From contig JACATO010001054.1 in NCBI GenBank assembly GCA_018389105.1, forward strand, positions 189,001 to 253,000: a stretch of DNA of 64,000 nucleotides, given 5' to 3'. Shown here one piece after another: positions 1-64,000 of this stretch (its first letter is position 1; each line of letters begins with the position of its first letter). The notes below the pieces were generated by a model, which worked only from the letters and a program-made list of their open reading frames with translations, was not told the origin of the DNA and did no database searches. The position numbers and the translations under genes were made by a program. This DNA comes from Nautilus pompilius (Eukaryota > Mollusca > Cephalopoda > Nautilida > Nautilidae).

Positions 1-480
1 TGGAAATCTTTTAGTCACCACATTGGGTAACCGGCTTCCCGCGCCAGCCAATAATTTGGTTTATGACTGTCGGTTATGCTTCAATAGAAAACGAAGTTTA
101 AATGACGTTATTTATCCAATTGATGAGGATATCATCTGTTTATTTAAATATTATATTTATTTATACTCTATGATATGACAATGTCGTCAACTATTAAAAT
201 AACATTTCATCAGCAAAAGGAATCAATAGGTCTGTATTTATTGTACCTGGCGCTAACGATGCTAAAACGATATAACAAACTTTTTTTATCGTATCAGTCT
301 TCATTTGAACTGCTGAAAATGAGATATACACAAATAAAATTGATGAAAAATTCCGACTACCTTCACCTGCGGATTCTTGTATAATTCCCTTTTATCTTAA
401 AGAGTCTCACATCATCTCTAATCAATCATTTCCTTACCGATTCCTTCAATAAATAGAATATCTTCAAAAGAAAATATTTT

Positions 481-694
481 CGAAAATGCGGTAACCTTTC
501 GTGTGTAATTTATGATTATACTTATTGTCAGATACTTCCAATCATGGTTATATTTTTGACGTACTATTGGTTATATAAATGAGATGCACGATTACCAGAC
601 GAACATAGAAATTACTCTAGAATGTGACATCACAACAGATTGTGTCTGTTTTCATTTAAAGACTACTCTATTGATTAATAAATGTGCCGCGGAT
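481..694 (+). other. Near-invariant spacer block with TATATAA motif (representative copy)
   Basis: This stretch of spacer, starting CGAAAATGCGGTAACC and ending near TGTGCCGCGG, is almost unchanged in every unit, including the outermost one (about 21,455-21,665). The neighbouring spacer segments differ between sub-families. It contains TATATAA (572-578 here) followed by a conserved 60-70 bp segment. I see no known RNA gene in it. It could be a constrained element or simply a recently homogenised tract. Confidence 0.4.
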
Positions 695-853
695 GTAAGA
701 TGATTAATTCGAGTAAAAAGCCATGGAAATTAATAGCAGCAACAAATAAGATTCTACATTCATTAGAAGAAAGCAGAGAAAATTATTCCGATAAATAAAA
801 AAATGAAATCGAAACGAAGACTCAATATGATTAAATTTACGGTTTAAAGAAGG

Positions 854-859
854 TATAAG
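854..859 (+). promoter_or_regulatory. TATA-like element upstream of tRNA-Phe (representative of all units)
   Basis: TATAAG lies 26 bp before the first base of the mature tRNA and recurs at the same spacing in front of the complete copies. Copy 12 reads TATATAAG. The truncated last copy has lost it (GGGCTAAG). Upstream TATA-like elements support Pol III transcription of tRNA genes in several invertebrates. Its role here is inferred from position and conservation. Confidence 0.5.
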
Positions 860-879
860 CCAACTTTTAAGTAAGAATG

Positions 880-952
880 GCCGAAATAGCTCAGTTGGGA
901 GAGCGTTAGACTGAAGATCTAAAGGTCCCTGGTTCGATCCCGGGTTTCGGCA
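880..952 (+). tRNA. tRNA-Phe(GAA), array copy 1
   Basis: The 73-nt gene folds as a canonical tRNA. It has a 7-bp acceptor stem (GCCGAAA/TTTCGGC), a D arm GCTC...GAGC, an anticodon stem TTAGA/TCTAA closing the loop CTGAAGA (anticodon GAA, Phe), a T arm with loop TTCGATC, and discriminator A. The A box TAGCTCAGTTGG and B box GGTTCGATCCC are intact. There is no intron, and CCA is not encoded. The first T-run of four or more downstream is 108 nt away. Confidence 0.97.
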
Positions 953-2274
953 CGTAGGTCAACGCATATTGGAATAAATATCGGAAATGCTTCCTTACTG
1001 AAATCTGAAAGACAGATTATTACGATACCATTACTGTGATGTCATACTCGCATCAATTATTTTCACATCTGAAAAGTTGTACGTTTCAAAAGAAGGTCAT
1101 AGCTATTTTTGTACTTAAAGGAAGACCAGGAAATCGTTTGCTCCAAAGAACAATTTGTGATAATAACGTACGCAGCGATTGAAAAACAAGACTAGCGGGA
1201 AAGTTTATTGGAATCTGATTGATTAACCCAAGACGATTCCTTTCATTTTAAGATCATTTATTTCCTCAAAGTTCACTTTGAACGTGTCATTAATTACCCA
1301 TCGGAACCTATTATTAAATGAAATATCTACACATTTAGATATGTTCTCATCAGACCTTATTCCGAGATAATAAAAAATGAATCAACGTAATTCACATGTG
1401 GAAATCTTTTAGTCACCACATTGGGTAACCGGCTTCCCGCGCCAGCCAATAATTTGGTTTATGACTGTCGGTTATGCTTCAATAGAAAACGAAGTTTAAA
1501 TGACGTTATTTATCCAATTGATGAGGATATCATCTCTTCATTTAAATATTATATTTATTTATACTCTATGATATGACAATGTCGTCAACTATTAAAATAA
1601 CATTTCATCAGCAAAAGGAATCAATAGGTCTGTATTTATTGTACCTGGCGCTAACGATGCTAAAACGATATAACAAACTTTTTTTATCGTATCAGTCTTC
1701 ATTTGAACTGCTGAAAATGAGATATACACAAATAAAATTGATGAAAAATTCCGACTACCTTCACCTGCGGATTCTTGTATAATTCCCTTTTATCTTAAGA
1801 GTCTCACATCATCTCTAATCAATCATTTCCTTACCGATTCCTTCAATAAATAGAATATCTTCAAAAGAAAATATTTTCGAAAATGCGGTAACCTTTCGTG
1901 TGTAATTTATGATTATACTTATTGTCAGATACTTCCAATCATGGTTATATTTTTGACGTACTATTGGTTATATAAATGAGATGCACGATTACCAGACGAA
2001 CATAGAAATTACTCTAGAATGTGACATCACAACAGATTGTGTCTGTTTTCATTTAAAGACTACTCTATTGATTAATAAATGTGCCGCGGATGTAAGATGA
2101 TTAATTCGACTATAAAGACATGGAAATTAATAGCAGCAACAAATAAGATTCTACATTCATTAGAAGAAAGCAGAAAATTATTCCGATAAATAAAAAAATG
2201 AAATCGAAACAAAGATTCAATATGATTAAATTTACGGTTTAAAGAAGGTATAAGCCAACTTTTAAGTAAGAATG

Positions 2275-2347
2275 GCCGAAATAGCTCAGTTGGGAGAGCG
2301 TTAGACTGAAGATCTAAAGGTCCCTGGTTCGATCCCGGGTTTCGGCA
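2275..2347 (+). tRNA. tRNA-Phe(GAA), array copy 2
   Basis: Identical to copy 1 over all 73 nt, with intact A and B boxes, GAA anticodon and 7-bp acceptor stem. It lies 1,395 bp after copy 1. Confidence 0.97.
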
Positions 2348-3669
2348 CGTAGGTCAACGCATATTGGAATAAATATCGGAAATGCTTCCTTACTGAAATC
2401 TGAAAGACAGATTATTACGATACCATTACTGTGATGTCATACTCGCATCAATTATTTTCACATCTGAAAAGTTGTACGTTTCAAAAGAAGGTCATAGCTA
2501 TTTTTGTACTTAAAGGAAGACCAGGAAATCGTTTGCTCCAAAGAACAATTGTGATAATAACGTACGCAGCGATTGAAAAACAAGACTAGCGGGAAAGTTT
2601 ATTGGAATCTGATTGATTAACCCAAGACGATTCCTTTCATTTTAAGATCATTATTTCCTCAAAGTTCACTTTGAACGTGTCATTAATTACCCATCGGAAC
2701 CTATTATTAAATGAATATCTACACATTTAGATATGTTCTCATCAGACCTTTATTCCGAGATAATAAAAAATGAATCAACGTAATTCACATGTGGAAATCT
2801 TTTAGTCACCACATTCGGCAACCGGCTTCCCGCGCCAGCCAATAATTTGGTTTATGACTGTCGGTTATGCTTCAATAGAAAACGAAGTTTAAATGACGTT
2901 ATTTATCCAATTGATGAGGATATCATCTGTTTATTTAAATATTATATTTATTCATACTCTAAGATATTACAATGTCGTCAACTATTAAAATAACATTTCA
3001 TCAGCAAAAGGAATCAATAGGTCTGTATTTATTGTACCTGGCGCTAACGATGCTAAAACGATATAACAAACTTTTTTTATCGTATCAGTCTTCATTTGAA
3101 CTGCTGAAAATGAGATATACACAAATAAAATTGATGAAAAATTCCGACTACCTTCACCTGCGGATTCTTGTATAATTCCCTTTTATCTTAAAGAGTCTCA
3201 CATCATCTGCTAATCAATCATTTCCTTACCGATTCCTTCAATAAATAGAATATCTTCAAAAGAAAATATTTTCGAAAATGCGGTAACCTTTCGTGTGTAA
3301 TTTATGATTATACTTATTGTCAGATACTTCCAATCATGGTTATATTTTTGACGTACTATTGGTTATATAAATGAGATGCACGATTACCAGACGAACATAG
3401 AAATTACTCTAGAATGTGACATCACAACAGATTGTGTCTGTTTTCATTTAAAGACTACTCTATTGATTAATAAATGTGCCGCGGATGTAAGATGATTAAT
3501 TCGAGTAAAAAGCCATGGAAATTAATAGCAGCAACAAATAAGATTCTACATTCATTAGAAGAAAGCAGAAAATTATTCCGATAAATAAAAAAATGAAATC
3601 GAAACAAAGATTCAATATGATTAAATTTACGGTTTAAAGAAGGTATAAGCCAACTTTTAAGTAAGAATG

Positions 3670-3742
3670 GCCGAAATAGCTCAGTTGGGAGAGCGTTAGA
3701 CTGAAGATCTAAAGGTCCCTGGTTCGATCCCGGGTTTCGGCA
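3670..3742 (+). tRNA. tRNA-Phe(GAA), array copy 3
   Basis: Identical to copy 1 over 73 nt, with all four arms intact. It lies exactly 1,395 bp after copy 2. Confidence 0.97.
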
Positions 3743-5064
3743 CGTAGGTCAACGCATATTGGAATAAATATCGGAAATGCTTCCTTACTGAAATCTGAAA
3801 GACAGATTATTACGATACCATTACTGTGATGTCATACTCGCATCAATTATTTTCACATCTGAAAAGTTGTACGTTTCAAAAGAAGGTCATAGCTATTTTT
3901 GTACTTAAAGGAAGACCAGGAAATCGTTTGCTCCAAAGAACAATTTGTGATAAAACGTACGCAGCGATTGAAAAACAAGACTAGCGGGAAAGTTTATTGG
4001 AATCTGATTGATTAACCCAAGACGATTCCTTTCATTTTAAGATCATTTATTTCCTCAAAGTTCACTTTGAACGTGTCATTAATTACCCATCGGAACCTAT
4101 TATTAAATGAAATATCTACACATTTAGATATGTTCTCATCAGACCTTTATTCCGAGATAAAAAATGAATCAACGTAATTCACATGTGGAAATCTTTTAGT
4201 CACCACATTCGGCAACCGGCTTCCCGCGCCAGCCAATAATTTGGTTTATGACTGTCGGTTATGCTTCAATAGAAAACGAAGTTTAAATGACGTTATTTAT
4301 CCAATTGATGAGGATATCATCTGTTTATTTAAATATATTTTATTATTATTCTACTCTATGATATACAATGTCGTCAACTATTAAAATAACATTTCATCAG
4401 CAAAAGGAATCAATAGGTCTGTATTTATTGTACCTGGCGCTAACGATGCTAAAACGATATAACAAACTTTTTTTTCGTATCAGTCTTCATTTGAACTGCT
4501 GAAAATGAGATATACACAAATAAAATTGATGAAAAATTCCGACTACCTTCACCTGCGGATTCTTGTATAATTCCCTTTTATCTTAAAGAGTCTCACATCA
4601 TCTGCTAATCAATCATTTCCTTACCGATTCCTTCAATAAATAGAATATCTTCAAAAGAAAATATTTTCGAAAATGCGGTAACCTTTCGTGTGTAATTTAT
4701 GATTATACTTATTGTCAGATACTTCCAATCATGGTTATATTTTTGACGTACTATTGGTTATATAAATGAGATGCACGATTACCAGACGAACATAGAAATT
4801 ACTCTAGAATGTGACATCACAACAGATTGTGTCTGTTTTCATTTAAAGACTACTCTATTGATTAATAAATGTGCCGCGGATGTAAGATGATTAATTCGAG
4901 TAAAAAGCCATGGAAATTAATAGCAGCAACAAATAAGATTCTACATTCATTAGAAGAAAGCAGAAAATTATTCCGATAAATAAAAAAATGAAATCGAAAC
5001 AAAGATTCAATATGATTAAATTTACGGTTTAAAGAAGGTATAAGCCAACTTTTAAGTAAGAATG

Positions 5065-5137
5065 GCCGAAATAGCTCAGTTGGGAGAGCGTTAGACTGAA
5101 GATCTAAAGGTCCCTGGTTCGATCCCGGGTTTCGGCA
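5065..5137 (+). tRNA. tRNA-Phe(GAA), array copy 4
   Basis: Identical to copy 1 over 73 nt. It is again 1,395 bp after the previous copy, so units 1-4 are length-homogeneous at tRNA-to-tRNA scale. Confidence 0.97.
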
Positions 5138-6461
5138 CGTAGGTCAACGCATATTGGAATAAATATCGGAAATGCTTCCTTACTGAAATCTGAAAGACAG
5201 ATTATTACGATACCATTACTGTGATGTCATACTCGCATCAATTATTTTCACATCTGAAAAGTTGTACGTTTCAAAAGAAGGTCATAGCTATTTTTGTACT
5301 TAAAGGAAGACCAGGAAATCGTTTGCTCCAAAGAACAATTTGTGATAATAACGTACGCAGCGATTGAAAAACAAGACTAGCGGGAAAGTTTATTGGAATC
5401 TGATTGATTAACCCAAGACGATTCCTTTCATTTTAAGATCATTTATTTCCTCAAAGTTCACTTTGAACGTGTCATTAATTACCCATCGGAACCTATTATT
5501 AAATGAAATATCTACACATTTAGATATGTTCTCATCAGACCTTTATTCCGAGATAATAAAAAATGAATCAACGTAATTCACATGTGGAAATCTTTTAGTC
5601 ACCACATTCGGCAACCGGCTTCCCGCGCCAGCCAATAATTTGGTTTATGACTGTCGGTTATGCTTCAATAGAAAACGAAGTTTAAATGACGTTATTTATC
5701 CAATTGATGAGGATATCATCTGTTTATTTAAATATTATATTTATTATACTCTAAGATATTACAATGTCGTCAACTATTAAAATAACATTTCATCAGCAAA
5801 AGGAATCAATAGGTCTGTATTTATTGTACCTGGCGCTAACGATGCTAAAACGATATAACAAACTTTTTTTTCGTATCAGTCTTCATTTGAACTGCTGAAA
5901 ATGAGATATACACAAATAAAATTGATGAAAAATTCCGACTACCTTCACCTGCGGATTCTTGTATAATTCCCTTTTATCTTAAAGAGTCTCACATCATCTG
6001 CTAATCAATCATTTCCTTACCGATTCCTTCAATAAATAGAATATCTTCAAAAGAAAATATTTTCGAAAATGCGGTAACCTTTCGTGTGTAATTTATGATT
6101 ATACTTATTGTCAGATACTTCCAATCATGGTTATATTTTTGACGTACTATTGGTTATATAAATGAGATGCACGATTACCAGACGAACATAGAAATTACTC
6201 TAGAATGTGACATCACAACAGATTGTGTCTGTTTTCATTTAAAGACTACTCTATTGATTAATAAATGTGCCGCGGATGTAAGATGATTAATTCGAGTAAA
6301 AAGCCATGGAAATTAATAGCAGCAACAAATAAGATTCTACATTCATTAGAAGAAAGCAGAAAAATTATTCCGATAAATAAAAAAATGAAATCGAAACGAA
6401 GATTCAATATGATTAAATTTACGGTTTAAAGAAGGTATAAGCCAACTTTTAAGTAAGAATG

Positions 6462-6534
6462 GCCGAAATAGCTCAGTTGGGAGAGCGTTAGACTGAAGAT
6501 CTAAAGGTCCCTGGTTCGATCCCGGGTTTCGGCA
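6462..6534 (+). tRNA. tRNA-Phe(GAA), array copy 5
   Basis: Identical to copy 1 over 73 nt, with an intact cloverleaf and promoter boxes. Confidence 0.97.
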
Positions 6535-7860
6535 CGTAGGTCAACGCATATTGGAATAAATATCGGAAATGCTTCCTTACTGAAATCTGAAAGACAGATT
6601 ATTACGATACCATTACTGTGATGTCATACTCGCATCAATTATTTTCACATCTGAAAAGTTGTACGTTTCAAAAGAAGGTCAGTAGCTATTTTTGTACTTA
6701 AAGGAAGACCAGGAAATCGTTTGCTCCAAAGAACAATTTGTGATAATAACGTAACGCAGCGATTGAAAAAAAGACTAGCGGGAAAGTTTATTGGAATCTG
6801 ATTGATTAACCCAAGACGATTCCTTTCATTTTAAGATCATTTATTTCCTCAAAGTTCACTTTGAACGTGTCATTAATTACCCATCGGAACCTATTATTAA
6901 ATGAAATATCTACACATTTAGATATGTTCTCATCAGACCTTTATTCCGAGATAATAAAAAATGAATCAACGTAATTCACATGTGGAAATCTTTTAGTCAC
7001 CACATTCGGCAACCGGCTTCCCGCGCCAGCCAATAATTTGGTTTATGACTGTCGGTTATGCTTCAATAGAAAACGAAGTTTAAATGTCGTTATTTATCCA
7101 ATTGATGAGGATATCATCTGTTTATTTAAATATTATATTTATTTATACTCTATGATATGACAATGTCGTCAACTATTAAAATAACATTTCATCAGCAAAA
7201 GGAATCAATAGGTCTGTATTTATTGTACCTGGCGCTAACGATGCTAAAACGATATAACAAACTTTTTTTTTCGTATCAATCTTCATTTGAACTGCTGAAA
7301 ATGAGATATACACAAATGAAATTGATGAAAAATTCCGACTACCTTCACCTGCGGATTCTTGTATAATTCTCTTTTATCTTAATGAGTCTCACATCATCTG
7401 CTAATCAATCATTTCCTTACCGATTCCTTCAATAAATAGAATATCTTCAAAAGAAAATATTTTCGAAAATGCGGTAACCTTTCGTGTGTAATTTATGATT
7501 ATACTTATTGTCAGATACTTCCAATCATGGTTATATTTTTGACGTACTATTGGTTATATAAATGAGATGCACGATTACCAGACGAACATAGAAATTACTC
7601 TAGAATGTGACATCACAACAGATTGTGTCTGTTTTCATTTAAAGACTACTCTATTGATTAATAAATGTGCCGCGGATGTAAGATGATTAATTCGAGTATA
7701 AAGACATGGAAATTAATAGCAGCAACAAATAAGATTCTACATTCATTAGAAGAAAGCAGAAAATTATTCCGATAAATAAAAAAATGAAATCGAAACGAAG
7801 ACTCAATATGATTAAATTTACGGTTTAAAGAAGGTATAAGCCAACTTTTAAGTAAGAATG

Positions 7861-7933
7861 GCCGAAATAGCTCAGTTGGGAGAGCGTTAGACTGAAGATC
7901 TAAAGGTCCCTGGTTCGATCCCGGGTTTCGGCA
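7861..7933 (+). tRNA. tRNA-Phe(GAA), array copy 6
   Basis: Identical to copy 1 over 73 nt. The spacer after it is transitional between the two spacer sub-families, with CAGAAGGTCATAGCT downstream. Confidence 0.97.
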
Positions 7934-9252
7934 CGTAGGTCAACGCATATTGGAATAAATATCGGAAATGCTTCCTTACTGAAATCTGAAAGACAGATTA
8001 TTACGATACCATTACTGTGATGTCATACTCGCATCAATTATTTTCACATCTGAAAAGTTGTACGTTTCAACAGAAGGTCATAGCTATTTTGTACTTAAAG
8101 GAAGACCAGGAAATCGTTTGCTCCAAAGAACATTTGTGATAATAACGTAACGCAGCGATTGAAAAACAAGACTAGCGGGAAAGTTTATTGGAATCTGATT
8201 GATTAACCCAAGACGATTCCTTTCATTTTAAGATCATTTATTTCCTCAAGTTCACTTTGAACGTGTCATTATTACCCATCGGAACCTATTATTAAATGAA
8301 ATATCTACACATTTAGATATGTTCTCATCAGACCTTTATTCCGAGATAATAAAAAATGAATCAACGTAATTCACATGTGGAAATCTTTTAGTCACCACAT
8401 TCGGCAACCGGCTTCCCGCGCCAGCCAATAATTTGGTTTATGACTGTCGGTTATGCTTCAATAGAAAACGAAGTTTAAATCACGTTATTTATCCAATTGA
8501 TGAGGATATCATCTGTTCATTTAAATATTATATTTATTTATACTCTAAGATATGACAATGTCGTCAACTATTAAAATAACATTTCATCAGCAAAAGGAAT
8601 CAATAGGTCTGTATTTATTGTACCTGGCGCTAACGATGCTAAAACGATATAACAAACTTTTTTATCGTATCAGTCTTCATTTGAACTGCTGAAAATGAGA
8701 TATACACAAATAAAATTGATGAAAAATTCCGACTACCTTCACCTGCGGATTCTTGTATAATTCCTTTTATCTTAAAGAGTCTCACATCATCTCTAATCAA
8801 TCATTTCCTTACCGATTCCTTCAATAAATAGAATATCTTCAAAAGAAAATATTTTCGAAAATGCGGTAACCTTTCGTGTGTAATTTATGATTATACTTAT
8901 TGTCAGATACTTCCAATCATGGTTATATTTTTGACGTACTATTGGTTATATAAATGAGATGCACGATTACCAGACGAACATAGAAATTACTCTAGAATGT
9001 GACATCACAACAGATTGTGTCTGTTTTTATTTAAAGACTACTCTATTGATTAATAAATGTGCCGCGGACGTAAGATGATTAATTCGAGTAAAAAGCCATG
9101 AAAATTAATAGCAGCAACAATTAAGATTATACATTCATTAGAAGAAAGCAGAAAATTATTCCGATAAATAAAAAAATGAAATCGAAACGAAGACTCAATA
9201 TGATTAAATTTACGGTTTAAAGAAGGTATAAGCCAACTTTTAAGTAAGAATG

Positions 9253-9327
9253 GCCGAAATAGCTCAGTTGGGAGAGCGTTAGAGACTGAAGATCTAAAGG
9301 TCCCTGGTTCGATCCCGGGTTTCGGCA
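9253..9327 (+). tRNA. tRNA-Phe-like copy 7 with 2-nt insertion in the anticodon arm
   Basis: The copy matches the others except that GTTAGACTG reads GTTAGAGACTG, a GA duplication that makes it 75 nt. The extra bases sit between the 5' anticodon stem and the loop. The arm can then close only with an enlarged 9-nt loop or with register slippage. The A and B boxes are intact, so it could still be transcribed, but a functional tRNA is doubtful. Confidence 0.85.
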
Positions 9328-10650
9328 CGTAGTTCAACGCATATTGGAATAAATATCGGAAATGCTTCCTTACTGAAATCTGAAAGACAGATTATTACGA
9401 TACCATTACTGTGATGTCATACTCGCATCAATTATTTTCACATCTGAAAAGTTGTACGTTTCAACAGACGGTAGTAGCTATTTTGTACTTAAAGGAAGAC
9501 CAGGAAATCGTTTGCTCCAAAGAACAAATTGTGATAATAACGAACGCAACGATCGAAAAACGAGACTAACGGGAAAGTTTATTGGAATCTGATTGATTAA
9601 CCCAAGACGATTCCTTTCATTTTAAGATCATTTTTTTAATCCAAGTTCACTTTGAACGTGTCATTATTTACCCATCGGAACCTATTATTATATGAATTAT
9701 CTAGACATTTAGATATGTTCTCATCAGACCTTTATTCCGAGATAATCAAAAAATGAATCAACGTAATTCACATGTGGAAATCTTTTAGTCACCACATTCG
9801 GCAACCGGCTTCCCGCGCCAGCCAATAATTTGGTTTATGACTTTCGATTATGCTTCAAAAGAAAACGAAGTTTAAATCACGTTATTTATCCAATTGATGA
9901 GGATATCATCTGTCATTTAAATATTATATTTATTTATACTCTATGATATGACAATGTCGTCAACTATTAAAATAACATTTCACCAGCAAAAGGAATCAAT
10001 AGGTCTGTATTTATTGTACCTGGCGCTAACGATGCTAAAACGATATAACAAACTTTTTCTTTCGTATCAGTCTTCATTTGAACTGCTGAAAATGAGATAT
10101 ACACAAATAAAATTGATGAAAAATTCCGACTACCTTCACCTGCGGATTCTTGTATAATTCCCTTTTATCTTAAAGAGTCTCACATCATCTCTAATCAATC
10201 ATTTCCTTACCGATTCCTTCAATAAATAGAATATCTTCAAAAGAAAATATTTTCGAAAATGCGGTAACCTTTCGTGTGTAATTTATGATTATACTTATTG
10301 TCAGATACTTCCAATCATGGTTATATTTTTGACGTACTATTGGTTATATAAATGAGATGCACGATTACCAGACGAACATAGAAATTACTCTAGAATGTGA
10401 CATCACAACAGATTGTGTCTGTTTTCATTTAAAGACTACTCCATTGATTAATAAATGTGCCGCGGACGTAAGATGATTAATTCGAGTATAAAGACATGGA
10501 AATTAATAGCAGCAACAAATAAGATTCTACATTCATTAGAAGAAAGCAGAAAATTATTCCGATAAATAAAAAAATGAAATCGAAACGAAGACTCAATATG
10601 ATTAAATTTACGGTTTAAAGAAGGTATAAGCCAACTTTTAAGTAAGAATG

Positions 10651-10723
10651 GCCGAAATAGCTCAGTTGGGAGAGCGTTAGACTGAAGATCTAAAGGTCCC
10701 TGGTTCGATCCCGGGTTTCGGCA
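10651..10723 (+). tRNA. tRNA-Phe(GAA), array copy 8
   Basis: Identical to copy 1 over 73 nt. The canonical sequence returns directly after the aberrant copy 7. Confidence 0.97.
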
Positions 10724-12021
10724 CGTAGGTCAACGCATATTGGAATAAATATCGGAAATGCTTCCTTACTGAAGTCTGAAAGACAGATTATTACGATACC
10801 ATTACTGTGATGTCATACTCGCATCAATTATTTTCACATCTGAAAAGTTGTACGTTTCAACAGACGGTAGTAGCTATTTTCGTACTTAAAGGAAGACCAG
10901 GAAATCGTTTGCTCCAAAGAACAAATTGTGATAATAACGAACGCAACGATCGAAAAACGAGACTAACGGGAAAGTTTATTGGAATCTGATTGATTAACCC
11001 AAGACGATTCCTTTCATTTTAAGATCATTTTTTTCCTCCAAGTTCACTTTGAACGTGTCATTATTTACCCATCGGAACCTATTATTATATGAATTATCTA
11101 CACATTTAGATATGTTCTCATCAGACCTTTATTCCGAGATAATAAAAAATGAATCAACGTAATTCACATGTGGAAATCTTTTAGTCACCACATTCGGCAA
11201 CCGGCTTCCCGCGCCAGCCAATAATTTGGTTTATGACTTTCGGAAATCACGTTATTTATCCAATTGATGAGGATATCATCTGTTCATTTAAATATTATAT
11301 TTATTTATACTCTATGATATGACAATGTCGTCAACTATTAAAATAACATTTCATCAGCAAAAGGAATCAATAGGTCTGTATTTATTGTACCTGGCGCTAA
11401 CGATGCTAAAACGATATAACAAACTTTTTCTTTCGTATCAGTCTTCATTTGAACTGCTGAAAATGAGATATACACAAATGAAATTGATGAAAAATTCCGA
11501 CTACCTTCACCTGCGGATTCTTGTATAATTCCCTTTTATCTTAAAGAGTCTCACATCATCTCTAATCAATCATTTCCTTACCGATTCCTTCAATAAATAG
11601 AATATCTTCAAAAGAAAATATTTTCGAAAATGCGGTAACCTTTCGTGTGTAATTTATGATTATACTTATTGTCAGATACTTCCAATCATGGTTATATTTT
11701 TGACGTACTATTGGTTATATAAATGAGATGCACGATTACCAGACGAACATAGAAATTACTCTAGAATGTGACATCACAACAGATTGTGTCTGTTTTCATT
11801 AAAGACTACTCTATTGATTAATAAATGTGCCGCGGACGTAAGATGATTAATTCGAGTATAAAAGCCATGGAAATTAATAGCAGCAACAAATAAGATTCTA
11901 CATTCATTAGAAGAAAGCAGAAAATTATTCCGATAAATAAAAAAATGAAATCGAAACGAAGATTCAATATGATTAAATTTACGGTTTAAAGAAGGTATAA
12001 GCCAACTTTTAAGTAAGAATG

Positions 12022-12094
12022 GCCGAAATAGCTCAGTTGGGAGAGCGTTAGACTGAAGATCTAAAGGTCCCTGGTTCGATCCCGGGTTTCGGCA
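12022..12094 (+). tRNA. tRNA-Phe(GAA), array copy 9
   Basis: Identical to copy 1 over 73 nt. The spacer before it is the shortest in the array (1,371 bp start to start), because part of the GGTTATGCTTCAATAG segment near 11,242 is deleted. Confidence 0.97.
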
Positions 12095-13426
12095 CGTAGT
12101 TCAACGCATATTGGAATAAATATCGGAAATGCTTCCTTACTGAAATCTGAAAGACAGATTATTACGATACCATTACTGTGATGTCATACTCGCATCAATT
12201 ATTTTCACATCTGAAAAGTTGTACGTTTCAACAGACGGTAGTAGCTATTTTTGTACTTAAAGGAAGACCAGGAAATCGTTTGCTCCAAAGAACAAATTGT
12301 GATAATAACGAACGCAACGATCGAAAAACGAGACTAACGGGAAAGTTTATTGGAATCTGATTGATTAACCCAAGACGATTCCTTTCATTTTAAGATCATT
12401 TTTTTAATCCAAGTTCACTTTGAACGTGTCATTATTTACCCATCGGAACCTATTATTATATGAATTATCTAGACATTTAGATATGTTCTCATCAGACCTT
12501 TATTCCGAGATAATCAAAAAATGAATCAACATAATTCACCTGTCAAACATGTGGAAATCTTTTAGTCACCACATTCGGCAACCGGCTTCCCGCGCCAGCC
12601 AATAATTTGGTTTATGACTTTCGGTTATGCTTCAAAAGAAAACGAAGTTTAAATCACGTTATTTATCCAATTGATGAGGATATCATCTCTTCATTTAAAT
12701 ATTATATTTATTTATACTCTATGATATGACAATGTCGTCAACTATTAAAATAACATTTCATCAGCAAAAGGAATCAATAGGTCTGTATTTATTGTACCTG
12801 GCGCTAACGATGCTAAAACGATATACCAAACTTTTTTTATCGTATAAATCTTCATTTGAACTGCTGAAAATGAGATATACACAAATAAAATTGATGAAAA
12901 ATTCCGACTACCTTCACCTGCGGATTCTTGTATAATTCTCTTTTATCTTAATGAGTCTCACATCATCTGCTAATCAATCATTTCCTTACCGATTCCTTCA
13001 ATAAATAGAATATCTTCAAAAGAAAATATTTTCGAAAATGCGGTAACCTTTCGTGTGTAATTTATGATTATACTTATTGTCAGATACTTCCAATCATGGT
13101 TATATTTTTGACGTACTATTGGTTATATAAATGAGATGCACGATTACCAGACGAACATAGAAATTACTCTAGAATGAGACATCACAACAGATTGTGTCTG
13201 TTTTCATTTAAAGACTACTCTATTGATTAATAAATGTGCCGCGGCGTAAGATGATTAATTCGAGTAAAAGTCATGGAAATTAATAGCAGCAACAATAAGA
13301 TTCTACATTCATTAGAAGAAAGCAGAAAATTATTCCGATAACTAAAAAAATGAAATCGAAACGAAGATTCAATATGATTAAATTTACGGTTTAAAGAAGG
13401 TATAAGCCAACTTTTAAGTAAGAATG

Positions 13427-13499
13427 GCCGAAATAGCTCAGTTGGGAGAGCGTTAGACTGAAGATCTAAAGGTCCCTGGTTCGATCCCGGGTTTCGGCA
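13427..13499 (+). tRNA. tRNA-Phe(GAA), array copy 10
   Basis: Identical to copy 1 over 73 nt, with an intact cloverleaf and promoter boxes. Confidence 0.97.
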
Positions 13500-14823
13500 C
13501 GTAGTTCAACGCTTATTGGAATAAATATCGGAAATGCTTCCTTACTGAAATCTGAAAGACAGATTATTACGATACCATTACTGTGATGTCATACTCGCAT
13601 CAATTATTTTCACATCTGAAAAGTTGTACGTTTCAACAGACGGTAGTAGCTATTTTCGTACTTAAAGGAAGACCAGGAAATCGTTTGCTCCAAAGAACAA
13701 ATTGTGATAATAACGATCGAAAAACGAGACTAACGGCAAAGTTTATTGGAATCTGATTGATTAACCCAAGACGATTCCTTTCATTTTAAGATCATTTTTT
13801 TCCTCCAAGTTCACTTTGAACGTGTCATTATTTACCCATCGGAACCTATTATTATATGAATTATCTACACATTTAGATATGTTCTCATCAGACCTTTATT
13901 CCGAGATAATCAAAAAATGAATCAACGTAATTCACCTGTCAAACATGTGGAAATCTTTTAGTCACCACATTCGGCAACCGGCTTCCCGCGCCAGCCAATA
14001 ATTGGTTTATGACTTTCGGTTATGCTTCAAAAGAAAACGAAGTTTAAATCACGTTATTTATCCAATTGATGAGGATATCATCTGTTCATTTAAATATTAT
14101 ATTTATTTATACTCTATGATATGACAATGTCGTCAACTATTAAAATAACATTTCATCAGCAAAAGGAATCAATAGGTCTGTATTTATTGTACCTAGCGCT
14201 AACGATGCTAAAAAGATATAACAAACTTTTTCTTTCGTATCAGTCTTCATTTGAACTGCTGAAAATGAGATATACACAAATAAAATTGATGAAAAATTCC
14301 GACTACCTTCACCTGCGGATTCTTGTATAATTCCCTTTTATCTTAAAGAGTCTCACATCATCTCTAATCAATCATTTCCTTACCGATTCCTTCAATAAAT
14401 AGAATATCTTCAAAAGAAAATATTTTCGAAAATGCGGTAACTTTCGTGTGTAATTTATGATTATACTTATTGTCAGATACTTCCAATCATGGTTATATTT
14501 TTGACGTACTATTGGTTATATAAATGAGATGCACGATTACCAGACGAACATAGAAATTACTCTAGAATGTGACATCACAACAGATTGTGTCTGTTTTCAT
14601 TTAAAGACTACTCTATTGATTAATAAATGTGCCGCGGATGTAAGATGATTAATTCGAGTAAAAAGACATGGAAATTATAGCAGCAGCAACAATAAGATTC
14701 TACATTCATTAGAAGAAAGCAGAAAATTATTCCGATAAATAAAAAAATGAAATCGAAACGAAGATTCAATATGATTAAATTTACGGTTTAAAGAAGGTAT
14801 AAGCCAACTTTTAAGTAAGAATG

Positions 14824-14896
14824 GCCGAAATAGCTCAGTTGGGAGAGCGTTAGACTGAAGATCTAAAGGTCCCTGGTTCGATCCCGGGTTTCGGCA
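14824..14896 (+). tRNA. tRNA-Phe(GAA), array copy 11
   Basis: Identical to copy 1 over 73 nt, with an intact cloverleaf and promoter boxes. Confidence 0.97.
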
Positions 14897-16232
14897 CGTA
14901 GGTCAACGCATATTGGAATAAATATCGGAAATGCTTCCTTACTGAAATCTGAAAGACAGATTATTACGATACCATTACTGTGATGTCATACTCGCATCAA
15001 TTATTTTCACATCTGAAAAGTTGTACGTTTCAACAGACGATAGTAGCTATTTTTGTACTTAAAGGAAGACCAGGAAATCGTTTGCTCCAAAGAACAAATT
15101 GTGATAATAACGAACGCAACGATCGAAAAACGAGACTATCGGGAAAGTTTATTAGAATCTGATTGATTAACCCAAGACGATTCCTTTCATTTTAAGATCA
15201 TTTTTTTCCTCCAAGTTCACTTTGAAAGTGTCATTATTTACCCATCGGAACCTATTATTATATGAATTATCTACACATTTAGATATGTTCTCATCAGACC
15301 TTTATTCCGAGATAATCAAAAAATGAATCAACGTAATTCACCTGTCAAACATGTGGAAATCTTTTAGTCACCACATTCGGCAACCGGCTTCTCGCGCCAG
15401 CCAATAATTTGGTTTATGACTTTCGGTTATGCTTCAAAAGAAAACGAAGTTTAAATCACGTTATTTATCCAATTGATGAGGATATCATCTGTTCATTTAA
15501 ATATTATATTTATTTATACTCTATGATATGACAATGTCGTCAACTATTAAAATAACATTTCATCAGCAAAAGGAATCAATAGGTCTGTATTTATTGTACC
15601 TGGCGCTAACGATGCTAAAACGATATAACAAACTTTTTTCTTTCGTATCAGTCTTCATTTGAACTGCTGAAAATGAGATATACACAAATAAAATTGATGA
15701 AAAATTCCGACTACCTTCACCTGCGGATTCTTGTATAATTCCCTTTTATCTTAAAGAGTCTCACATCATCTCTAATCAATCATTTCCTTACCGATTCCTT
15801 CAATAAATAGAATATCTTCAAAAGAAAATATTTTCGAAAATGCGGTAACCTTTCGTGTGTAATTTATGATTATACTTATTGTCAGATACTTCCAATCATG
15901 GTTATATTTTTGACGTACTATTGGTTATATAAATGAGATGCACGATTACCAGAAGAACATAGAAATTACTCTAGAATGAGACATCACAACAGATTGTGTC
16001 TGTTTTCATTTAAAGACTACTCTATTGATTAATAAATGTGCCGCGGACGTAAGATGATTAATTCGAGTAAAAAGTCATGGAAATTAATAGCAGCAACAGA
16101 TAAGATTCTACATTCATTAGAAGAAAGCAGAAAATTATTCCGATAACTAAAAAAATGAAATCGAAACAAAGATTCAATATGATTAAATTTACGGTTTAAA
16201 GAAGTATATAAGCCAACTTTTAAGTAAGAATG

Positions 16233-16303
16233 GCCGAAATAGCTCAGTTGGGAGCGTTAGACTGAAGATCTAAAGGTCCCTGGTTCGATCCCGGGTTTCG
16301 GCA
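16233..16303 (+). tRNA. tRNA-Phe-like copy 12 with 2-nt deletion in the D arm
   Basis: This copy is 71 nt. GTTGGGAGAGCG has become GTTGGGAGCG, losing GA. The D stem GCTC/GAGC can still pair, but around a 6-nt loop (AGTTGG) instead of 8 nt. All other arms and the GAA anticodon are unchanged. It might be a weakly functional or non-functional tRNA. Confidence 0.85.
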
Positions 16304-17636
16304 CGTAGTTCAACGCTTATTGGAATAAATATCGGAAATGCTTCCTTACTGAAATCTGAAAGACAGATTATTACGATACCATTACTGTGATGTCATACTC
16401 GCATCAATTATTTTCACATCTGAAAAGTTGTACGTTTCAACAGACGGTAGTAGCTATTTTCGTACTTAAAGGAAGACCAGGAAATCGTTTGCTCCAAAGA
16501 ACAAATTGTGATAATAACGAACGCAACGATCGAAAAACGAGACTAACGGGAAAGTTTATTGGAATCTGATTGATTAACCCAAGACGATTCCTTTCATTTT
16601 AAGATCATTTTTTTCCTCCAAGTTCACTTTGAACGTGTCATTATTTACCCATCGGAACCTATTATTATATGAATTATCTACACATTTAGATATGTTCTCA
16701 TCAGACCTTTATTCCGAGATAATCAAAAAATGAATCAACGTAATTCACCTGTCAAACATGTGGAAATCTTTTAGTCACCACATTCGGCAACCGGCTTCCC
16801 GCGCCAGCCAATAATTTGGTTTATGACTTTCGGTTATGCTTCAATAGAAAACGAAGTTTAAATCACGTTATTTATCCAATTGATGAGGATATCATCTGTT
16901 CATTTAAATATTATATTTATTTATACTCTATGATATGACAATGTCGTCAACTATTAAAATAACATTTCACCAGCAAAAGGAATCAGTAGGTCTGTATTTA
17001 TTGTACCTGGCGCTAACGATGCTAAAACGATATACCAAACTTTTTTATCGTATCAATCTTCATTTGAACTGCTGAAAATGAGATATACACAAATAAAATT
17101 GATGAAAAATTCCGACTACCTTCACCTGCGGATTCTTGTATAATTCCCTTTTATCTTAAAGAGTCTCACATCATCTCTAATCAATAATTTCCTTACCGAT
17201 TCCTTCAATAAATAGAATATCTTCAAAAGAAAATATTTTCGAAAATGCGGTAACCTTTCGTGTGTAATTTATGATTATACTTATTGTCAGATACTTCCAA
17301 TCATGGTTATATTTTTGACGTACTATTGGTTATATAAATGAGATGCACGATTACCAGACGAACATAGAAATTACTCTAGAATGTGACATCACAACAGATT
17401 GTGTCTGTTTTTATTTAACGACTACTCTATTGATTAATAAATGTGCCGCGGACGTAAGATGATTAATTCGAGTAAAAAGCCATGGAAATTAATAGCAGCA
17501 ACAGATAAGATTCTACATTCATTAGAAGAAAGCAGAAAATTATTCCGATAAATAAAAAAATGAAATCGAAACAAAGATTCAATATGATTAAATTTACGGT
17601 TTAAAGAAGGTATAAGCCAACTTTTAAGTAAGAATG

Positions 17637-17709
17637 GCCGAAATAGCTCAGTTGGGAGAGCGTTAGACTGAAGATCTAAAGGTCCCTGGTTCGATCCCGG
17701 GTTTCGGCA
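17637..17709 (+). tRNA. tRNA-Phe(GAA), array copy 13
   Basis: Identical to copy 1 over 73 nt, with an intact cloverleaf and promoter boxes. Confidence 0.97.
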
Positions 17710-19048
17710 CGTAGTTCAACGCTTATTGGAATAAATATCGGAAATGCTTCCTTACTGAAATCTGAAAGACAGATTATTACGATACCATTACTGTGATGTC
17801 ATACTCGCATCAATTATTTTCACATCTGAAAAGTTGTACGTTTCAACAGACGGTAGTAGTAGCTATTTTCGTACTTAAAGGAAGACCAGGAAATCGTTTG
17901 CTCCAAAGAACAAATTGTGATAATAACGAACGCAACGATCGAAAAACGAGACTAACGGGAAAGTTTATTGGAATCTGATTGATTAACCCAAGACGATTCC
18001 TTTCATTTTAAGATCATTTTTTTCCTCCAAGTTCACTTTGAACGTGTCATTATTTACCCATCGGAACCTATTATTATATGAATTATCTACACATTTAGAT
18101 ATGTTCTCATCAGACCTTTATTCCGAGATAATAAAAAATGAATCAATACTTCACCTGTCACACATGTGGAAATCTTTTAGTCACCACATTCGGCAACCGG
18201 CTTCTCGCGCCAGCCAATAATTTGGTTTATGACTTTCGATTATGCTTCAAAAGAAAACGAAGTTTAAATCACGTTATTTATCCAATTGATGAGGATATCA
18301 TCTGTTCATTTAAATATTATATTTATTTATACTCTATGATATGACAATGTCGTCAACTATTAAAATAACATTTCATCAGCAAAAGGAATCAATAGGTCTG
18401 TATTTATTGTACCTAGCGCTAACGATGCTAAAACGATATATAACAAACTTTTTTTTTCTTTCGTATCAGTCTTCATTTGAACTGCTGAAAATGAGATATA
18501 CACAAATAAATTGATGAAAAATTCCGACTACCTTCACCTGCGGATTCTTGTATAATTCCCTTTTATCTTAAAGAGTCTCACATCATCTCTAATCAATCAT
18601 TTCCTTACCGATTCCTTCAATAAATAGAATATCTTCAAAAGAAAATATTTTCGAAAATGCGGTAACCTTTCGTGTGTAATTTATGATTATACTTATTGTC
18701 AGATACTTCCAATCATGGTTATATTTTTGACGTACTATTGGTTATATAAATGAGATGCACGATTACCAGACGAACATAGAAATTACTCTAGAATGAGACA
18801 TCACAACAGATTGTGTCTGTTTTCATTTAAAGACTACTCTATTGATTAATAAATGTGCCGCGGACGTAAGATGATTAATTCGAGTAAAAAGCCATGGAAA
18901 TTAATAGCAGCAACAGATAAGATTCTTCATTCATTAGAAGAAAGCAGAAAATTATTCCGATAACTAAAAAAATGAAATCGAAACAAAGATTCAATATGAT
19001 TAAATTTACGGTTTAAAGAAGGTATAAGCCAACTTTTAAGTAAGAATG

Positions 19049-19121
19049 GCCGAAATAGCTCAGTTGGGAGAGCGTTAGACTGAAGATCTAAAGGTCCCTG
19101 GTTCGATCCCGGGTTTCGGCA
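19049..19121 (+). tRNA. tRNA-Phe(GAA), array copy 14
   Basis: Identical to copy 1 over 73 nt. The spacer that follows switches from one sub-family to the other at about 19.4 kb. Confidence 0.97.
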
Positions 19122-20445
19122 CGTAAGTCAACGCTTATTGGAATAAATATCGGAAATGCTTCCTTACTGAAATCTGAAAGACAGATTATTACGATACCAT
19201 TACTGTGATCTCATACTCGCATCAATTATTTTCACATCTGAAAAGTTGTACGTTTCAACAGACGGTAGTAGCTTTTTGTTACTTAAAGGAAGACCAGGAA
19301 ATCGTTTGCTCCAAAGAACAAATTGTGATAATAACGAACGCAACGATCGAAAAACGAGACTAACGGGAAAGTTTATTGGAATCTGATTGATTAACCCAAG
19401 ACGATTCCTTTCATTTTAAGATCATTTTTTTCCTCCGAGTTCACTTTGAACGTGTCATTAATTACCGATCGGAACCTATTATTAAATGAAATATCTACAC
19501 ATTTCGATATGTTCTCATCAGACCTTCATTCCGAGATAATAAAAAATGAATCAACGTAATTCACATGTGGAAATCTTTTAGTCACCACTTTCGGTAACCG
19601 GCTTCCCGCGCCAGCCAATAATTTGGTTTATGACTGTCGGTTATGCTTCAATAGAAAACGAAGTTTAAATGACGTTATTTATCCAAATGATGAGGATATC
19701 ATCTGTTTATTTAAATATTATATTTATTAATACTCTAAGATATTACAATGTCGTAAACTATTAAAATAACATTTCATCAGCAAAAGGAATCAATAGGACT
19801 GTATTTATTGTACCTAGCGCTAACGATGCTAAAACGATATTACAAAGTTTTTTTATCGTATCAGTCTTCATTTGAACTGCTGAAAATGAGATATACTCAA
19901 ATGAAATTGATGAAAAATTCCGACTACCTTCACCTGCGGATTCTTGTATAATTCCCTTTTATCTTAAAGAGTCTCACATCATCTGCTAATCAATCATTTC
20001 CTTACCGATTCCTTCAATAAATAGAATATCTTCAAAAGAAAATATTTTCGAAAATGCGGTAACCTTTCGTGTGTAATTTATGATTATACTTATTGTCAGA
20101 TACTTCCAATCATGGTTATATTTTTGACGTACTATTGGTTATATAAATGAGATGCACGATTACCAGACGAACATAGAAATTACTCTAGAATGTGACATCA
20201 CAACAGATTGTGTCTGTTTTCATTTAAAGACTATTCTATTGATTAATAAATGTGCCGCGGACGTAAGATGATTAATTCGAGTATAAAGACATGGAAATTA
20301 ATAGCAGCAACAAATAAGATTCTACATTCATTAGAAGAAAGCAGAAAATTATTCCGATAAATAAAAAAATGAAATCGAAACAAAGATTCAATATGATTAA
20401 ATTTACGGATTAAAGAAGGTATAAGCCAACTTTTAAGTAAGAATG

Positions 20446-20518
20446 GCCGAAATAGCTCAGTTGGGAGAGCGTTAGACTGAAGATCTAAAGGTCCCTGGTT
20501 TGATCCCGGGTTTCGGCC
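20446..20518 (+). tRNA. tRNA-Phe-like copy 15 with T-loop and discriminator changes
   Basis: This 73-nt copy has GAA anticodon and intact stems. The B box reads GGTTTGATCCC instead of GGTTCGATCCC, altering the nearly invariant C56 of the T loop that normally pairs with G19. The discriminator base is C instead of A. Both changes are expected to impair transcription, folding or charging. It is the last full-length copy before the array edge. Confidence 0.85.
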
Positions 20519-21851
20519 CGTAGTTCAACGCTTATTGGAATAAATATCGGAAATGCTTCCTTACTGAAATCTGAAAGACAGATTATTACGATACCATTAC
20601 TGTGATGTCATACTCGCATCAATTATTTTCACATCTGAAAAGTTGTACGTTTCAACAGACGGTAGTAGCTATTTTCGTACTTAAAGGAAGACCAGGAAAT
20701 CGATTGCTCCAAAGAACAAATTGTGATAATAACGAACGAAACGATCGAAAAACGAGACTAACGGGAAAGTTTATTGGAATCTGATTGATTAACCCAAGAC
20801 GATTCCTTTCATTTTAAGATCATTTTTTTCCTCAAAGTTCACTTTGAACGTGTCATTAATTACCCATCGGAACCTATTATTATATGAATTATCTACACAT
20901 TTCGATATGTTCTCATCAGACCTTTATTCAGAGATAATCAAAAAATGAATCAACGTAATTCACCTGTCAAACATGTGGAAATCTTTTAGTCACCACATTC
21001 GGCAACCGGCTTCCCGCGCCAGCCAATAATTTGGTTTATGACTTTCGGTTATGCTTCAATAGAAAACGAAGTTTAAATCACGTTATTTATCCAATTGATG
21101 AGGATATCATCTGTTCATTTAAATATTATATTTATTTATACTCTATGATATGACAATGTCGTCAACTATTAAAATAACATTTCACCAGCAAAAGGAATCA
21201 ATAGGTCTGTATTTATTGTACCTGGCGCTAACGATGCTAAAACGATATAACAAACTTTTTTTATCGTATAAATCTTCATTTGAACTGCTGAAAATGAGAT
21301 ATACACAAATGAAATTGATGAAAAATTCCGACTACCTTCACCTGCGGATTCTTGTATAATTCTCTTTTATCTTAAAGAGTCTCACATCATCTCTAATCAA
21401 TAATTTCCTTACCCATTCCTTCAATAAATAGAATATCTTCAAAAGAAAATATTTTCGAAAATGCGGTAACCTTTCGTGTGTAATTTATGATTATACTTAT
21501 TGTCAGATACTTCCAATCATGGTTATATTTTTGACGTACTATTGGTTATATAAATGAGATGCACGATTACCAGACGAACATAGAAATTACTCTAGAATGT
21601 GACATCACAACAGATTGTGTCTGTTTTTATTTAAAGACTACTCTATTGATTAATAAATGTGCCGCGGACGTAAGATGATTAATTCGAGTATAAAGACATG
21701 GAAATTAATAGCAGCAACAAATAAGATTCTACATTCATTAGAAGAAAGCAGAAAATTATTCCGATAAATAAAAAAATGAAATCGAAACGAACAATCAATA
21801 TGATTACATTTACTGTTAGAAGAAGGGCTAAGCCCACTTTATGGAAGGTTG

Positions 21852-21888
21852 GCCGAAATAGTTCAGTTGAGAGAATGTTAGGCTTTTA
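21852..21888 (+). pseudogene. Truncated tRNA-Phe remnant at the array edge
   Basis: GCCGAAATAGTTCAGTTGAGAGA-like sequence matches the 5' half of the tRNA with several substitutions. It breaks off at the start of the anticodon arm (GTTAGGCTTTT), with no T arm or acceptor 3' strand. It marks the right boundary of the tandem array and has no TATA-like element upstream. Confidence 0.8.
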
Positions 21889-21890
21889 AA

Positions 21891-24800
21891 TGTTTCAGTA
21901 ACGTTTTACTGGATGTAATTTGATGTTAGTACAAATATAGATATATTTTTATTCCTTCTGATGTATGATTCATTAATTTTTTTAGATAATTAATTAATCT
22001 ATTTTTTTCTGATGTGACAGCATTATTCTTTATTTGATTCTGAATGTTTTTTACACTCTTTTCCTTAATGGAAATTTACGATACTTTTGTTTTCTAAATT
22101 CCAAAATAAATAATCACACAGTGTTCTTTTATCTATATTATTATCTCTATGATACTTTATCATTCCATATTAATATTTTTGTCGATGTTTAAATTGATAT
22201 ACTTTGAAACTTATTTCAGAATTATTCTATTGAATGTTCTCCTCATTCATGTTTCTTTTCGTTTCTTTGCTAAAATTGTTAATTTTAAACCGTATGATTT
22301 GTGGATTATCTTTTAATCCATTTAGTTTCCTCAATTGGTTACTGTTTTTATTTTCCGTGTTTTTGTTATTATTGTTTCCAAGAGAAACAACTGAATAAAT
22401 ATATTTGTTATTTTTTATTATAAATCGAGTATTAATTTATGTTTTTGATAATGTTTGTCTTACAGGATCCTTGCTATCATTGCATCTCATCAGTTACTTT
22501 GTGTTGATATTCCACAAGATGAATCATGTCTCCATTTAAAAATTTAGTTTACCAATTTTCTAAATTTTTCTTCTGATTCACTTATTACGATGTCTCTTTT
22601 AGAAATTTTCATACTTCTTCCTTGTATTGTATTTATGGTTAATTGCCCTTAATTAGATAATTTTGTTTATCATTCTCTATTTCGTGGTTGAATGCCCAAC
22701 TAATTTTAATTGGGAAAATCGTCGGCCATTAATGTCAGATTTTTAGAATGTTGCGATATCTCAATTCCTCGAACTGATGCTTTTCCCTAGAAACTATTGC
22801 GGCGGTAATTTGTGTTTGTGATACTGGAAATTTCATAAAACAGTACCACATATTTTGTTTTTTAATTTTTTGCTTTCTTCCTGTGTTTTTTATCGTTCGT
22901 TTAAACGTATGCCGTGATGTACCTCGATTTCCAGCCCAACTGGGATATTTCCAACTTTAGCACCCCGTTGTAGGAATACATGACCCCCGAGAGCATTTTG
23001 AGTGGGTGGGGCTAGTTGATGTTTCTAAGCGGCTTGGACGTTTCCTCTAGGACAGATATCCCTCATCTTGCTTGAGAGAGACGCCGTGTCAAATGTGTAA
23101 CCCAGCGGGGGAATACTAATACGCTGGGGGAAAAGGATGTACGGCATCAAAAATGTAAAATAGATTTTAAAAAGAAAAGGACTTCTCGCGATTTTATTAT
23201 CGAAGAAACAAAGCGAAAGTTCAGAAATCCGCGATTGTTAACCCACTGGATGTAGTTTATCTTTAATTACTAATACGGAAAAATGAAATGGACGTGGCGA
23301 CGTCAACGATGCGGTGCACTCATCCATCGTCCTGTGTTCCCCCAGCTACGGACTCGATTCCGCGAGCTTATCTCGCCCGCCCACTCAAATCCAGACGGTC
23401 CGACCACAAAACCCACGACCGGTTAGCACTCAAACTCAGCCACTTCCGTTATTTTCGGTGACCTGGATGTTTCTTTTCTCGTCAGAGAAATAAAACAATG
23501 TAACGGAAGAGTTCGCGCCGGTTAACCCATCACCGAATCCATTCTGCGGTTTTTTTTCCTTTCTTTTATTTATAGGCAGCCACGAAGCGGTTCCGCGTGG
23601 TTTCTCTTTTGTGACCTACGCCGCCAAGCCATCTCGGCTTTTAAAGCTGAACGGCATTTTTTTTTTTGTTGCGCTGTCGGTTTCTCGGTGTAAGTACCGG
23701 CGAGTATCCGCTCTGCGCTTTGGAATGTATTCGTAGTAATCACCGTCCTCCTCCCTCACCCCACCGGGAATCGCTTTCTGCTGACCATCTTCTATGTCGT
23801 TGAAAAAAAGAAAATTAAACTCCCAATAAAGACGATTCGGAAATATCGTTTTCTGGTGGTGATAAAGTTCAGACAGACTACCTTTATTTCAGCAACACCG
23901 GAACAGCCCAAACCGCGACGGTTCCCGCCTTGTCTTTCTTTCCGAAGGTCGTCGCAAATGCCGATGAATCATCCTCAATCAAGCAATAGTGAAACATTTG
24001 CATTTAATTGTTGATTCTGTAAGCAAACAATAGGTTCATTCTTTTCCGTACACTTACGCTGTATTTAAAGTAAGATTTTACAAAAGACAATCAATTGGTG
24101 TTACGGGCTTTATTAAGTACCAGTCGTAAATAACTTAAATCCTCTTAAGCGTTTATCTTTTTCAGATAAGCTAAATACTATCACTGCCTTCCATACAATT
24201 ACTAATACTAAGTTCTTTTTTTCAAAATGAAAAACTTTTAGCTTTCTATATTACTTTCTGTTCGTTACTGTCTGTTGATTCTGAAGAACACACCTTTAAT
24301 AAAGAATTTAAACCATCTACTTTCTTTCTTATGAAAAATTAGTTTACTTATATGCTTACTCATCTGCTTTTAAATTCATTCATAGGGGATATAGTTTTGA
24401 AAAGCATGCATTGAAACAATGAAGAATATGTTATTTGGAGTGGTTTTCAATATACCTTTGAGAAAATTTTACCTTGTCATCGTTACCCTCTCAAAACAAT
24501 ACGCCGCTTTCTTTCATTGCAATTTACTTTAACTGCTTGTATTTAAAACTCTGAAGTAGGGCGACGGATGACCTGGTGCGAAACGTGCTAGCCTACTATT
24601 TAAAAAATCGCGAATTTGATTACCGTCGTCAATTGAATTTGGCGAACCTTCATTTATACTATACGAGTATATATTGCTCTTCTCTACCAGCCTTCAACGT
24701 AAGTTTCCTTTCATAGCTGAACAGATAGTTCCAGTAGGGCCAAAAGGAGTTCAGAAATAGCAAAGCTTGTTATCGGAATTTTTGACAAAGCTTGATTTAG

Positions 24801-26015
24801 TCAGTTACGTCTAGTTACAGGAAATAAACATTTGCAAAGGGAACTTTAAAATGCTGTTGGCGGCTGTGACGACGTTTAAATTCTTGCACCTGCCATGATT
24901 CCATACTCAATTTTCAGCCGAGCTGAGCTGGACAGCATAATTCGCTTTGTCGTATCTTATGGCCGAAAAGTGGTGCCTCAATCATATAATGAAGACTGTT
25001 TTATATTTCGCTTCTATTTGCTGCCGATAGAACAAATAAATAAATATTGTGAACAATTTATTACCAGCCTTGATACAGGAACTAACATTTTATGATAATA
25101 ATAACGGGTGTCATTCGTAACTAAAAACGATTGTAACCGAGTGCGTGAGTTTGTTTATAGTGTAGGGGCGCACGGCACCCACACTCTTAGCGTCACCTGG
25201 CGTCAAGGAGCATGCGAGAGGAGCAGGCAACTTGCCACCTGCACTGGCAAAACCACAACCCCGAAAAGCGATCCACCGATCGGCTACTTACCGCTAAGTG
25301 TACGGTGACATTTCAAGTAAAGGAACTTTCCTGAGGTTTCGCCCCGCCCCCACAAAAACAAACTGTACTTAGGTCCTTTCGCTTAACTTCTACAGTCTCG
25401 ACAAAACAAGAAACCACTTCCATGAACGGCTGTATATCTCAGAACAGCTCTCCTCTAGTAGGAAAAATCTTGCATGAAGCCATTTTCCATTGCATTTCTC
25501 AAATTTGTCAATGCGATTTAACAATCTCTTTAATCGAATATTCGTTATTTTCTGAAAACTCACTCGGAAGCATTTTTCGAGGCAAATAAAGACAACAACG
25601 GCGTCTACTCAATTATCCTATCTATAATTCTAGTTTAACGTTGGTTGCTTATTTACCTCTTTGTTTTGTTTGGTTTTTCTTTCATGATTTAAGTTTCTTT
25701 CGCACAATCGAAATGTGCAGGCGACAATCTGGCCTTCTCGCTGCCGACATCGGTTTGCCACGTGATGAAACTAATGGCGGCCGGAGGGTCCGAAACATTA
25801 GCCGTCTGACTCATGCTTTCAGTTGCGCTTGCGTGTGACGCGGATCGATTTGTACTTTCGAAGGTCGGGAGGAGGTGCATCAGTCGCGAGGCCCCGTCCT
25901 TTTTTCTTTTTTTTAGGAAGGGTGATCAGTAAATAAATTTCTATTCCTGCTTTCGTTGCTTGTTTCAGGTTTTTTATTAAAAGCCCGCAAACAGCCAGAG
26001 GAAAGAGTGTGATCA

Positions 26016-26016
<1 letters not shown>
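21891..26016. other. Intergenic region, no gene recognised
   Basis: The DNA is AT-rich up to about 22.9 kb, then mixed with GC-richer stretches. All open frames are short and lack splice context or recognisable domains. I see no RNA gene or bounded transposon. Confidence 0.6.
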
Positions 26017-26100
<84 letters not shown>

Positions 26101-26101
26101 T
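26017..26101. repeat. (ATT)n microsatellite
   Basis: An uninterrupted ATT/TTA triplet run of about 85 bp. Confidence 0.98.
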
Positions 26102-28212
26102 AAAAAATAATAATTAATTAATACAAGAAATAAACGTATGGGGGGTTATCTTGAAATATTACGAGGACCTTCTTGAAAAAATTCTCTATTGGGAAATAAA
26201 AGAAAGGGAATTAATTCGTGGACAACAACGATTAAAGAGCAGATAATGTTAAGAGTCTCGAGAGACTTTTCACCGTATATGTACGTATTTTTAACTACTA
26301 CGGCGACCAGGTAGAGGGCGTCGTCGCTAGTCTAGAATCCTCCAGATCCCACCATATGTTTACTGTTTTCCGTTCTGAAGCTGTGCAGCCAACTAACTAC
26401 CTTTGAAATAAACCGTACTAACAGTTCGACTTTAACAGGGGTTGTTCTATTATTATTTCGAGCCTTGAACACACATTTTCGGAATTATTCGAACAGCCGG
26501 CATTAGCAATTCTACCAGAAGAGAAATATCCGGGTTGACTTGGTGTTTTTCTCAGGGCAAAAAAAAAGAGAGAGAGAGAGAGAATTAATGAAGCTGTTGG
26601 GCGATAAGACGAGACGTAGTAACGATGCACACAAAATCCAATGAAAGCACAGATGATAGCTTAAATTGTCAGAAAAAAAAATAATGTGACATTTCCGTGT
26701 TCTGGATGAGTAGATTTATAATTCTGATGAATGGTTACATGTTTCTGATGAATCAAAAAAGATAGAACTATTATAGCTTCCGCATCCATGTAATTTGTCT
26801 AATAAGATGTAGTAAGCCACACGAATTCCAAACTTTTCATTCTGTCTACTCGCTAAGGTCAGATCGATTATTTGATGCCCCTTTTTTTAAATATCCGGTT
26901 AAATATGCACTTCGTTATATCCATATATGCTGAAATTAAGCGATACGTTTTCTCGCAAGTGTTCATCAACCCAGTAATTATTCGAATGTAAATAGTTTTC
27001 TAGGCCGTTTGCGGATTCCACTTTCAGCTGAAAGATTGGACCGCTAAAATTAGCTTATGCTCTCTATAGATAAGCCGGCCATTAGAAATTCTAAATGACT
27101 TCAGCGACGCTTATCTTACTGAAGTACTAAATGGTTGATTTTTTTTCAAATAATTTTTTCTTAAAATTAAATTATTAATTAAAGAAAAAATTCTTTTTAA
27201 TGTATCAATTTTTTTTTTTAATTGAAATGTTATTTTCTCGGGTAATCTCAAAGTTGCGACCACGGCGCTTGCCAAATAGCGAACGAAAAACCATCTCTCT
27301 CAAATTCATAGAGTTCCATTAAGGTAGCTAACTCTTTTGTTCTTCATGTCAAGCTTAACTCTTGCCTATTCAAAGTTGTTTCTACACTAGTTCGTTTCAA
27401 CATTCTGTTTTAATTTTTTTTTAATATTTAGTTTATACGAAAAAAAATAAAAACATGTGTTCTTTGCGCATTTTTAAAAGATACTTAAGTTATCAGAAAC
27501 GGGGCAGTTATCACAAATTAAGTCAACTAAATTCTGGGTTATTTCGTGCAAAACTGTTAATAATATAGGAGATATCCAGTGCTCGGTTTGGCTCAATGCC
27601 GTGATTTCGATGGTTGTCAGGACAAGTAACCAATTTTTATTTACTGTGTATGACGTAGGTGTTTATTATGTCATAACTAGGGATGAAAATCTGTGCGCTT
27701 ATATGGACTTTTCGCTGACAGTTACTAATTTTCACTCTAGTGAGCCTGCTAACGTAACACGGAAAATTGAAAAGAGAATTAAAAAAAAAAATTACCTCAT
27801 GGTTTCGTAACCAGTTTTCCATTTTTAAAACAGCCTTCCGTAAGTTCACGAAGTATTCCAGAAGTATCCTCATGCCTTATATAAATGTAATAATAACAAA
27901 ATTATTGCAGTCAAATAGTAAACCATTTTGAATTTTTTTTTTAGGAAAAAAAAGTTTTATTTCCCGTAACCTTTCCACCTTTTTTTTTATTTCTTTTTTT
28001 TTATGTAGCCAAGTAGTTTTATTTTATTACGAAAGATCTAATTTCGGGGTGTAGATTCGAACGTTCCATGTTCTGCCATGGTAGATCTTTATGAGAATTA
28101 TTTTTACCCCTGTGAAAGTTCTTTTGTGTACTCTGTTTTAACCGGCGACCTCTATTCTTTCGCTATTCAGGCGGAAGATGTGCAATTTATCCAGGTGCTT
28201 GTCTCGAAACAC
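26102..28212. other. Intergenic region, no gene recognised
   Basis: Non-repetitive, AT-rich sequence with a short (AG)n run at about 26,568-26,582. No open frame here has a recognisable domain or convincing splice sites. Confidence 0.55.
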
Positions 28213-28282
<70 letters not shown>

Positions 28283-28309
28283 TCTCCATCTCTCTCTCTC
28301 TCTCTCCAT

Positions 28310-28361
<52 letters not shown>
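28213..28361. repeat. (TC)n microsatellite with CATC interruptions
   Basis: About 150 bp of TC dinucleotides, broken by a few CATC interruptions near 28,278-28,320. The long Ser/Leu and Arg/Glu reading frames across it are artefacts of the repeat. Confidence 0.98.
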
Positions 28362-28364
<3 letters not shown>

Positions 28365-29397
28365 CTAGAATATCTCAGACATCGAGATACACTGGTTTCC
28401 TGAAGCAAAAGAAATTTTTTCAAAATCGTTAAGGCTTTGTTCACTGAATGTTTAACCCTAACCCTCCTCTTCCTGAAAGACAACTTTTGACAAATAAATG
28501 TGTACATGACCTTCAGTAGATATATGCAAATTAGCTTTGGTATGAAGACGAAAAAAATGACTTGTGTTCATTTTTAGTTTTTGCTTAGAAGAATATATGT
28601 TTGCACGAGAAACGTTACCAACGCGTTACCATGGTCGTTTGGGAGCTTTTCTAAGGCGGATTTCTATTGGTAGAGAGCGGTGAGACAGTCATAGACCGAG
28701 GTGGTAGAATGGCTAAATGTAAACAAAAGTGTGATATTTCTCGGCCATGGAAACAGTTCCACGTGCATGGAACTATTTTCCGAAGACCCGTTTAACATCG
28801 ACCGCGGTCCCACTCTAGTAAATGATCGCTGTGCAAAACTTCAACACCTACCCCATCTTTGCTTCTGATCCCTCCGTGAACACAGGGAGGTTGGTATTAG
28901 CCTCAACTATTCGCAGAAAGCTGAATAAAAGAGCCACGAATAGTGACAGGTATCCCCTTGAGGCTTGTCGGGCCATGAAATCGACCAGTATCTTGAAACC
29001 GTTAACCGTACGATACGACAAGCACGTTCTCCTAGAGAGAGAGAGTCCTATTTGGAACGTTTGGAAAGCTCTAAGAAGGCGTATTCTTTCCAACTTTATC
29101 CAAAGATCATTCCAAGAACTTTTTACATTGTGAGAATCTTGATGGTACACCCCACCGTCGTCTTTCTCTGTCTGCAGGGACAGGCGGCCTGGGACCTTGT
29201 CCACCGCTTGGCGCATATATTAAAAGTCGTCCGGCCAAACTTATTCCGTTTAGACACCTACCTCTACGGCTTCTCCACGAAGATCACCTATTGATTTCGC
29301 CTGTCTGTTCGATATGATCCAGATCGTTACTTTATGACTTTATAATCGTTGTTGTTGTTTTGGCATTTTCTAAATGTATGTATCGTGTAAAATTCAT
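28362..29397. other. Intergenic region, unresolved open frames
   Basis: Overlapping open frames of about 100-120 codons occur at 28,822-29,294 on both strands. None has a recognisable domain. A strong acceptor-like tract (tttctctgtctgcag) ends near 29,178, but no coherent gene model could be built. Confidence 0.4.
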
Positions 29398-29650
29398 GTC
29401 TGTGTGTGTATCTGCGAGGAGAAGAGAATGGGTAGGAAGTCCGAAACCCTTTTCAAGGACCGAAGTCCTTCGGGTGTGGAGAAAATTCCCCATTGTTGGA
29501 TCGAAGGTCCGCTAAAGTGATCACTTCCCCAGCCAAAAGTCCTCTGGCAACAAAAGCGTCGCCGCCCCCGGTCCGAAAATCGATCCTGAGGTGCCTGGCC
29601 TTCCCAGGCATAGGATATTTCGACCCCAAAAATGGATCCCTGACTTTCCA
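29398..29650. repeat. Interspersed GC-rich repeat, copy A
   Basis: Shares ordered blocks with 30,945-31,200: a GTGTGT/GCGAGGAGAAG start, then CTTCCCCAGCCAAAA, then GTCCGAAAA followed by a CCTGGCCTTCC-like block. Identity in the blocks is high, but the linking sequence is diverged. Family unknown. Confidence 0.55.
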
Positions 29651-30814
29651 ACGTGTTGACACCACGAGAATCGATCTCACGCCATCCAGGTCCTGTAGGG
29701 AGGACAACATTCACCTCGGAACCAAATCGTATTTTATCACGGCAATTCGTCTCTGATTATTTAGGCATTTCCTGTCATCTCTTACTGTAAAGCAGGGTGA
29801 TCGTGGCACTGCGCTGTGTAAGAGAAAGGACTCTTGTTTCTATCGTATAATTATTTACTGCTGTCAGGTTTTCTGCTAACAGGTATCCAAATAATTTATA
29901 GAATTTCGACCTGAGACCATCACTTCCTGGAGGGTTTGCTATAGTGAGTGGTCCTGAGCGATTGGAAACGTCTTTTCGCTAGAGCTAGACAATGCCATCT
30001 AGTGGAGCGATCATTCTACAGCTAAGATTAGTTTTAACGGTAACGAAGAGTCAAAAGGCTCAAGCAGTTTTAAGTTGATCAGTGCAGTTCTGACTGAGTC
30101 GAAATACGTGGAGTGCATCGAAGGCTTTTGGACCGATTGGAGAAGGCAACACAATAGGTTTACCGATTTAGTACTAATGTACACTTTGTCTATCTTCTTG
30201 TTACGCTATAACTATTCAGTTAGTGCGTGTATGCTTTGTTCTGAGGGTATTTAGTCCTGGAAGCCTCTACCAAACCGATCTGCAAGCACAAGGTTTGCTG
30301 TTTCGACCCTCATATATACCCATATGATTAGTGATCGGCCTTTTCCTGTCTAACTCATGGATTAAGGTGCATTTAACATTACCCACCACACAAATATCAT
30401 TTACAGGATACGACTACGCCTCTTCTTCTAAGGCTAATTTAAAGTGATTGGGGAATTGTACTCTCTCTAGTAAAGTTGGTAGCATAGATAGAGGTCAATT
30501 TACCTTGTTTGGGCTGCTAACTTTATGACAATTAAGGTTATTTGTTTAATGTTACCACTGTGAAAGTAAATAAAACTGTACTATAAGTTTGGATAATAGA
30601 GTACGGACGGCTATACCTTCTCGTCCTCGAGGGATGTCTGAGATGAAGATCTTCTCTCTTTTCCACTGGGCAAGTTCCAACTTCTGAGTAACTTTTGAGA
30701 TATACTTTCTGCAAGCTGGAGACACTTATAATAGTTCGACTAAATCCAGTAAGAAAACATCAAAATACGATAGGGGTCTCTCTATTGTTAAGAGTGAGCC
30801 GATTTGGTAACTTT

Positions 30815-30818
<4 letters not shown>

Positions 30819-30910
<92 letters not shown>
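30819..30910. repeat. (TC)n microsatellite
   Basis: About 90 bp of TC dinucleotides with a few interruptions. It lies directly upstream of interspersed repeat copy B. Confidence 0.98.
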
Positions 30911-30944
30911 TTGTGGTGCTTGCGTGTGGGTGCGTGTGAAAGTT

Positions 30945-31200
30945 CGTGTATGCGTGTTTATCTCCGAGGAGAAGGGTGTGGAGGTGGCCGAAGCCAGTAA
31001 GGACCCAAAAGGCCGGGTTGAGGCGCCGAAGCATCTCGTGTAACTGGCCCAGGGTAGGGGCGCAAGCGCCCTACTTTAGAGTGACCGCTTCCCCAGCCAA
31101 AAACCAATCTTAGGAAAAAAGGCCTCACACGTCAAGTCCGAAAACCGGTCTCGACGCACCTAACCTTCCTGGCCAGACAGGCAGGCCAGAGGCAAAAAGC
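30945..31200. repeat. Interspersed GC-rich repeat, copy B
   Basis: Diverged second copy of the repeat at 29,398-29,650, with the blocks CCGAGGAGAAG, CTTCCCCAGCCAAAA and GTCCGAAAACCGGTC in the same order and orientation. No coding potential is visible. Confidence 0.55.
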
Positions 31201-31705
31201 GCCCCTCGCCTCCACTCTTTTCAGGTAGAGGACTTTCCGTCTATAAAAGCCACTATGCAGAGTACTCGCCGCCCCACCCTCAAGGGTCGACCCCAAGTGA
31301 CCTCGCCCAAAGGGCGTGGCCCTTGGTCGTTACCCCAAGTGGTAGGTTGAGTAGCCAAATCATGCCGAAAAATCGCTCGTCCGAGGATAGGTGTTAACTA
31401 TAATTCCAAAAACAGGAAAACCTTAGCCCGCAATTACTTTATTGTCGTCTGGCGACTAGGCGCCTACGTCTTCCAGGGAAGGCAGTGTTCGAGAGCCCTC
31501 TCTCGCCTTTACCTGAATTTATAGTGAAAGCTTATTCTTCTCTGTCGACCTGGTAGTAGTGTTTGTGGAAGGAAATGCCTGAGAAACCGGCCTGTCTCCC
31601 TTCTTTATTCCTTCCTTACGTCCGTTTTCTTCGCGAATACGTCTTTGTTTTCCTTTGCTGAAAAAAGCCGCCATCATCGTTTTTCGTGTCTGCTGACGGA
31701 TGTTG

Positions 31706-34700
31706 GTTCCGTCCAGTGGTGGGATTCAAATATTTTAACAACCGGTTCTCTCTCAAAAAGTATGTCATTTTGGCCCGATATAGGTCCAAGGGTTGATCTA
31801 TGGGCTGCCGAACTGCCGCGTTCTACAGTTTAGCAAATCAACTTATTAATTATAATTATTTCCCAAATTAAAAAAAAATGCCTAAACAACGGTTAAAGCA
31901 TCACTATAATAACATCGAATAGACTCTATATTAGACTATATAGTTAATGAACTAAGTAATACGAAGATATATCTACGTATATGCATGTTTGATTGTTTGT
32001 GTTTTTGAATTATTATTACTATTATTATTAATTATACATAATACTGGTTATAAATTTTATGATTTTATGTATTCTTCAATTTTCTGAGCCAGGTAAAAAT
32101 AAAAATACTTTAGTGTTTGCTGCATTTCCATTGAATGTTACCATTTGGGCAAAAAAAAATAATAACAAAAATTCTTTACCTGGGTCTTTTATTAATTTAA
32201 CATTTGTAATCTTTCACTTTAAAAATTTCCAAATAGCCACTTGATTGTCATCAATGTCTTTGTCTTTCTTTTGTTTGACCCTGTTGTTGTCATCAGCAGA
32301 GTGGTTTTTTTAAGCCATGTTTTGGCCGAAGGAGTGGCATCCCATGAGTCCAATCAGATTAATTGTCTTAAGGTTTGCTACATTCTCAACTGTAAGGCGG
32401 CTTCTTTTATCTGAATATATAATATTCATTCTTGAAAAACCTCTTTCTGCCTCTGCAGAACTGACAGCAATAGTACTGACAATATTTTTAGCCTTTTGTA
32501 CACTTTGAGGAATCGCAGGGTTGTGGGAATTTTGTAGGACATTTTCCACATAGTCACAGAAATCATTAATGCTGATTTCATGATGGAAAACTTCACTGAA
32601 TTCACTCATTTTTTCTTCTGCAGCTTTCCAGGGTACAACAACTTCCTCAATGTTCCACAAATTTGGTTCAGGCAAGTTTATCAGTTCATGAATTTTGTTG
32701 TCATTTTCTTGTTCATTGTTCTTTGATGTTAAATGATCACAGTTCATCAACCTGTTTTTCATATTTTCTATCACTGCCTCCAGTAGCTTTTGACAAGGAA
32801 GGCTAACAACTTTGTTGTTTTCAACGAACTGAATATCCTTAAAGGCATCTGAAGCAACTCTGACATCAATTTCCTTTTCAAAGGTTCCCTTACTTTCTTT
32901 GAGCATTTCAAATGCCTTAATGGACCTTTTTATTAGTTTTTCAGCTCTTGGCAAAGTTAAACTTCTAGCTTGAAGGACATTAGAAAGTAAGGAAATTTCT
33001 TGCAGTATGTCTATCATCAGTGCCAAATCATCCAAGAAATGCTTGTTGCAAAGACGGGCACCTATCCCTGAATGTTTTGTCTCACTAGAGAAATATTTGT
33101 ACAATGCTGGATAAGCACGCCACACAGCAAGTGCAGATCTTAGACTGCAAGCAGCCCATCTTGCTCCCAGAACTCTACCTATCTTCAGAATTTGTTGTCC
33201 AAGTTCTTCTGAAATTTTGAAGAGTTGCATTTGGTTTTTGTTTGATTGGTGAAAGATTGTGTAGATTTTATCCATGAATATTTTGAAGTGATTCACTTGT
33301 TTTATATCATTGACAGAATCATCCAAAACAAGTTGCAAACGATGATTTAAACAATGCCAAATGACAATGTTAGGAAAATCATTTTTAAGTCTAATGCCTA
33401 CCCCAGAATTGCGGCCAAGCATTAAACTTGCCCCATCTGAACAGAAAGCAATCAAATTATTTCTCAAATATTCATTATCAAATCCACCATCGTGCAAACT
33501 CTTTAACAAAGATGCATATATTGTTTCTGCTCCCTGTCCTTCCAATTCGACCAAATCAAAGAAAATTGTTGGTGATAGATCACAATCTTCAATCTTCAAA
33601 AAAATTATAACCACAGGCTTACTAGATATAGTTGAAGCTTCATCTACGATGACACAGATTTTTAAATTTTGTTCAATAATTTTGGTAAATATTTCATTTT
33701 TTTTATCTCGTTTGCAATGTGATCAACTATTTTCACAGCAGTTTTGCGAGAATGAAGTCCAACACCCATGTCAACTCCATTTTTTATTTGAAACTCAATC
33801 TCATCTGCAACATCAGAAAATGGCCTGCTTCTTTTTGCTAAACTGTAGACTGTATTGAAAACTCTGCGTGTAGAGGCAAAATGTTTCTGGTTCGTTTTAT
33901 TAATGCATTTTGTAATTGCATCATCTGCACTATCCTGTACCTGCTTTACACAAACACTATGTGCCTTTGATGAAAAATGCTCTTTCATTTTTTTCCTGAG
34001 AGATGCTTGCTGGACGGTTTTATCCTTCCCTGAGGCTTCAACACTGCAGCTTCCCCATTCAATTGACGTGTGAATTCCCTTCATGTTTAAGGAATCAAAT
34101 TTGGCACAGTGATCACAACCAAGTTTCTTGCTACGAACAATCAATCCATTATATTTTTTTTGGAACTCCTCATATTGCTTCATACTCCAGCAGTCTGGAA
34201 GAGATGAGGCGGCATCTGCCTCATCTGTAGGTGGCACAGTATCAGAAGCAGAAGTTTCATCAGTATCATTCATCAAAGATGGCTGTGTTACTGTTACGTC
34301 CTCACTAGCCTCTTCCTCTGAACTGTCAGTTCTTGGGATTTTTCGCATGAACTTTAGTATATTCTGTTGCCGCTTCATTTTAAGGGCTGAAGTCTGAAAT
34401 GTAAAAAATTGCTTCACTAGGTACTAGGATTGCTACAATATTTCCACTGGGCAATGTAAAATAGTGTTTTTCTTCAATGGTAATTACGAGAATAATTTTC
34501 ATAATCAGAAGGTAGTAGCATAAAAGTATCTACAACCATATCTAACAAATATCATTTTAGATACCTCTTGTAATAGGAGTAGGAATTACAAATTAAATGT
34601 GCAAAAATGAATATCTAAAAAAATTATTATTAATGGCCTAGCACTATAATGCGGGTAATGAGAACATTTGTAATGTAACTGGTAGTGTTCACCAGTTCAT

Positions 34701-35383
34701 GTAATTGTTTCATAATTATATAACACAATACTTTTTAGCATTTAAAGTCTTGAAATTATAAGAATTAATAATTTCTTACAGTTTATCACACAAGAACTGC
34801 TCAATCTGCAATGTTGAACCAGCAGATACAATGGCAAATTACAAGCTCAAAACTAATTTTCTCCATTGTTCAGCATAAAAAACACTGTATATTTTAAAAT
34901 ACTAAGTCAGCTGTTTTAGCTCTAAGGGCTTTAAAAGTCCAATGTGCTCAAAAGTATCGGATATACTAACGGATTTTCTGCAGCAAACCAAAGCTAAATA
35001 TAATTAGCAGATGATAAACTCATTAGAAATGGCCCGTAGAAAGCAGCCGACCATTGATTATGTTGCCAAAATTTGATTTTTTCATTTATTTTTCATTTCA
35101 TATTCGAAGAATAATGGGGGGATCCCCCCCTATGGACCGATGTGGGGGCGAGCCCACCCTCAGGTCCGATAGTCGCTGTACATTTCACTTACTAATAAGG
35201 GATTTTTATCTATTTTCTGCAGCTGTAGATATTTCTAAAACCAAGATGAATCATGCGATATGTAGCAAGAATAATTGGATTGATGCCTTATGTTTTGATG
35301 ATAAAATAGGTTAAGGGCTAACAATCGGTTCGCGGAACTCATGAAATTCCAGGAACCGGCTGAATCCCACCTCTGGCTCCGTC
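31706..35383 (-). mobile_element. Complete hAT transposon (hAT-1) with 8-bp target duplication
   Basis: The element itself is 31,714-35,375 (3,662 bp). Its ends are CAGTGGTGGGATTCA and, inverted, CAGAGGTGGGATTCA, with a further AACCGGTT-type subterminal match. Flanking 8-mers GTTCCGTC (31,706-31,713) and GCTCCGTC (35,376-35,383) differ at one base, as expected for an aged hAT target duplication. The transposase lies on the - strand. The stretch at 34,420-35,300 is AT-rich 5' non-coding sequence of the element. The transposase is frameshifted, so the copy is probably non-autonomous. Confidence 0.93.
32310..34417 (-). pseudogene. hAT-1 transposase, broken by one frameshift
   Basis: Two adjoining frames on the - strand together give an hAT transposase of about 700 residues. 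Frame 1 (34,417-33,662) has an acidic N-terminus and then a BED/TTF-like zinc finger with C101-x2-C104 and H147/H153. Frame 2 (stop at 32,310) contains the DDE core, with a VDEAST block just before its first listed codon and then FCSDGASLM. It also has the hAT WHCLNHRLQL block and the C-terminal dimerisation block SSAEAERGFSRMN with the last acidic residue. The frames shift in an 8-base homopolymer at 33,697-33,704. One extra base there would restore continuity, so this is a single mutation or an assembly error. The architecture resembles KIAA1586/ZMYM-type hAT proteins; that sub-family assignment is inference. Confidence 0.88.
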
Positions 35384-37540
35384 GCTGTTGAAGGTGTCTC
35401 TACCTACTCCTCCCCTGACCTCGATCCACCTCGGTTTATCGCGAGACTTTCTTAGCCGCCTTCCATCTGTCTCAGGCTTCAAATGCCGAACAAGATTCTA
35501 AGGTGTAACCCTAAAATGGCCACTCCGGATAAAAAAGAACTTGGTTCGTGAAACAAAACTGTAATTCGCATGTCGTTTTGTCCGCCATTTCTGAAGGTCA
35601 CCGTGAGATAGTCGGGGTGACATGGCCACCTTTCCTGACCGTTGTCCAAATAGAAAGAGAAGGTCTGGCAAAGCATCAAATTTAGACCTTATTATGGGTC
35701 GGTCTTAGTCTTTCAGGGACACCTATGGCACTTTGTCGGGCATGTGTTTGAGCCACAGGAAGTTTCGGACGCATTGTAACTTTTGCAAACGATCCTACGC
35801 TGAGTTACTCAAAACTGCATCCGCGGGGTTCGGGAGGGCGGAAGTGACGGCTTACTCGCCAGCGCCTCACGACGGCACTTTTCCGGCTTGGCCGTTCGAC
35901 CCTTTTCTCTATGGTGGCAGCCGCCTGGACCTCTGAAACTTGAACTGGATCGATGATCTCCCGATCCGAACCTTCCCCCGACACCGCTAGATTCACGTAC
36001 CACAGTCTTTATGTCGGCTCACTGAATTACTTTATTTTATATGTTATCGTTTATTCTGTTCACAAGTGTCCTCTTCTTTCCATTGTCCGAAGGTTCGCTT
36101 TTGCTTTAGATGTTTGTTTCGCATCCGCTCTAGAAACACGTGATGGATAAGTAGCCCGTCGCAATTACATCCAGAAATAACTGGTAATGCCGACCGCATT
36201 CTCCGCTCGCCCCTCTCATCAATTAATCAGCTAATTCCCTCACTACGACGTAACGCACACTACATTTGCTAACGGGAACACCGGGCAAAGTGTCGTACCC
36301 ACCACAACGCAGAATAGATAAAAAAATTTTAAAAAGGCGATTAGGGTTCTAATATTTTTCCTTGGTTCAAACACCGACGGAGACAATGAACGCGCAGCGG
36401 TTACGATAAGCCGCTGGTCGCTTCTGTCTTTGCAGACATCCTCCCTGGCCACCGAGGTACGGTCTTGGGTACCCTGCTATTCGTCTCCAGATGTGTCTCG
36501 AGAAGACTCTGCACGGCAGACCGGCATAAACAAAAAGTCACTTCGCAGCAAAAGGTGATGGGGGACTAAGCTCTTTAGCTCTTCACTGTAAAAAAAACAA
36601 AGGATTTTGCTTTTCTTTCTTTAAAAAAAAAATCGTAATGATTGAAAGAAAGGCATTTCCAGTCCCCCGCTCCAAGTCAGCATCCTTTTATCCTCCTGTT
36701 TGTTTCTAAGTTTAATTAGTTTCCAGGGAACAGACGCATCGCCAGCGACGTGCCGATGCCCTGCTTACCTCTCTTCCTCCTCTTTTTACTTTCTCCCTCT
36801 TCTAAACAAACCGTCTTTGCAATATTAAAAGAAAAACAACAGAAGAACCGATTTCCTCCACCTGCCGCTTCAGCATCCGACCACAGAGGGGTCACAGACG
36901 TGCGGACCAAACGACTTTCGGCGTCAGCATTGATAAGCGATAGTTACCTTAAACTTGAGGAGGAGGAGGAGACGAGATCGCCAGCTATACTGTTTTTTAA
37001 AGATGCGAATAAACAAGCTGAATATACTGTTCCACTCGTTGCATAAGCCAGGAACTGATCTAACCACGTATCATAAATATGTAAATTTTACGCAAGTTTG
37101 CCTATATATATATATATATATTGCTAATATGTACATCTAGTGCCGAGCTTATAGGAAAGAGAAGCGAGAAACGATTATTTTCCTAATTCTCTAGAACAAT
37201 TACGGACCTGGCGGTGTAAGGGGTGGGGAGGGAGTTCGTGCCTCCTCAGGTGACGAGCGTGTGACTAAACATAGTTGTCCTCTGTGCCGATACACCCACG
37301 GTCTTTATGAAAGTTGGCCGGCGATCTGGGAAGTACAGGCGGGAAATTCGTATCCGTCTGGAGAATAACCCCGAATGACGGAATAACCCATTCTTAAAAA
37401 AAGATTATTCTAATTTCAAGGGGTGCACCTACGCTGAATTAGAAAAAAACACCTCTTCTTTCTTTTTTTTTAATTGGAAAACCGTTTTGTAACTGTTTCT
37501 GCGTCAGTATGACTTCCATCATTTTCAGTTCTGGTATAGC
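35384..37540. other. Intergenic region upstream of the secreted-protein gene
   Basis: GC-richer mixed sequence with many short open frames on both strands, none with a recognisable domain. A short (TA)n run lies at about 37,103-37,120. GGGAAATTCG at 37,341-37,350 resembles a kappaB site and lies about 200 bp before the TATA box of the next gene. That match is weak. Confidence 0.5.
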
Positions 37541-37543
37541 GAC

Positions 37544-37550
37544 TATAAAA
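37544..37550 (+). promoter_or_regulatory. TATA box of the predicted secreted-protein gene
   Basis: TATAAAA sits 80 bp before the proposed start codon, giving a 5' untranslated region of about 50 nt if transcription starts some 30 bp downstream. It supports a Pol II promoter directly ahead of exon 1. Confidence 0.6.
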
Positions 37551-37623
37551 AAGCTGCGCGTCGTGGATTTCTATCCCTTTTTGGTCCAAATCACCACGAG
37601 TCCTCTGGCGCAGGACAGCAGCT

Positions 37624-37639
37624 ATGAAGTACATACAAG
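37624..37639 (+). CDS. Secreted-protein gene, coding exon 1
   Basis: ATG starts 16 coding bases (MKYIQ plus one base), ending CAAG|GTAACA. It is too short to be seen as an open frame alone. It is supported by the TATA box upstream and by joining in phase to a hydrophobic signal core in exon 2. Confidence 0.65.
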
Positions 37640-38207
37640 GTAACAACTTTGTCCCGATTTACTGTTGTTTTAGCCAACTCTGCTTCAGCAACCTTATTTT
37701 TAACTTAACTTTTTTAGTAGACATCAGCTAATACTATTTATTGTGTGCTGTTAGTATATGCGACTAAAGTTGATTCGTCTCCTCTCACCGATATCCTACT
37801 GCACCACTTATTTCCGATATCATGTTGTTTCTCTCTCTCAGACACGGTTGTCGTGGTAGCCATGCTGGCTACACTGCACTTTCCTGAAGAGGCCCGGACT
37901 ACGAAGGTCAGGCCACCTGCAAGCTGCCATCCCTGCGCAGGTAAAAAGAAACTGACGTCTACGGTCGTGTGGAACGTCACTAGAAAATCCACTGGAAAAC
38001 AAACTCCAAAACTGCTTTCAATCCATGGATATAGAATCAGAAAGGAAATCAAGAGGATAAACAGATTATTTGTGAGCATGATATTTTATTTCATTAAACA
38101 ATGGCATACAAAAATTTCCAAACGTCAGATTTATAAAAGAGAAACATTTTAATCTCTTTCCTTTGGAGTATTAGTTGCTGTTTTTATTATGTTTAGACAA
38201 AATATTA

Positions 38208-38269
<62 letters not shown>

Positions 38270-38464
38270 CTACGTAGATACATATATCGATATTCTATAA
38301 ATTATTTATATCATCGAACTGTCTTCCACGGTGCCATACCAACTACATTTAGATTCCTCGCTTCTTTCCATGCTTTGTATTTTTCTAGTCACAACAGATA
38401 AATGAAGTATCACCCGTGGTTTCGAAAATGACTCATGTTATCATCAATTAAAAAAAAAAAAAAA

Positions 38465-38536
<72 letters not shown>

Positions 38537-40548
38537 GGAAACCATGGGTACAGCGGTAAAACGAAACGTCTAGCTTCACGGTTCGTTTCTCTGAATTTTT
38601 ACTTTCTACATTAGACACCACCTCAAAAAGGGTACAATACAATAGGTGTTTTAAATATCCGCCATATCGGCATCCACGCCGACATTAGAGCGTCTGGCAA
38701 CCGAGCGACTCACCTCGGCACGTGTTTTGACAGTAATGGAGATTGCAGCCTTAACAAATCTCTGTCGGCGGAGTTCGCAGATGGTAACTGGTTTTACTCT
38801 CCAACACACTCCACAGGAAAAACTCTGGTGCTCCATCTGTCGGCCAGTAAAGTGTTCGTCCATCCAAAGATGCCCTACATTTTTGCCCCACACTGAAAAG
38901 GGGTACGCTTTTCAGGCGCATGGTACCGCCATCTGTGGGCTTTCGAAGGAAACGCATCTTGGCGTCGAGACTGAATATGACTTTGTATGATAGAAAGTGT
39001 GTGTAAATATATATATATATATATATATTATCTTAGGAAAGACACCATGTATATGTGTGTGTATTATATATATGTATATTTAATTTTATTTAGCTGGAAG
39101 AATTCAGAATCACTCAGGACTTCGTGGATAATCTCGATATCGGTGTGAAAACTCCAATGAAATGGTGCAAACCCCAACATTCTGAAAGCCGAAAAATTCG
39201 GGTAAGGGCCTACAATTCTTTGTTTAGCATAATATGTGGAGACAACCCCGAATCTCCGAAAATACTGCTTAATGTGCTACTTCTATTCGCTGTGCATAGT
39301 TATGTGGGTAAACGAAAAGATTCTACCGCTTGCTTTCTAAAATCTGAATTAAGAATAAGGGAGGGGGTAAGAATAAACCAGAAAGAGCGGCTATCTCCAG
39401 CATCAGAATTTCCAAAATAGTCAAGTTGGTTTTACCCGTTTGCTTTAATTTGAGTTGACTACGGGTGAAGGAGTCGATGACGACATTCTCTTCGGAATTA
39501 GTGGAAGTAAGGTTATCTGTCGATTGTTTCAAAAGAGGGCTTATGGGTTATTGTGAAATTAGCTTCAAGTCCATTCACGTCGCCAGGCTAGAAGCGAGTC
39601 ATCTTCCGTGTTGTCGTGGCGTGATTGTAATCGTTCTGACTTATAGTCGAAAAGGACCCAGTCGTGCTTAGTGTTTGTTTGTACATAAATCTGCTCACCT
39701 CACGGAGATTGATACAGATCCGGAGCTGGCTTTCTTTTGTCACTCTGAGCAAAATTCTGTGCATTCGCCCCCCCCCTCCACACACACACACACGTATCAT
39801 CATCATCACCACCAAGAATTTTCATTACCAATCAATAATTAGTAATAAAATAATAGTCATTTGTCAATACTTTAAACTTAAATGATATTACAGGCTGCCT
39901 TAACCTGTGAAACTGCAAATTCACATAATCACTATGACCACGTCACCTTTCCCTCCCCTTTCCTCCGCTGCTATAGTTCTGAGAGTAAATCCCTTCTCTT
40001 TATTTTTTTGTTTTCAGGACCCCGTCCAAGCGATAGTAGACGCATACGAGACCATAGTTAACTGGTACTCTTGTTTCGAGGAGGCCATGAGGTTCCAGGC
40101 AAAACTAAGGGATTTCGAGGATGGTAATCTGAATCAAAAGCTTCTTTCGATTCTTTGCAAAATAAAAACGGATTTCCGCGTCGGTGAATCGGTTTGTCGA
40201 CGCTGCCCGACCCAGACGGTGGTCAGCAACACGGAGCGTATCAACTTCGCCACCAATGTTCTGCAGAATGGCTTGAAGATCTTCACCAAAAGATGCTTCG
40301 ACAGCCTGGAGTCGGTCGCCAAGAAAGTGAACGGCATTAAGGGACCGGCGATGGCGAGCAGGAGCAGGCAGAAGAGGGTTAGGAACTCTAACCGGTGCCG
40401 GAGGAAAAGGAAGGACGGAAATAAGTGTCGGAGGAGGAATAGGAAAGACGGAAAGAAGTGTCGGAGGAGGAATAGGAAAGACAGAAAGAAGTGTCGGAGG
40501 AGGAATAGGGGGCAGAAAAATAAGAACACGGAAAGTACAATTTCTTAA
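37624..40548 (+). CDS. Five-exon gene for a predicted secreted helical protein with a basic tail
   Basis: Spliced model: 37,624-37,639, 37,842-37,940, 38,734-38,783, 39,094-39,201 and 40,018-40,548, with intron phases 1, 1, 0, 0 and 267 residues. All introns have GT/AG ends and all junctions keep one open frame. Residues 1-20 look like a signal peptide with core TVVVVAMLATL. Cysteines at 34, 37, 49, 80, 110, 138, 151, 154 and 184 could form disulfides. Predicted helical stretches lie at about 40-69, 92-126, 128-146 and 162-197. Residues 203-260 are a lysine/arginine-rich tail built from repeats of KCRRRNRKDGK. A TATA box precedes it and AATAAA follows the stop. I do not recognise the family. 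A four-helix, cytokine-like secreted factor is inferred from shape, length and the short phase-1 first exon. No N-glycosylation sequon is present. Other secreted peptide families remain possible. Confidence 0.7.
37842..37940 (+). CDS. Secreted-protein gene, coding exon 2
   Basis: 99 bp between a strong acceptor (gtttctctctctcag) and a strong donor (CAG|GTAAAA). It encodes the hydrophobic signal core and the first cysteine pair (CHPC). It enters in phase 1 and leaves in phase 1. Confidence 0.7.
38211..38266. repeat. (TC)n microsatellite in intron 2 of the secreted-protein gene
   Basis: A pure TC run of 56 bp. Confidence 0.98.
38450..38534. repeat. Poly-A followed by (AAT)n microsatellite
   Basis: About 17 A residues run directly into about 70 bp of AAT triplets, within intron 2 of the secreted-protein gene. 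Confidence 0.98.
38734..38783 (+). CDS. Secreted-protein gene, coding exon 3
   Basis: 50 bp between acceptor gtgttttgacag and donor ATG|GTAACT, encoding VMEIAALTNLCRRSSQM. An alternative acceptor 15 bp downstream (gattgcag) also keeps the frame and would remove five residues. This is the least certain exon. Some phase-correcting exon is needed, because exon 2 joined directly to exon 4 hits a stop. Confidence 0.55.
39006..39029. repeat. (TA)n microsatellite
   Basis: A short AT dinucleotide run in intron 3 of the secreted-protein gene, followed by TGTGTG and a second short TA run. Confidence 0.9.
39094..39201 (+). CDS. Secreted-protein gene, coding exon 4
   Basis: 108 bp (36 codons, phase 0 at both ends) between acceptor tttaattttatttag and donor CGG|GTAAGG. 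It starts LEEFRITQDFVDNL and contains the KWCKP cysteine. Confidence 0.72.
40018..40548 (+). CDS. Secreted-protein gene, terminal exon 5
   Basis: 531 bp after a very strong acceptor (tttatttttttgttttcag), open to TAA at 40,546-40,548. It encodes residues 92-267: three predicted helices with six cysteines, then the basic repeat tail. It is GC-richer than the flanking DNA, and AATAAA follows at 40,553-40,558. Confidence 0.8.
   Translation, partial: DPVQAIVDAYETIVNWYSCFEEAMRFQAKLRDFEDGNLNQKLLSILCKIKTDFRVGESVCRRCPTQTVVSNTERINFATNVLQNGLKIFTKRCFDSLESVAKKVNGIKGPAMASRSRQKRVRNSNRCRRKRKDGNKCRRRNRKDGKKCRRRNRKDRKKCRRRNRGQKNKNTESTIS
40396..40515 (+). repeat. In-frame minisatellite encoding a Cys-Arg-Lys tail
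   Basis: Four tandem coding units of about 30-33 bp, each starting TGTCGGAGGAGGAATAGG or a variant, encode CRRRNRKDGKK-type segments inside exon 5. The repeat keeps frame and cysteine spacing. Such tails commonly bind heparin or other polyanions in secreted proteins; that role is inferred. Confidence 0.85.
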
Positions 40549-40552
40549 AATT

Positions 40553-40558
40553 AATAAA
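40553..40558 (+). terminator. Polyadenylation signal AATAAA after the secreted-protein gene
   Basis: AATAAA begins 5 bp after the stop codon, and further AATAAA-like motifs follow at once. Being so close to the stop, a later signal (for example at about 41,428) may be the one used. Confidence 0.4.
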
Positions 40559-40559
40559 T

Positions 40560-41761
40560 TAATAAAAATAATAATAATATAATCTCAGGAATTGGAGAAT
40601 CACGGTGTAATCTAATTATTTGTCGGACAGAGGATTTTTTTAAAATTATATTTTTAAAGAACAACATTTAATAAGTTTCATAAAGTTGATACGCATTAAT
40701 TTTCCCCCTCTAAACTTTATTTTCAAGGCAACTCTGCTCGCTAAAAAATTAAAATATATATTATATAAAATTATATTATTGTCTTTCATATGTTCGTCTC
40801 AAAAAAAAGGAAACTTCGGTAAAGATGTTTTTGAATTATGTTTTTTTTTTTTAAAAAAAAAGGAGACAAATAACAAGTTGAATACGAAACTAAGCCTACA
40901 CTGAAAGACTCGGTAATGGAGTTTGTAGCACGTATTCGTGTTGATTATTTGTTGGTATTTATTCAGAAATATTTACGCATTAAAATCAATTATCGCAGTC
41001 TCTCAAAAGAAACTGACTACTCGCGTTTGTAGAGAAACTTCATAGTTTTTGTTTCATGCTCCATTATTAACCCCATCCTCACCCCATTATATGTTCTTAT
41101 AAACCTGGGTAAGGTTTGTAGTAGGATGTATGTGAATGGCTAATGCTGTAACCCAAACAAAACGTTTGTGAAGATATACCATAGTGGTTCTGAATTCAGA
41201 CCTGGTAATAGGATCGCAGAACTTCTGTATTTCATTTCCTTGCTTTTTGATTGTTTTGAATTTGTATCCTTGAACTAACATCTTAGTTCATCTGTGTTGT
41301 CTTTTTTCCTTTTCATGTTAAATTTTCATGCAATATACGCTGAAAATTTCTGTATAGCTCACCTTGTTTGTTTGTTTTGCTTATATACATGTACAGTATA
41401 CTGTAATTCGTATTGAATCGCTTGTAAATAAACATTATGTGAAATATACAATGTTGTTACTTTATACTACTACCGCTAATAATAATAATAACAATATTTT
41501 AGCAATTTACCGTTGATTTCGCACTCACCTTTAACTTTTCAATGTTTCAACGTTCAAACGTAATTAATATTCAGATTAACAATTCTACTTTCACTTTTAA
41601 AATTCTAGCTAGGGGAGGTAATCAGTACATTTGTTTTGTGTCATCCCCCTCTACATACAATTTAATGTTCCTAAATTAAACACCAACACAGAAAATGTAA
41701 GAATAACTTTAACATGAGTATATTAAGAATTGTAGTTTCACCGTAGATCATTTAAGACAAT

Positions 41762-41762
<1 letters not shown>
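40560..41762. other. AT-rich 3' flank, no gene recognised
   Basis: AT-rich sequence downstream of the secreted-protein gene. It contains several AATAAA-like motifs but no coding frame with recognisable features, and may include its 3' untranslated region. Confidence 0.5.
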
Positions 41763-41821
<59 letters not shown>

Positions 41822-41832
41822 TATTATTATTA
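41763..41832. repeat. (ATT)n microsatellite
   Basis: About 70 bp of ATT triplets. Confidence 0.98.
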
Positions 41833-42671
41833 CACGCGAAGTTATCAGAATTATCGTCCTTTCGTTTATAACAAAAACATTCTTTAAAAATAAATATCCA
41901 CTTACTCCATGCATAATGTTACTCTTAATTCCAGTTTATATAAAGTTGGATTTGGTTTACACCGGTGTGGACCTGATCTCGTTTCTATACCAAGTAAACA
42001 AGTAAAAAAAAAATTTCTTTGGAGAAAACAAACACACAAAGGAAGTTACTTGTTAGGCAAGTTTGTTTGTGTTTTCATGATGTCATTTGCTTCCGCATGA
42101 AAAGTGACACGTTGACTCTATTGCTAATGGTTTTAAAACGCCATATTACCGAGGTAACTAATAAATTTCATAAATAATATTGCATCTTACAGACAAAAGA
42201 TTCAATCATTTCAAACCAAACGCAAGACCATTACCGTAGTGTTATTGTCTAAATACGCTGAAGGACATTAGAAAAGCACCACGGGAAATTTTCAGAAGTT
42301 TCTTTACGCTGCGGCTAAGGCAAGAAAGACTATGTAGCAGATACACAGCGCAAAGAGGAAAGTTAAACCCCTCAGGACATTTTAATAAGTGGAAGCTGAA
42401 CAGTACATGGACTACTACTGCATAAGGGTCATTAGCAAGTAGGGCTCTGCGAGAACCACAGTGCACGCCGCCCTTTTAAGGTTTTGGGCGGAGACCTGTC
42501 TCCCGTCATTGATGGCGAATTTCAGGTTCGCAATCGTCGTTCGATCTCATTCCACAGATGTCCAGATGGCACAAAAACAGAGGACAAGCCAAAAGAGGCA
42601 GTGGGGGCGCGGGTATGGCTTGTTGCTGGAGGTAGCGCTGACCTGATTTGGCATCATGAAGTTCTCCATGG
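41833..42671. other. Intergenic region, no gene recognised
   Basis: Unique sequence leading to the target site of the hAT-2 insertion. Short open frames only. Confidence 0.5.
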
Positions 42672-44757
42672 CGTCCAAACAGTGGCGGATTAACCTAGTA
42701 GCAAAAGTAGCATATGCTACGGGCCCCACATTTTCGGGGGGGGCCAGCAACATTGGCAATAAGGATTTGATACATTTTGATTTTGATAGAAGCAGGGAGC
42801 ATGGTGGACCTCAGCATTTCTGAACAGTGAACACCCCTTTGCTATGTGTGGTGGATTAATCCTATATTATATAGATATATTTTTATAACTACTAAAATAG
42901 AGCTTATATATTAAAAAAAGAAGAAAATTGTTTCCAATCCATAACAAGGTTTAACAGTTTGCCTTTATTATAATTAATATTCATTCTCACAAAAAGAAGC
43001 TTGTTAAGTGAAAATTCCTCAAACAATATTAAATGAATAAAATCTTTATCACCAAAACCATATACATGTGTGTCTTGTATTTCAATAATATTATCCATAA
43101 GGGCCTAAGAAAGATACAGACATACATGAAAAAAGCAAACTTTAATGGAAGAAGCATATATTTTTTCCTTCCCTTTCATCAATACTTTTCCAAAATTACG
43201 ATACCTTCAAAAAACCATATTTACTTAATATAATGCATTTTTATATATTATTCCAGGAAACATTTTCTTAAACTTTATCGCCATGTACATAATTGACTAA
43301 TTGCTCTTTAAATCAAATGATATCTTGAATTCATGAAAAATAACAATAAAAAATCTATAATAATTTTAAATATATACTGGAATATGACTCCAATATGGTT
43401 AAATCAAATAAGTAACTGTAATATATCTAGCACAGGTGAACGAATAGAGTTAAATGAGTTTTATCATCTTATAAATAAATAATTTTCCATGGTGTAATAT
43501 TATCTCTAATAGTCCAATTCCATCTGTAACATCCGATTGCAACATGATTTATATAATGTGTTTGTTGTTTTCATCTACAATTAAATCTTTGCTTCCTTAG
43601 ATACTATTAATACTTAAAGAAAAATTTGAATATTTTTGTTGTTTGAGACCAAAAATTCTTTCATAGTGAATATTGTTAAACTCTACTTTTATTTATTATG
43701 TTTTTATTTTTATTGTTTTTTCGATTAACCAATATTTTATAAGATCCATATTGGTATATACACAACTCCTTGGCGACATATATATATTTATAAACTATAT
43801 AAACTATTTGTTTTTTAAATTTAAAATTTAAATGCATATTTCATTGAATTTTTTTCCATTTCAGATAGCAATGAGCAATAGATATATTTTGGGGCGTCAT
43901 TATGCTTCTGGAAGTGCAAAACGTAAAGCGAAGGAAGAAAAAGAAAGAAGAGACCAACTTGTGATATCAAAAACACGCAAGTTGACAGAATATTTTGATG
44001 TTCATGCAGATGGTGATGGTTCTATAATGGCTGAAGCTGGAAATATAGGAACAACTAGTACTAGTGTGGCAGAAAGCATGATACAGCAACAGCCAGCATC
44101 CATTGAATGTGAAAGAACAAGTGAAAAGAACAAGTACTCTAATGATATTGGTGAATGGCCAAACAATCTAGATGATTGTGATCGTGAATATTGGATAGCC
44201 AAGGGATGTGATGAATGTCAACATGCTGATAGTGACTTCTCTTCATCCATGCGATTGTATGACAATGAAAATAAACCTAGACACTGTCAGAAGTCTTATT
44301 TCACATATGTTCATAACGAACAAACAAGCAACATGCAAGAAATTGGTTATGCTATTCAGAGAGCAAAGGAAGCCTATTTTGTTTCCCATGCAAGGTTATG
44401 ACTTCAGGATGTCCATCAAAGTTTAGTGGAGTCTGTGGAGAGGGTGTTAATGACTGGAAAAGGCAAGCAATCTATTACGTCGACATGAAGAAAGTTCCTC
44501 ACATAGACAAGCTTTAATTTCACTGTTGATGCGCAAAAACAAAGCTGAACGTATCGATACACAACTTGTGAAGGAAATGGCGAGTGAACAAAAGTATTGG
44601 CGCACCCTTCTACAGCGAGTGATTGAAGTTGCAAAGTTTTTAGCAGAACGAGGCCTTTCATTTCGTGGTAGTGATGAAACTGTTGGCTCTCCTCATAATG
44701 GAAATTACTTGGGGTTGTTAGAATTACTGGCCAAGTTTGACCCTTTTCTGGCAGAGC

Positions 44758-47700
44758 ATATAAATCAGTGGTTCTCAACGTGGGGCGTACGCCCCACAGG
44801 TGGGCAATCCGATTTTCAAGGGGGGCAATTGAGTACGAATGAAGAGGTCTGGGTCCAAATTTTCGATTTTTATTTTTTGGATTTTCCATCAGGTAAAGTT
44901 TATGTTTCAGATGCTATTTTGAGTAAATATTTTTTTTGTGAAAAAGGTCTTTATTGTATAGTTATTACATAATCACTGTGCCATCGCTCTTCATGCACGT
45001 CACACAAAGTGCACGAGGTCATGGAAGAACCTTATTTATTGAATTTGATTTAGAAATGCGATTCAAAGGGCTTTTGCTAAGTTACCATTATAATAACTGT
45101 TTCCTCCGTTTTCTCTCAAAGGAGAGCATTTCCATTTTCTGAAAATTCAGAGCTCGTAAACAAAGTTGTTGTTTTGGTGTTTTCACGCAAGGTAATTGAT
45201 ACATATTTCTTTGGTTGCTCGTGAATATATTTGATTGTTTAGTATTATGATGATACGAGAAGATACATAAAGTGTCAGAGATGAAAACTTAATAGTCCAA
45301 ATGCTAATATAATACAACAGTCTTGCCAAATTCATCTGTATGTGTGTTTGCATATTTTTGTCAGACGATTATCGTCAATACATTTGTGTGATACAAATTT
45401 CATACACATTCGTAAAAATCTGGTGTACCGCACTGTCTGTCCTTAGATGCTGTATAAAACGAATCGGCATTGTTTTATTAATTATGTGTTAACTTCATTT
45501 CATTTAGTGTTTACTTGAACATTCTAATTATTTTATTTCATTTTTGTGTTAACTTAAACGTCTTAAATTCTGAAAGTGCATTTCACTTCTTAAGATTACT
45601 CATTTATTTCAGTCACAGCCCCTATGCATAAAATGAGTAGTGCAAGCAAAAAGAAAGTTCGTCAGTATTCAGAGGAATTTTTGAAATTTGGTTTCATACC
45701 CGCTGCTCATGATGAAAGGTCACCTTTCTGTCTCTTATGCCAACAATGCTTGACCAACGAATCAATGAAACGAGGTCGTCTTGAGGCGCATTTGAAGGCG
45801 AAACATAGTGCGTATGTAAATTCAGATTTGAATTACTTCAAATCTTTAAAGAATAAGTTTGAAAAAAGATCAACAATAAAGTCTCTGTTCACTGCACAAA
45901 CTGTTACTATCAGTCGTACTCTTGAGGCAAGTTATGAAATTTCTTTACTCATTGCTAAATCTGAAAAAAATCATACTATAGGGGAGGTTTTAATTAAACC
46001 ATCAATATCTGCATTTCTTAAAACAGTTCTGGAAAAAGATGACAAAGATGTTAAAGCCATGCCACTCAGTAACGACACTGTTAGGAGAAGAATAGATGAA
46101 ATGAGTGAAGATATTGAAACATAACTTGTTGAAAAGCTGAAATCAAGAAAATTCTCAGTACAAATGGATGAATCAACTGTGAGAGGCAGTGAGGCCTTAT
46201 TGCTAACTTATGTAAGATATATTGATAAAGGTGAATTTGTTGAAGAAATGTTATTCTGCAAATCTTTAGATACGACCACTACCGCTGCTGATATATATAA
46301 TAAACTAAAATACTACTTAGATATCAATAATATACCAATGGAAAACATAACATCTTGTGCAGCTGATGGTTCTCCTGTTATGATGGGCAAGAAAAATGGC
46401 TGCTTAAAATTGATGAAAGATGAGAATCCGGAGATGCTTCTTGTGCACTGTGTTATTCATAGAGAGAACTTAGTGTCGAAAAATATTTCTCCTGTACTTA
46501 ATGAGGTACTGAAATCAGTTATAAAATCTATCAATGCTATCAAAACTAATGCCAAATGTGAGCGTCTTTTCGAGAAATTTTGTGAAGATAACAATTCAGA
46601 CTGTGTGAGACTTTTACTTCACACTGATGTACGGTGGCTTTCGAAAGGGAATTGTTTGAAAAGATTCATGGAACTGTTTGATGAACTTAGTGGCTTTCTA
46701 AGTGACAAGCCTGAAATGAAGCACCTGCTAACCGTTGATGGAAAAGCGTTTTTGAGTTATTTAGCAGATATTTTCGAAAAATTGAACGTGTTGAATAAAC
46801 GACTTCAAGGAACAAATAAAACACTTGTTGATGCAAAGGCGAAGATATTTGGCTTTATTTCATTTATCGAGTTATGCCAAAAAAATATTTCTGACAAAAA
46901 TTTTGACCAATTTCATTGGCTAAAAAAATGTGAGCCGACTGAGGCTGCTGTGCTTGTCATTGTGGATCATCTGAAAATATTGGCCTCTGATTTTAAAGAA
47001 AGATTTTCTGATTTAAAACAGATTAATTTTCCATCGTGGGTGATGCAGCCAGTGCTTGTGGATTTATCTGATGTTTCAGTGCAGTACCAAGAAGAACTCT
47101 CAGAAATAAAAAATGATGAGTCAGTTAAAAGTTTATTCAACATAAAAGGAGCGATGGCATGGCTTTGTGATGAGACAGAAACTAAATACCCAAATTCAAC
47201 TAGCTTTGCAAGGAAACTGTTGTTACCGTTTCCATCTTCATATTTAGCTGAATGTGGCTTTAGCGTTGTAAATGATTTGCTACTGAAGAAAAGAAATTCA
47301 CTGGATATCAGTAAACGAGGAGATTTGAGACTAAAGCTGACTAAATTAGTGCCTAATATAAAATCTCTTTGCAGCAGGCATGAAGCACAAGGGTCTCACT
47401 AACTTTATTCCGCTTTTCTTGAGGTGTGCTCAAATGGCATTTTGCATTTGATAGGAACCTATACTTTATTGTACAGTAATTAAAATGATCAAATAAGCTT
47501 CCATTCAAATTAGTTTGTGTTCATAGTACATTTCAGTTTTCTATTACATGTTTTGAATTTTTATTTGCTGTTTTTGTATGAGACAATCCACAAATATTTT
47601 CATAAATATAGAAATTTTCTCTCTCTTTATTACCTGTGAATTCTCTCTTATTATCACATGTATCATTATTAAAATCTAATACCACTTAATATTTTTTCTT

Positions 47701-47924
47701 ACAATTTTTTCAGTAATTTCTTGCTCAAAACTTTAACTGTCTTTTGTTTATTTCATTTTTCATGGATGCCATGTTCTTTTGAAGCTTGTTTAAACCAAGG
47801 TATTGGCGTTTTAAGCTTCTTCAGCTGAAACAAGAATTATATATCACCACATGGGGGCATCAGGATTTTAGAGGTGATTAGGTGGGGCATGGCCCAAAAA
47901 AGGTTGAGAACCACTGATATAAAT
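44758..47924 (+). mobile_element. Nested hAT transposon (hAT-3) inside hAT-2, exact 8-bp target duplication
   Basis: The element is 44,766-47,916 (3,151 bp). Both ends begin CAGTGGTTCTCAAC as an inverted repeat, followed by GGGGC-type palindromic sequence. ATATAAAT is duplicated exactly at 44,758-44,765 and 47,917-47,924. It inserted into the hAT-2 transposase reading frame in the same orientation, so it is younger than hAT-2. Its own transposase has a single internal stop. Confidence 0.96.
45624..47402 (+). pseudogene. hAT-3 transposase (BED zinc finger/ZBED5-like) with one nonsense codon
   Basis: A continuous frame of 592 codons is interrupted only by TAA at 46,122-46,124, consistent with one C-to-T change in a CAA glutamine codon. 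The N-terminus has a BED-type finger: CLLC at about residues 36-39, then HLKAKH. The hAT core follows: VQMDEST (first Asp), CAADGSPVMMG (second Asp), VHCVIHRENL and DVRWLSKG. The C-terminal dimerisation block LAECGFSVVNDLLLKKRN carries the final Glu. All catalytic positions look intact, so readthrough or a recent loss is possible. ZBED5/ZMYM6-type relatives are likely; the exact family is inferred. Confidence 0.9.
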
Positions 47925-49708
47925 ACTCATGCAAACAAAGGAAGGGGACATAAATCAAACTTATCTAAAACAATATGTAAGGAATTCATCAATATGATTG
48001 GATCCAACATACTGGATCACATTATCGGTGAAGTGAAGAAATACAAGTATTATTCTGTTTCATTGGATTCTACTCCAGATATATCTCATGTGGACCAGCT
48101 GACTTTGACTGTGTGCTATGTTTTGCCATCTGGACCGGTTGAAAGATTTGTGAAGTTTTTGGATATGGAAGGTGATAGTGATGAACAGCTCACTCAAAGT
48201 TTACTTGACTTTTTAAAGGAAAATGGCATTGATATAAAAGACTACCGTGGTCAAAGTTATGACAATGCCAGCAACATGAGTGGCAAGTATAGTGGCGTAC
48301 AAGCACAAATTAAAGAGCTGAATGAGTTTGCTGATTACATTCCATGTTTTGCACATTCACTAAATTTGGTTGAAAATTTTGCTGCTGAATGTTGTCAAGA
48401 AGCATTAATTTTCTTTCAATTTGTAGAAAGCCTGTACACATTTTTTTTCTGCTTCTACTTATTGGTGGGATCTCCTTCCTGTTGCATTATCTGATGGTGG
48501 TACTCATTTGCCCATTGTGAAAAGAATGTCAGATACAAGGTGGTCAGCTTGTGCAAATGCAACAAAAGCACTTTTACACGGCTTTTCTGCAATAAAACTA
48601 GTCTTGGATGACATTTCAAATAACAATGATCAGAAGGCAGAGTGCCGACAACAGGCTCGTGGACTACTTTCAACCATGATGAAGTTGGAAACAGGAATAA
48701 TGGTCATATTGTGGGATCAAGTATTACAGCGTTTTCAAATGACCAGTGCTTCTTTGCAATCTTCTGGCCAAGACTTGAACACAGCTTGTGCACTCTATGA
48801 ATCCTTGCATGGATATATTCAAGCTATGCGGTCTACTTTTTCTGACATTGAACAAAAAGCCAAGGATCTGACTGAGTGCGAAGATTATCAACAACAAACT
48901 CACAGAGAACGCAAGCGAAATCGCAAGTACGATGATTTCAGTGGTTCAAGCACTCTTGATCCACTCGTTGAATCTCAAACACCTTCTCAGAAGTTTAAAA
49001 CCCAAACATTTCTTGTTATTATTGACAGCTTGCTTTCTGCCTTGTCAAAACACCAGAAAGCTTATCAAATGTTGAATGGTGTATTTGGATTCCTTCATCA
49101 GTTACAGTCATTTACTCCTGAAGAGATTGTAAAGAGGTCATTAAATCTTATCAAATCATATCCGGAAGATCTGGAAGAAAGTCTTGGTGAAGAATTTGTG
49201 CAGTTTACTGAACTGTTGAAAACTGATCTTGCTTCTCATATTGGTGCCAAACAAGACCTTGTAGATTTACAGGTGTACCATTTGATAACTGACAATTCTT
49301 TGGAGTCTTGTTTTCCAAATGTAGAAAATGCATTGCGCATCTATTTGTCACTTATGATTACCAACTGCAGTGGAGAACGCTCATTTTCAAAACTGAAAAG
49401 GATTTTAAATGCACTAAGGAGCACCGTGGGTCAAAACAGGCTGAACAATCTCACTCTAATGAGCACTGAACATGAACTTCTGCGTGAAATAGACATTTCC
49501 AGTATCATCAACAAATTTACTCATGCTAAATCTAGAAAGTGTAACTTTTAAATCGTAGTTTTGTTACTTTTTTGACAAAACTGAATTACTTTATATGCAA
49601 ATAAATAATTTATGTTTTGATATTTATGTGCATTTTTTTTATTTTAGGGGCCCCTTTATAACATATGCTACAGGCCCGGCACTAGCTTAATCCGGCCCTG
49701 CGTCCAAA

Positions 49709-50270
49709 GGTGACAGACAGTTCTTGCCAAGACATCACTCAGATACGTTTGTCGGTTCGCAAGCTCCCTAAAGACAGCAGTATCCTGGAGTGAAAACTAA
49801 TGCGGCCTCAAGTCATGACTCTTCTCGCTCCTTCTTTGTCAGTCTGGAGAACATACTCGTCGGCTCACCCTGATAACGCCACACCCTCTGTCGTCCAAAC
49901 ACCGCCTCGTCAACGTTGCCTGGTCTCGGCCGACCCCTAGCGGCACCTGGCTGTCGCAATCGGTGCAATAAACTTACATTAGATAATGCTACATGGAAAA
50001 TTCGTTCGTTGTACAACAGATCTTGTTGTCACGGCAGCTCGAATCATCCCCGCTGCTTTCTCCTGTTGTTCTGCTGCTAATGTTGGCACGGTCAAATAGC
50101 GTTCGGGGGGCACGTGCAACATGCGTTTAGTTGCATTAATGCTTTTAGTGGCGACGCCAGTGGACCATGGCAATTAATTTCACGGCAGTAAGTTTTGTTG
50201 CTTCATTGACCATTCACAGGTGTCACTTTCTAGAAGCATAATTGTTTCAGTGAATATCTGGTGAACTTCA
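49709..50270. other. Intergenic region between hAT-2 and the SINE
   Basis: Unique sequence with a GC-rich part at about 49,860-49,970. Short open frames on the - strand carry no recognisable domain. Confidence 0.5.
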
Positions 50271-50609
50271 GTACATATCTTCTTCTCCTTCGATCACTCC
50301 TTTGATAAGAGTAGGATGCGTTGCACCGTCGTTATGCACACTCTGGCCCAGTGCATCCGTCTTCAGCGGTGGTTTATTCTTCTGACTTTTCCTTGTCATA
50401 GGAGACTCGCCTCTCTCATGGCTATAGAGCCCTTGGTTCCTCTGAGTGCCTACACAGGCCACTTCCCAGCAGCAACTAGAGCAATGCCAGTAAAGTAGCT
50501 TGCTCAAGGGTCACAACAATATGCCAGCAGCGGGAATCTAACCCAGAGCCCTTAGGTTCTGAAGCCAACACACTCACCACTGAGCCACATCGCCTGACGG
50601 TACATATCT
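50271..50609 (-). mobile_element. tRNA-derived SINE with 10-bp target duplication
   Basis: On the - strand the element reads from 50,599 to 50,281 (319 bp). Its head is tRNA-like, with A box TGGCTCAGTGG (50,577-50,587) and B box GGTTAGATTCC (50,533-50,543). A unique body follows, and the tail is a short GAAGGAGAAGA stretch. GTACATATCT is repeated exactly at 50,271-50,280 and 50,600-50,609, a target-site duplication that defines both ends. The body resembles the general tRNA-head plus conserved-domain layout of molluscan and cephalopod SINEs. The family is not identified. It depends on a LINE partner, which is not seen here. Confidence 0.85.
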
Positions 50610-50851
50610 AAAAAACGAACAGTGGTAAACAATAATATAAAAGATAACTCTCTCTCTCTCCCTCTCAGCGCTCATGCACGTGTTTATGTTTTCTTTTTCA
50701 AATATTCAAATATTCATCAGGGAATTTTAGTACTGTTTAGAGTTGTAAATAATACACGGATTGGTTCAAGATGAAATGCTAATTTTCCAAGAAGCACCAT
50801 ACGAATATATTTTGTTGAAAATAATAAACATTGGGAGAGAAACCGTTATGA

Positions 50852-51654
<803 letters not shown>

Positions 51655-51729
<75 letters not shown>

Positions 51730-51757
51730 AATGCTGACAGATAAATTGAGACAAACT

Positions 51758-51792
<35 letters not shown>
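51655..51792. repeat. Compound triplet repeat (TTA)n(TTG)n ... (AAT)n
   Basis: (TTA)n at 51,655-51,700 changes into (TTG)n to 51,729. Then, after about 30 bp, (AAT)n occupies 51,759-51,792. The TTA and AAT parts are complementary and could pair as a hairpin. Confidence 0.95.
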
Positions 51793-52121
51793 TTCATTTG
51801 TAGATTTTCATCTTAAAAATTCCAATTGCTTACAATATTTGGAAGACAGAAAATCAAGAAATAGATAATCAGTTTCAATAATGAAGTTGTTCAAGCCCCC
51901 CCCCCCTCCACCAAAAAAATAGTAAGCTGATGAATATAGATATTTCTTCTTACTAAAGTTCTGTTCCTTTTCAAATCTTTATTTTTCTGGTTGGTGATAT
52001 TCTAGTAATGTTTGTGAAGAAACGGATTTGAACTGTAAAAAAATAAATATATAAATATATTTTAAAATCATTTTTGTTTGGAAGGATCCGGGTTAGTTTC
52101 GATTAAATGCCCCAGCGGAAA

Positions 52122-52129
52122 TGACGTCA
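52122..52129 (+). promoter_or_regulatory. CRE-type site in the RAB28 promoter region
   Basis: The palindrome TGACGTCA lies 111 bp upstream of the RAB28 start codon, next to an ETS-like GCGGAA. Both are common in TATA-less housekeeping promoters. Function is inferred from position. Confidence 0.5.
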
Positions 52130-52239
52130 TGATGTACAACACATCAAAACATCCGTTCAGCCATCATTATTCACGAATGTTTAATGTTATCTCAGTTTTC
52201 TTCACCGAAGTAGTTCGATAAGTGATTTATCGGGAGCAG

Positions 52240-52314
52240 ATGTCAGATTCGGATGATGAAACGCCCTCCAAACAGATCAAGCTTGTCATTATGGGAGATG
52301 GCGCATCTGGAAAG
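52240..52314 (+). CDS. RAB28: RAB28 coding exon 1
   Basis: 25 codons from [23 protein letters not shown] through the P-loop lysine, ending AAG|GTACAT. The MSDS start matches known RAB28 N-termini. Confidence 0.93.
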
Positions 52315-55300
52315 GTACATTGAAGGGGCAACTCGTCTCTCGGTCCAGGAGTTCGGGCCGATGGTCTTTGATAGCGGACAGAAATGTTAATCTGCTCGGC
52401 GAACAGCCAGTGTATAACTCCCGGACTTCTTCTCGAAAACGAGGGATTTCCATTATGATGCAAATACCTCAGCCATTCGTTGTATTTTTGCGTAACATAT
52501 CTGTCTGGCGATTGCAATGATAATTGTCAGAGAGAAGACTGGGTCCGTCACCGCGAGCTGATTTTCAATACTCCATGTGTGAAGAGTTGAGTCCATGGCA
52601 ACCAATTAGCCTTGCTTTTAAAAACCTGATAAACAGTTTGTCCAAATTCGCATTTTGTAAGAATAATATTTACAGGATAGGCTTATTTTAAAATCGCCTA
52701 TATATATTCAGAATCGCTGTATTAATCTAAATATCCTAATAATTTCTCCAGACGTTCTCAGCTGTTGCTTTAGTACTGGTGGACTTCAAATGAAACCCGG
52801 CCGGATACCATTAAGGTGATTCCATGTTAAGCCGGGTTTTATTTGAACGTTCCCAGTACTGTCTTAATAATCTTTAAACTTAAGAACTTATTTTGATACT
52901 AGAAATCGAATTGCATTTTATTTATTTAAAGCCAGGAAAAATAAATTAAAGATCGAAAATTGGTTTTAGGTTTAAGTTTTGAGTACTAAATGTATGTGCT
53001 TGACTTTTCAGACTTCACTGGCAACTCGTTATGCCCAAGAGCAGTTTGGCAAGCACTACCAACAAACAGTTGGTTTAGATTTTTATTTAAAGAGAATATT
53101 TTTGCCAGGTAAGAATCCTTCATCTATTTAGAAATAAAGTTTTTCACATTTTGTGTAAATTCAAAATAACAAGATTTTCTCCCTCTCCACATACACTTTA
53201 GATAATATATATTATTTTGTGTTGCATTCACCTGTATATAAAAGTAATATTTGGATTATATAAAAAACAACTATAACAAAAACAGAACAGGTATTTTTAG
53301 AAAGAAAAGCTTGAGCATTTTGATTTACTCATTTTAATGAAAATATTGAATGACCTATGAAATTTGATGTATACAAACCAAACTAATAAGGACATTCAAA
53401 TAAAACCTGCCTGGGTACCATTACGTCAATGCTATTTCAGCTGGGTTTCATTTGAACATCCCTAGTATGCAAGCTAGATTTATAGAGAGTAGTTTACCAG
53501 AACTGTAGAGTTTCAGTGATTATTCAAAGATGCTATATGAAAGATATTCTATGTATTTCAAAATCTGTATCTGTAAACAGTTAGTCTCTGGGTTATCAGT
53601 AGCTCTGGAATAATAAAGAAACCCTGTTTAATTATAAAGTCAATTTGGTACCTGAAAGAACACCACACAAAATTAAATGAAATTATATTTATTCTTTTGT
53701 TGATGTTAAATTGCTAAATAAAAATTTTGATTTTTTAATACCCATTTTTTTTTGTTATTTTAAATATCAACTTCCTATTTTTCCTCAGGATTTCATTTAC
53801 AAAAAAAAAGAATATTATTTGTTTGTTTTTCTTCATTTATACAAATCTAACATTGTAGAAGAGTGCAATAAGTCTAATATGATAAATAGCAACTTTGTTA
53901 GAAATATGTTGTTGCCAAGATCTTATTAGATAAAATTGAAAGTAGATGTTCTGATAAAAAAGGCAGATATTTTGTATGTTAACTGCATAATATAAATTTG
54001 TATAATTTGGCTAAAAAAATAATCTATGGAGTTATTTTCATTTTTTTTTTTAGATAGCAGTCAATATTGAAAAATCCAAGTAGCTGGGAAAAATATATAC
54101 ATTTAACTTAAAATTGGAGAAAGTTATTTATAATCATTAATTACTGAAGCACCAGAAGTACATTATCATGTTTCATCATTTTCTGGTAACAGTCTCCCTT
54201 AATAATCCCAAAAGTTTAACAATAAAATCTTGACAAATATCCCAGCATCTAAAAGTACTTTTATTTTTTTTTCTTTTATTAAATTTTCAAAAAATTTTTG
54301 CATATTACTTTATATTATTTGTAAAAATATTATGCATAAGTTTAGAATACAAATGAAACAGAACTACTTTCATAAAATTTTGTCATATCTCTTACTGGTA
54401 CTTTAGACTTGTTAATGGCATGTCTCAGATTTCTGAATGTTCACAGAAAATTTGCTAATAGAAGACATCTTATTAGAGATTTGTTAAAACCCAAGCTCAG
54501 TGAACCCTCATTTAGTGGTCCCTCATTGTTTTTATTGATGTTTGATAAGGTAGTGTAGTCTCATGGTTACCACTAGCAAGTTTTGCTATTCCTATGCCTT
54601 GTGGGGGTTAACACTTCATTCTTTAGCAGCCCTCATTACTAAAATGCCATTTTTATACATCATCCTTTATTTGAATTTAAATTAAAAAGAAGAGAAAAAA
54701 ATTTCTTAATTCTTACATTTTTTTTTCACATAACTAATTTAGCTCTGTTTGTATATTAACATTTTTAGTAGCATTTTAACTACAGTGGCTGGTTTGCCTT
54801 TATAAATTTGTTACCTTTGCTTTCTTTATGAAGCTGATTCCTCCCAAAACTTTTTTTTAAAAAAAAACTCTACAAACAAAAGTGAATTACAAGAGATTTC
54901 TAAACAATGGTTGTTTATTTGGGTTAGAGATATCCACATTAGTAGTGTCCATTTTTTATTGTTACCTGAATAATATATAAACTGGGTTTATTATATATGT
55001 CTGTCTGCTTTTCATTGTCAGCTAATTTTTCAACTTAATTTTTCCTCAGGTAATGTGAATGTAGCCTTACAGGTCTGGGATATTGGTGGCCAGTGTTTAG
55101 GAGGAAAGATGCTTGATAAATACATCTATGGAACTCAGGTCAGAAATGAAGTTGTACCCAGCAATAGAATAAACAACATTTCAACTTAAATATTATTTTA
55201 TACCAGAACTGTTCAAATTAAACCTGAACAGATACTATTATAGCAAGACACTAGTTTTAGTTCGGTTTCGTTTGAATGTCTCCAGAAATTTAAAACTTGT

Positions 55301-58300
55301 GAGACATAGCCTTAAAATACTGAAAGAAATCTTATTTTACAAGTTAAAGATCCACAAACTGTGAATAAACAATAGTTTTATTTTAATTAATTTAAATATT
55401 TTGTTCTTCAGTGAAATTGAAAATAAATACTGATACTGATTCACAAAATATATTTTGTTTAAATATAAATTCATGAAGACAGAGCCTTTTTTTTGTTTGT
55501 TTGTTTTTGTAATTTTAGCACTTTAAAGGTAATTGGTCTTTATTATTAATAATAGATTTTATAAAATCTTAATTCTCTCTGTCTGTCTCTTTGAGTGTTT
55601 CATACATTTACACATATTCTGTCTCTTACTCTTTCACACACTTACATATTTTCTGTCTTACTTTTTCACACTATCTTTCTGACTTTTACACATTCTCTGT
55701 CTCACTAAATCTTTCACACACATTCTCTTTGTCCCTCTCACTCATGCATTTATTTTTGTCTCTCTCCAGCACATATACCAGTAAATTCATATATTACTTC
55801 ATTTGCTTTGCACACAGCTAAATCACAATAATTGAAACAATAAGAAAAAACAAAAATAAAATTTTCCTTAAATTACAGAACAAAAAAAAAAGGAAAATTA
55901 AAATATTTACCTTTTATTATCGAAATAAGAAATTAAATAATGTTTATGGAAAAAGAAAAAATCTGTTGGTGCTGAACCTTAGTATTATAGGAAATTTCAT
56001 CAGTTGCTTTTATTTAATGACCATTAAATTTGAAACTTTTTTAGGATCATAACCAAAGTATTTCTGTTTCTTTTTTTTCCTTTATTTTAATTTAACTTTT
56101 TTTGTCTTTTTATGTGTTTAAATTATGTTGGATTTTATGCAAAATGAAGATGTTTGTTACATGGAGTCAAAATTAACCTGAACTCGTAATCGGTTCAGAC
56201 CACATTTTTTTTTTACTTCAAATTAGAACTGAACCAGATTGGGTAAAAAAATAATCTAATGGAGTCAATCCAGAACCGAACCGATTACAAACATGACTGG
56301 TTCACAGTTTAGTTCTTTCGTTTGAGAGATCTTTTAGCTTAATTGAAAACTCTGAAAGATAGTTGATTCAATTCTTGAAAATTTATGTTGTAATGTTTGT
56401 GCTAATGCTGATGATATTAGGAGCAGAATGTTGAGTATTTCCAGTGACATTCACTTGTCCGTCAAAGTGGATTGCTCTGTTTAGGTTATTAGCATCCAGT
56501 TTGTGAAAGATGATGAGATTGCAATACACACCATAGTTCTGAAAGAAATTAGAGAAAGACATACATCTCAAGAAAATGCTTCATGAACTACATAATGATA
56601 AATCAGTGTGCAGAAAATATACAGCTTAACAACAGATAACCGGCACAAGAATGATGACGATGAACAGGGAAGTGAAGGAAAAAATTACTTGATGTTGATG
56701 CAAAGGAAGAAGTTGGTCATAAAGAAACAGATTCAGGTGAGATGCATGGATTGCAACAAGCAATATTGACTAAACTTGGTACTGTTCTTGCAGTAACAAT
56801 TGCTCACTGCTCAGCCCACACTCTTCAGCTAGCAGTTGATGATATACTTATAGTATTGTTCATACAGTTGCTAAAGCTTGTTCTGTCTACAAAAAACTGA
56901 AATCTCAAATATGCATGGCTAATCATAAGAAACTGGAACTGTCTCATGAAATGGCACTCAACTTTTCATGTGATCAAGCACTTGCTCAAATTAAAGGAAT
57001 TCTGCCAGATATGGCAACATTATATCTTCAGCTTCATATCACAGATGCCGAGTGTAAACCATTAAACAAATAGCCACTTCTTTTAAACCAGTAAAAATAG
57101 CAACAAAGCAGCTTCAGTCAGAGCAGCTAAACATGGAGGACTTTTTTATGGCATACAGCTGAAATGTTAGCTTGAAACCTCAAGTGTCAGCACATTTCTT
57201 GTTACAGTGTTTCTAGATCAAAGATACGGGTGAGGGGACAAAGGAACAGAGCTAAAGTTCACCTTACCAAGGTATGCACTAGCATTGAAAGGTTGTCTGC
57301 TGAGTTATCAGCAGCAAGCAACCATAGCAGGTAGGAAGGGTAATGAGTGCCAAGATGACAAACTTGAGTTTCTGCATGAAAGACGATCCAGTAAAATAAG
57401 AGACTCATTTTGTTATGAATTTGTGATGAAAAACCACATTGGTAGAATTTTAGATTTTTTTACTCATGTGTCTTGACTAAGCTATATGAAAACATTTTAA
57501 AATACTGACATCAGCAAAGAAACACAGACTGGCTAAAGTCACACTGGCTGTTCCATCAACCAAGTTACTACTGATCAAGCCTACTCTGGTCTCAGGTTTG
57601 AGTTATCATTACATACAACAATCATCACGCAGGAGATCCTGGAAAACATTAGAGGTGCATCTCAAAAATTAGAATATCGTGGAAGAGTTCCATTTATTCC
57701 ATAATTTAATTCAAACAGTGAAACTTTCATATATTCTAGATTCATTACACATAAAGTGAAATATTTGAAGCCTTTTTTGTTTTAATTTTGATGATTACGA
57801 CTTGCAGTTCATGAAAATCAAAAATCCACTATCTCAAAATATTAGAATATTTCATAAGATCAATAAAAAAAAGGATTTATAATATATAAATGTCGAACTT
57901 CTGAAAAGTATGTTCATTTGTGCACTCAATACTTAGTTGGGGCATGCAGTGTGGCATGGAGGTGATCAGCCTGTGGCACTGCTGAGGTGTTATGGAAGCA
58001 CGGGTTGCTTTGATAGCTGCCTTCAGCTCATCTGTATTGTTGGGTCTGGTGTCTCTCATCTTCCTCTTGACAATACCCCATAGATTCTCTATGCGTTTCA
58101 GGTCAGGCAAGTTGGCTGGCCAATCAAGCACAGTAATACCATGGTCAGCAAACCAGTAACTAGTAGTTTTGGCTCTGTGGGCAGGTGCCAAATCCTGCTG
58201 GAAAAGGAAATCAGCATCTCCATAAAGCTTGTCAGCAGACGGAAGCATGAAGTGCTCTAAAATCTCCTGGTAGATGGCTGTGTTGACTTTGGACTTGATA

Positions 58301-61300
58301 AAACACAGTGGACCAACACCAGCAGATGACATGGCACCCCAAATCATCACTGACTGTGAAAACATCACACTGGACTTCAAGCAACTTGGATTCTGTGCCT
58401 CTCCACTCTTCCTCCAGACTGTGGGACCTTGATTTCTAAATGAAATGCAAAATTTACTTGATTCTGGTTCAGGATTGGCTTGACACTAGGAATGCAACAC
58501 TTGTAGCCCATTTCCTAGACACATCTTTGCATGGTGGCTCTTGATGCACTGACTCCAGCCTCAGTCCACTCCTTGTGAAGCTCCCCCAAGTTCTTGAATC
58601 ACCTTTGCTTGACAATCCTCTCAAGGCTGCGGTCATCCCTCTTGCTTGTGCACCTTTTCCTACCACACTTTTCCCTTTCAGTCAACTTTCCATGAATATG
58701 CTTTGATACGCACTCTGCGAACAGCCAGCCCTTTCAGCATTGACCTTCTGTGGCTTACCCTCCACAAGGAGGGTGTCAATAAGTGTCTTCTGGACAACTG
58801 TCAAGCCAGCAGTCTTCCCCATGATTGTGGTTGTGTGTACTGAACCAGGCTGAGAGATTCATGGTATTTATACTGCATAAATAGTGATTTACTCAAACTC
58901 AAAATGGAATATTCTAATATTTTGAGATACATTTTTTCTATTTTTTTTAGCTGTAGGCCGTATTTATCAAAATTAAAATTAAAAAAATGCTTGAAACATT
59001 TTAGTTTACATGTAATGAGTCTAGAATATATATAATTTTCACTTTCTGAAATAACTGACAAAAAATATTGAACTCTTCCATGATATTCTAATTTTTTGAG
59101 ATGCACATGTACATTGATTTGTTGCAATGATATTTTCAAAGCCAAGTATGATTTTGTTTCTTTAGACATTTTTACTGTTTTCTAAAAAGTGATTTACACT
59201 GAGGAATAAAAAGCTGCATTGTTTGGCACAATATCAACTGGATTATTTTATCTATTGACATATTATTCAACAATGGTAACTGGTCATGGTCAGACCAGAT
59301 TGTGTGTGAGAGATGGTTCAGAATGTTTTGTTTCTTTTTTGAACCAGAACTAAACTGGATCACATATCTGACCTGGAGTGAATAATCTCGTAATACAACA
59401 GCAAAAAAAGCAAAAACCTAGACAAACTTATCTGTTAGACTCTCTCATTGTTTTGAAAAACTTTTAAAACTTACAAATTTAATGGCTGAAAACAGAGATA
59501 TATGTAAATGTATGTGACATCTTTGTTTTTTTACCTATGCTCTTTTAGTTAATCAAACTTTGTTAACATTGATGTTAAATGGCCAGAAAATTAAAAATTT
59601 ACATGAATTATTATGTAATAATTCTGAAAGGGTGATTTCATCTTTAATTTCACTTTATTTGGTTAAACAGTGTAATGAGAAAAAATTGTTGAAAAACGTT
59701 TATAATTTTTTCTTATTTTTGGTCTTTTTTAGGGAATTCTTTTAGTATATGATATTACAAACTATGCCAGCTTTGAAAATTTGGAAGACTGGTTAGCAAT
59801 AATCAAAAAAATTACAGATAAGGAAGGAAAAACACCTTACTTAGCTCTGATAGGAAACAAAAGTAAGTAGACATTCACTTTTTTTTTTTCATTTGTTGGT
59901 AGTTTTCATAATTATAGATGAAGAAAGTCTCTGTTGTTATAGTACATTAATGCCATAATGAGCAGCAACATATCTGATTTTTTAACATCGTGGACAAAAT
60001 TATTGCTTTGACAACTCGATGGATAACCAATTTGAAAACTAGAACTCAAATTTGCCATCTTCCAGGTGAAGGGACAAAAGTACTCTAAATTTAATTGCTA
60101 ATGAAATAGTGCAGTGCTGACAGTTGACAGAAGAAGAGATTAATAAATCAAATTTGTTTTAAATCAACATTTAAAGTTTTGTCTACACTTACTGCAAAAA
60201 AACGAGAGAAAATTTGTTGGCTGCTCATCTTATTTGAAAATTGATTTTCTATTCCCTTTAAAGAGCTTGCATACAGCATGAAAAATACTTCAAGCTTTCA
60301 TCATTATTGTTTATTTTACAAATTTTCGATAGTTTGTGATGATGATTGTAATGATAATCACTTGTGAAATGATCAGATAACAATTTATGGTGCCTCTTCA
60401 TTTAAGAACTTTGTGTTTACATAAGGAATTACATGGGAGATAATCCACTATATCTTCTGTACTTTATTTTGTTTCCAGTAAATAATTTTTGGGTGCCTCT
60501 GTAATACATTGAAATACTCAACAAGAAAATTTATATTGTTTGATAGATATATCTTAAAACCTATGTAAGATGTGATAGCTTACATTTTTTTTTCAGAAAA
60601 AATTACCTTTCTTGGATAGTGCATTTTAAGTATTATACAAGGGTTGTACTGAAAGTATTGAGCCCAATTAATTGCAGGAAAGCCACTGTTCATCCAGACA
60701 CATGCTTTTATTTATGCAGAATACAGTGTTATTTCCTTTACCCGTTAATATCAGTAGTACTACTGTTGTTTTGCGGATAGCACTCTCTCTCTCTCTCTGG
60801 TTTGTTGTGCTAGTTCCATATTTTGTGCAAATAAAATCTCAGATTTTTCCAAATGTTATTTCTGTAAATAATTAGAGTTTGTTACTGTCAGTATGGTAGT
60901 CATTATATTAAATTTTTTCCTACATCTGAAAATGAGAGAGTTCTGGTTGCTTTCTGGGTACTTGTGGAGTGCAGGTAGTAAGTTGTCTGGTTTTCTTAGA
61001 TGTTCCTTGACACCAGATTGCACTGCTTACTACTTAAAAGTACAGTTACCGTGCACACAGCAGCTCTACCTACAATATAAACAAACTCACATGCCCAGGT
61101 ATTTGCATGTAATTTATGGACAACCACCTTTGATTACGTGAGGCAACCATTCTGTACTACATGTGTGTTTATGCAAAAGATTCATTAAAATTCACATAGG
61201 TAAAAATGTAACATAATTAAAACTTAATTATTTTATTGAAAAACAATTATACTGTAGCAACTTAATTTTTAAAATTTTTCTATTTTATTTTAATTGTTTG

Positions 61301-64000
61301 TACAGTTGATTTAGAACACATGCGAACAGTGAAGTCCGAGAAACATCACAAATTTGCTATAGAACATGGGATGTCAAGCTATTTTGTATCAGCCAAGACA
61401 GGAGATTCAGTAAGAAATTTTCAATTTTGATCTTTTCTTTTTCTCTTACATCATTTTTTTTGTTTGTCTTCCACATATTTTAATTTACTTTATCCTCAAT
61501 CCTCTAAACACACCAAAGAGAGAAAACTAATGTTGATTTGAAGTAGAATTAGAATGTTGAAATAATGTTTATATTAAGTGTGAACCATTTTATCATCACA
61601 ATCTATGTGGTTTAAAGAGTTTTGTGCAAGGATAAAGAGAAGTAATTTCCATCTTTTTACTTGTGAAATTAGATTTTTATCTTTAAATAATTTTTCGAGG
61701 TGTAAAAATTAGATTTTTAAAAAAGATGAAAAAAATCACATGATAAAAGTTTGAAAATATACTATCTTTTTTGACACCTATGGATTTTCCAAGAATCTTG
61801 TAAGGAATTTTATATGTATGTATATGTACACACATAAGTGCAAGTATATGCACAACCTCATATTTCATTGATTATTCCATACTTATGGTCCCCCAGTGTA
61901 TGATGTATATATTTACTGACTTTAATTCACAAGGTTAGAGAAAACCACTGATATATTATTTGTTCTGTTTTACTTTTTAAATCAGTTTGTTTAACTAGTT
62001 GATATTTAAAATATTAAAAGTAAATTGTATGTTAGTTTGTATTTTTTCTCTTTGCTTAGAAAGAATGTTCTTGTTTAGTGGCTTTGGGATTTATTACACT
62101 TATGTTTGTAATGGGTTTAATAATATTTTCCAAATGATTAACAAGTAAACATGCTTTTTAAGAAAAACAAAAGTATATGAAAGAGACAGAGAGACCCTTA
62201 CTTTGGCCTGATTTCAGATACTGATTACTAATGGCATCAGTACTTCTAAGCAGACTTCATCTATATTGTCTTGTGATAGTAGTACATGGACTTCTGACAG
62301 TGAAGTTGTGCCAAAAGGTTTTCATAACTAGAGATAAAAAACACCCACAAGTTTTTAGGCTATAATAAAATTCTAATGTAGTAGAATTAGTCTTTCTTAT
62401 TATATTACTATTTTAATGAGCTGAAAACAAGTGTTAATTGCTGGAACTACTTGTACTAGCTTTACTCATGTCTAATATGCATGATGTTAGAGGGAGGAAA
62501 TGTGCCAAATGTATGAAATATGCTTGAAAGCATTGACTGACACCTCATTGATGTGGAAAAATCATCTGAGTAAGGAAACAAAGATCCTACTAGTCAGTTC
62601 CTTTCTGATTACTGGTGGAGAAGTAGCATCAGAAAATCCAACTACATGGTCAACAGAAAAGCAAGAGGAAGCCTGACAAAATTGAGACCAGTATTAGAGA
62701 GCTGAGATTTTCTGATTAAAATGCCAGTAATTTAAACACTAGGCTAATCAGCTGGCTTGTAACATTTCTCTGTTTTTTTTATGACCTTAGTTCTCATCTT
62801 TCTAAACACAGATTTTGTTCATGTTTTTATTACGCAGGCCTCAGAAGTTAGCTTGTGTCTTAATTTTAACCTTTAATTTTCTGACTTGCATGTGCATGTG
62901 TTTTATATCACAGAACCTTGCAAAAGAAACAGATCTCTTTTTTTTGACAAGTGGAAGCCTGCCATCAGTAACGATTGCATAGAAACATTTTGGTGCACAA
63001 AAGATCATTGTCCTACATGGTTTTTGATAAAGTGCAGTTTGTTTGCTGTTTTTTTTTTTAAATTTCATTTTCATCTCTTTTAGCAGATTGTTTTTTTTTT
63101 TTAGGTGCATATAGACATTTATTTGAATAGTCCAAACCTAGAAACTGTTTAGATCTACAAATATTTTATTTTGACAATAGTTGTTAATGTATGGAATGAC
63201 CTGTCCTATTTGATTATAGGTTCAAAGTCTGTAAAAAGCAAACTAATTGGTTTGATGCATAGATTTTGAGGTGTTTTTTTTTACCTGTATAGTGACTCTA
63301 AAACCTTAATTTACTTCTTATTTTATTCCTTCATTTGTATAAATTTATCTTCATTTCTTGTAAATGATTTCAAGGTTACAAACTACAATATTGTTATGTT
63401 TTGTTTTGTTATTGTGTACTTTAACTAATCCACTAGATGTACTTGTTTCTGTAATCTGTAATCCTTTACCACTGTTGATGTTTCTGAAAAATTTTCTACC
63501 CTAAGAACTTTTATTCCAAAGCTGCTGGAGATGAGCAGAGAAATAAAAGGAAACAGCCTTTTATGTTCTTTTCTGGTTACTAGTGAATGATGTAAAGGAA
63601 AACCCATGAACTAACAGCAAGACACACACGCTTTTTTTTTTTATTTTAGCAACTTGGTACATTGAAAACATTGTGATGACCTTAGTAGTTTGCCCATAAA
63701 TCAGACCTGGCACTCTAAAAGCACGAGTTCATGTAATGTGAAACAAGTTTCTATCTACCTGTAATTCTTATTAAAGACATTTCCACAATTCAATAATACA
63801 GAAACTGGCATACTGTTTAGTTATGGTAAAACCTGGTAGTTAAAAGTTGAACCAAGAAAAGACAACATTAGTTAATGGATGAGAGTCTAAACACTGCAGC
63901 ACAATAATATTTATGATTTTAAAAAGGCAGAAAAACAAAATTCTTCTTATCTTGTCAGTGCCATTTTCCAGTCTGAATAGTTGCCTGAAGACCAGGCAGT
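52240..64000 (+). CDS. RAB28: RAB28 small GTPase gene, exons 1-5, continuing past the window
   Basis: The spliced coding exons are 52,240-52,314, 53,012-53,108, 55,050-55,138, 59,733-59,862 and 61,306-61,409 (intron phases 0, 1, 0, 1, 0), giving residues 1-165. All Ras-fold motifs are present: P-loop GDGASGKT (19-26), switch I with TVGLDF, WDIGGQ (67-72, with Q72 equivalent to Ras Gln61), GNKID (128-132) and SAKTG (159-163). The DKYIYG, YDITNY and DLEHMRT stretches identify RAB28 rather than another Rab. RAB28 is a Rab-like GTPase tied to cilia/photoreceptor and endosomal trafficking in animals. The C-terminal exon(s) with the prenylation motif were not found before 64,000. Introns carry MITEs, a decayed hAT and a Tc1 element. 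Confidence 0.96.
52776..52856. mobile_element. Hairpin MITE, copy 1 (RAB28 intron 1)
   Basis: An 81-bp inverted repeat flanked by TA on both sides. The left arm CTGG...TTCAAATGAAACCCGGC pairs with the right arm GCCGGGTTTTATTTGAA...CCCAG. There is no coding capacity. TA flanks suggest mobilisation by a Tc1/mariner-type transposase. Confidence 0.8.
53012..53108 (+). CDS. RAB28: RAB28 coding exon 2
   Basis: 97 bp between acceptor cttgacttttcag and donor CCAG|GTAAGA. It encodes [20 protein letters not shown] and switch I, to residue 57 plus one base. Confidence 0.94.
53386..53465. mobile_element. Hairpin MITE, copy 2 (RAB28 intron 2)
   Basis: Same family as copy 1, with arms GGACATTCAAATAAAACC and GGGTTTCATTTGAACATCCC, a shared central GGTACCATTA, and TA at both flanks. 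Confidence 0.78.
55050..55138 (+). CDS. RAB28: RAB28 coding exon 3
   Basis: 89 bp between acceptor tttttcctcag and donor CAG|GTCAGA. It encodes the WDIGGQ switch II block and [11 protein letters not shown]. Confidence 0.94.
55203..55285. mobile_element. Hairpin MITE, copy 3 (RAB28 intron 3)
   Basis: A more diverged copy with arms CTGTTCAAATTAAACC and GGTTTCGTTTGAATGTC and a longer, unrelated-looking centre. The left TA flank is present; the right one is mutated (AA). Confidence 0.72.
56164..56310. repeat. Inverted/direct sub-repeats at the edge of a decayed transposon
   Basis: GTAATCGGTTC (56,186-56,196) and its inverse GAACCGATTAC (56,278-56,288) bracket a T-rich loop. GGAGTCAA recurs at 56,163 and 56,261. 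These look like subterminal repeats of the decayed hAT that follows. No clean terminus or target duplication was found. Confidence 0.4.
56580..57480 (+). pseudogene. Decayed hAT transposase fragment in RAB28 intron 3
   Basis: Broken frames preserve [18 protein letters not shown] (56,796-56,849), the cysteine/histidine block typical of hAT transposases. Weaker stretches such as [12 protein letters not shown] follow. There are many stops and shifts. GAACCAGAACTAAACTGG-like sequence at about 59,339-59,356 may be the far edge of the same element, split by the Tc1 insertion. Confidence 0.65.
57650..59111 (-). mobile_element. Tc1/mariner element in RAB28 intron 3
   Basis: The element is 57,652-59,109 (1,458 bp) between TA dinucleotides. 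The ends share GTGCATCTCAAAAA...TTAGAATATC and GGAAGAGTT as inverted repeats. The transposase is on the - strand and degraded. It appears to have inserted into an older hAT remnant. Confidence 0.9.
57877..58822 (-). pseudogene. Degraded Tc1-type transposase
   Basis: It starts [18 protein letters not shown] at 58,822 (helix-turn-helix region), meets a TGA after about 53 codons, and continues in shifted frames (CGRKRC, then [14 protein letters not shown]). The last 167 codons (58,380-57,877) are open and hold the DDE core: [20 protein letters not shown] (second Asp) and [18 protein letters not shown] (final Glu; the usual SPDLNPIE is altered). Several disruptions make it non-functional. Confidence 0.88.
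59733..59862 (+). CDS. RAB28: RAB28 coding exon 4
   Basis: 130 bp between acceptor tttggtcttttttag and donor AAAA|GTAAGT. It encodes [20 protein letters not shown] to the GNK guanine-binding motif. Confidence 0.95.
59863..61305. other. RAB28 intron 4
   Basis: AT-rich intron. A stretch at about 60,637-60,665 (AAGGGTTGTACTGAAAGTAT) resembles mariner-type ends, but no partner end was found. There is a short (CT)n at about 60,782-60,798. Confidence 0.5.
61306..61409 (+). CDS. RAB28: RAB28 coding exon 5
   Basis: 104 bp between acceptor taattgtttgtacag and donor TCA|GTAAGA. It encodes IDLEHMRT and the SAKTGDS motif, ending at residue 165. The following exon (VFLCFQ-type region in relatives) is not in the window. 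Confidence 0.95.
61410..64000. other. RAB28 intron 5 (incomplete)
   Basis: AT-rich intronic sequence to the window edge. No further RAB28 exon and no transposon coding frame was recognised. Confidence 0.6.

Follow-up and report, generated by a model that had tools for sequence, protein, structure and literature searches.

Gene content of the window

The window, which is the whole 64,000-nucleotide stretch of Nautilus pompilius DNA analyzed in this study, contains 15 tRNA-Phe genes (anticodon GAA) at 880-20519 of the plus strand, whose spacing is about 1.4 kb and which apparently form a single tandem array. Long frames resembling hAT-type transposases were found at 32310-34423 of the minus strand and at 45594-49551 of the plus strand. 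Positions 48427-49548 matched Dimer_Tnp_hAT (E 5.5e-9), and the matches to the same domain at 32310-33719 and 46125-47399 were below the cut-off. In addition, a frame at 57880-58485 of the minus strand matched the DDE_3 endonuclease domain (E 3.1e-11), and we take this frame to be Tc1/mariner-like by its letters.

The invertebrate host proposed from the window was borne out, as COX1 and hemocyanin identified the genome as molluscan. The 117 COX1 matches found in the genome (e.g., L002-L009), most of which were shortened or contained internal stops even beyond TGA, probably represent numerous insertions of mitochondrial DNA in the nuclear genome. One nuclear copy of COX1 can be translated with the invertebrate mitochondrial code, and the frame adjoining it is, by eye, presumably ND2. 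The letters of both look molluscan, and the two are arranged as in chitons, vetigastropods and cephalopods. The 14 Haemocyan_bet_s domains were divided equally between two loci, with seven at C557:780470-791999 and seven at C1362:511129-522124, which represent either two genes or two uncollapsed haplotypes. One hemocyanin functional unit matched multi-unit chains of PDB, including KLH1, over nearly its full length. A crustacean origin, suggested at first by the microsatellites, was rejected on these mitochondrial and hemocyanin results. The observed/expected ratio of CpG was 0.74 for the sequence beyond the tRNA array, and that of the last exon of the gene described below was 1.11; ratios of this kind are unlike those of most vertebrates.

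Gene model

The sequence of 37000-41500 was read, and its part 37600-40600 was translated in all three forward frames. This locus probably holds a real gene, and is so judged mainly because of the 5' construct and the matched splice sites; the predicted product is a small, cysteine-containing protein, secreted and largely helical, with a very basic tail. The simplest model that keeps the reading frame, and the one preferred here, has four coding exons and a coding sequence of 720 bases, which encodes a precursor of about 239 residues followed by the stop codon (Table 1). The TATA box, the ATG and the short first exon ending in phase 1 were all confirmed as originally predicted.

Table 1. Features of the predicted gene and of the interspersed repeat in its second intron
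Feature	Position	Strand	Description
TATA box TATAAAAAA	37544-37552	+	Read directly; 80 bases 5' of the ATG at 37624
Coding exon 1	37624-37639	+	MKYIQ and one base, phase 1; donor AAG/gtaaca, score 2.4
Coding exon 2	37842-37906	+	Remainder of leader (DTVVVVAMLATLHFPEEARTTK); acceptor score 5.1, donor 37907 score 3.9
Interspersed repeat within intron 2	about 38593-39000		37 genome matches including itself, E <= 0.001
Coding exon 3 (originally predicted as exon 4)	39094-39201	+	LEEF...RKIR; 36 residues, one Cys, possible helix A
Coding exon 4 (originally predicted as exon 5)	40018-40548	+	176 residues and stop; predicted helices B-D and basic tail
Predicted helix B	40021-40107	+	Exon residues 2-30; AlphaFold
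Predicted helix C	40123-40176	+	Exon residues 36-53; AlphaFold
Predicted helix D	40228-40329	+	Exon residues 71-104; AlphaFold
Basic tail	40348-40545	+	66 residues with 33 K/R, 4 D/E and 4 Cys; by composition
Two AATAAA polyadenylation-type signals	40553-40558, 40561-40566	+	By sequence; directly 3' of the stop codon

The splice sites were scored with matrices of general metazoan frequencies, and all scores are relative only. Exon 39094-39201, of which both ends are in phase 0, has a strong donor at 39202 (6.6) and a weak acceptor (0.6). The acceptor of the last exon at 40018 was well matched (6.5) and is also in phase 0, and the introns of the four-exon model are phase 1 first and phase 0 later. 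The frame at 39904-40545 has 214 open codons and is closed by a TAA stop at 40546-40548. Downstream of the two AATAAA signals listed in Table 1, a third was found at 41427-41432. An alternative donor of exon 2 at 37941 (score 3.2) moves the end of that exon to 37940. Enumeration of the splice models with both exon-2 donors permitted yielded 34 models, of which 31 had five exons and 3 had four exons; four-exon variants of 231 and 248 residues are also possible.

The original prediction had five exons, four introns and 267 residues. In the enumeration, a length of 267 residues was found in a single model, which is the one with an exon at 38734-38783. When the genome was queried with 38560-39000, this exon was found to lie inside the interspersed repeat, and 12 of the 36 other genome matches of the query spanned the exon completely. 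The repeat copy on contig C2087 shared 88% identity with most of the query, and the other copies shared 66-86% with parts of it. Because the exon is within the repeat and its acceptor is weak (-0.5), it was dropped and the five-exon, 267-residue model was set aside. Because repeats can give rise to exons, this location lowers the claim of five exons without refuting it. Eleven five-exon models had higher sums (6.9 to 4.9) than the best four-exon model (4.5), but these sums are not on one scale, because those of the five-exon models include two more splice sites. The extra exons of these 11 models were all located in the repeat, except for one at 39037-39054. Two further extra exons, at 38278-38330 and 38994-39054, belonged to models with lower scores and were located outside, or mostly outside, the repeat.

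Tests of the gene model against chance

The alternative to a real gene is that the locus holds no functional coding gene in this form, in which case the model would be degenerate or due to chance, or the last exon would belong to another transcript. Two sets of results argue against it. First, the 5' construct was defined as a start codon with a first exon 6 to <60 bases long, a donor that is followed 60-500 bases later by an acceptor, and a stretch of hydrophobic residues at the start of the product. With thresholds that were set after the fact just below this gene's own scores, the two strands of 21001-64000 (the 43 kb not occupied by the tRNA array) together contained this construct once, and it was absent from all 60 shuffles of a single 43 kb strand, in which the dinucleotide composition was preserved. 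As the thresholds were progressively loosened, the plus strand gave 1, 2, and 8 starts, and the minus strand gave 0, 0, and 1. Second, the donor at 39202 and the acceptor at 40018 are well matched, and GC at the third codon positions of the last exon was 0.65 vs an overall GC of 0.29 in the 3' flank. On the other side stands the weak acceptor at 39094.

The results for open-frame length and codon usage were divided. The length of 214 codons was reached in none of 1000 shuffles of 39901-40600 and in none of 100 shuffles of 34501-43800. When the repeat tail was excluded, however, 4 of 500 shuffles of 39201-40400 contained a frame of at least 165 codons, and in 4 of 500 shuffles no stop interrupted the true frame of 40018-40399. 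Taken by itself, the length of the open frame is therefore moderate evidence. Codon usage was compared with that of 14 hemocyanin open frames (5683 codons). The core scored a modest 0.205 bits per codon, a value that 3.2% of 5000 random windows also reached. For exon 39094-39201, the value was in the top 10.6% of random windows. The value of the tail was negative (-0.283). Over the full length of the last exon, higher values than that of the true frame (0.022) were obtained for one of the other plus frames (0.353, stops omitted) and for each of the three minus frames (0.083-0.128). The codon-usage test is weak, and it speaks partly against a coding gene.

Features of the predicted protein

The signal-peptide-like hydrophobic core was retained in the preferred model. 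The 11-residue Kyte-Doolittle mean of the leader reached 2.59, and the residue at its -3 position is unfavourable. Judged by this leader, the protein may be secreted. Without the leader and with helix A as the start, the core (146 residues) and the tail comprise 212 residues with a pI of 10.6. The nine core cysteines of the original prediction were not retained, as the four-exon model has six in the core and four in the tail; the core number is even, and it is counted in favor of the ligand reading given below.

Three of the four helices proposed originally were predicted by AlphaFold. The last exon alone gave three helices with a mean pLDDT of 54.5 in the best of five models, and the same three helices were obtained for the 110-residue core (the first 110 residues of the last exon) with a mean pLDDT of 68.0, again in the best of five. 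These predictions are of low confidence, because AlphaFold was run without an alignment. The fourth helix, helix A, is possibly formed by the first 20 residues of exon 39094-39201, of which the hydrophobic moment was 0.38 vs 0.23 in shuffles (P = 0.108). Predicted helices B and D are amphipathic (P = 0.011 and 0.034, respectively) and C is less so (0.075). With the boundaries of helix A chosen by the analyst, the loops are 17, 5, and 17 residues long. This long-short-long order would fit the needs of an up-up-down-down bundle, which has two long crossings and one tight turn. Comparison of the predicted structure, a low-confidence model, with known folds returned generic helical bundles and was uninformative.

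The basic tail with its Cys, Arg and Lys residues was found as predicted and has a pI of 12. It includes a 33-base tandem repeat at 40400-40509 (3.3 copies, 94% matches), which suggests a recent expansion. The RQKR motif at 40366-40377, on the border of the core and the tail, is presumably a possible furin site, and it carries little weight in so basic a stretch. Overall, the description of a secreted helical protein with a basic tail is plausible.

Searches for related sequences

Neither exon 39094-39201 nor the last exon matched anything in the searched genome (727.6 Mb, 2558 contigs) other than itself, and no second copy was found. Searches of Pfam-A by hmmscan with three spliced versions up to E = 10 identified no family above the cut-off and no cytokine family. 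Two of the three versions gave a sub-threshold match to CDC73_N (E 0.11 and 0.12) and the third gave no match, and the filters of hmmscan drop most weak matches. No match to the protein was found among PDB sequences or viral contigs. Within the libraries searched, the protein is thus an orphan, in agreement with the original prediction, which had recognised no sequence family.

Possible function as a cytokine

Our best bet, although it is less likely than not, is that the protein is retained by the matrix and acts as the ligand of a class I cytokine receptor that signals through JAK/STAT. The leader would direct the precursor out of the cell, and the mature part would fold as a disulfide-braced four-helix bundle, with helix A from exon 39094-39201 and helices B-D from the last exon. 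The Lys/Arg tail would bind heparan sulphate or matrix, keeping the protein near the cell that produces it, and might be cut off at RQKR. The bundle would then serve as a short-range ligand that bridges class I cytokine receptor chains of the gp130/Domeless type, and this bridging would start JAK/STAT signalling, as Unpaired does in flies. Ligands are often held on heparan sulphate by basic tails. That the protein belongs to an undescribed family of molluscan helical cytokines, serves as ligand in a molluscan class I receptor-JAK-STAT pathway and is a functional counterpart of Unpaired and IL-6 with a matrix-binding repeat tail is unlikely. The cytokine identity is a fair hypothesis, neither shown nor excluded, and naming the protein a cytokine is premature.

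The original interpretation was partly supported, and the layout of the gene fits a helical cytokine. Similar to this gene, the genes of vertebrate class I cytokines have a very short first coding exon in phase 1 and later introns in phase 0, but secreted proteins in general often begin with such a short exon. The four-helix spacing of the long-chain type (IL-6/IL-12 p35) is plausible for the nautilus protein. The fold comparison, which gave generic bundles, speaks neither for nor against this reading. Different from the vertebrate class I cytokines, moreover, helices B, C and D of the nautilus protein would be encoded by one exon, a basic repeat tail is present, and no sequence match was obtained.

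Drosophila Unpaired (Upd1-3, the ligands of Domeless) are, as proposed for the nautilus protein, secreted helical ligands of an invertebrate, and the Unpaired proteins are basic in character. The nautilus protein, however, had no match to the Pfam Unpaired profile (PF15972) in its three spliced versions up to E = 10. The same profile had no match in the genome up to E = 10, where the control was also silent and absence is not demonstrated. Recombinant Upd3 was reported to be mainly alpha-helical by circular dichroism (PMC7378365), and Unpaired is described as being without sequence similarity to cytokines (PMC5645147).

Of the proposed pathway, STAT is represented in the genome by one domain exon (PF02864 positions 2-38 of 133, 40.8 bits vs a cut-off of 27). 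For the class I receptor, PF09240 was the sole profile used and gave no match in the genome, with a control that was also silent. One JAK, one STAT and five SOCS are reported for Aplysia, together with the cytokines MIF, progranulin, TNF and IL-17 (PMC9334734). For shrimp Domeless, the reported activators are a lectin and peroxiredoxin 4 (PMC5645147, PMC9195186). The oyster interferon-like protein, also a cytokine reported in a mollusc, is described as made on viral stimulus through cGAS/STING (PMC10855445). Both the shrimp Domeless activators and the oyster protein were weighed against a class I ligand. No molluscan four-helix cytokine was found among the listed titles and beginnings of abstracts, and one may exist in print.

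Alternative functions

We regard it as possible, at a probability only slightly below that of the ligand reading, that the protein is a lineage-restricted reproductive or glandular secretion of the acrosome, the egg mass or a gland, which would be lysin-like and would bind molecules without receptor signalling. Basic helical secretions serve reproduction in molluscs, and the nautilus protein is from a mollusc, predicted to be helical and very basic. Fast-evolving reproductive proteins are also expected to lack detectable relatives, and none was found here in the libraries searched. Abalone sperm lysin, similarly, is molluscan, secreted, helical and strongly basic. It differs from the nautilus protein, however, in that the nautilus core has six cysteines, while abalone lysin, to our knowledge, is without disulfides. 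Moreover, the three spliced versions had no match to Egg_lysin (PF01303) in the Pfam-A search up to E = 10. This profile had no match in the genome up to E = 1 either, with a control that was also silent, and absence there is not demonstrated.

It is rather unlikely that the protein is a cationic defence or matrix protein. In that case the Cys/Arg/Lys repeat tail would do the work by attaching to microbes, nucleic acid, heparan sulphate or shell matrix, and the helical part would be a carrier. The excess of Lys and Arg over acidic residues in the tail, its pI, its four cysteines and the apparently recent expansion of its tandem repeat all favor such a role, and cationic tails serve defence. 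However, the core is longer than the tail, predicted helices B and D are amphipathic, and basic tails occur on signalling proteins too. Finally, that no functional coding gene exists here in this form is distinctly unlikely.

Implications

JAK and STAT have been reported in a mollusc (PMC9334734). According to a paper of 2017, the ligands that activate this pathway in invertebrates had until then been described in Drosophila only (PMC5645147), and a paper of 2022 states that some JAK/STAT components alone had been reported in molluscs (PMC9195186). If the nautilus protein is a JAK/STAT ligand, molluscs would allow direct tests of how the pathway starts, and the antiquity of helical cytokines could be examined anew. 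If it is not, the gene would encode another orphan secreted protein.
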